Shown: positions 1-36,674 of the stretch, piece by piece
Numbering within the stretch: position 1 is the stretch's first letter
Layout: the number at the start of each line of letters is the position of its first letter
Source of the DNA: Candidatus Goldiibacteriota bacterium
GTDB taxonomy: Bacteria > Oederibacteriota > JAAXVQ01
Direction: 5' to 3'
Length of the DNA: 36,674 bases
NCBI GenBank assembly: GCA_020052235.1
Contig: JAGVPM010000043.1
Location: 1 to 36,674, forward strand
Notes under the pieces: model-generated
What the model was told of the DNA's origin: nothing
Seen by the model: only the letters and a program-made list of their open reading frames with translations
The model's database searches: none
Translations under genes and position numbers: made by a program

Positions 1-249
1 GGCGGTCATGGTAGATGTCGGCGTATCCGTAGAGGTTTCCGTTGCCGTATCAGTAGCGGTTCCAGTAGGCGTGGCTGTTTCTGTGGCGGTTTCAGTGGGC
101 GTGGCCGTGGGTGTGACGGTTTCGGTAGGTGTGCCTGTAGGTGTGTCGGTCTCAGTAAATGCAGCCTGCCCGTTTAAGGATAGCCCCAAACATAGGATGG
201 CCACTCCCCAAAAAAGTGTCACGGCTCGGGCAAAAGTCCGCAACTTCAT
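1..249 (-). CDS. Secreted Thr-Pro repeat protein, N-terminal fragment (runs off the window)
   Basis: The reading frame starts with ATG at 249 and is still open at base 1, giving 83 residues. The first 30 or so residues form a Sec-type signal peptide: basic MKLR, a hydrophobic core, then GQA just before the likely cleavage site. The rest is low-complexity repeats of the type TPTxTxT (threonine, proline, alanine, glutamate). Such stretches are usually extended, possibly glycosylated linkers in surface proteins of uncultivated Gram-negative lineages. The start codon overlaps the stop of the upstream barrel gene (ATGA, 246-249), so the two are translationally coupled. The functional domain would lie beyond the window and cannot be named. 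A plus-strand frame over the same bases is a repeat-driven shadow. Confidence 0.75.
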   Translation of the reverse strand, partial: MKLRTFARAVTLFWGVAILCLGLSLNGQAAFTETDTPTGTPTETVTPTATPTETATETATPTGTATDTATETSTDTPTSTMTA

Positions 250-1805
250 TGGGAACCTGCTTTGCCCGAAACATTTTTTCCGGTCCGTTTCTCAAATTCC
301 GCCAGCTGTTGTGAGGCATCTTCCAAGCAGGTTAAGAACCCACGCCAATCCCGGTAAACCACCAACCGCTCCCGGGCTTCAAAAAGTTTCATTTCAATCG
401 TGTATAATTCCGCATCCAGGGCGGCATCGATCGCCAGGCGGAGTTGCTTGATTTCTTGGCGGCTGGAGAAATAGTTGATCACCTTTTTAGTTAAATAAGT
501 CTTAACGACTTTAATCAATTGTTCCCGTTTGGCCTGCTGTTCGGCCTCGATCTTTTCTTCCTTAACTGCAGGCACGGGTTGTCCCATTTCCTTGGCGTAC
601 TTTTCCTGCAGCTGTTTGGCAGCTTGCAGGATGTTTTTCATGTCCCGGATGGCCGGAATATATTGGGTCTGGGCCATTAAATTTGAAACGTCCAGCAGAT
701 CGTTCTTCATCCCTTCGATTTCCGAAGCATGCGTCTGGTAAATCGGCTGGATTTCCATTTCCACGATCAAACCCCTGACTTTTTCGAACAAGGCATAAGC
801 TTTCCGGCGGTTTTCCTCAAATTTCACTTCAGCGCGGCGTTTGCGCTCGTCTTCCATTCTTTTAAGTTCTTCTTTTGAGGGGAGCGGAAGCATAAAATCC
901 AGGGATATGCGGTGAATGCCCGCAGTTTCCTGAATACTGGCAAAAGGATAATTGAAGGCATAATTTAAGTTAAGCAGATATTTGGAAACCGCCAGTGCGC
1001 AACTTCCTCCGACCGTAACCGTCAAGGCCGAGTCCATTCCTCCGAGGAATCCGGCCCGAACTCCGAAACGCCTGGACGCGAACCACCGTTCCGCGCCAAC
1101 GCGGTAGCCGAAGCTGCCATCATCATAAATCAAATCAAGAGCACCGTCCCAATCTTTCCAAAACGTGGAAGCACCGAAACGCAACGCCAGCGGCTGGCGT
1201 GCTTCGGCTTTGAGTCCCATATCCGGTTGGTTTAAATTCAAAACGCTCAATCCCAACCGCAAACTGGGATGGGATGGTTCCTCGGCCAAAGGTTCATAGA
1301 GCATGCCTAAATCCAAACCTACTTGTATTTTAGAAGATTGCCCGGAAAAGTAATCGTTCTCCGCCAGGCTCGGGCCGTCGGTGTATCCAAAATAAAAAAG
1401 TTTGGCCGTACCTCCGGCCCAAAACGGTATTTGCTCATACGGACGCATGGCCCAGCCCAGCAGGAATTCATTCTCCGTATAGACATTTGTGACCGTACGG
1501 TTATTCCAACCAAAGCCGATCCCGCCATTGTCATACAGGCATTGGGAATAGGTCAGATGGTTTTCCTGGATAACACCGTCATCCAGTCCGGGATATAAGT
1601 TGGCGTATTCCAGAGAAGCTTCGATGTTTTTCTCGAGCGCAAGCCCGGCCGGGTTGTAATTCAACGCATGCACATCCGTAGCCAGAGCCACATAGGCATC
1701 GCCCATGCCCATAGGCCGTGCGCCGATCCGCCGATCCATAGCTTGTGCAGACGCTACCCAGCAGAACAGCAGGCCTACGACTGCCCACGCACGGAAAAAG
1801 CGCAT
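246..1805 (-). CDS. PorV/PorQ-like outer-membrane barrel with C-terminal coiled coil
   Basis: This 519-residue protein has a signal peptide (about residues 1-22, ending AQA). It then has a barrel region opening with GARPMGMGDAYVAL (28-41) and NYNPAGLA (49-56), the hallmark start of the PorV/PorQ/UPF0164 group of outer-membrane proteins. The barrel appears to end near residue 305. From about 310 to 505 the sequence is charged, helical and heptad-like, probably a periplasmic coiled coil, which is unusual for the family. Family knowledge suggests an outer-membrane channel or carrier; the tail may tether partners or span the periplasm (inference). A purine-rich site (GGGAGAAAGGA) precedes the ATG. 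The gene lies 32 bases after a second barrel gene and overlaps the next gene by 4 bases. Confidence 0.85.
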   Translation of the reverse strand: MRFFRAWAVVGLLFCWVASAQAMDRRIGARPMGMGDAYVALATDVHALNYNPAGLALEKNIEASLEYANLYPGLDDGVIQENHLTYSQCLYDNGGIGFGWNNRTVTNVYTENEFLLGWAMRPYEQIPFWAGGTAKLFYFGYTDGPSLAENDYFSGQSSKIQVGLDLGMLYEPLAEEPSHPSLRLGLSVLNLNQPDMGLKAEARQPLALRFGASTFWKDWDGALDLIYDDGSFGYRVGAERWFASRRFGVRAGFLGGMDSALTVTVGGSCALAVSKYLLNLNYAFNYPFASIQETAGIHRISLDFMLPLPSKEELKRMEDERKRRAEVKFEENRRKAYALFEKVRGLIVEMEIQPIYQTHASEIEGMKNDLLDVSNLMAQTQYIPAIRDMKNILQAAKQLQEKYAKEMGQPVPAVKEEKIEAEQQAKREQLIKVVKTYLTKKVINYFSSRQEIKQLRLAIDAALDAELYTIEMKLFEARERLVVYRDWRGFLTCLEDASQQLAEFEKRTGKNVSGKAGSQ

Positions 1806-1837
1806 GTTCCTTTCTCCCTAAAATGATTTAAGACAAA

Positions 1838-2866
1838 TTAAAATTCAATCCGCAGCGACAAACGATGGCTTGCCCCCAGCTCATTGTTGGGGAGCCAAGC
1901 ATAATCCAGTCCGAGAAGCACCAGCAATTGTTCTTTGTAGCCGATCATACGCCCGGTCCGGGCCAGAATCCTCTGGTTGATGCGCCAGTCCACGCCCAGG
2001 CCGGTGTTCAAACCGTTTAGGGCGTCCGTGTTTTGGACGTAATTGGTATTATAACCGGCCCGTAGAGCAAATCGGAAAGCAAGCCTCACGCTCCGTGAGA
2101 ATTCCACTCCCAAATGATAATGCGGTTGCTGGTCAAACGGTGCCTGCACGTCTCCGGCTATTACCAGATCCCGCCTAAACAGATAATAGGCCGCGCCCAG
2201 ATTAATCATAAACGGCAGCGGATACCCCGTGTTCACGTATTGCACCTTCTGGCCGATATTTTTAAAACACAGTCCCATGGTCAGGTCTTTTTTCAAAAAA
2301 TTCTGGCGCAAGCCGGCGTCGCCGGCAAAAGCCAGGGAGGAAGCATCCGCCAATTTGGATGAAATGCCTTTAATGACAAAACCGAACGGCATATCAAAAA
2401 CATCGGTGCCGTAACCGGCGGCAAAGAGCATTTCGGAATAGTCCACGGGCTTGGTTTCCAGCCCGGTATTGTCATAACCGGGCATGGGCAGATTAAACGC
2501 CAACCGGGTCACCATCAAGCCGAAAGCGTTTCCCTGGTCTATGGGTACCTGTAAGGCTACGGTGTCCAAAAGCAAATCGTCCATCAGAAAACTATTTTCC
2601 AGAAAAATAGAGGTATGACCTGATTCGATCAGCCCCGCAGGGTTCCACCACAGGCTCTCGGGCCCTTCGGCTACGGCCGTGTAGGCCGAACCCATGCCCA
2701 CGCTGCGCGGACCCATGGGAACTTTTAGAAATGCCAGCGCCGTGGTTCCATTTTCATCTTTGGTAAACGGGCCGGCTCCGGCTGTAGAAGCAAGGGCTAA
2801 AAAGATCCCCAGCCAAGCAAACGCCGTCCAAACGGCGAAACGGTTGTGCACATTCAATTTACGCAT
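1838..2866 (-). CDS. PorV/PorQ family outer-membrane protein
   Basis: This 342-residue protein has a long signal peptide (to about residue 31) and the diagnostic N-terminal barrel motif FLKVPMGPRSVGMGSAYTAV (46-65) followed by WNPAGL (74-79). The remainder alternates hydrophobic and polar residues with many aromatic and glycine positions, and ends in a typical barrel strand, LSLRIEF. In Bacteroidota, PorV is an outer-membrane beta-barrel that binds type IX secretion cargo. Proteins with this motif are also common in phyla that lack the rest of T9SS, so a secretion role here is inference. It follows a gene for a protein with a T9SS/FlgD-like C-terminus by only 11 bases, and that gene's TAG stop overlaps this gene's strong AGGAGG ribosome-binding site. 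Confidence 0.85.
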   Translation of the reverse strand: MRKLNVHNRFAVWTAFAWLGIFLALASTAGAGPFTKDENGTTALAFLKVPMGPRSVGMGSAYTAVAEGPESLWWNPAGLIESGHTSIFLENSFLMDDLLLDTVALQVPIDQGNAFGLMVTRLAFNLPMPGYDNTGLETKPVDYSEMLFAAGYGTDVFDMPFGFVIKGISSKLADASSLAFAGDAGLRQNFLKKDLTMGLCFKNIGQKVQYVNTGYPLPFMINLGAAYYLFRRDLVIAGDVQAPFDQQPHYHLGVEFSRSVRLAFRFALRAGYNTNYVQNTDALNGLNTGLGVDWRINQRILARTGRMIGYKEQLLVLLGLDYAWLPNNELGASHRLSLRIEF

Positions 2867-2877
2867 GCTTTTTCCTC

Positions 2878-4788
2878 CTATCGAATTACCATGAACTTGC
2901 CCTTACGGTTGCCTGCCGAAGATTCCAGCCGGTAAAAATAAACTCCGGGGGCTACCAGGGCGCCATTGGTGTTGCGCAGGTCCCAATCCACAAATAATTG
3001 ACGGTCTGCTTTGTCAAGGCTTCTCACCAACACGCCATCAAGGGTATAAATACGGATGGTGGTGGTGTGCATAAGGTTAAAAAAGCGAAGATGATCGGCG
3101 CTCTGGGCGCCTGTGCCGCCAAAACGGATGGGATTCGGGTACACATAAGCCTGGTTTAAATCCGGCCAGGTGATGCCAAGCGCATTGCGGATCAGGCATT
3201 GCTGCCCATCCGGATTTTGCACGAGCAAATCCCAATCCCCCACGGGAGCATTGGTCAAATCAAAATCCACGGTGAATTGGCTGGCCGTGAAAAAGTTCAA
3301 AGTCGGCGTGGTTACAACCACGTTGATACCGGGAATATCCGGCTTCCCGGCCTGTTTCAACCAGGCATTCACCCGCTGCGCCGGGACGGAACCGCCGGCA
3401 AAATTAGATCCCTGAACCGTAATTGTGACAATGCCCGTATTTTTGGCATTGTCGGGTGATACCGCAGTCACCAGCGGAGGGCCTTGAAAATAATTGGCCA
3501 TCACCCGGCTTTGACCATTGACACCGGCGGATGGTTCCCACACTTGAAACACCGCGATGGCGTTCCCCAATTTATCACAGGTAACTCTCGGGCTCATTGG
3601 GGTGACGGAATTTCCCAGCGCATCCAAGGGACCCTGGGCATTCATGGCCGTCCAACGCGTCCCGTCCCATTCGGAAGCATAGGCATGCCGGAAAGCATTG
3701 GCAGTATTGCCGTTGGAATAAACACAGATTGCTTTTCCTTGCGGGGTTGCGGCAATATCCGCATAACGGGCGGAAAACGTGCTGCCGGCAGCATCGACCG
3801 GCGTGCTGGAAGGATCAACGGTCCAGCTTTGACCGTTGAACAGGCTGCAATGGATGCGGGTATTATTATCCGTTTTGTTTTTTAATTCATATACGCAAAG
3901 CATTTGTCCCGAAGGCAGTGCCACAATCCGCGGGTAATCGGCGTCAAATCCGGTGTCCGCGCCGCTGATGGCGACAGTAGCAACCATGGCGCTCGAAAGC
4001 TGCCATCCGCCTATGCCCCAGTAATACCATTGGCCGTTGCGATAGCGGGCCACATAAATGCATTTAACCGACGCGCTCTCCTCGGCAAAGGTGCAATAAA
4101 TATCACCCGTACTTGAAGTCGCCATATGCGGATGCGAAGCCACATTGGTGCCCGTCCCGTTAATCGGCAATACCGCACTGGTAATGGTTGTCCAACCCGA
4201 GCTGCCCCAATACATGCAGGTATTATTTTCCCATTTGCTGGAACAAATCCGGCTTTGACCGCTGGGCAAAGCTTGAATATACGTCAAGATTCCCGCGGAC
4301 CCCAGCATGGCGATCCCTGGTTGTTCGGCATTGAAAGTTTGGTAGGGATTTAGCGGAGAGGATGAATTAACAATGGCGAAATCCTGATTATAAAAATCTC
4401 CGTAAATGGCATTGGTTGTACTGCCCGAATTATCCTGAGCGTAAACACACATGCCGTTCGTGCTGGTTACAATGTCCAAAGCCGGTTGTTTCGAATTGCC
4501 TTGAATTGTCCGGTTGTCAATGGGTGTTATGCCCGTAGGAACCCAAATGTTGCCCCCATAAGACTGGCGGGATACCAACAGATGATAATAGGCATTAGTA
4601 GGTTGGGTTATTAGGCAAATGGCGTTATTCGCATCATCAAAAGCCACATCAATATCCCTGGCATCCATGGGCTGGTCAATTTCATTTCCGCCGCCCTGAT
4701 TTTGCATCAGTCCCAGCCAGTCCGCCCAAGCACCGGGGGACAACAGCAAACAGAGCAGTCCGCAGATCACCAAAATTCGACTTCGCAT
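2878..4788 (-). CDS. Secreted protein with IPT/TIG-like domain and T9SS/FlgD-like C-terminal domain
   Basis: This 636-residue protein has a clear signal peptide (1-22, ending AWA). Residues from about 25 to 420 are rich in Trp, Gly and Asn repeats of a beta-propeller flavour, with recurrent phrases such as ICVYSNGN and LCVYELKN. An IPT/TIG-like Ig domain follows at about 425-545 (starting PPLVTAVSPDNAKNTG). The last 90 residues (547-636) form a classic sorting or FlgD-like Ig domain: YPNP (550-553), then IRIYTLDG, WDLRN, GVYFYRLE and a basic end. In T9SS bacteria this domain directs outer-membrane export. Adjacency to two PorV-like genes is consistent with that, but no core T9SS gene is visible. 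It ends in TAG. Confidence 0.8.
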   Translation of the reverse strand: MRSRILVICGLLCLLLSPGAWADWLGLMQNQGGGNEIDQPMDARDIDVAFDDANNAICLITQPTNAYYHLLVSRQSYGGNIWVPTGITPIDNRTIQGNSKQPALDIVTSTNGMCVYAQDNSGSTTNAIYGDFYNQDFAIVNSSSPLNPYQTFNAEQPGIAMLGSAGILTYIQALPSGQSRICSSKWENNTCMYWGSSGWTTITSAVLPINGTGTNVASHPHMATSSTGDIYCTFAEESASVKCIYVARYRNGQWYYWGIGGWQLSSAMVATVAISGADTGFDADYPRIVALPSGQMLCVYELKNKTDNNTRIHCSLFNGQSWTVDPSSTPVDAAGSTFSARYADIAATPQGKAICVYSNGNTANAFRHAYASEWDGTRWTAMNAQGPLDALGNSVTPMSPRVTCDKLGNAIAVFQVWEPSAGVNGQSRVMANYFQGPPLVTAVSPDNAKNTGIVTITVQGSNFAGGSVPAQRVNAWLKQAGKPDIPGINVVVTTPTLNFFTASQFTVDFDLTNAPVGDWDLLVQNPDGQQCLIRNALGITWPDLNQAYVYPNPIRFGGTGAQSADHLRFFNLMHTTTIRIYTLDGVLVRSLDKADRQLFVDWDLRNTNGALVAPGVYFYRLESSAGNRKGKFMVIR

Positions 4789-4845
4789 AAATCCACCTCA
4801 CTGGAAAAATTTTACACTATTGGATAAAAACGCATCCGCGTTTGG

Positions 4846-6144
4846 TCAGATCACCGGGGCGATGGTGACAATTTCACCGCGATTCGGCCCTTGCCGCCGG
4901 GCATTCTGCAAAACCGACTCAGCGCGTTTCAGCAGGGCTTCGGCGTTCACGGTAATCGCTTCTTGTTCCGAGTCGAGGAAAACCAGGCCATAGGTAAACG
5001 TCAGCGCAGCCACGGGGCGTCCCGTTTCGTTGCGTAACTCCGTCTTTCCCATGGCTTCCCGAAGCCGGTTGAAAACGACCTCGGCTCCATCCATATTGGT
5101 ATTGGGAAAAATCAACCCAAAACGCAGCTGTTCGGCCCTGGCCACCACATCAATGTGGCGGGTGCATTTTTTCAGGATTTCCGCAAACAACTTCAAAGCC
5201 TGATCCGTGATGCCCGGATTGGTTTCTTGCTGCGCGCGCAACACCACCCCCAGGTCAATCCAGCCCGAACACAAAGGATCACGGAAGCGTTGCGCGCGTT
5301 CCAGCTCCACGGTAAACTGCTTGCGGAAGAACATTTCCCGGTAACAGCCGGTGAGTGGGTCCAACATGCTCTGCCCCTGCAGGCGCGAAACCATATCCTT
5401 TAAGTAACTCATCAGGCGGTTAAAAATTTCCGCCAATCTTCCCAGTTCATCGTCCCCATACACCGGTACTTCGGCCTCGAAATTCTGCTGGAAAATGTCC
5501 TCGGCCCCCTCAATGAGTGCGCGGACGGGTTTCAGCAGCATGCGGATCAGAACGAAAAAAACCAGGGCCGAGAGCAATGAAAATCCGAAAAAGAGAAAGG
5601 CGATAAACACCGCTGCCCGCGGCAGCGCATAGCGGAAAAGATAATTGGCGGAAACACCCACCACTCCGCCGCCCCACACTTTCCCTTCCAGAAACACCGG
5701 CATTATTATGGTGGCCACATCGAAGGACTTGTTTCGCAGCCGGACATTGCGGAGGTAAAAAAATCGTTCCTTGTCGTTCTTCAGCACCCAATTGTTTTTT
5801 TTATCCGCGCGGAATATTTTTTCCACGTCCCCGCCCGTGGTATCCAGGACAACCTTGCCCTCGCGGTCAATTAGGGCCACGTAAAGAATATTTTCCTGCA
5901 ACTCCATATTGGCCGCGATTTCTTTTTCAACTTGGGGAATAGTCTGATCGTGAATGGCCTTGGAAATATCATGGCTGCGGAGGATATAATAAGCGAACCC
6001 GGTCGTAACTCCGACAAAAGAATCCTTAACCGAGTATAAAAGGTAATTTAAAAAAACACTGGAAAGCCCGGCTACCACTACAGTAACCAGAATAAAAACA
6101 TAAGTTTGCAATTTCGCACTAAAGGAACGTTTGTTGTGTGCCAT
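4846..6144 (-). CDS. Membrane sensor with HAMP linker and degenerate GGDEF domain
   Basis: Residues 12-36 and about 176-204 are transmembrane helices flanking a roughly 140-residue extracytoplasmic region that includes a Cache/PAS-like stretch (ENILYVALIDREGKVVLDT, 84-102). A HAMP linker follows at about 203-255. The GGDEF-type domain begins at DPLTGCYRE (262-270). Where an active diguanylate cyclase has the GGDEF loop, this protein reads RAEQLRFG (336-343), so the two glycines and the Asp-Glu metal and catalytic pair are gone. It is therefore probably not a cyclase but a signal receptor or scaffold (inference). The ATG is preceded by GAGGAA at good spacing. It lies 57 bases upstream of the envelope operon. 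Confidence 0.85.
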   Translation of the reverse strand: MAHNKRSFSAKLQTYVFILVTVVVAGLSSVFLNYLLYSVKDSFVGVTTGFAYYILRSHDISKAIHDQTIPQVEKEIAANMELQENILYVALIDREGKVVLDTTGGDVEKIFRADKKNNWVLKNDKERFFYLRNVRLRNKSFDVATIIMPVFLEGKVWGGGVVGVSANYLFRYALPRAAVFIAFLFFGFSLLSALVFFVLIRMLLKPVRALIEGAEDIFQQNFEAEVPVYGDDELGRLAEIFNRLMSYLKDMVSRLQGQSMLDPLTGCYREMFFRKQFTVELERAQRFRDPLCSGWIDLGVVLRAQQETNPGITDQALKLFAEILKKCTRHIDVVARAEQLRFGLIFPNTNMDGAEVVFNRLREAMGKTELRNETGRPVAALTFTYGLVFLDSEQEAITVNAEALLKRAESVLQNARRQGPNRGEIVTIAPVI

Positions 6145-6253
6145 AAATATTCCTCTTCTATAATTCCGTCTGCACTCCGTACTATCGGTGCATTCCTGGA
6201 AATTCCTTATGGTTTAAACCCTTTCTTGCTAAAGAAAAAATTCTAACTTTAAA

Positions 6254-6262
6254 ATTATAACA
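6254..6262 (-). promoter_or_regulatory. Possible extended -10 promoter for the degenerate GGDEF gene
   Basis: On the minus strand this reads TGTTATAAT, a perfect TATAAT preceded by a TG one base upstream, within an A+T-rich gap. No good -35 box is visible at 17 bases, as expected for an extended -10 promoter. It would leave an untranslated leader of about 100 bases. Chance occurrence in this A+T-rich stretch is possible. Confidence 0.35.
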
Positions 6263-6358
6263 TACAACTACAAAATTTCTACCATAAAACTTAATTATTG
6301 ATTGAGAATGGAAATAAAACAATATTTTGGTGTGGTTTCCACAATCAGTCAATTTGGA

Positions 6359-7555
6359 CTATTTTTTAGGCAAAAACCACGGATCGGCGTCGTACTGATC
6401 ATAGGCAGTGCCCCCAGTTTTTTTGAAAACAACTAAAAAAGAAATATCCCCATTTTCAGTCAAGGTCGGTTCTCCGACTCCCAGGGTGGTGCCTGCGGAA
6501 ACAACCAATTCTTTCGGCCCCCAGCTGTTCCAATTTCCCGGTGTAAGTTGGCGGGCCCGAAAAATCGCCAGTTTGCCATCCGTATGGGTGGCTGAATAGT
6601 ACAAAAACCATTGACCGGTTTTATCTTTATAAAGATGCGGCTGATGTTCATCATTGACGGTGTTAACACTGGAGACATTCACCGGCGCGGTCCAGGTGGT
6701 GCCATTGTCCGGGCTGGTCGTGTACCAGATATCCAACATTCCGACATTGCCCGGCCGGTCATTGCTGTCAAAAAACACAACCAAATTGTTCGCATCCAAA
6801 CGTTCAATATGCGGGTTGTCTTCGGTATCATCGGTATTAACCACCGCAGATAACGAAGTACCAAGGCCTGTAGGGTTATTTGGAACGTTCATAAAGTAAC
6901 GGATATCTGTTTTAAACGAAGAGTTGTCATTGGAAGTGAACACTGCGATATCCAGTAGTGCCGAATTTGCCTGCACCGCGCAGAAACCGCCTTCGGCATA
7001 TACACTGCGCGCCATATTCGACAATTGAAAAGATGTGAACGGCTCGGAAGCGGAGTTGCGGTGGGCGTATAAAATATCAACGTGAAACCACGGAAACGAT
7101 CCAGCCGGATTGGTAACCAAGTCCATGCCCATGACCGACCCTCGCTGATAAAGATAATAATGATCCAGGGTGTCGGCATTAATCGTGAAAGAAAGGTAAT
7201 CCGCCGGAATGTAACTGCAGTAAAGGTTAAGGCCGTCGCGGGTTAGGAAAAGTCCGTCCTCCCACCCCATGTTGGCCAGGGGCTGGGGATAGGGGGTTCC
7301 GAATTCAGCGGGTAAGGCCACCACCGGCGCCTGGCTGTCTTTGGCGGCCCACCATGCCGCCTGGGCATTGTCTACTGTCACCGGCAATGTGGATTCCGTC
7401 CGGTTGCCGACATCGTCATAAGCCGCGGCTAAGATATTTTTCGCTCCGTCGGTTTGCGAAGTTGTATCCCACGTATAATCAAAATCTTTCCAATCGGCGC
7501 GGACCGTGAAATTGAGACAGAATACAAAAACTAATAAGGCAGAGAAAATTTTCAT
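6359..7555 (-). CDS. Secreted beta-propeller-like protein with Asp-box
   Basis: This 398-residue protein has a signal peptide (1-20, ending VRA). Residues 28-63 (YTWDTT...AYDDVGN...VTVDN) look like the C-terminal half of a bacterial Ig-like domain fused directly to the signal peptide. The rest resembles WD40-like/PD40 or BNR propeller repeats. A canonical Asp-box (S281-x-D283-x-G285-x-T-W288) is present. Asp-boxes are structural hairpins shared by sialidases and other propellers, so they do not prove glycosidase activity, and no catalytic arginine triad was identified. A role in surface or glycan binding is plausible. The start codon overlaps the upstream barrel gene by 4 bases (7552-7555), so the pair is likely coupled. 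The stop is TAG. Confidence 0.75.
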   Translation of the reverse strand: MKIFSALLVFVFCLNFTVRADWKDFDYTWDTTSQTDGAKNILAAAYDDVGNRTESTLPVTVDNAQAAWWAAKDSQAPVVALPAEFGTPYPQPLANMGWEDGLFLTRDGLNLYCSYIPADYLSFTINADTLDHYYLYQRGSVMGMDLVTNPAGSFPWFHVDILYAHRNSASEPFTSFQLSNMARSVYAEGGFCAVQANSALLDIAVFTSNDNSSFKTDIRYFMNVPNNPTGLGTSLSAVVNTDDTEDNPHIERLDANNLVVFFDSNDRPGNVGMLDIWYTTSPDNGTTWTAPVNVSSVNTVNDEHQPHLYKDKTGQWFLYYSATHTDGKLAIFRARQLTPGNWNSWGPKELVVSAGTTLGVGEPTLTENGDISFLVVFKKTGGTAYDQYDADPWFLPKK

Positions 7556-8046
7556 GGCCGCTTTTCCTTCCAGAGAGCATAGGCGAAACCCAAACCCAGG
7601 CAGGGTGTGAATTCATTTCCTTGCTCGCCCATGACATAAGGTAAAGACAAGTCTATAAAAAACACGGGGGTGAATTGCCAAATGAAATCCAAGCCGGCTG
7701 TCCAGGCTGAACCGCTCGCGGAATACTCCGGAGAGATTACCCTAAGTTTTCCGATTTTGCCGCGGCATGAAAAACCCCCTCCCAGCGAAGTTGAAGCATA
7801 GAGGGAGGGTTCCCAAACATGCACCTTATCTTCAGTTAAAAAAGTATATCCCAAGGTAAAACCCACGGTATCAAGAGGAAGAACCGGCAACCGTGAAAAA
7901 TGATATTCCCCCCCAACATAAGCAAACTGTCCGGCCCCTAATTCCATGCGAAAATCCACTTCCTTTTTTCCCTGACCGTAACCATAAACCTGATGGCACA
8001 ACAAAATTCCGGCAAATGTCAAAAGTATTGTGATTTTCCGTATCAT
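7552..8046 (-). CDS. Small outer-membrane beta-barrel-like protein, function unknown
   Basis: I chose the ATG at 8046 (164 residues) because GGGGAAG lies just upstream and residues 1-22 then form a proper signal peptide (MIRKITILLTFAGILLCHQVYG). The frame extends to a TTG at 8079, but that would put a polar stretch ahead of the signal. The mature part alternates aromatic and polar residues with many glycines (FAYVGGEYHF, VGFTLGYTF, WTAGLDFIWQF) and ends in GLGFAYALW, typical of an eight-strand barrel. It precedes and overlaps the secreted propeller gene by 4 bases, suggesting that the two act together at the cell surface. No specific family was recognised. Confidence 0.7.
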   Translation of the reverse strand: MIRKITILLTFAGILLCHQVYGYGQGKKEVDFRMELGAGQFAYVGGEYHFSRLPVLPLDTVGFTLGYTFLTEDKVHVWEPSLYASTSLGGGFSCRGKIGKLRVISPEYSASGSAWTAGLDFIWQFTPVFFIDLSLPYVMGEQGNEFTPCLGLGFAYALWKEKRP

Positions 8047-8233
8047 GGCTTCCCCAAATTTGTTTTTAATTACAAACAATTATTGTGCATGATTCATGCC
8101 TGTACGAGTATCGAAAAAAAGCGCACAAAATATAAGAATGGCTTTACTGAAGGAATAAACAGATGCCGGAAAACTGTACAGTTGACGGAAATTCGGCACC
8201 CAAGTGAGAAGTCAAAAAAATCAGGCGTATGTC

Positions 8234-9952
8234 CTAGGGTGTGGTTTTGGGTTTCACTTGATCGAAAACCAGGCCGCTTGAGCCTTCGCCCCGTCCCACA
8301 GTTTTATTTCGTCCCACCCACAGGTGTGTTGATCCATCTGTCCAACGGCTGTATTGATACCCACGCGTGATCTGCGCTCCGGCGCGAGGCAATTCTTCCT
8401 CGTGCAGCACCCAGGCGTTCTTGGGTTGCAGCAACCGTCCCCAAGGGGACGTGAGTCCGCCCAATTTTAATTCCATGCTCCGCGCTCCGTTGCCTGTGGG
8501 TTGTGGTATCAGGGGCAGCCAATACTCCGGCACTTCGCCGGCCAACTGATATTCCAACGCGGCCGTGTACGCTGGTGGTGCCGGCATTTGCCCCCCGGTC
8601 GCGCGCCGCCGTTTCTCCTGATATGCTTCGTAGCGGTCCAACATCTCGCCGGATGCGCCCATCACCGAACGTTCAATGGCCCACCCTAGGTTGGCCATCT
8701 CATCCCTCATCAGACGTACTTCCTCCAGGGGCTTCCCTTCCAGCAGCGGTCCCAAGGTGGGGGCGAGGAAGAACAAGCGGCTCGTGTCCGGTGCTTTCTT
8801 GGTCTCAGGGGTTTGCACAAACATGCGCCATGTACCTTTGGGTCCGTCCACGGACGAGGCTGGAGGAATGTTAATGACTTCGCCAAAGGTATTGGTCACA
8901 CGGAAACTATCCAAGCAACAGAGCGAACCCACCTCCATGCTCACGGGAATCAGGAAAAAATCATTGCCGTATGCCAGCGCAAATTCCATGAGCAGCAATT
9001 TTCCCAAATCTTCAGGCCCGGTCTCCACGGAACCAAAACTCACACGCGCATCTTCAAATTCCCACCAACGCGTGGACGGCATGCCGGAGAAACGCACAGG
9101 AGCCGGGATGACGGCGCGTTCAAAGAGTTCCTCGGCCTGCGGTTTCCCGCACGGGCCTGTTTTAGACTTGGCTGCATCAAAGGCATACCAATCCAGGCGT
9201 TCGCCCCGATGTTCTCCTGCGTGCAGTAAAACTTCTCCCTTTTTTCCTGAAGCCACGGCCGTGAATTCGTACTCTTGTTTGGCCGGTACCCAGGCGGGCG
9301 CAGCCTGAGCACGGATGCGCGTCGCGCACCATGTGCGCCAACGCAAGGCCGCAGCCATCACCGCGCCTTGGTCCTGAGTCTGAATCTGATCAAACGGCGG
9401 GATCTTCGTTCCGATCCAGAGTGTGCCCTTCCACGGAACCAAACGGGTGTAGAGCGCATATCCATCCAACACACGGCCGGCCAACAAACGATACGCACGC
9501 TGGGCCGCTTCATCTGCATCCGTCGGCAATAGGGGCAAAGGATATTCTTTAAAAAACAGTTCCCGATAGCGCACACTCAAATCCTTGCCCAACAGTGCCA
9601 GCCACTGCCGTCCCAGATCCGCCCGCAGTTTAAGCTGTGGTTCATCGCTCTGCAGGGCGGATTCTTGTTCCACCCGGGTTTCCAGGGGTTGCGTTCTTGC
9701 CGAATACGGCTCCGCAGGCCGGGCATATGGCGCTCCGGCATTGAGGTAATTGATGTGACTGAAATATCCAGCCAACTCGGCTTTCACCGGCGAGCCGCAA
9801 TCCTCCCCCTGAAACTCGCCAAATTGCCACTGCCGCGCCATCAGCCAGAGCGGATCACTGATTCGGGCCTCGAGCGACGACGTCATCCGTGCATCGCGCG
9901 GACGCGGCTCTACCCGTACCCATGTAGTAATGGAGGATGTGTATGCACTCAT
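8234..9952 (-). CDS. 572-residue orphan protein of the DUF6603-linked cluster
   Basis: There is no signal peptide or membrane helix. The N-terminus has a distinctive conserved-looking block: WVRVEPRPRDARM (11-23) followed by DPLWLMARQWQFGEFQGED (33-51). I recall this block from unnamed hypothetical proteins in other bacterial phyla, without an assigned function. The sequence is Trp- and Pro-rich and appears soluble and mixed alpha/beta, and ends in a charged tail. It is the last gene of the four-gene cluster, 26 bases after the 1848-residue gene, with GGGAG ahead of its ATG; its stop is TAG. It may be a structural or assembly component of a large complex with its three neighbours (inference). 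No enzyme motif was found. Confidence 0.8.
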   Translation of the reverse strand: MSAYTSSITTWVRVEPRPRDARMTSSLEARISDPLWLMARQWQFGEFQGEDCGSPVKAELAGYFSHINYLNAGAPYARPAEPYSARTQPLETRVEQESALQSDEPQLKLRADLGRQWLALLGKDLSVRYRELFFKEYPLPLLPTDADEAAQRAYRLLAGRVLDGYALYTRLVPWKGTLWIGTKIPPFDQIQTQDQGAVMAAALRWRTWCATRIRAQAAPAWVPAKQEYEFTAVASGKKGEVLLHAGEHRGERLDWYAFDAAKSKTGPCGKPQAEELFERAVIPAPVRFSGMPSTRWWEFEDARVSFGSVETGPEDLGKLLLMEFALAYGNDFFLIPVSMEVGSLCCLDSFRVTNTFGEVINIPPASSVDGPKGTWRMFVQTPETKKAPDTSRLFFLAPTLGPLLEGKPLEEVRLMRDEMANLGWAIERSVMGASGEMLDRYEAYQEKRRRATGGQMPAPPAYTAALEYQLAGEVPEYWLPLIPQPTGNGARSMELKLGGLTSPWGRLLQPKNAWVLHEEELPRAGAQITRGYQYSRWTDGSTHLWVGRNKTVGRGEGSSGLVFDQVKPKTTP

Positions 9953-9978
9953 AATTCAAACTCCCATCATTGGATAAA

Positions 9979-12900
9979 CTATTCCCAAACCGTTGCCATG
10001 GTCTCATTTCCCGGATTAAACGGCACACATAGGGCCGGCAAATACTGTCCGCCGGCTTGCAACGACTCCAAATCCACGGCACGCAGTTTGGCCGCATCCA
10101 GGGTTTCCAGGAGAATAGCTTCCAAGGTCTCCAGGTTCCAGCGCCGCCGCGGGTCCGGATGCACGGCCAGCAAAATGCTCTGCGGCGCGCACGCGCCTGG
10201 TGCATCAAAGTGGAACGCCAAGCCCGTGGTCTCCTTGGCCTGCGGCACTACTTCCACCCATTCATCCACCATAAGCCCTGCCAGCGGTTGCTGCCACTGA
10301 GTTTTTCCCGTTTCCACCAAAGCCAGGGACACACGTCCACCGAGCAAAGGCTCGCCTTTCTTCAGCGGCAACGCGGCCCAGCGATCCTCTGGAGTCGCGG
10401 GCAATTGCGCCACGCGCAACTCGTCAGGGTCCACATTTGGCAGCACTGCACAAAACGTGCGCGCGGTTTCCAGGCGCGCCACGTTCTCGCGTACCGGAGC
10501 CACATTCTGCAGCCACAAGCCCACTTCGGTTGCAGGCGCATCCCCCGCCTGCGTGCGCAGCTCCAAGGCAATCTCCAATTCCTTGGCCCACGCTCCCGGG
10601 ATAATCTGCGGCAGGACCTTAAACTCCGCGCCCAAGAGCGCTTCCATGCGGCGCAGGGCAAAGTCCAAAGCCGCTTCCTGGACACGCGAAGTGCGCACGC
10701 TCTCAACGCGCGGGGCAAATTCCGCGACCGCACTCTGCAATTGATCCAACAGTTTTTTAAATTCTTTGGGCGTTGTTCCCCAGTTTCCGGGAATGACACT
10801 GCCCAAGGCAAATCCGCTCAACCCGCGCAAAACGCGGCGCACATTCCCGGCATTGCCAAGTACCCCGTCATTGAGTGCAGCTTGGGCATCTTTCAACCAC
10901 GCATCAGCCAAATCAAACACCGGCTGCGCCCGTTGCGCGAGTTCCGCACCATCCCAGCCGCTCTCCCGCGCCTGCCCGATGTTGGCCAGATCCAAAGCCT
11001 GCAGGGGGCGCGCATGCGCCACCCATTCCCGCAGGGTCCGCACTGCTTCCAAAAATTCCGGAAAGCTCAAGACCTCATTCGCCCATCCCGGATCGCGCTC
11101 AAAAAGAATGCGCACGTCCACATCCTCGTTCACCCCAGTTGGACGATGTTGCATGGCCCAATCAGCCAAACGAGTTTCCCACTCCGACTGTTGCGCAGGT
11201 TGGGACGCGAGCGGAAAATACAGAACATCCAACGGACAGAGGTTAAGCGCATCCAAGGCCACGGATTGCTGCCCTGCAAGCGTTTTATCCGCTTTCATAT
11301 ATTGCACACAGGCGCGCACATTCCGCGGATCACCCATGTGTGCCGCCACCCAGGCATTCAAAGCCGGTTCACCCTGAGCGCGCGGCGCTTGGCTGTTCCA
11401 CGCACTCGCAATAGGTTGCCCTGTGTTCCAAACTGCCAAAACACGGTGCGTCACGGCCGTGCCGCGGCGCGGCGTGCGGATGACGTCCATATCCGGCGGC
11501 GGGACTTCGCCGCGTGACAGTGCCTCCAGTCCCGCGGCTGCACGGCCCGCATTGCCTTGCACGGCTTGGTATACACTTTCGGCCACGGTTAGGTCGCTGC
11601 AAGCATCGGTGATCCCAGCCAAGGCTTCCACTTCAGCCACGATGGCCGCATATTTGGGACCGGAAGCCGGCAACTTGGTTACCGGATGCTGCGCGCGGTC
11701 CACTAAAAGTTTGTTCGCCTGCCAAAATCTTAACAACGCCAGGCCGTCCACCACATTTGAAGCAGCAATAGTTTCCACTGGAGCCGTACTCGGGATCAAT
11801 TTACCCGCCACCAGCGGATAAAGCGCGCGGAACTCGGCAATGTATTGATCCAGCTCCAAACCCGGATGCATTTCATGCAAGCCGCGCTCAAACCTGTAGC
11901 CCAACAAAGCCCCCAGGGGCTGTCCGCGCCGGATGCCTTCCATGAGTTGCACGGCCAGGCGAACGCGGCGTGAGGAAAGATCCACGGCCAAAGCTTCTCC
12001 AGCCGCGCGGCCGCGATGAGTTAAATATCCGCTGCGCAGCACGGCCGCAGCCGTGGCGTGTCCCAAGGATGGTGCCTGGGTGTAGCCCTGGCTGGATTTT
12101 AGTCCCTTGCGGCGCGGGCCCAGATTTTCCACCCAGCCGAATCCGCCCAGCAGCACCCCGTCTTCGTTTTGTTTGCGCACCTCCTGCAAACGCTGCGCGG
12201 CCAGGCCCGTGATCCAGGCATCAAGGCGGTGCGAACTTAGGTCCAGCGTCTCGGCCAGAGCCGCTTCCAATTCGCCAACCGGACGTAAAGCCAAGGCATC
12301 CAACGTTTGTAGAAAACGAATCAATTCCGGATCACTGAGCTTGCCCTTTTGATTTAACACATCACGCAAATGCGTCCAAGGCGTGGGATTGTCCGGGTCC
12401 GGCTGGGTCAAACTCTGCTTGCTCATGATCTCGGGATCGCGCCGCTGCCATGCATGCGTGGGAGGATCCGCGCGATAAGCGGCATCGGCATAAGCCCAAA
12501 GCGCGGCCATGCGCAGCCAGCGGTAGAGCAAGGTCTTCGGCGGCTCGGCTTGGTTGGCCGCCGGGCTGGGATAGGCGGAATTTTGAATGTCTTCGGGCAA
12601 TGCCGAGCACAGCCACTGAATGTAATTGTCCACGAGCTTTTCCCCGGGCGCAGTGCCTGCCTCCACCCAAGGCAATGCAAGCGGTATATTGTGCGGATGA
12701 AATGTGCCGAAACCAATTTGCGGATGGTCCAGGCCCAGCAGCCCAAGCCATGCCGGATTCTGCGCAGGCGTGCGCTGTTTGATTTTTTCCATAACCTTTT
12801 TCCCCAGCAAATCACGGATCGCAACGTGGTGCGAAACCGCCTCGGTACCCAAAACCTCCAGCAGATCCCGGTCCGGATCGCTCCCCGGACGCCCGATGCG

Positions 12901-15525
12901 CGGCACTTGGTTTTGTTTCACGGCCTGGAGCCAGATCCGGCGCAATTCCCCCAAGACGTTCACCGCGCCTGCGGCCCCTTCTTTCAGTCCGTTCCGGCGA
13001 TGCCGGCCCAGATCAGCCACGGCCAAGGCCGCATGCTCGACGCTGTTTGCCATGTCCCAGGGCGTACCCACCTGCGCCCAGCTTCCGGAAAATTTTCCCC
13101 GCGCATCCAAACCGCGTCCTAAATATAAATACGCTTTTCGTATGCTGTCCTTCTCCATTACACATACAGCGTATACATCCGCGCCTTCGTCCAGGGGCTG
13201 CACATGAAAACCCGCGCTCACTAAGGTCCCGGCGGGCTGCAGGTCTTCCAGCTCCCGCAAGAGGATATTTGTCCGGGCGCCCAGGTGAATGAAAAATTTG
13301 GGCAGGCCATTAATGCGCGCTGCATGCGCCAGCACGATCTCAGGACGCGCGCCGGATGAAAAAGTCACGCTTCCAATTCCGGCGCCAAGCATTTCTCCAT
13401 CCAGGGAATTTATCTGAATAGATGTGTCCCAGCTCTGAATGCGAACGAGCCCTTGGTCGGCCGTGATGCCGTCCCCCACGGTCACGCAGGCATACACATC
13501 CTGTATGCCTTGCGTCCGGCGTTGAAAGCGCACGAGCACCACTTCGGGCTCACCGTCTCCATCTAAATCCGCCACGGTCACGGCCGCAGCCTCGTTGCGG
13601 CTGACTTCGGGACACACAGGCACATCCGTAATCCACTGCCAGGAACGCGGTTGTCCTTGGGTATCCAGATCCCGTCCCAAACCTAAAGTGGTGCGTTCCC
13701 CAGCGCGTGTTTCATTCCCGTCAACACCTACGTGCACCCAATCCCACTGCCCGGTGCGCGTCACATCGGCCAGGCAGGCTCCGGCACTAAGGGCGCCATT
13801 GACCTTCGGCCAGGGAACCGGACGCGGCGCATCCCACTGCCACTTGTCTATGCTCTCGGAGGTATCCCAGTTGATGCTCATCGCTGCCGTGTCCGCACCC
13901 AAAGTCAGGCATCCGACTTCAGGCGAACCCTTGCGCGGAGCCCAACGCCCCAGGGAGGTCACGGGCAAGATCCCATACGGCTGCGTGCCTACGCGCAACG
14001 TGGGCAACACACCCCGCGCCCGGACATAATTGCAGAAAAATTTCTTCAATCCCGGCAGATCCGCACCCTCGGGAAAATCCCCCTCATTTTCTCCGAGCAT
14101 ATTGTATATGTAGTATTCCCAGGTGGCGGGCCAGAGTGCCGTCTGCATGAGCATGGGCACATCCTGCTCTTGCAGACCTGCGTTTTCCAGGCGTGCCAGA
14201 GAGTCACGGCCCACGCCAAATGCGCGCCCGGCCAATGCTCCCGCACTGGTATTTTCCAAGGACGGCGGCTCCATTATTTCCAAACGAAACGAGGCTTCCG
14301 CATCCGGATGACCGGCGTACCCGGAACGGGCGGCTTGCGTGTTGTTGGTCGGTGTATTGTGCGGCACAAAACTCAAACCCCACGTGTGCTGGTGCGCCTG
14401 AAACAATTCCGCCAACTCCGCGGCACTGCTGCGCGCATCCAGCGTGGCTTTCACTCCCACCACGATCAAGCGCTCCAACGTCTTGTCCGCGTTGGCGGCA
14501 AAGTGCAAGCGCAGACCCATGCCCACTTTTTCCGCTGCCTGAAAATCCACCATCCAACGCGCGCCTTCGTCAACGCGCGTGTGTGCATCCGGCGCGCCCT
14601 GTGGGTCCAAGCCCGTGGCCAAGGCCGCGGGAATCAACTCGCCCCAAACTGTAAATGCACGTTGCCCCTGCTGATACCCCAGGGCCACCCAGCGGTCCGG
14701 CAGCACCCGGGTATGCGCTGCCCGGTTCCAGGCATGCGGCACGGTTTTCACATCCGGAAACTTAGGGGCGGGATTCAACGGCTGTGTGTCCGGCACGGAT
14801 ATCACCGGACGTTCTTCGGGATTCAACGGCGTGGTCTGCTTCACGATCCAGGCGCCGCGCCGTACTCCGGTCCGCGTCACCAACGCTTGCCAGGCATCCA
14901 GGTACGCCCGTTCCAAGGCCTGCGTGCCCAGACGCCAGACACGCCCCCAATATTCCTGCCCCAGCGCAATTTCCACCTCGGTCAGTTCCCGTGTAAGCGT
15001 ATCTTGGTGCACTTCGTCCGGGTATACCCGCACCAATAAATCCGTGCCTTGCGCCTGATCCACATAGCGCGTTTCCAAGCGCACGGGCAACAACGCCAAG
15101 GGCATGGTGCTGTCAAGATCCGGAATCAGCCGTTCCAACGCGCGCTGATAATCCAGCTGCGCCTGCTGCCGGCGCTGTTCCAGGTCTTGGATGTGCGCCG
15201 CTATTTTTTTAAGCCGGGCGCTCTGCACGCTCACTCCGCGCTTGCACCGGCTCACTTCCTTGCGGGCTTGGGTACAGGCGTCCCCGGCTTGCGGCTTTTC
15301 AGCGCACATTTTGCGCAGTGCCTTCAGCCGTGAGGCGCATGCCTGTATGCATTCCGCCAAACGGGCCTCAGCCTTGGTCAGCTTAGCTTGGGCCGCGGTT
15401 AAGGCTCTTTGGGCGTCATGCAGTGCCTGTTCCGCGCCGGCTTGCTCACGCTTGGCGGTTTCCAGCTCCGCCGGCAATTCCTCCTGAAGGCTGCGGCGCA
15501 GATTTAAAAGTTCGGTCAATGTCAT
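9979..15525 (-). CDS. 1848-residue giant orphan protein with N-terminal coiled coil and FG-GAP-like insert
   Basis: Residues 1-135 are an Ala/Glu/Gln/Lys-rich coiled coil that includes a cysteine-bearing stretch. A block with PVRLETRY (147-154) and LLVRVYPDEVHQD (163-175) follows. Residues from about 590 to 870 contain FG-GAP/VCBS-like propeller repeats, with a calcium-loop motif DLDGDGEPE beginning at residue 653. The C-terminal block (1742-1848) includes PLAGLMVDEWVEVVP and LLETLDAAKLRAVDLESL. I recall the first and last blocks from long hypothetical proteins in distant phyla, with no function assigned. There is no signal peptide. Its ATG overlaps the stop of the 919-residue gene (ATGA, 15522-15525). 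Coding bases here are markedly G+C-rich. It is probably a large scaffold protein (inference). Confidence 0.85.
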   Translation of the reverse strand: MTLTELLNLRRSLQEELPAELETAKREQAGAEQALHDAQRALTAAQAKLTKAEARLAECIQACASRLKALRKMCAEKPQAGDACTQARKEVSRCKRGVSVQSARLKKIAAHIQDLEQRRQQAQLDYQRALERLIPDLDSTMPLALLPVRLETRYVDQAQGTDLLVRVYPDEVHQDTLTRELTEVEIALGQEYWGRVWRLGTQALERAYLDAWQALVTRTGVRRGAWIVKQTTPLNPEERPVISVPDTQPLNPAPKFPDVKTVPHAWNRAAHTRVLPDRWVALGYQQGQRAFTVWGELIPAALATGLDPQGAPDAHTRVDEGARWMVDFQAAEKVGMGLRLHFAANADKTLERLIVVGVKATLDARSSAAELAELFQAHQHTWGLSFVPHNTPTNNTQAARSGYAGHPDAEASFRLEIMEPPSLENTSAGALAGRAFGVGRDSLARLENAGLQEQDVPMLMQTALWPATWEYYIYNMLGENEGDFPEGADLPGLKKFFCNYVRARGVLPTLRVGTQPYGILPVTSLGRWAPRKGSPEVGCLTLGADTAAMSINWDTSESIDKWQWDAPRPVPWPKVNGALSAGACLADVTRTGQWDWVHVGVDGNETRAGERTTLGLGRDLDTQGQPRSWQWITDVPVCPEVSRNEAAAVTVADLDGDGEPEVVLVRFQRRTQGIQDVYACVTVGDGITADQGLVRIQSWDTSIQINSLDGEMLGAGIGSVTFSSGARPEIVLAHAARINGLPKFFIHLGARTNILLRELEDLQPAGTLVSAGFHVQPLDEGADVYAVCVMEKDSIRKAYLYLGRGLDARGKFSGSWAQVGTPWDMANSVEHAALAVADLGRHRRNGLKEGAAGAVNVLGELRRIWLQAVKQNQVPRIGRPGSDPDRDLLEVLGTEAVSHHVAIRDLLGKKVMEKIKQRTPAQNPAWLGLLGLDHPQIGFGTFHPHNIPLALPWVEAGTAPGEKLVDNYIQWLCSALPEDIQNSAYPSPAANQAEPPKTLLYRWLRMAALWAYADAAYRADPPTHAWQRRDPEIMSKQSLTQPDPDNPTPWTHLRDVLNQKGKLSDPELIRFLQTLDALALRPVGELEAALAETLDLSSHRLDAWITGLAAQRLQEVRKQNEDGVLLGGFGWVENLGPRRKGLKSSQGYTQAPSLGHATAAAVLRSGYLTHRGRAAGEALAVDLSSRRVRLAVQLMEGIRRGQPLGALLGYRFERGLHEMHPGLELDQYIAEFRALYPLVAGKLIPSTAPVETIAASNVVDGLALLRFWQANKLLVDRAQHPVTKLPASGPKYAAIVAEVEALAGITDACSDLTVAESVYQAVQGNAGRAAAGLEALSRGEVPPPDMDVIRTPRRGTAVTHRVLAVWNTGQPIASAWNSQAPRAQGEPALNAWVAAHMGDPRNVRACVQYMKADKTLAGQQSVALDALNLCPLDVLYFPLASQPAQQSEWETRLADWAMQHRPTGVNEDVDVRILFERDPGWANEVLSFPEFLEAVRTLREWVAHARPLQALDLANIGQARESGWDGAELAQRAQPVFDLADAWLKDAQAALNDGVLGNAGNVRRVLRGLSGFALGSVIPGNWGTTPKEFKKLLDQLQSAVAEFAPRVESVRTSRVQEAALDFALRRMEALLGAEFKVLPQIIPGAWAKELEIALELRTQAGDAPATEVGLWLQNVAPVRENVARLETARTFCAVLPNVDPDELRVAQLPATPEDRWAALPLKKGEPLLGGRVSLALVETGKTQWQQPLAGLMVDEWVEVVPQAKETTGLAFHFDAPGACAPQSILLAVHPDPRRRWNLETLEAILLETLDAAKLRAVDLESLQAGGQYLPALCVPFNPGNETMATVWE

Positions 15526-18281
15526 GAAGTCACCTTTTTCGGATCGCTCAATAAATCACTGGCATGGATGGCCAGGCGCAAGGGACGCTGCAAGGTCACG
15601 CAGGCCAGGTCCGCGCTGGTGACCCCAGTGCCCCAGGTGATCGGCACCGCAGCGGGAAAATCATTCAATCCGCCGCTCAGCGAGATGTAGTTTCCTTTGG
15701 TCTTGGCCACATGCGGCCACGCCAAATCCATAGCTGTCCAGTGGGCCGTGGGGGTTGTGGAAAGCGTCTCATCCAACCCGTAACGCGGTTCCGTGGGCGG
15801 TTGCTGGATCGCAAAGAACCAGCCCGCGCTTCCGGCTTCGCCCGGTTTCGCCTCGTCACCGTAGGCTTCTTCCGGGGGCACGTTAAAGCACATGAAGGTA
15901 ATGTCCGGCCCGAGCGTGCCGGCAAATTCCGGATATTTTTCCGGGTAGTCCGCATCCCCCGGGTGGCCGGCAGAAGGAACCGGCGCCACTTGCCGGACCC
16001 ACGGGCCGTTGGGATCGCCGTTCTGCGTCCAAGCGGCTTTGGCCATGGACACAATGGCATTCGGATACCGCCCCAAAAGTTCGCCGCGTATGAGCAACAC
16101 TGTCTTGGCCGCAAGCGCGGCCGAGCCCATTTCCGCGTCCAAGGCCAGCGTACGTTGCCAATCCGTAATGCGGTCAATGTCATAGAGCCGCTCCCGATCC
16201 GCATCGGTCACTGGACGCGGCACGGCCCCAACCGGATCCCAGAACTGACGGAAGTACGTCCCGCGCTGGTCCGTGGGAAACTCGCGCCAGAGCAACTCGC
16301 GGCTCATCTCATGGTTGAGTCCCACCATAAATGCCCGTATGAAACGCGGATTGGTGGAAAGCGAAGAAATGGTATTGGGCGGTACTGCGGCCACTCCGGG
16401 CAAAAGCCACTCCTCCGAGATCTCGGCCAAGGGTTTGTACATGGGAGTGGGAAATTCCGGCGCAGCCATGATGGGCTCCAGCGGGTCTTCCGGGTTCCAG
16501 TCCTTGGGGCGCGGGTCAATGCGGCGGCGCCAGCGCGCGGCAATGGTAATCTCCGGATCCAGGCCCTGTGCCACATTTTGTCCCAACTGATTCAGATTCA
16601 ACGGTTCGCGATTGGGTTGACTCGCGCGCGGACGAAGCATGCCTTTATGTTGTTCGCGGGCGCATTGTAAAAAACTCAAATCCGCCTGCAAGCCGGCAGC
16701 GGGACTGTCTACATACGCTTGCGTATCCTCGGATGTTATTTCCCCCAATGCGAACTCACGCGTGGCAGCCTGGATTTGTTTTTGATTCAGGCGTTCCAAT
16801 ATACTCCCGCTGTCCAACCGCCGTCCATGCGCGCCTTCCAGGCGGCGTGCGGCCGGTCCGCGTTCACGGGCCGCTCGGCGAAATGCGCCGCTCAACGCGG
16901 AAGTGGGGATGTTGCTTTTCTCCAGGACCGCATACGCCGTCTGGTTGTTCATCCCCACGCTCACACGCGCGTGCATGGGCGCGGTGATTTGCACCAAAGT
17001 GCTGGCCGGCAATCCGGAAAGTCGGGCATGGGTATTTTTACTGCTGGCGCGTGCCAGTTGGGCTTGACGCAAAAGTTGGTTTGCGGTTTCAATGCCCTCC
17101 ACTTGCTCCCAGGCGGCGGCCATCAGCGACTCCTGCTGCTCTTGTACAATGTGCGTGCCCAGGGCCGCCACCGCGCGTTGGCGCGGATCGGTGTTGAGTT
17201 CGCACAACCAACGCGGAGTTGTCTTGGGCTGAGGAGCCAGTGTGTGGCTGGCCGCATGCCATTGCCCGTACAGGGGCGGCTTCACGGTCAACGAACCCAG
17301 TGAGGTGGTGATCGAAAGTCCTTCAGGCGCGTTCAGCACGTTCTTAATTTCCCGGGCATATGCCGCCATTTGTTGCTTGGCGGCCTGCTCGGTTGCTTCC
17401 GGCATGGGTGCCACGCGCAACGCACCTTCCACACTAACCTCGCCAACCAAAGGAACCTGCACAGACCGGTGTCCGATTTTATCCGCCAATTCGTAAAGAT
17501 CACGTTGTTCCAATTTCCAAACCAAAGCTTCAAAATCCCCGGCCGGACCCGTGGAAAACTCCCAGTGATAATACACGGGCAACTGCAGAGGCACCGCCGG
17601 TGTTGGTGCAGGAAAAGTCCAAGCTGGTTCCAGCAAGGTGTTGTCCTCAACGGGTTTTCCCATGCCGGCCAACACCCCAGCCTTAAACGCGGGTACCACA
17701 CAAGCCAAGTAGGTCTTGTTCGCCTCGAGCTTACGCGGGCATACCAAACGCGATAAATTTTCTGCAGGACGATTGGCCAGTGTGGCACTGATGGCCGTTG
17801 TATCCATGACTTGCGTATACGCCCAAGCCCAGCTTTCGGCCAGATCAGGCAATTCGGCCTCAACCTCGTCAATGTTTAAAAGCGGCAAAGGCTGTCCGGG
17901 CACAAGTTTCCCATCGGCTTGTTCCACCACCACCAGACAGACCCAGGGGCGCAACTGATCGGCCGCATTCGCCGCAGCTGGCGTAAAAAGCCAGGGAAAA
18001 TCCGGACGATCAAATTCAATAAACGGAAAATAGTTGGGTTCAAAATTTTGCGCCTGGTGCTTGGGTTCCGTGCGAATCACTTGAGCCGCATCAAACCCGA
18101 TCACATCGCCGGGACCATACATGCGGACCGTGGTTTGGGCCTGGCTGGACTGCGGCGTGTCGAGGGTCACGTTTACGTTCATGACGACGCGTTTGGTCAA
18201 ACCCGGGGCGCCATCTTTAGGCTCAATGGCCCCGGACAAACCGGCCCGCATCCAGGGAAGATAGATAAAGGCCTGGTTCAT
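15522..18281 (-). CDS. 919-residue orphan protein of the DUF6603-linked cluster
   Basis: This large protein has no signal peptide and no membrane helices. Distinctive blocks are FPWLFTP (95-101), LRPWVCLVVVE (110-120) and DLAESWAWAY (146-155), followed by a cysteine-containing RLVCPRKLEANKTYL segment. I recognise these as recurring in unnamed hypothetical proteins of about 900 residues, but I know no function. The middle is Ala/Arg-rich and helical; the C-terminal third is Trp/Pro-rich. Its start overlaps the DUF6603 gene (ATGA, 18278-18281) and its end overlaps the 1848-residue gene, so three proteins are likely translated in a fixed ratio. AGGTGA precedes the ATG. No catalytic motif was found. 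Confidence 0.85.
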   Translation of the reverse strand: MNQAFIYLPWMRAGLSGAIEPKDGAPGLTKRVVMNVNVTLDTPQSSQAQTTVRMYGPGDVIGFDAAQVIRTEPKHQAQNFEPNYFPFIEFDRPDFPWLFTPAAANAADQLRPWVCLVVVEQADGKLVPGQPLPLLNIDEVEAELPDLAESWAWAYTQVMDTTAISATLANRPAENLSRLVCPRKLEANKTYLACVVPAFKAGVLAGMGKPVEDNTLLEPAWTFPAPTPAVPLQLPVYYHWEFSTGPAGDFEALVWKLEQRDLYELADKIGHRSVQVPLVGEVSVEGALRVAPMPEATEQAAKQQMAAYAREIKNVLNAPEGLSITTSLGSLTVKPPLYGQWHAASHTLAPQPKTTPRWLCELNTDPRQRAVAALGTHIVQEQQESLMAAAWEQVEGIETANQLLRQAQLARASSKNTHARLSGLPASTLVQITAPMHARVSVGMNNQTAYAVLEKSNIPTSALSGAFRRAARERGPAARRLEGAHGRRLDSGSILERLNQKQIQAATREFALGEITSEDTQAYVDSPAAGLQADLSFLQCAREQHKGMLRPRASQPNREPLNLNQLGQNVAQGLDPEITIAARWRRRIDPRPKDWNPEDPLEPIMAAPEFPTPMYKPLAEISEEWLLPGVAAVPPNTISSLSTNPRFIRAFMVGLNHEMSRELLWREFPTDQRGTYFRQFWDPVGAVPRPVTDADRERLYDIDRITDWQRTLALDAEMGSAALAAKTVLLIRGELLGRYPNAIVSMAKAAWTQNGDPNGPWVRQVAPVPSAGHPGDADYPEKYPEFAGTLGPDITFMCFNVPPEEAYGDEAKPGEAGSAGWFFAIQQPPTEPRYGLDETLSTTPTAHWTAMDLAWPHVAKTKGNYISLSGGLNDFPAAVPITWGTGVTSADLACVTLQRPLRLAIHASDLLSDPKKVTS

Positions 18282-21200
18282 GGTTTCACCTCATGGCTGC
18301 CCACCAACTGCGCATTCTTCCCGTCTACGGGGCGGGTTTGCCGTGCTTCGGTATAGGTAGTGGCTTTCCCACCGGCCGCCGACTTGCACGTTTGCTTGTT
18401 AACCCACACGTAGCCCGGTTCATTGATTCCCAACGGCTGTTTGGGTCCGCGGAAACGCCGGCTGCCCCGGGCTTGTAAAGGCGATTGTGCGGCCGCACCG
18501 CGGTCCACCAAGGCCTCGGCCACTGCCGGATGCAGGGTGTAACCGGAATTACCGGTGGCGGCACGGGTTGAGGTTTTAGGATGCGGTTTGTCCTTGTCCT
18601 TGATGTCAATAACCACGTTTTCATAATTGAACACGGCGGTTCTGGCTTTGCCCGCCGGGTAGTAAATATCCTGTGAACCAATGCCGGTGTGTCCGGCGGT
18701 AAATGATTCGAACGCCGGGCGCGAGAGTTTCTCGTCTGCGCTCAAATTGAAGAATTGTCCCGGAGCAAATGCGCCTTTTACCTCGCCGGGTGCATAGATG
18801 TGCTTGGTGCCCAATTGAATATCGGCCACCGCGTAGGCCGTGGGTTGGGCCACATTGGCCGCACCAAACTTCTGGATGGCCACGCCCAAGGGCAGAACTT
18901 TTTGCCGCACGGTCAGAACCCCGAACGGATGCGCCAACACTCCGTCGCCCGGAGGCAGCGAACGCAAGGTCACAAGCATGTTTCCCTCGGCGGGCAATTG
19001 CGCGCTCCAGTTGCGGGCATCCCCCAGGGCTGCCAGCAACTCCGGCAGCGGATCGGCCGGAGGCAGGGGCGGCGGCGCGGGCTGCTCGCCGGCAATGGTC
19101 ACGTCAAAGGAGATGCTGTGCTTGCCGAAGAAATCAAACGTGGCGTCGCCCCAGGCATGCCAGGGTTCCGGTCCCGCCAGGGAGAGCGCCAGGTGCACGC
19201 CGATGAGCACATCGTCATTGTGGTAAATGGCGGCATTGGCCTCGATGTCCACCTGGAACCAAAAAGGTGAAAGATTGAGAAACGCATCCAACGACATGTT
19301 CGCCTGGGCGCTGAAAGTCCCGAGGATGCAAATATTCACGGCCGCATATATATCCAAGCGCGCACCAAACTGGACGGTATTCGAGGTCACGGCCATATAT
19401 GATTCCAGGCGCAGGCGCGGATTGTCCCCGGTGGCCAAACTGATGGCCAAACGCTCGAGAGTCGGAAAATTCGGCGGAGTTGCGAAGTTGGGATGAAAGC
19501 CGCCCAGGGAAGCTATGAAAACCGATTTGGGCCCCCAGTTCACGCGCATGGCCATATCCCCGGTGATGACAAACAGAGCCACCCGCGAGTCGTATAATGT
19601 GGCATCCACCGAGGCATCGCAGGTATCAAAGTCAATGGCCCCTAAAATATCCAGGTGCACGACCACCACGGCCGCTTTTTCATCGGGCAAGGCCAGCGAA
19701 ATGCGCCCGAGAATGGCAATGCGTATGGGAGAAGGAATCTCCAGCACCAGGCCCAGTTCGATTTTCAACAGCGGCTCTGGGGAACCCCAGCCCAGCATGA
19801 TCATGGGGCCAAAAACAAAACGTCCGGGCGCAGGCGGATAAATAGTGCTTAAGTCGCTGATGATCTTGGGCGCATTGGCAATCGGATCTTTGGGAAATAA
19901 AATGGAATTCAGCGTGCGGTTTTTTACCCCGGCGCGCAAGGGCTCGATCATCATGGTGCGGTTAATCCCGAGCAATCCGCCCAGGCCTTTAAGCACGAAC
20001 CCGAAGCCCAATTGAATGGGCGGAAATTCCGCGCAGATGATGATCAGCAGCGAGAACCCGTCCGAGCCGTCGGGCATGCGCGTGGTTAAAAGTCCGATGG
20101 CCGTGATGGCAATCTTTTTGGCAATCTCCAACTGCAGCACGCCCGCGTACTTGGCATTGTCCGGATCAAAAAACAGGTATCCGCCGCCGATGACCACACT
20201 GGCATTGACGGCCAACCCGAGGCCTTTGGGGGGTTTAAAGCCGATCTGCACATCCGTGCCGCCAGTCTTGGGAAAAGTGATTTTAAATATGATGCCAATG
20301 CGTTCCACGCATCCGGAGATCGGACCTAATTTCACACTTGCCGAGGCCGCTAAAACCGCCTGGATTTTTTCTTCGCTGGCCTGCGCCGCTAAATACAACG
20401 ACTGGATCGTCAAGCCATCAAAAATGCTCAAATCGAGCGGGATGGTTACTTCAAACCCCGCGCCTCCGCGGAAACGGATGCCTTTCCGCAGGCTGGCATC
20501 AATTCCCAAGCCGGCCTTTATATCAATGGGCGTACTCGGCAAAATCTTGTTTAAAAAACTGTCCCCGTCCCCGCCCTTTATGGACAGGAGCATGTTTTTC
20601 AAATCGATGCTCCCGCCGGCATCGGTACCCTGAGCAGCGACATCCACGCCCAGAGCAACCTTGATTTCCCCGATTTCAAAGTGTGTGCTGTCCACGGACC
20701 CCAAACGCACGGCCGGTGCCGCAGCGTCCGAGGTCGCGAACTGGACCGTTGCGTTGAACTGGGCAGGGCCGCCTGACCCATCTGCCAATTGAATTGAATC
20801 CGAATTGATTAAAATAGGTGCGGTTGTGCTCTGAAACGTCATTTGCAGCGTGCCATTGGCCAATGGAAACGACAAATTGATATTTCCTTCGGCGAGCACT
20901 GCCAGAGTCAAGCGGTTATTATCATCCAACAAAGCCAGCACTACATCCAAGGCACTACGGATACTGGGATCAAATTGCCGGGCCCAGCCTACGTGTAACA
21001 TATGCTGAGCTGCGGCGAGTTCATCCGGTGGGAGGGGTGGCTGAAGTTTCGGGACCATCCCATAACTGGCTGTGAGTCCCAGGTCCACCAAGCGTTCAGC
21101 GAGTTGCGGTCCGAGTATATCAGTGATATCGGCCACAGTACGGCGGGTTCCCGCGGAATTGTTGATATACGCCGCCGAGATGCACTCCCAGGGATCCTGC

Positions 21201-21733
21201 ATTAATTTAGAAATGGCATTTAGATCAAGTTTCCGGAAACGACCGGCAGAACGCATCACCATACCATCACTGCGTTTGATTTCCGTTAATTCTAAGGTTT
21301 TATAAATTCCTAAAAATTCTAAAGCAATGGCAGGCCATGGCCAGTGCCGAAGCAAATAATGTTCCAATAAGAAATTAAACAAATCTTCACAAAAATATTT
21401 TAACGTATTTTGGGGAGAGCCTGCGGCCGGCTGTAACGTGTTCACTATATCGAGTACTTGTACAACCGCAGATGCTAAAGGCAAAATTGCTTCGGCCACA
21501 TCCGTCAATTCCACTTTATCTTTTTCCAGAACAATCTCAAACGCCTGAATGGCATCAGTTAGGGCATTCACCACTCCATTGAATTGCGCCGGATCCGTCA
21601 ATCCCAAGGCTTGGTTGTCCCAGCCGATGGTATTGCACAGGCTGGCCAGTCCCTCGTCATCGCCCAAACCATTTAGTGGCTGGAGCCATTCTTTGATATG
21701 GCGCAAGGCGGCTTGTTCCAAAGCAATGGTCAT
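18278..21733 (-). CDS. DUF6603 domain-containing protein, 1151 aa
   Basis: The N-terminal 250 or so residues are helical. From about 270 to 880 the sequence becomes strongly beta-rich, with repeated amphipathic strands. It contains blocks I associate with the DUF6603 family: GFVLKGLGGLLGINRT (near 575), ILFPKDPIANAPKIISDL, APGRFVFGPMIMLGWG, GDMAMRVNWG (near 730) and SLAGPEPWHAWGDATF (near 850). A proline-rich linker (EQPAPPPLPPADPLPELL, near 885) leads to a C-terminal domain with a basic tail. The DUF6603 fold and role are unknown to me; long repetitive strands suggest an elongated beta-structure. There is no signal peptide. It is the first gene of the coupled trio, 54 bases after the serine-hydrolase gene. 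The family call is from memory. Confidence 0.85.
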   Translation of the reverse strand: MTIALEQAALRHIKEWLQPLNGLGDDEGLASLCNTIGWDNQALGLTDPAQFNGVVNALTDAIQAFEIVLEKDKVELTDVAEAILPLASAVVQVLDIVNTLQPAAGSPQNTLKYFCEDLFNFLLEHYLLRHWPWPAIALEFLGIYKTLELTEIKRSDGMVMRSAGRFRKLDLNAISKLMQDPWECISAAYINNSAGTRRTVADITDILGPQLAERLVDLGLTASYGMVPKLQPPLPPDELAAAQHMLHVGWARQFDPSIRSALDVVLALLDDNNRLTLAVLAEGNINLSFPLANGTLQMTFQSTTAPILINSDSIQLADGSGGPAQFNATVQFATSDAAAPAVRLGSVDSTHFEIGEIKVALGVDVAAQGTDAGGSIDLKNMLLSIKGGDGDSFLNKILPSTPIDIKAGLGIDASLRKGIRFRGGAGFEVTIPLDLSIFDGLTIQSLYLAAQASEEKIQAVLAASASVKLGPISGCVERIGIIFKITFPKTGGTDVQIGFKPPKGLGLAVNASVVIGGGYLFFDPDNAKYAGVLQLEIAKKIAITAIGLLTTRMPDGSDGFSLLIIICAEFPPIQLGFGFVLKGLGGLLGINRTMMIEPLRAGVKNRTLNSILFPKDPIANAPKIISDLSTIYPPAPGRFVFGPMIMLGWGSPEPLLKIELGLVLEIPSPIRIAILGRISLALPDEKAAVVVVHLDILGAIDFDTCDASVDATLYDSRVALFVITGDMAMRVNWGPKSVFIASLGGFHPNFATPPNFPTLERLAISLATGDNPRLRLESYMAVTSNTVQFGARLDIYAAVNICILGTFSAQANMSLDAFLNLSPFWFQVDIEANAAIYHNDDVLIGVHLALSLAGPEPWHAWGDATFDFFGKHSISFDVTIAGEQPAPPPLPPADPLPELLAALGDARNWSAQLPAEGNMLVTLRSLPPGDGVLAHPFGVLTVRQKVLPLGVAIQKFGAANVAQPTAYAVADIQLGTKHIYAPGEVKGAFAPGQFFNLSADEKLSRPAFESFTAGHTGIGSQDIYYPAGKARTAVFNYENVVIDIKDKDKPHPKTSTRAATGNSGYTLHPAVAEALVDRGAAAQSPLQARGSRRFRGPKQPLGINEPGYVWVNKQTCKSAAGGKATTYTEARQTRPVDGKNAQLVGSHEVKP

Positions 21734-21787
21734 GGTTGCCCCGTTGGTTGAAAGATGCTTTGAACGTTATTTTGATAAACCAAAAAA

Positions 21788-23137
21788 TTAGTCCGTGTCA
21801 TTTTTATGACGCTCTTCAAGTTTTTTTGCCATTTCCAGGCCGAAGGCAGACAATTTTGTGAATGTATCGCTGGAAGCGTTGATGGCGATTAACACCGCCG
21901 TAATGGGCTCGCTTTTCCCATCCAAACGCGGTCTTTTTGCCCGAATAATCAAAGCATCGCATACATTGGATTTAGGTCCTCCGGCCAAATATCCCAGCTT
22001 GGACGCCACAAGATCATCCCGAATTCCGGAATCGGGAGGATTATCCACTCCGGTCTGGATCGTCTGGGTTGGATTCCAACCGGCGGCCAACATTCCACCC
22101 GCCAAGGGACTGGATGTGGCGTGTGAGGCACGGCGTGACTCCGCATCGCTTAAATCTTGTCGAAGCATCTCAAGCATTTCAGTATGGTCGCTGCCTCCTA
22201 ATAATTGTTTCCTGGCAAGCAAGGTCATTAACGTTGCAATGCTCCGGGCATTTCCGGCTTGGGTGGGTGGAATGGTTGGAATTTCACTTGGCGGATTTCT
22301 CCAATCCGCCAAAAGTCCGTCATATCCAGTTGAAAGAAACAATCCACCGCCAGGACCGCCGGCTGCCGGATCCATTGGAGTCAGTTTGTTCCAGCGAGGC
22401 CGGCAGAGTCCGCCGCGTTGCGTCAAGGCCCAAAGGTACTCGTAACCGATATCTTTCATTACTAAAGACGTTGCCTTGTTATCCGACCACCCCGCCATAA
22501 GTCTCAAGCGCTCCCTAAATGCTAAAGTATTCAATTGAGATAAATTTTCATAATACAAATTATTCAAATCCGGATCTGTAACAGTCTGGCGTTTAAACTC
22601 AACTTTATCGCTCTCAATGCAAAACATATTTTCAATATTAGGGTGATTTCCCGCCGAGGCACGCATGGTGGCATAACGTTCGCGCGCATGAACGGCAAGT
22701 GTCCCGATATCGATGGCCGCTGTATTGATAAGTTCTAAATTATAATAAAAATTTCTTAATTCCGAGCGCATTTGAAACGCGGCATAAAAAGGCAATAATT
22801 TCGCCATGCTGGCAATTAAAAAATGATCAGTGTCTCCCCATCCGGCATAGGGCGCAAGATAAGATGCCGGTTTGGTGAGATCAACTACGGCAAATCCATA
22901 TCCCCAATACCCGTCCATCCTAGGCCTGGTTGCAGGTTTTTGCCGTTTATATGTTACGCGATTAAATTCCGTGGATGTCAATACCGTTGTTTGCAGAACG
23001 CTTTCCAAATCACTTTGCAAGGCATTATCCAAATTGAAATTCGGATTTAAAAAACCATTAGCCCCCATCATCGGGCCCGCCGTCATAAGCCGCATATCTT
23101 TAACTTTATTCATTGCTTGTATGGTTGGTGAAGCCAT
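21788..23137 (-). CDS. Class A beta-lactamase/PBP-fold serine hydrolase without signal peptide
   Basis: This 449-residue protein contains the three class A/PBP active-site motifs in order: S110-M-A-K113 (SxxK, nucleophile and base), S218-D219-N220 (SDN loop) and K380-L381-G382 (KTG-like). This order and spacing fit the serine beta-lactamase/penicillin-binding superfamily, although the middle region is longer than in ordinary lactamases. No export signal is visible; the N-terminus is polar (MASPTIQAMNKVKDM), which is odd for a cell-wall or antibiotic-resistance enzyme. It lies between the alpha-2-macroglobulin gene (101-base gap) and the DUF6603 gene (54-base gap), so it may belong to either. 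Peptidase, esterase or a catalytically recruited role in the cluster are all possible. Its composition is more A+T-rich than the genes that follow. Confidence 0.75.
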   Translation of the reverse strand: MASPTIQAMNKVKDMRLMTAGPMMGANGFLNPNFNLDNALQSDLESVLQTTVLTSTEFNRVTYKRQKPATRPRMDGYWGYGFAVVDLTKPASYLAPYAGWGDTDHFLIASMAKLLPFYAAFQMRSELRNFYYNLELINTAAIDIGTLAVHARERYATMRASAGNHPNIENMFCIESDKVEFKRQTVTDPDLNNLYYENLSQLNTLAFRERLRLMAGWSDNKATSLVMKDIGYEYLWALTQRGGLCRPRWNKLTPMDPAAGGPGGGLFLSTGYDGLLADWRNPPSEIPTIPPTQAGNARSIATLMTLLARKQLLGGSDHTEMLEMLRQDLSDAESRRASHATSSPLAGGMLAAGWNPTQTIQTGVDNPPDSGIRDDLVASKLGYLAGGPKSNVCDALIIRAKRPRLDGKSEPITAVLIAINASSDTFTKLSAFGLEMAKKLEERHKNDTD

Positions 23138-23238
23138 AATTACACAGCCCTTTCCATTAAATCATGTGGATATAAAACAGCGCTGGCATTTTCCGGGTGC
23201 AAAACGCACGCTGCCGTGGCGCAGGAGAGATGGGATGG

Positions 23239-26200
23239 TTACGGTTTCTCATCCTCCACCTTGATCCTCACCTCGGCGCCATTGCAACGGATCTCGGGCA
23301 CGTACATGGCCTGCCCGGTCACGGGCAAGGCGTGGTAATAGCCCGGAGTCTCGGCCCGCAGCGTATAACGGTTCTCCCACAAACCCTTGGGCAGTTTGTC
23401 GATGAAAAGCGCCACCTTGCGGTCGCGCAATTCCTGATAGACCCAGACCGTGCGCCCGGCCATATCCCGCCCCCGGGCAGCCAGCTTGGGTTGCTTGTTC
23501 CCTTTGCCCTGGTAAATGGCCTCTTGGGCGCCGGGTTTGATCTCCTGGGCGTAAAGCGGCGTTCCGCTGCGCACTTCCACGGCTTCAATGCCCGCGGGTT
23601 TTAAATCCTCGAACATCAGATACTCATAGTCATTTTTGACATCCACAGTAACAATAGTTTCAATCCGCTGGCCGCTGACCACGCTCTCTTGATCCTGCAA
23701 CGGCACTTTATCATAAACATAGCCTTTCAATAATGTCGGGCGCCCCACAAATTTGAAATATTGCCGGCGCGTGAACATTTCATTGCCTGCCGCAGTAATG
23801 GGCTCTTCCAGGCTGAAGAACTTGGCCTGGGCTGAAAAATAAACAGTCCCCTTTGGATTTTTATTGCGGATGCGGATCTCATTGGTTCCGTTCTTCAAAT
23901 ACTCATGTTTGACTTCAAAGCAACTGGGTGCCCCAAGGGATTGGTTGGCTGAAATTTTCTGATTAGCCACCGGGTGTCCGTTGACCAACACTTCATAATT
24001 CAAATCTTGGTCCAATTCCCGGCTCACGCGCAGATACTCGGCAAGCCCCAATAGCGCCAGGGCCGTGTCACGGGTGTTGGACCATTGGGCTCCGCGCCGA
24101 TTTTTCACCAACCAGTTCATGGCAGGTTCGACTAGAGCATTTTTGGGGTCCACGGCCATAAAAGCCTGCAGGGCAAAAGACGTGGCTTCAATGCCGCCTT
24201 CGGACCAATGCCAATAACCACTCTCTTTTCCCCAATGCACGGTGCCCATCAAGGTTTCTCCGCTCCCGCCGCTTGCGTGTAAAACCGTGGTGTCGGGCTT
24301 TTCGTCCCTGACCACGCCATCCTCCAGATTGCGAACCAAAGTCTGCGCCTTCTCCTTAAATCCGAATTGATGGCTGGCCAAAGCGAACAAGGCGCGGGTG
24401 TAGGCATTTAATTTGTCCCGCTTGTCCCAAACCCGGTTGTAGGCCTTAGCCAGGTGCTCGCAGAAGGCTTTGCGCTTATACTTGGATTGGGCAAACAGCA
24501 TCCAGGCTGCCAAATCAGGCTGGTTTTCCGCCTGAACTAAGGCATTATGCAAATATGAATTAGCACGTTCCAAAATCTCCGGCTTCACTTTAACTTCCGC
24601 TTCATCCGCCAGGGTCAATCCCCAGAACACATAAGCAGTCATGTACGGATCCGAATTACCCTCTTTCCACCAACCCCAGCCTCCGTCAGAGTGCTGAAAA
24701 TCATAGAGCCGGTCCAAGCCCTGCTTGACCATGTCATCCAACTTCTTAAAATCCTTGGGCCCTTCGGGGTGGGTCTTGTCCGCAAATGTTTTTTCAACCC
24801 CGCCGAACATCTTCTTGGCCAGAACCGCGGGCTTGACTCCTAAATCCTGTATTGTTTTGGCCACCATGACCGCGGGCAAAAAGCGGCTCAGAGTTTGTTC
24901 CGTGCAGCCGTAGGGATAATCGAATAAATAAGGCAGGGCATCCAAAAGCGCCACTGCCAGGCTGGGCGCGATTTGCAAAGTTAAAGAGGTGGACTTAGGG
25001 TTGCGCTCGCGCGGCAGGTCCAGGGTAATCACGCTTTCCGCGCCCCGCACCTTCCCGGCTTTGGCCACAAATTTTTCCAACCCATGCTCATAAACAGGAA
25101 AGGGTTTTTCCATGGCATCGCCGTAAGCGCCGGCTTTGGCTTGCACCAAAATTTTCGCTTCGCCCGGATTTTTTACGGCCACGGTCCAATCCGCGCGGGC
25201 TTCGGCATTGGCAGGAACTGATAAAGTTTGCGAAGCCGCGCCGCCGGCCTCCAAGCCCTGCGCTTTTAAGGAAACCGCGACCGTGAGTTTTTTATCCGTG
25301 TTGTTGTTCACCACGGCCGAGACCGTAACTTTGTCCCCGGTGAGGAAAAAACGCGGGCACTGCAGGCGCACGATCAAGGGCATTTTGGTGCGCGTAACAG
25401 CCTGGGCCTGGCCAAATTGGCTGCCAATGGTTAATGCGCGCGCCTGTGCTTTCCAGGCAGTCAGGGAATCCGGGTATTTAACCTTAACCTTTGCTTGGCC
25501 GTCTTTACCCGTGCGGATGTCCGGCTGCCAAAAAGCCGTGGCCCGGAAATCCTGCCGCACAACAACCACTCCGCCCTGATCCGGTGCCGGTTCACCAGGT
25601 GCTTGAGCTCGGGAACCGTCTTTCATTTTCTTTGATTCCATCCGCGATACTTCTGAAGTGGTACTCTTACTGGGCATGGCCCGCCTGGAGGGAGCGGGCG
25701 CTGATGCAGGCATGGACGCAACAGCGCCCATGGCCATGCTGCTTTCCTTATCCCTGAAACTATCCTCGGACTCGTACCTCTCCCCGGATTCCGCAATTTC
25801 AGCAGGCGGGGCTGCCGGCGGTTCTTTGTCAAGCTTGGCGTAGCTGCGCTGGTTGAGAGTGCTGTCCGTGCGCACTTGTTGGGATCGTTTGGTGCCAAAA
25901 TAAAATTGGCGCGGATCTCCGGCATAATCGGCCTGGATGTAGGAAACCGCCTCATCCACCAGGGCCAGGGAAACTTCGGCCACAACGGGTTTGCCTGCCT
26001 GGTCGCGGGCCGTAAGCGTGAATGTGCCTTCTTCTTGTGCGTGATATTGTTCTTTGTCCGGTTTAATCTCCAAATTCAGGAAATGGTCCACAGGGGGAAC
26101 CACCACCTGTTTGGTGTCTTGGTAAAGCTGAAGATCGCTGACCATGGTGGCTGATAAAAATATGTTGGGCACGTACTTGGCATCAATGGGGAGCTCCAGC

Positions 26201-28563
26201 AATTTTACCGGCCCGTTGAAGCGCAGCACCTGGTAAGAGTAAAGATCATCGCCTTCCACGCTGAATAAAACCGAGCGCCCGGATACCGGAGCCGTGATCA
26301 GCACCGGAGCTTTTTCCCCGGCGCGCACCGTGTCCTTATCCAGGATGATTTCCAGCCCGCCGTGGCGGTATCCCAGTTCCGTGGTGGCGTTGTTCGCGGC
26401 CCAAACCGTGGTTTCGGCAGTCACGGGTTCGCTGTTTTTGTCATCCTCACTCTCCCAGGCCACGCGGTAATATCCCTCGCGCCCGGCCGTGAAGGCAAGC
26501 TCGGCTTCCCCGGCGTCATTGGTTTTCACCATGCTCTTGAGCACATCTTCGTGTTCGTAGCCTTGAAACTTCATCTGCCATCCCAGCTCGGGTTTATCCC
26601 CGGCCCAGGGAACCGAGGGGCCGTGCGGGTGGGCGCGGCGCCAGGTATCTGCAGGCACGGGCTTCCCGGCCGGATTCAGCCAGATTTCCACCCAACGGTC
26701 GCGGGTGACACGAACCGTGCCTGACACGGAAACCGGATTTTGATTGGCATCCTGGGCTTTGATGTCAATGCTGATTTTATCCTGGGGGCGATAAAGGCAA
26801 TGCCCGGGCCGCAAAGACACCTCGTAACGATGCCGGGTCACCCGCACGCTGTCACTGGCTGTAATCTCGCGGCGGGAAGCATCCACCACCCGGGCTTCGA
26901 TCCGGTACTCCATATCCTGTTGGCCGCGCGGCGTGGTGAACGAGACCAGGGCGCGTCCCTGGGCGTCGGTCTTGAGCGTTTCGCGTTTTATAATTTGGCC
27001 CTGTCCCCAGTAATTGGTTTGCGGCCGCATGTCTTCATAGTACCAAGGATATGCATGGTCCATCACCCAATAGCGGTAATACGGACTCTGATAGATCACC
27101 ACTTCCACCGCAGCATTGGCCACGGGCCCGCCGAAATAGTAATCAGCCTGGATTGTAGCTTCCACCCGTTCTCCCAGCCGAAAGGCTTTTTTCCGTCCCT
27201 TTTCCTCGGGAGTTTGGATGGCCACCTTGAACTCAGGCAACTTGTATTCTTCCAAACGGAAAAGCAGCGCATTGCCCAAACCACGATTCTTCCCGGCTGT
27301 GTAAAAAGAAATTTGGTACTCACCCAAAGGCAGGGTTGCGGCCAGGATCAAATCCGCCCAAGCGCTCCCGAACTGATTAAGTTTAAGTTTACCCTCTTTG
27401 ATTTTTGCGCCGTGCGGGTCCGTGATTACATACTCCACGGCCTGGTCGCCCGGCGTGGTGTAGGCGCCGTTTTTGTAGGCCCGGGCCAGCATTTTCCATT
27501 GGACTTTATCCCCGGGCCGGTAGGCGGAGCGGTCCGTATACGCATAAATGCGCCAAGTTTCAGTGCTTTCAGAACCGCTGCCATACGCATACGTTAAGGC
27601 AAACGCCTGCAGCTTGTTGGCCCGGGCCGCGACGAAAACTTCGTCCGAACTTGTACCCGGCTCCAGCTCAAAAATGGCCAGACCGTCGGCATTGGTTTCC
27701 TTTTGAGCGGTTTTCCAAACATACCCATTGGAAATGTATTTACGCGACCACAGTTTGACGCGCGCTTGCGGAACAGGAGTTCCATCCTGAACATTGCAGA
27801 AAAAGGCGAGCACCCGGCGCCCTGAACTTTTTAAAACCAACGTGGCATCCGTCACCAAAATCAGATCGCGCCCTTTTGTGCCTTCCCCTTTGGCTTCAAT
27901 CACATAAGCCCCGGGTTCCAGTTTGCTGTCCAGGCGCAAGGTTTCGCTGCCGGGCAAATACTCGCCCTTTTCCACGGCCTTGGTCCAGGACTTGACTTTC
28001 TTTAAACCCAAAAGGTTCACGGATTGCAGCCATTCGGAACTCGACTGTTTTTTCGTGAACGCCACATCGGCGGTCAAATCAAGCGCGTAAATGGTGAGAT
28101 CAATATGTTTCTGATTGTGCCAGCTCAGATAGGCCTGGATTTCGGAATCGGGCAGAAAAATATTGGACACTTGCACGGATACCGAGGAAGCGGTAATGGC
28201 TTCGATCTGATTCTTGGCCTCGTCGTAATACCGGGTTTCGCCTTTCTTGAATTCCTTGAGAATCCTTTGGTACATTTTCAAGGCTTGGGCGAAATCCGGG
28301 CTCTGCTGCCACTGGCCGTTGGGCAAACGCGTACGCTTGCCCGCGCTTTCCAGCCACTGGGCGTAATTGTAAAGCGCATCATCGTACCATTCGCTCTTTT
28401 TTCCGATTTTCAGGGCTGCTTCGAATTCCTCCGGGATCCGCTCCATTTGATCCCACTGCCCGCCCTGGTGGTAAAAACCCATGGCCATCAGGTAATGCGC
28501 GTGGGAAACGTCTGAGGGAGTTTTCACAATTTTGAGGACATTGTCCAAAACATCCATGGGCAA
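23239..28563 (-). CDS. Bacterial alpha-2-macroglobulin, main body (thioester protease trap)
   Basis: As delimited by the first possible start (TTG at 28563; an ATG follows at 28557) this is 1774 residues. Macroglobulin-type Ig domains come first, including the MG2-like STETWRIYAYTDRSAYRPGD and later IEARVVD blocks. A low-complexity bait-like region rich in Ser, Pro, Ala and Met lies at about 910-990, then the A2M domain (FWQPDIRTGKDGQAKVKV, PDSLTAW). The thioester motif C1220-T-E-Q1223 sits in PYGCTEQTLSRF and is followed by an alpha/alpha toroid (QHSDGGWGWW). All elements needed to trap proteases covalently are present. There is no signal peptide or ribosome-binding site at this start. The frame continues upstream through a single TAG into a signal peptide, so the body is probably one piece of a 1965-codon gene. 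Confidence 0.85.
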   Translation of the reverse strand: MPMDVLDNVLKIVKTPSDVSHAHYLMAMGFYHQGGQWDQMERIPEEFEAALKIGKKSEWYDDALYNYAQWLESAGKRTRLPNGQWQQSPDFAQALKMYQRILKEFKKGETRYYDEAKNQIEAITASSVSVQVSNIFLPDSEIQAYLSWHNQKHIDLTIYALDLTADVAFTKKQSSSEWLQSVNLLGLKKVKSWTKAVEKGEYLPGSETLRLDSKLEPGAYVIEAKGEGTKGRDLILVTDATLVLKSSGRRVLAFFCNVQDGTPVPQARVKLWSRKYISNGYVWKTAQKETNADGLAIFELEPGTSSDEVFVAARANKLQAFALTYAYGSGSESTETWRIYAYTDRSAYRPGDKVQWKMLARAYKNGAYTTPGDQAVEYVITDPHGAKIKEGKLKLNQFGSAWADLILAATLPLGEYQISFYTAGKNRGLGNALLFRLEEYKLPEFKVAIQTPEEKGRKKAFRLGERVEATIQADYYFGGPVANAAVEVVIYQSPYYRYWVMDHAYPWYYEDMRPQTNYWGQGQIIKRETLKTDAQGRALVSFTTPRGQQDMEYRIEARVVDASRREITASDSVRVTRHRYEVSLRPGHCLYRPQDKISIDIKAQDANQNPVSVSGTVRVTRDRWVEIWLNPAGKPVPADTWRRAHPHGPSVPWAGDKPELGWQMKFQGYEHEDVLKSMVKTNDAGEAELAFTAGREGYYRVAWESEDDKNSEPVTAETTVWAANNATTELGYRHGGLEIILDKDTVRAGEKAPVLITAPVSGRSVLFSVEGDDLYSYQVLRFNGPVKLLELPIDAKYVPNIFLSATMVSDLQLYQDTKQVVVPPVDHFLNLEIKPDKEQYHAQEEGTFTLTARDQAGKPVVAEVSLALVDEAVSYIQADYAGDPRQFYFGTKRSQQVRTDSTLNQRSYAKLDKEPPAAPPAEIAESGERYESEDSFRDKESSMAMGAVASMPASAPAPSRRAMPSKSTTSEVSRMESKKMKDGSRAQAPGEPAPDQGGVVVVRQDFRATAFWQPDIRTGKDGQAKVKVKYPDSLTAWKAQARALTIGSQFGQAQAVTRTKMPLIVRLQCPRFFLTGDKVTVSAVVNNNTDKKLTVAVSLKAQGLEAGGAASQTLSVPANAEARADWTVAVKNPGEAKILVQAKAGAYGDAMEKPFPVYEHGLEKFVAKAGKVRGAESVITLDLPRERNPKSTSLTLQIAPSLAVALLDALPYLFDYPYGCTEQTLSRFLPAVMVAKTIQDLGVKPAVLAKKMFGGVEKTFADKTHPEGPKDFKKLDDMVKQGLDRLYDFQHSDGGWGWWKEGNSDPYMTAYVFWGLTLADEAEVKVKPEILERANSYLHNALVQAENQPDLAAWMLFAQSKYKRKAFCEHLAKAYNRVWDKRDKLNAYTRALFALASHQFGFKEKAQTLVRNLEDGVVRDEKPDTTVLHASGGSGETLMGTVHWGKESGYWHWSEGGIEATSFALQAFMAVDPKNALVEPAMNWLVKNRRGAQWSNTRDTALALLGLAEYLRVSRELDQDLNYEVLVNGHPVANQKISANQSLGAPSCFEVKHEYLKNGTNEIRIRNKNPKGTVYFSAQAKFFSLEEPITAAGNEMFTRRQYFKFVGRPTLLKGYVYDKVPLQDQESVVSGQRIETIVTVDVKNDYEYLMFEDLKPAGIEAVEVRSGTPLYAQEIKPGAQEAIYQGKGNKQPKLAARGRDMAGRTVWVYQELRDRKVALFIDKLPKGLWENRYTLRAETPGYYHALPVTGQAMYVPEIRCNGAEVRIKVEDEKP

Positions 28564-28722
28564 ATAGTTGCCGTAGTAACCGTAATATTCCGAATCCCCC
28601 TGCGCCGGACGTTCGCATCGCCAGACAATGGCGAGGTAGCGGGCGCGGGCCAGTTCAATGTCCCGGGCTCCGGCCCACCAATTCAGGGCCTGTTGGTAGT
28701 GCTGCCACCCCGATCCCCAGTC

Positions 28723-28725
28723 CTA
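28723..28725 (-). other. In-frame TAG separating the alpha-2-macroglobulin from its signal peptide and TPR region
   Basis: On the minus strand the codons read TCC TAG GAC. The frame is open on both sides: 136 codons upstream back to the ATG at 29133, and 53 codons downstream before the first possible start (TTG 28563). Translation of those 53 codons (DWGSGWQHYQQALNWW...) continues the TPR-like pattern, so the stop lies inside one domain. Possible explanations are a recent nonsense mutation, an assembly or read error, or programmed readthrough. TAG is an ordinary terminator in at least four neighbouring genes, so general reassignment is unlikely. Confidence 0.8.
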
Positions 28726-29133
28726 GGAAGAACGGCGGTTCCAATAATAGTCTCCTAAAGATTCCTGCACTTCGGCCCAAAACTGGTCATGGTCCTCCTC
28801 GTCAGGTTGCTCCGCCAGCAAGGCCTCCAGTGCTTCATGAGCTTTTTCCAATTTGTCCGAGTCCGGATTGTCTCCGCCCTGGCTGCGCCAGAGCGTGTCG
28901 GCCAGCCGGAAGCGGACCCACTGCTTGTCCGGCTCATCCAACTTTAAGGCTTCGGCTTTCAGGTAAAGAGCACGCGCACGCGAATACGATTTGTCCCAAT
29001 ATTCTTTTTCAGCCTGGGATTTAAGTTGGAAATATTCCGGATCTTGGGCAGAGGCGCGCTGTAAGGGTGTCATAATCAGAGCTCCTAGGAAAAAAATGGT
29101 CAGAACCGTGGACAAAGCGGAAAAACGGATCAT
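28723..29133 (-). CDS. N-terminal piece of the alpha-2-macroglobulin: signal peptide plus TPR-like helices
   Basis: This 136-residue open frame begins with ATG at 29133 behind AAGGA and a good promoter. Residues 1-29 form a signal peptide ending ASA. The rest is helical with TPR-like phrasing: AEKEYWDKSYSRARALYLKAEAL, then WVRFRLADTLWRSQGG, and AWAEV-type repeats ending YYWNRRSS before TAG. It is in the same frame as the macroglobulin body (29133 minus 28563 is 570 bases, a multiple of three), and helical repeats resume directly after the stop. Large bacterial macroglobulins with N-terminal TPR-like helices are known to me from other phyla. I therefore read this as the 5' part of a split gene rather than an independent gene. 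Confidence 0.75.
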   Translation of the reverse strand: MIRFSALSTVLTIFFLGALIMTPLQRASAQDPEYFQLKSQAEKEYWDKSYSRARALYLKAEALKLDEPDKQWVRFRLADTLWRSQGGDNPDSDKLEKAHEALEALLAEQPDEEDHDQFWAEVQESLGDYYWNRRSS

Positions 29134-29181
29134 GGGAAATCCTTTCCTGGCAGCGGGTATGAAAGGACTTAAAACAGAGCA

Positions 29182-29210
29182 ATTATCCCGGAAGTTATTA
29201 AAAAAATCAA
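29182..29210 (-). promoter_or_regulatory. Sigma70-like promoter of the alpha-2-macroglobulin gene
   Basis: On the minus strand TTGATT (29210-29205) is separated by exactly 17 bases from GATAAT (29187-29182). Each box differs from consensus at a single position (TTGACA, TATAAT). The transcript would start near 29175, about 40 bases before the ATG at 29133. It sits in the intergenic gap shared with the divergent plus-strand gene. Confidence 0.6.
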
Positions 29211-29334
29211 GGGATGCTTGAATTGTTTTTACGGGCGGGAATATTTCACAGGCAAACGCAGCTCAATTGCGGCGGGTATTGGACGATACTAAGGCAGCCA
29301 AGTTGTGACGGCAGTTTGCCGGGAGGCGATCGGT

Positions 29335-29880
29335 ATGATTAAAGCCAAAGGCTTGTTTTGGTTAAACATTCAAAAATTGTATAAAAAAAGCGGTCAGCAG
29401 GGAGTGTTGGAAAAAGCGCTTGCCGGTTTGAGCCCGGAAGACCAAGCCGTGTTTTCCCGTCCCATACTGCCCGTGTCTTGGATTGATTATGGCGCAGTCA
29501 TACGCCTGTTGATGGCCTTAACCGGGAATGATTTCAATGCATTACGCCAGGGGTCCCGGGATGCCGCCATGGATAATTTCAAAGGTATCTTTAAATTTTT
29601 TATTTCTCTGACTTCCCCCGGCTTTTTCATTAAACAGACCCCGCTGATTTGGGCGCGCTATTTTGACAGCGGTGACGTGACTATGGTATGGGATAATCCG
29701 CACTGCGTGCACATGATAGTGACCAATGTCGAGGGCATGCCCAAATACCATGAGCACAACATCGCGCCCTTTGCCGAAGAAGGCATGCGTCTGTGCGGAG
29801 CCAAGAACATCCGGTCCACCCACCCCAAATGCCTGGCATTCGGCGACGCTTGCTGTGATTTTAGATTTGAATGGGAATGA
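29335..29880 (+). CDS. Small sensor-like protein of TIGR02265/V4R-like type, cysteine-rich C-terminus
   Basis: This is the only convincing plus-strand gene. I chose the ATG at 29335 (181 residues) because GGGAGG (29321-29326) sits 8 bases upstream; a GTG at 29305 has no such site. The middle (DNFKGIFKFFISLTSPGFFIKQTPLIWARYFDSGDV, described here by its core FFISLTSPGFF at 88-98 and IWARYFDSG at 105-113) matches my recollection of a TIGR02265/V4R-like domain used in bacterial sensory proteins. Four cysteines cluster near the end (C154, C166, C173, C174) beside histidines at 140-141 and 163, which may bind metal (inference). It is divergent from the macroglobulin gene and convergent with the ATP-pyrophosphatase gene, 31 bases away. 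The family assignment is tentative. Confidence 0.65.
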   Translation: MIKAKGLFWLNIQKLYKKSGQQGVLEKALAGLSPEDQAVFSRPILPVSWIDYGAVIRLLMALTGNDFNALRQGSRDAAMDNFKGIFKFFISLTSPGFFIKQTPLIWARYFDSGDVTMVWDNPHCVHMIVTNVEGMPKYHEHNIAPFAEEGMRLCGAKNIRSTHPKCLAFGDACCDFRFEWE

Positions 29881-29911
29881 TGGGTTTAATAAAACGTATG
29901 ACCGGTGCGAT

Positions 29912-31216
29912 TTATTTTAATGTCGCCAGGAGGCTGCGCGCCTTTTCACGGTCCAGCTTGGTCTCGGGCTGAAAATCAGCGGGTCCTGGAAGCTCAATGC
30001 ATTTTTGCAATATCATTTTCGCTTCTTCTTTTTGGCCCATGGCAACCAGCGTTTCCGCCAAACCGAGATGGTGAAGCACGACATCCGGCTTGTCGGCCAC
30101 GGCCGCGCGGGCGTATTCCAAAGATTTTTTCATATCCCCCCGCGAAAGCGGCCATCCCGGCGCTTTGCGGTAAAGCACTCCCAGCACATGCTGCGCGTTT
30201 CCATCCTTGGGATTAATCGCCAAGGCTTTTTCCATGGAGCGGGCAATGCCGTCCACCGCGAACAGGCTGTTCAGGATGCCGCGCTCCTCGGCCGCTTGAA
30301 TGATCCAAACCTCATTTTTCGCCCCTTTTAAATAGGCGATCAATATCTGTTTCGCCTGTTCCAGTTCTCCGGGCCTCAAGGTTCCGTGCACCAAAACCGT
30401 CGGCCCCGGGATTCCGTCCGGAGAAAGTAAACTGTCCTTTTCACCAGCCAATTGTTGCAAACTATGATTTTCGTTTTCATTCCGTCCCACGATCACTTTG
30501 GCGCCGCCGGGCAGCCGGAAATGTCGGCCATATTTCAACAGCCGGGCGTCCGGCAATTTGAAATCCGGCTGATGCTCCAGAAGTTCGCGGAATTTCAGGC
30601 TGAACTCTTTATCGGTCAGCAGGCATCCGCCTGCCGGGCAGGGATAATCATGGATATTAAACTGTTCGGCCAATTGAATTTGAGGCGCGCGGCCCCGGCC
30701 TTGGAAGGCAAGCAGACGGCTGCGGTCCACCCAGCCTTGAACCTCCGGAATGGATGGTTTGAAATGCTGCGCGGACAGGGGGCGGACAATGAATCCTTCC
30801 AAACCCGACTCGCGTTCGATAATATGCATGGCATCACGGCGCTGGGACATGGGCCGCTCGCCGAGCACCTCCCCCGTGGCCACAAAAGACGCGCCGATCT
30901 CCGCCATATATTCCTTGGCGCGCGCGAACAGATGAACCCGGCAGTCCAGGCAGGCATTCATGCCGCTTCCCCGGCCAAAACGCGGATGTTTCATGATCTC
31001 AAGATAGGCTTCACCGCACGCCTTGATTTTGACCGGGATGCCCAATTGATTGGCGGCCTGCTGCGCGGCGGAGCAGCCGAAATTTTTAGGTGTGCAATTG
31101 CAGAAAGGCGAAGTGAAATTCAACGCCTCCACGGCAATTCCCTGTTCCAACAGCAAACGCCCGGCAAGAATACTGTCCAAACCGCCGGAGAGCAGTAAAA
31201 CGGCTTTTATTTCCAC
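29912..31216 (-). CDS. Thiouridine-synthase-like ATP pyrophosphatase fused to a TatT-like TPR domain
   Basis: This 434-residue protein starts at GTG (31216) behind AAAGAGAG. Residues 1-295 form a PP-loop ATP pyrophosphatase of the ThiI/MnmA-like group: SGGLDS (10-15) binds ATP. Three cysteine groups follow, C39/C41/C48, NACLDC (C89, C92) and PCPAGGC (C193, C198), which could carry sulfur or bind a metal cluster. Relatives activate uridine in tRNA for thiolation. From about 300 the protein switches to a TPR domain with LGVLYRKAPGWPLSRGD (345-361), resembling TatT, a TRAP-transporter-associated TPR protein. Relatives I recall end soon after the pyrophosphatase part, so this is a fusion. It lies downstream of sulfur-assimilation genes, which could supply cysteine sulfur. 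Confidence 0.8.
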   Translation of the reverse strand: MEIKAVLLLSGGLDSILAGRLLLEQGIAVEALNFTSPFCNCTPKNFGCSAAQQAANQLGIPVKIKACGEAYLEIMKHPRFGRGSGMNACLDCRVHLFARAKEYMAEIGASFVATGEVLGERPMSQRRDAMHIIERESGLEGFIVRPLSAQHFKPSIPEVQGWVDRSRLLAFQGRGRAPQIQLAEQFNIHDYPCPAGGCLLTDKEFSLKFRELLEHQPDFKLPDARLLKYGRHFRLPGGAKVIVGRNENENHSLQQLAGEKDSLLSPDGIPGPTVLVHGTLRPGELEQAKQILIAYLKGAKNEVWIIQAAEERGILNSLFAVDGIARSMEKALAINPKDGNAQHVLGVLYRKAPGWPLSRGDMKKSLEYARAAVADKPDVVLHHLGLAETLVAMGQKEEAKMILQKCIELPGPADFQPETKLDREKARSLLATLK

Positions 31217-31254
31217 AACTCTCTTTACCTTTACTTTCGGTTATTTAGCTCACC

Positions 31255-31394
31255 CTAGCACTACAGCTGCATTTCAAAACATCATGTCATTTCGAGGAGC
31301 TTTAGCGACGAGAAATCTTAAAGCAAAACATGAATTAGATTTCTCGCTTTGCTCGAAATGACAAATATTAATTAAAACGCAGCTGTAGTGCTAG
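31255..31394 (+). repeat. TA-flanked MITE-like element with perfect 16-bp terminal inverted repeats
   Basis: CTAGCACTACAGCTGC (31255-31270) is repeated perfectly inverted at 31379-31394. Inside is a second palindrome: TGTCATTTCGAG (31285-31296) pairs with CTCGAAATGACA (31352-31363), and AGAAATCT (31311-31318) with AGATTTCT (31337-31344). The ends can be read as a TA duplication plus GCACTACAGCTGC, as for IS630/Tc1-type elements. It contains no gene and lies between the sulfhydrylase and the ATP-pyrophosphatase genes. Confidence 0.7.
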
Positions 31395-31402
31395 TGTCAA
31401 AT

Positions 31403-32701
31403 TCATTTCTGTGAAACTGCCAGTCCTTCATCCAAGGCTTCGATGATGTCGTCAATGTGCTCCAACCCGATGGAAAGGCGCACCAAGTCCTGCGTCAATC
31501 CGCCTTCGCGCTGCTGTTGTTCGCTCAATTGCGAATGGGAGGTGGATGCCGGATGCAGAATCAAACTCTTGGCATCCCCCACATTGGCCAGGTGAGAAAA
31601 CAGTTGGATGTTATCAATAAGCTTCACGGCATTTTCATATCCGCCCTTGATGCCGAACACCACCATGCCGCCGAAACCGTTTTTAAGATATTTTTTAGCC
31701 ACGGCATGCGACGGATCATCCTCCAAACCGGGATACCGCACCCAGGCGACCCGCTTGTCTTTTTTCAAAAATTCCGCTACTTTATGAGCATTTTCCGAAT
31801 GCCTTACAATCCGCAAAGGCAGCGTTTCCGCGCCCTGGATAAAAATCCAGGCATTGTCCGGAGAAATGGCCGCGCCCAAGTTGCGCAACGGAACGGTCCG
31901 GAAACGCAGGGCATACGCAATGGGAGCCAAGGCGGCGGGCAGATCGTGCGCCCACTTCAATCCATGGTAGTTCGGATCCGGTTCATTGAAGAGCGGGAAT
32001 TTTTCGTTTTTCCAGTTAAACTTCCCGGAATCGGTCACGATGCCGCCAATGGCCGATCCATGCCCCCCGATCCATTTGGTCAGCGAGTTGATGACAATGT
32101 CCGCGCCGTGCTCGATGGTCCTCAACAGATACGGCGTGGTAAACGTGCCATCCACGACCAAGGGCAGCTGATGGGCATGGGCGATTTTCGCCACTTCAGC
32201 CACATCCGTAAAATCCAAAGCCGGGTTGCCTATGGTCTCAATGAAAATCAATTTGGTTTTGGGCGTGATAGCTTTTTCAAAATTTTTCGGATCTTTGGGA
32301 TCGACAAATTTCGTGGTAATCCCGAATTGCGGCAAAATGGCGTCGAACATGGTGTAGGTGCCGCCGTAAAGATTATTGGCTGCCACAATTTCGTCTCCCT
32401 GCCGGGCAATGTTGATAATGGCATAGTGAATGGCGCTGGTTCCCGAAGCCACGGCCACGGAAGCCGCGCCGCCTTCCAAAGCCGCGATCCGTTGTTCCAA
32501 AACATCCGTCGTGGGGTTCATCAAGCGGGTGTAAATATTGCCCAGCTCTTTGAGCCCAAACAGATTGGCCGCGTGCTGCGTGTTTTTGAAAACAAACGAA
32601 CTGGTGCGCTCAACCGCCACACCCCGCGACAAGGTCACGGGATTCGGCACGTGTCCGGCGTGCAAACTTAGCGTTTCAAACCGATATTTTTTTTCCGACA
32701 T
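31403..32701 (-). CDS. metY: O-acetylhomoserine sulfhydrylase (PLP enzyme)
   Basis: This 432-residue protein belongs to the Cys/Met-metabolism PLP family and is of typical length for O-acetyl-L-homoserine sulfhydrylase, which makes homocysteine from O-acetylhomoserine and sulfide. Visible signatures are IYTRLMNPT (Y57 and R59, phosphate and substrate contacts), the SGTSA loop (86-90), D184 in VVDGTF (binds the PLP ring nitrogen) and the Schiff-base lysine K209 in NSLTKWIGGHG. The long insert near 215-240 (GIVTDSGKFNW) favours MetY over cystathionine gamma-synthase. AAGGAG precedes its ATG. It lies downstream of cysK and probably shares its regulation by the Rrf2 protein, although a hairpin repeat (32741-32793) separates the two genes. 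Confidence 0.9.
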   Translation of the reverse strand: MSEKKYRFETLSLHAGHVPNPVTLSRGVAVERTSSFVFKNTQHAANLFGLKELGNIYTRLMNPTTDVLEQRIAALEGGAASVAVASGTSAIHYAIINIARQGDEIVAANNLYGGTYTMFDAILPQFGITTKFVDPKDPKNFEKAITPKTKLIFIETIGNPALDFTDVAEVAKIAHAHQLPLVVDGTFTTPYLLRTIEHGADIVINSLTKWIGGHGSAIGGIVTDSGKFNWKNEKFPLFNEPDPNYHGLKWAHDLPAALAPIAYALRFRTVPLRNLGAAISPDNAWIFIQGAETLPLRIVRHSENAHKVAEFLKKDKRVAWVRYPGLEDDPSHAVAKKYLKNGFGGMVVFGIKGGYENAVKLIDNIQLFSHLANVGDAKSLILHPASTSHSQLSEQQQREGGLTQDLVRLSIGLEHIDDIIEALDEGLAVSQK

Positions 32702-32740
32702 GATAAATCTCCTTTATGCGAATTGAATTTTTATTTATTA

Positions 32741-32793
32741 TGTAGGGGCGATCCTTGTGATCGCCCTGGGCGAACATAAAGTTCGCCCCTACA
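32741..32793 (+). repeat. Double-hairpin intergenic repeat between cysK and metY
   Basis: The outer arms TGTAGGGGCGA (32741-32751) and TCGCCCCTACA (32783-32793) are perfect inverted repeats. Two smaller hairpins sit inside: GGGCGATC with GATCGCCC, and GGGCGAAC with GTTCGCCC. It could fold as two side-by-side hairpins or one long cruciform. Similar repeats are known to me from many environmental genomes. It may modulate transcript stability between the two genes. Confidence 0.7.
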
Positions 32794-32821
32794 GAAAATC
32801 CATTAAATCCCAAACAATTGT

Positions 32822-33790
32822 TCAGGCCGTAATTCCTTCAAACAAAAAGCTGGAGAGATAACGTTCCCCCGCGTCCGGCAGTATAACCACGATCAGCTTG
32901 TCTTTATTCTCCGGCCGCGCTGCCTGCTGGATCGCGGCAAAGGCTGCGGCGCCGCTGGAAATGCCGACCGTGATTCCTTCCTCTTTGTGCAGCCTGCGGG
33001 CGGTTTCAATGGCTTCGTCATTGGACACAGTGGCGATTTCATCCACCACGCTGAGATCCAGCACATCCGGCTTGAATCCTGCGCCAATGCCCTGGATCTT
33101 ATGCGGGCCGGGCTTAGGCGTTTCCCCATTGCGGATGGCCGTCAACACCGCCGAGTGAATTGGTTCCACGGCCACGGAATGAATGGCCTTGCCCTTGGCC
33201 TGCTTGATGTAGCGGCTGACACCCGTAATGGTTCCTCCGGTGCCGACGCCCGATACCAGAATATCAATTTTCCCGTCCGTGTCATTCCAAATTTCCGGGC
33301 CCGTGGTTTGAAAATGAATTTCCGGATTCGCCGGATTTGTAAACTGCTGCGGCAGGAAATATTTTGACGGATTACTCGCCGCGATTTCTTCGGCTTTCGC
33401 AATGGCCCCCGGCATGCCTTTGGTTCCATCGGTCAGAACCAATTCCGCGCCAAAGGCCTTGAGCATTCGCCTGCGCTCAATGGACATGGTCTCGGGCATG
33501 GTTAAGATCAGCGGATATTGCCGGGCCGCGCAGACAAACGCCAAGGCAATTCCCGTATTCCCGCTGGTTGGCTCTACGATCGTAATGTCTTTGGAGCCGG
33601 GCTTAAGAATGCCGCGTTTCTCCGCATCCCAAATCAAGGCCGCACCCAAACGGCACTTAACCGAATATCCGGGATTCCGCCCTTCAATTTTAGCCGCAAT
33701 CCTTCCCGGCAAACCGGCCGCCAGCCGGTTTATCCGGATCAAAGGAGTGTTGCCAATGCTTAAACTATTGTCTTCAAAAATTTTCCCCAT
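32822..33790 (-). CDS. cysK: Cysteine synthase A (O-acetylserine sulfhydrylase)
   Basis: This 322-residue protein is of normal length for CysK and makes cysteine from O-acetylserine and sulfide using PLP. The Schiff-base lysine is K45 in [11 protein letters not shown]. The substrate loop is TSGNTG (75-80), and the phosphate-binding GTGGTITG is present near 176-183. The C-terminal SSGAA motif that contacts the pyridine nitrogen is also intact. The start ATG is preceded by GGAG. It lies 58 bases after the Rrf2 regulator gene, and that gap contains the palindrome AATGTC-N13-GACATT, probably an operator. Typical regulation would be by cysteine or O-acetylserine status through the Rrf2 protein (inference). 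Confidence 0.93.
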
Positions 33791-33810
33791 GGTTTTTTCT
33801 CCTTTATTAC

Positions 33811-33835
33811 AATGTCGATTTTTATACTAGACATT
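33811..33835 (+). promoter_or_regulatory. Candidate Rrf2 operator upstream of cysK
   Basis: AATGTC (33811-33816) and GACATT (33830-33835) form a perfect inverted repeat separated by 13 bases, with partial symmetry in the flanks. On the minus strand a TATAAA-like -10 box lies in the spacer, so a bound dimer would cover it. The octamer ACAATGTC (33809-33816) recurs, inverted, at 34357-34364 beside the regulator's own promoter. Binding by the neighbouring Rrf2 protein is inferred. Confidence 0.45.
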
Positions 33836-33848
33836 TCGATTTAAAAAT

Positions 33849-34298
33849 TTATATATGATAATTATTAACACTGGTCCCTAAGATCTTCTTAGTTTTTTCC
33901 ACCATATCTTCAAATGTCGTGTAATCCAACACGTCATTAATTTTCCCTTTGATATCCAGCCAGACACCTTTAAAAACACATTTTTTTTCAAAATCGCATT
34001 TGCTGTACCCGGTCGTACTCACGCAAGCAATCGGCGAAGTCGGTCCTTCAATCAAGCGCACGATCTCACCCAGCGTAATTTCCGAAGGCATCTTGGCCAG
34101 GGATATTCCCCCTTTAGGGCCGCGGATTGTATTAATATATTTAGCGCCTTTTAGCAGCAAAACAATTTGCTCTAAAAATTTTTTCGGAATATCCTGCCGC
34201 TTGGCAATATCTTTAATTTGGGTCAGATCCTTGCCGTAATTAAGCGACAAATCCAAAATTATTTTTAGAGCATAATCGCCTTTGAATGTGATTTTCAT
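33849..34298 (-). CDS. Rrf2 family transcriptional regulator, likely controlling sulfur genes
   Basis: I place the start at ATG 34298 (149 residues, MKITFKGDYALKII), because Rrf2 proteins begin this way and the longer frame starts only at a TTG. The N-terminal winged helix-turn-helix spans about 1-70, with recognition-type LTQIKDIAKRQDIPKKFL. Three cysteines, C92, C101 and C107, lie in the region where IscR holds its iron-sulfur cluster (C92, C98, C104), so cluster binding is plausible, although the first spacing is larger than in IscR. Bacillus CymR, an Rrf2 regulator of cysteine synthesis, lacks these cysteines. Position directly upstream of cysK and metY suggests local control of sulfur assimilation. 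It is preceded by a strong promoter. Confidence 0.88.
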   Translation of the reverse strand: MKITFKGDYALKIILDLSLNYGKDLTQIKDIAKRQDIPKKFLEQIVLLLKGAKYINTIRGPKGGISLAKMPSEITLGEIVRLIEGPTSPIACVSTTGYSKCDFEKKCVFKGVWLDIKGKINDVLDYTTFEDMVEKTKKILGTSVNNYHI

Positions 34299-34327
34299 AA
34301 TCTCATCCCTTAAAATATTTCGCAATT

Positions 34328-34347
34328 CTACCTAAATGAATTGGTAG
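34328..34347 (+). promoter_or_regulatory. Candidate autoregulatory operator of the Rrf2 gene
   Basis: CTACC (34328-34332) and GGTAG (34343-34347) form an inverted repeat separated by 10 bases, between the promoter and the start codon of the Rrf2 gene. About 10 bases further on, GACATTGT (34357-34364) lies around the predicted transcription start. Rrf2 regulators often bind their own promoters; which site is used here is not known. Confidence 0.35.
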
Positions 34348-34368
34348 TATCTATCTGACATTGTAGTT

Positions 34369-34396
34369 AGTATACTTTTTTTATCATATATGTCAA
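34369..34396 (-). promoter_or_regulatory. Strong sigma70-like promoter of the Rrf2 regulator gene
   Basis: On the minus strand TTGACA (34396-34391, perfect consensus) is followed after 16 bases by TATACT (34374-34369, one or two mismatches). Transcription would start near 34362 and leave a leader of about 64 bases before ATG 34298. It is the best promoter in the window and probably reads on into cysK. Confidence 0.7.
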
Positions 34397-34500
34397 GTAT
34401 TTTCTCTACAATTCTCTATTAAGTCAGGTATATAACATTAAAATTGTATACAAAACCGCTCATGATTTCAATAAAGTTATTTTCGAAACACACTTTTTTT

Positions 34501-36300
34501 TCAAATACTGTAGTCGCGCAGCACATCCATTTGCTGCAACAGTGTGCAAATTTTTTCCAAGGATTGATCCAAATCTTCACCAACTTGGAATTGAAGATCC
34601 GCTTTCAACTCAGTATCCGCAGAATCCCCCACATTCACTACCAAGATTTCATAGGGTGTATTCAACGTTTGTAAAATCGCAATATCATATGCATCGGCAT
34701 GGTCCAAGGTTGTGATGAAAAGATGCCCGGCCCCGGTTAATATACGCGCGAGTTCGCCCAAGCGCCGCAGTTGTTCCTCTTTATCTTCGCTGCTGCTTGC
34801 CACATCCGCATCCAACCCGCTGCTCAGGCTTGAAATTCCCAAGTAGTATGCCAGGTAATGCTTCTGAAATAAACGCTGCTCCAGGGCTTTGGCCAAACGG
34901 CGCTTTCCGACCCCAGGCGGCCCGGTAAATAAAATAAATTTGGAACGATGCCCAAAACGCGCCAGGCGCTCGCTCTCCAAAACCGCGCCCCTTTCCCAAC
35001 GTTCTTCCCGCAAACGGATGTGCGTTTCCAAACTGGATTCGCCGCCATCATCGCTGCGCAAAATAATTCCTCCGCCTGCGATCTCATAATGATCCACCAG
35101 CACGAAGCGGCTGGTTCCTGCCAAGGCTTGCGCCACGTCAAAGGCCACTGGTTTCGTGGTTTCCAAAATACACTCCGCCACATCGTGCCGGTCAACTTGC
35201 GGTTGTTCCGTGGTAAACGACAAATCCGAAGCATTCAACACCCGCGATACTTCCGCCAGTTGCACCGTGGTGTGCGCGGAAGCCAATTTCAATTTGTATT
35301 TCCTGCCGCGGATCAGCGGAGCCCGCCCCAGCCAAAAAACCGCCACCCGGAACCGGGTTCCGACCAGCGGCTGCGGCTCTCCGGCCTTGGCCATCATTTC
35401 CCCGGGGCGAATGTAAATCTGCTCGGTCAGTGTAAACCCCGTGGCCCAGCCTGCGCCAATTTCTTGGCAAGCGGGGGTATTGAATCCTTCAATGGATTGA
35501 ATGCGGCTTTTTTTATGTGAGGGCAAAAACACAACTTCATCCCCCGCTTTGACGCTGCCGGTTTCAATTGTGCCCGCAAAAATACGCCGGTCATCCTGAT
35601 TTTCCGTGAATTTATAAATATCCTGCACGGGAAACCGAAACGGCAATTGTTCCTTTTCCGCTGCCTTGGGGAATGCATCCAATTGTTCCAAAACCGTAGG
35701 ACCTGAATACCAGGGCATGCGGGCGGACTTAAGCATGATGTTTTCCCCATCGCGCGCACTGATGGGAATAAATTCCCTGGGTTCAAGGTTGACTTGTTTT
35801 AAAAATTCGCGATATTCCCGGCAAATGGAGGCAAACACTTCTGGTTTAAAATCCGCCAGATCCATTTTGTTTACCAAAATTGCCACATGCTTGATGCCCA
35901 GCATGGCCAACAAATACCCGTGGCGGCGCGAGTTTTCCCGGATGCCTTCGTGCGCGTCAATCACCAACAGCGCGGCTTCCGCCCGGGCGGCTCCCGTAAT
36001 CATGTTTTTCAAAAACTCCAGATGTCCGGGCGCATCAATGATGATGTAATCTCGTTGTTCACTCTTGAAAAAGCACCGGGCCGTGTCAATGGTAATGCCT
36101 TGGGCCTGTTCATCTTTCAAGGCATCCAATAAAAAAGCATATTCAAAAGGCTTGGCCGTGCGCCGGCAAAGCTCGCGGACCTGCTCCAGCTTGCCCTGGG
36201 GCAGCGAATTCGTATCCGCCAACAAACGGCCGATCACCGTGCTCTTCCCATGGTCCACGTGCCCGACCACCACAATGTTCATCTGCTCGCGTTCACTCAT
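34501..36300 (-). CDS. cysN: Sulfate adenylyltransferase large subunit (CysN) fused to a degraded APS-kinase-like domain
   Basis: I choose ATG 36300 (599 residues): GAAGGAG lies 7 bases upstream, whereas the ATG at 36306 almost touches that site. Counted from 36306, the GTPase part has G1 GHVDHGKST (15-23), G3 DAPGH, G4 NKMD and a late SAR, and then translation-factor-like beta domains to about 440. CysN hydrolyses GTP to drive APS synthesis by CysD; CysD is not in the window and would be expected upstream. The C-terminal part is placed like an APS kinase (CysC) but its P-loop is GPPGVGKR (462-469), with Arg replacing Ser/Thr, and the usual DGDxxR site is absent ([16 protein letters not shown]). 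Kinase activity is doubtful. Confidence 0.87.
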
Positions 36301-36384
36301 CACCATGCTCCTTCAATGAACTCCATTATTATGACTCTTTGGAATACTGTGTCACAACGCTTTTACTTAAAGGTTTAGCATTTT

Positions 36385-36473
36385 TTTGTCATTTCGAACG
36401 AAGTGAGAAATCTGATAAAAGCTTAAAAAAACAAAACAATAAAGATTTCTCGGCTTTGCCTCGAAATGACAAA
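36385..36473 (+). repeat. REP-like palindrome, TCATTTCGA type
   Basis: TTTGTCATTTCGA (36385-36397) pairs with TCGAAATGACAAA (36461-36473), and GAGAAATCT with AGATTTCT nearer the centre, leaving an A-rich loop. The arms match the inner palindrome of the element at 31285-31363, so this is a dispersed family with two copies in the window. Confidence 0.75.
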
Positions 36474-36543
36474 TATAAAAAGTCTTAAAAATTCAGTTGT
36501 CAATTATCTCAGGGGGCTAGTGTAGTGTCTCTTAAATAGCTTT

Positions 36544-36650
36544 CATTTGTCATTGCGAGCAAAGCGAAGCAATCTTCGCTTTTTCAGAGCGTTTAGAGCT
36601 TAAAACAGATTGCTTCGTCGCAAAACGCTTCTCGCAATGACAATCAAATG
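36544..36650 (+). repeat. REP-like palindrome, GTCATTGCGAG type
   Basis: GTCATTGCGAG (36549-36559) pairs with CTCGCAATGAC (36631-36641), and GAAGCAATCT (36566-36575) with AGATTGCTTC (36607-36616). The outermost CATTTG and CAAATG also match. This is a long imperfect hairpin of a kind scattered through many environmental genomes. It is related in design, but not in sequence, to the TCATTTCGA type beside it. Confidence 0.75.
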
Positions 36651-36674
36651 TAAAGAAACGTTGGAGACATACAC

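Follow-up and report, generated by a model that had tools for sequence, protein, structure and literature searches.

A five-gene module, E-A-B-C-D, was delineated on the minus strand of the window (the whole 36,674-nucleotide stretch analysed, contig JAGVPM010000043.1 of a Candidatus Goldiibacteriota bacterium), and related loci were compared across bacteria and archaea. Taken as a whole, the account that we consider probable is that of a horizontally spread module with an adaptor (A) and a chassis (B-C-D) that leans outward. An architecture of adaptor and exchangeable cassette is very likely from the comparison of homologous loci, while outward presentation or delivery of the enzyme by the chassis is a serious but tentative possibility. 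The features of the module in the window were as follows.

E, 21788-23137, minus strand: 449 amino acids, serine beta-lactamase family (Beta-lactamase2), the predicted exchangeable enzyme of the module
A, 18278-21733, minus strand: 1151 codons, DUF6603 protein, proposed two-faced adaptor
A, N-terminal half, 20414-21733, minus strand: residues ~1-440, helical then beta, varying with the enzyme in homologues
A, C-terminal half, 18281-20413, minus strand: residues ~441-1151, DUF6603 beta-strand core, conserved with B-C-D
B, 15522-18281, minus strand: 919 codons, chassis protein with no solved relative
C, 9979-15525, minus strand: 1848 codons, chassis protein
C, lineage-specific insert, 12856-13848, minus strand: ~residues 560-890, FG-GAP-like, column occupancy 5-25%
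D, 8234-9952, minus strand: 572 codons, chassis protein

Open reading frames were called mechanically (part of the E start positions are approximate), and signal peptides and membrane segments were judged from hydropathy, not with dedicated predictors. The calls agreed with the first-pass annotation in placing A, B, C and D as tandem neighbours in unbroken order, with 4-bp ATGA overlaps between A and B (18278-18281) and between B and C (15522-15525) and 26 bases between C and D; the fixed stoichiometry that had been read from this coupling is not implied by it. E lies 54 bp upstream of A and was predicted to have no signal peptide. Hydropathy also bore out the absence of signal peptides and membrane helices from A-D, unlike the neighbouring genes, five of which downstream of A-D (P175, BNR398, P636, P342 and P519) have clear N-terminal signals. 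Immediately upstream of E, a bacterial alpha-2-macroglobulin (MG2, bait, TED and MG10 domains) was found at 23239-28563 (minus strand); its longest ORF begins with TTG and has no signal peptide, and the real start may differ. Elsewhere on the minus strand, 29912-31216 encodes a 434-aa protein with an unusual combination of a ThiI-like or tRNA-methyltransferase HUP domain, an NFACT-R RNA-binding domain and TPR, and 31403-36306 holds a sulphur-assimilation cluster (a Cys/Met PLP enzyme, a CysK-like PALP enzyme, an Rrf2 regulator and a CysN-like GTPase whose end partially matches APS kinase).

GTDB species genomes were scanned with B, which gave 95 relatives, and the best 80 loci were kept. Profile searches recovered the full A-B-C-D set in 54 of these best 80 B-seeded loci, many of those lacking the full set ending at contig ends. 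The 54 complete loci span 13 named phyla of bacteria and archaea, including haloarchaea and Nitrososphaerota, and keep the order A-B-C-D except for two rearranged to C-D-B-A; median gaps were 2 bp (A-B), 22 bp (B-C) and 2.5 bp (C-D). Chance is excluded because loci retrieved with B as the only query contain all four families in 54 of 80 cases. The proposal of an undescribed multi-protein system that recurs with conserved gene order across unrelated genomes was strongly supported by the neighbourhood survey: the families co-occur elsewhere, and no known family scored above cut-off against B, C or D. So far as the open-access literature goes, no description of the E-A-B-C-D gene set was found.

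DUF6603 was above cut-off in 12 of 397, 7 of 189, 12 of 248, 3 of 197 and 3 of 194 sampled genomes of five phyla, each sample counting the genome on which it was centred. Among 39 loci fetched around A hits, B directly follows A in 21, and most of the remainder form a second type in which a distant B' takes the position of B (hhalign 96.5% across residues 29-262 of B); almost every A is followed by B or B'. The second-type loci (L149, L164, L165, L170-L175, L179, L184 and L185) have a larger or diverged A, then B' and often an unrelated C', and their upstream genes encode, among others, a GH127 protein in L164 and, in L170, a DUF4135 protein of LanM type. In the window's own phylum, B was detected in 1 of 45 genomes. 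Plasmid copies, annotated as hypothetical proteins, occur in haloarchaea, Streptomyces, Rhizobium and others, one of them bordered by integrases. The system is patchy and mobile. No occurrence of B in viral contigs was confirmed; an unverified 'Bacteriophage sp.' faecal clone (L193, MT835531.1) with a B homologue near its end is probably mis-binned bacterial DNA and was not counted.

The count of four parts given by the first-pass annotation fell short, although the four families themselves held up: an enzyme gene, E, precedes A as a fifth part. Across the surveyed loci, the gene before A is mostly on the same strand, at a median gap of 1 bp (72 of 80 gaps ≤60 bp), and is of unrelated kinds. 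Pfam searches of 66 E-slot genes gave PhoD phosphatase (10), M64 peptidase (8), subtilase (7), tyrosinase (3), and PLD, metallo-beta-lactamase and NAL1 (2 each), with Het-C, galactose oxidase, DUF2515 and a WD40 propeller among the kinds seen once; several E-slot genes are unknown or non-enzyme in kind (for example, WD40 in L155). Catalytic motifs are retained in most subtilase, PhoD, M64, tyrosinase and NAL1-type E proteins. In the window, E matched Pfam PF13354 above cut-off (E=3e-8) and contains, in order, the motifs SxxK (S110-M-A-K), SDN (S218-D-N) and KxG (K380-L-G); by motif order and Pfam match it fits class A beta-lactamase-like enzymes and is a predicted hydrolase. Its relatives were absent from 20 genomes with the system, in a search run with no positive control. 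The subtilase and NAL1-type (trypsin-fold) E proteins, two unrelated protease classes, have in common a C-terminal domain of ~100 aa (L006:4249-6678, L077:3952-6285, L045:4887-6485, L042:175-1656 and others), which may by inference be a docking tag. Most E-slot proteins have no export signal by hydropathy. Not every E needs the module for export, since a Tat-like start was seen in the E of L029 and Sec or lipoprotein-like starts in the upstream genes of L025 and L060.

By sequence comparison, unrelated predicted enzymes fill the E slot of otherwise near-identical operons. B, C and D of a Methylococcales locus (L069) and a Nitrosomonas locus (L071) are 89-90% identical, with mutually dissimilar E proteins, a NAL1-type protease in the former and a tyrosinase in the latter. 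Two Nitrospira loci (L017, PLD; L063, PhoD) differ by the same kind of swap, with B, C and D 77-84% identical, and in both pairs of loci A is conserved in its C-terminal half only. This was quantified with all enzyme-typed pairs of A whose C-terminal halves exceed 80% identity. N-terminal halves averaged 80% identity in the 13 pairs that share an enzyme class; in the 20 pairs of different classes the average was 26%, which is background, and the maximum 30%. With permuted enzyme labels, 0 of 1000 runs reached the overall effect. Many of the compared pairs come from Nitrospira and are non-independent, and the Methylococcales/Nitrosomonas pair is independent. Across these homologues the N-terminal half of A changes with the predicted enzyme, and the DUF6603 half stays with B, C and D. 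The enzyme class alone does not fix the N-terminal half, because L151 and L152, which both carry M64, are an exception in being only 35% identical there (C-terminal halves 90%). Mapped onto a tree of A, enzyme class needs 18 changes (minimum possible 9, shuffled mean 36), so that by this reconstruction the enzyme is inherited for some time and then swapped.

Some Nitrospira operons carry two enzymes, each with its own A. The layout is [PLD-A1]-[protease-A2]-B-C-D in L006, L037 and L048, and the same two-A layout is present in L011, where the stretch begins before the first enzyme could be typed. A1 and A2 are identical in DNA over 1729 bp (L006), 1437 bp (L037) and 1088 bp (L048) of their 3' halves, while their 5' halves in these three loci are at background; in L011, the 3' halves are ~90% identical. 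Between genomes, the 3' half of A is only ~70-87% identical. In metagenome-assembled loci identity of A1 and A2 could reflect collapse, against which the complete N. defluvii chromosome (L037) argues. The simplest reading of these alignments is gene conversion, which would keep the docking halves of both A copies matched to the single B-C-D set. The A1/A2 pairs of L006, L037 and L048 are in their own right a natural example of apparent gene conversion confined to one module.

The match of the N-terminal half of A to the enzyme was seen in homologues; in the window it is indirect, via GC3. GC3 was low for E (0.45) and for the first 320 codons of A (0.49); the remainder of A reached 0.68, B-D lay at 0.62-0.66 and flanking genes at 0.55-0.64. 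A change point was placed at codon 320 of A with a log-likelihood gain of 18.4 (maximum of 500 shuffles, 10.8); the corresponding gains for B, C and the alpha-2-macroglobulin gene were 2.9-7.4. Because GC3 is low in E and the front of A relative to the rest of A, B-D and the flanks, these look, on composition alone, as if they had been added later to a chassis already in place. The composition break at codon 320 precedes the position (about 440-500) at which homology breaks off in other loci. That the high-GC B-C-D genes were the foreign part was considered and dropped, as their GC3 is close to that of flanking genes and it is E and the front of A that deviate.

Assignment of the 1151-residue protein A to DUF6603, as proposed in the earlier annotation, was confirmed by a Pfam profile match (PF20248, residues 438-1000, 447.7 bits against a cut-off of 27, E = 6e-134). 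No function has been assigned to the family, and the open-access literature yielded no mention of DUF6603 or PF20248. The enzyme-matched N-terminal half lies mostly outside the Pfam domain. An AlphaFold model of A (mean pLDDT 77.5, pTM 0.50) has a helical N-terminus followed by ~30 long strands, with pLDDT of 86-97 in each ten-residue block of residues 500-880; many strands are amphipathic, one face hydrophobic and the other polar. Foldseek returned for A only big barrels and belts at TM-scores of 0.1-0.3 and rmsd >15 Å, and because these scores are low, no more is claimed than that A is predicted to contain a large amphipathic beta-sheet element. In long antiparallel amphipathic strands A is akin to outer-membrane barrels and ushers (MtrB-type, FimD, LptD); unlike these, it has no signal peptide and is also found in archaea, which lack such an outer membrane. 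An outer-membrane beta-barrel was rejected as the identity of A, given the missing signal peptide in the window and fold matches at low TM-score only. Designed helical bundles, the sole PDB sequence matches (to the helical N-terminus), were rejected as relatives. A hydrophobic N-terminus is rare in A homologues (5 of 112), and no E-A fusions were present among oversized A proteins.

For B and D, no Pfam, NCBIfam or PHROGs family was matched; C gave only a sub-threshold FG-GAP match in its insert and coiled-coil noise at its N-terminus. Searches of A-D against NCBIfam, PHROGs and PADLOC returned no meaningful match beyond noise, PDB sequence searches with single proteins and with profiles returned nothing real, and profile-profile comparison of A-D gave no common ancestry and no internal repeats. 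The Trp/Pro/Arg blocks pointed out by the first reading are real, each conserved in ~50 homologues; they include a block of B (GLNHEM.RELLWRE.PTDQRG.YFRQFWD) and a signature near the N-terminus of D (DPLW...RQWQ.GE..GEDAGSP). The predicted structure of B (pLDDT 83.9, pTM 0.74) had no Foldseek match in the PDB (best E 0.12) or among viral structures, and no shell or capsid fold was seen in structure comparisons. The N-terminus of C (residues 1-135) is charged and resembles a coiled coil, and conserved blocks span residues ~140-520 and 1090-1848; the FG-GAP_3 match of C (residues 639-663) is sub-threshold and lies in the insert, which is missing from most homologues. In 13 loci, including the Nitrospira loci L007, L017 and L037, a separate gene for a product of 269-345 aa lies between B and C; the N-terminus of C seems to have been split off, because the intervening product of L011 resembles the front of other C proteins. 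Surface-type inserts occur in chassis proteins: D of L034 has a lamin tail domain, and there are annotations of BGTF, lamin-tail and VCBS. The description of the proteins as cytoplasmic-looking holds for the window copies and fails for 24 of 98 B homologues that carry a hydrophobic insert, a two-helix hairpin in most strong cases; the site of this transmembrane hairpin corresponds to window B residue 506 (~16764 of the window), where window B lacks it.

From these data, A probably binds its enzyme through the N-terminal half and the chassis through the C-terminal half. The N-terminal half would hold the enzyme and the DUF6603 beta-sheet half would dock onto a common B-C-D complex, making enzyme plus N-terminal half an exchangeable cassette and B-C-D a fixed chassis; in the window, the payload would be the serine beta-lactamase-family hydrolase. 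Association with the cytoplasmic membrane is plausible in part of the lineages, where B with a hairpin (about a quarter of loci) may anchor the complex. Most of the E enzyme classes usually act outside the cell. We lean to outward delivery because these classes mostly have no signal peptide here, and because chassis proteins acquire surface-type inserts; with less assurance, then, the chassis may present or deliver the enzyme outward. The module resembles Tc toxin complexes and contractile injection systems in having a fixed large apparatus with an exchangeable enzyme payload. It differs in that A-D are unmatched to their Pfam or PHROGs families, that a gene of its own, paired with a dedicated A adaptor, encodes the payload, and that A-D include no AAA ATPase, sheath or tube gene. 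PHROGs and Pfam gave no sheath, tube or baseplate homologues among A-D, and Pfam and PDB sequences gave no homology to TcA, TcB or TcC (Rhs). That the module is a new class of protein-delivery machine common to bacteria and archaea and unrelated to known secretion and injection systems is a possibility that we regard with some doubt; in it, folded enzymes would be loaded interchangeably by the two-faced DUF6603 adaptor onto B-C-D, which would be anchored in the membrane in some lineages.

Alternatively, the module could be an intracellular conflict or immune system in which B-C-D sense invasion, A links them to E, and E is a swappable effector, released or activated. A fixed sensor with a swappable effector is the usual logic of immune systems, variable-effector anti-phage systems likewise combine a conserved core with interchangeable effectors (PLD, protease and TIR genes, common to both, and Het-C were found before A), and the distribution is patchy and mobile. 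We consider this unlikely: the core is unmatched in PADLOC (no match for A, B, D or window E, noise only for C at E=0.009 in a coiled coil, and weak DrmC matches of the PLD enzyme), A-D have no NTPase or nucleotide-signalling domain, and tyrosinase, galactose oxidase and beta-lactamase are unusual as immune effectors. It is quite improbable that the chassis is an intracellular storage or organising assembly that encloses or arrays the enzyme for metabolism with no export. That most E and nearly all A-D proteins lack signal peptides would fit such an assembly, and A, large and rich in beta strands, could wrap around a partner, but A-D are unmatched to encapsulin, microcompartment and capsid families, the payload classes mostly act on polymers or membranes, and some B homologues have a membrane hairpin. 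Very improbably, A is a dedicated chaperone or inhibitor of E, merely co-inherited with a physically unrelated B-C-D; its N-terminal half does match its enzyme and each Nitrospira enzyme has its own A, but its C-terminal half is conserved with B-C-D and homogenised between two A copies, which argues for a common partner of those copies, and B or B' is nearly always next to it.

On the preferred reading, of an adaptor that joins exchangeable enzymes to a fixed chassis, four conserved families of giant proteins with no assigned function become parts of one system. It follows an exchange rule by which unrelated enzymes replace one another in a single slot, together with the adaptor's front half, and this rule makes the function directly testable. 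Should the module deliver its enzyme, bacteria and archaea would have in it a new delivery machine, one that lends itself naturally as a plug-in platform for enzymes; should it serve immunity, it would be a new immune system with unusual effectors.
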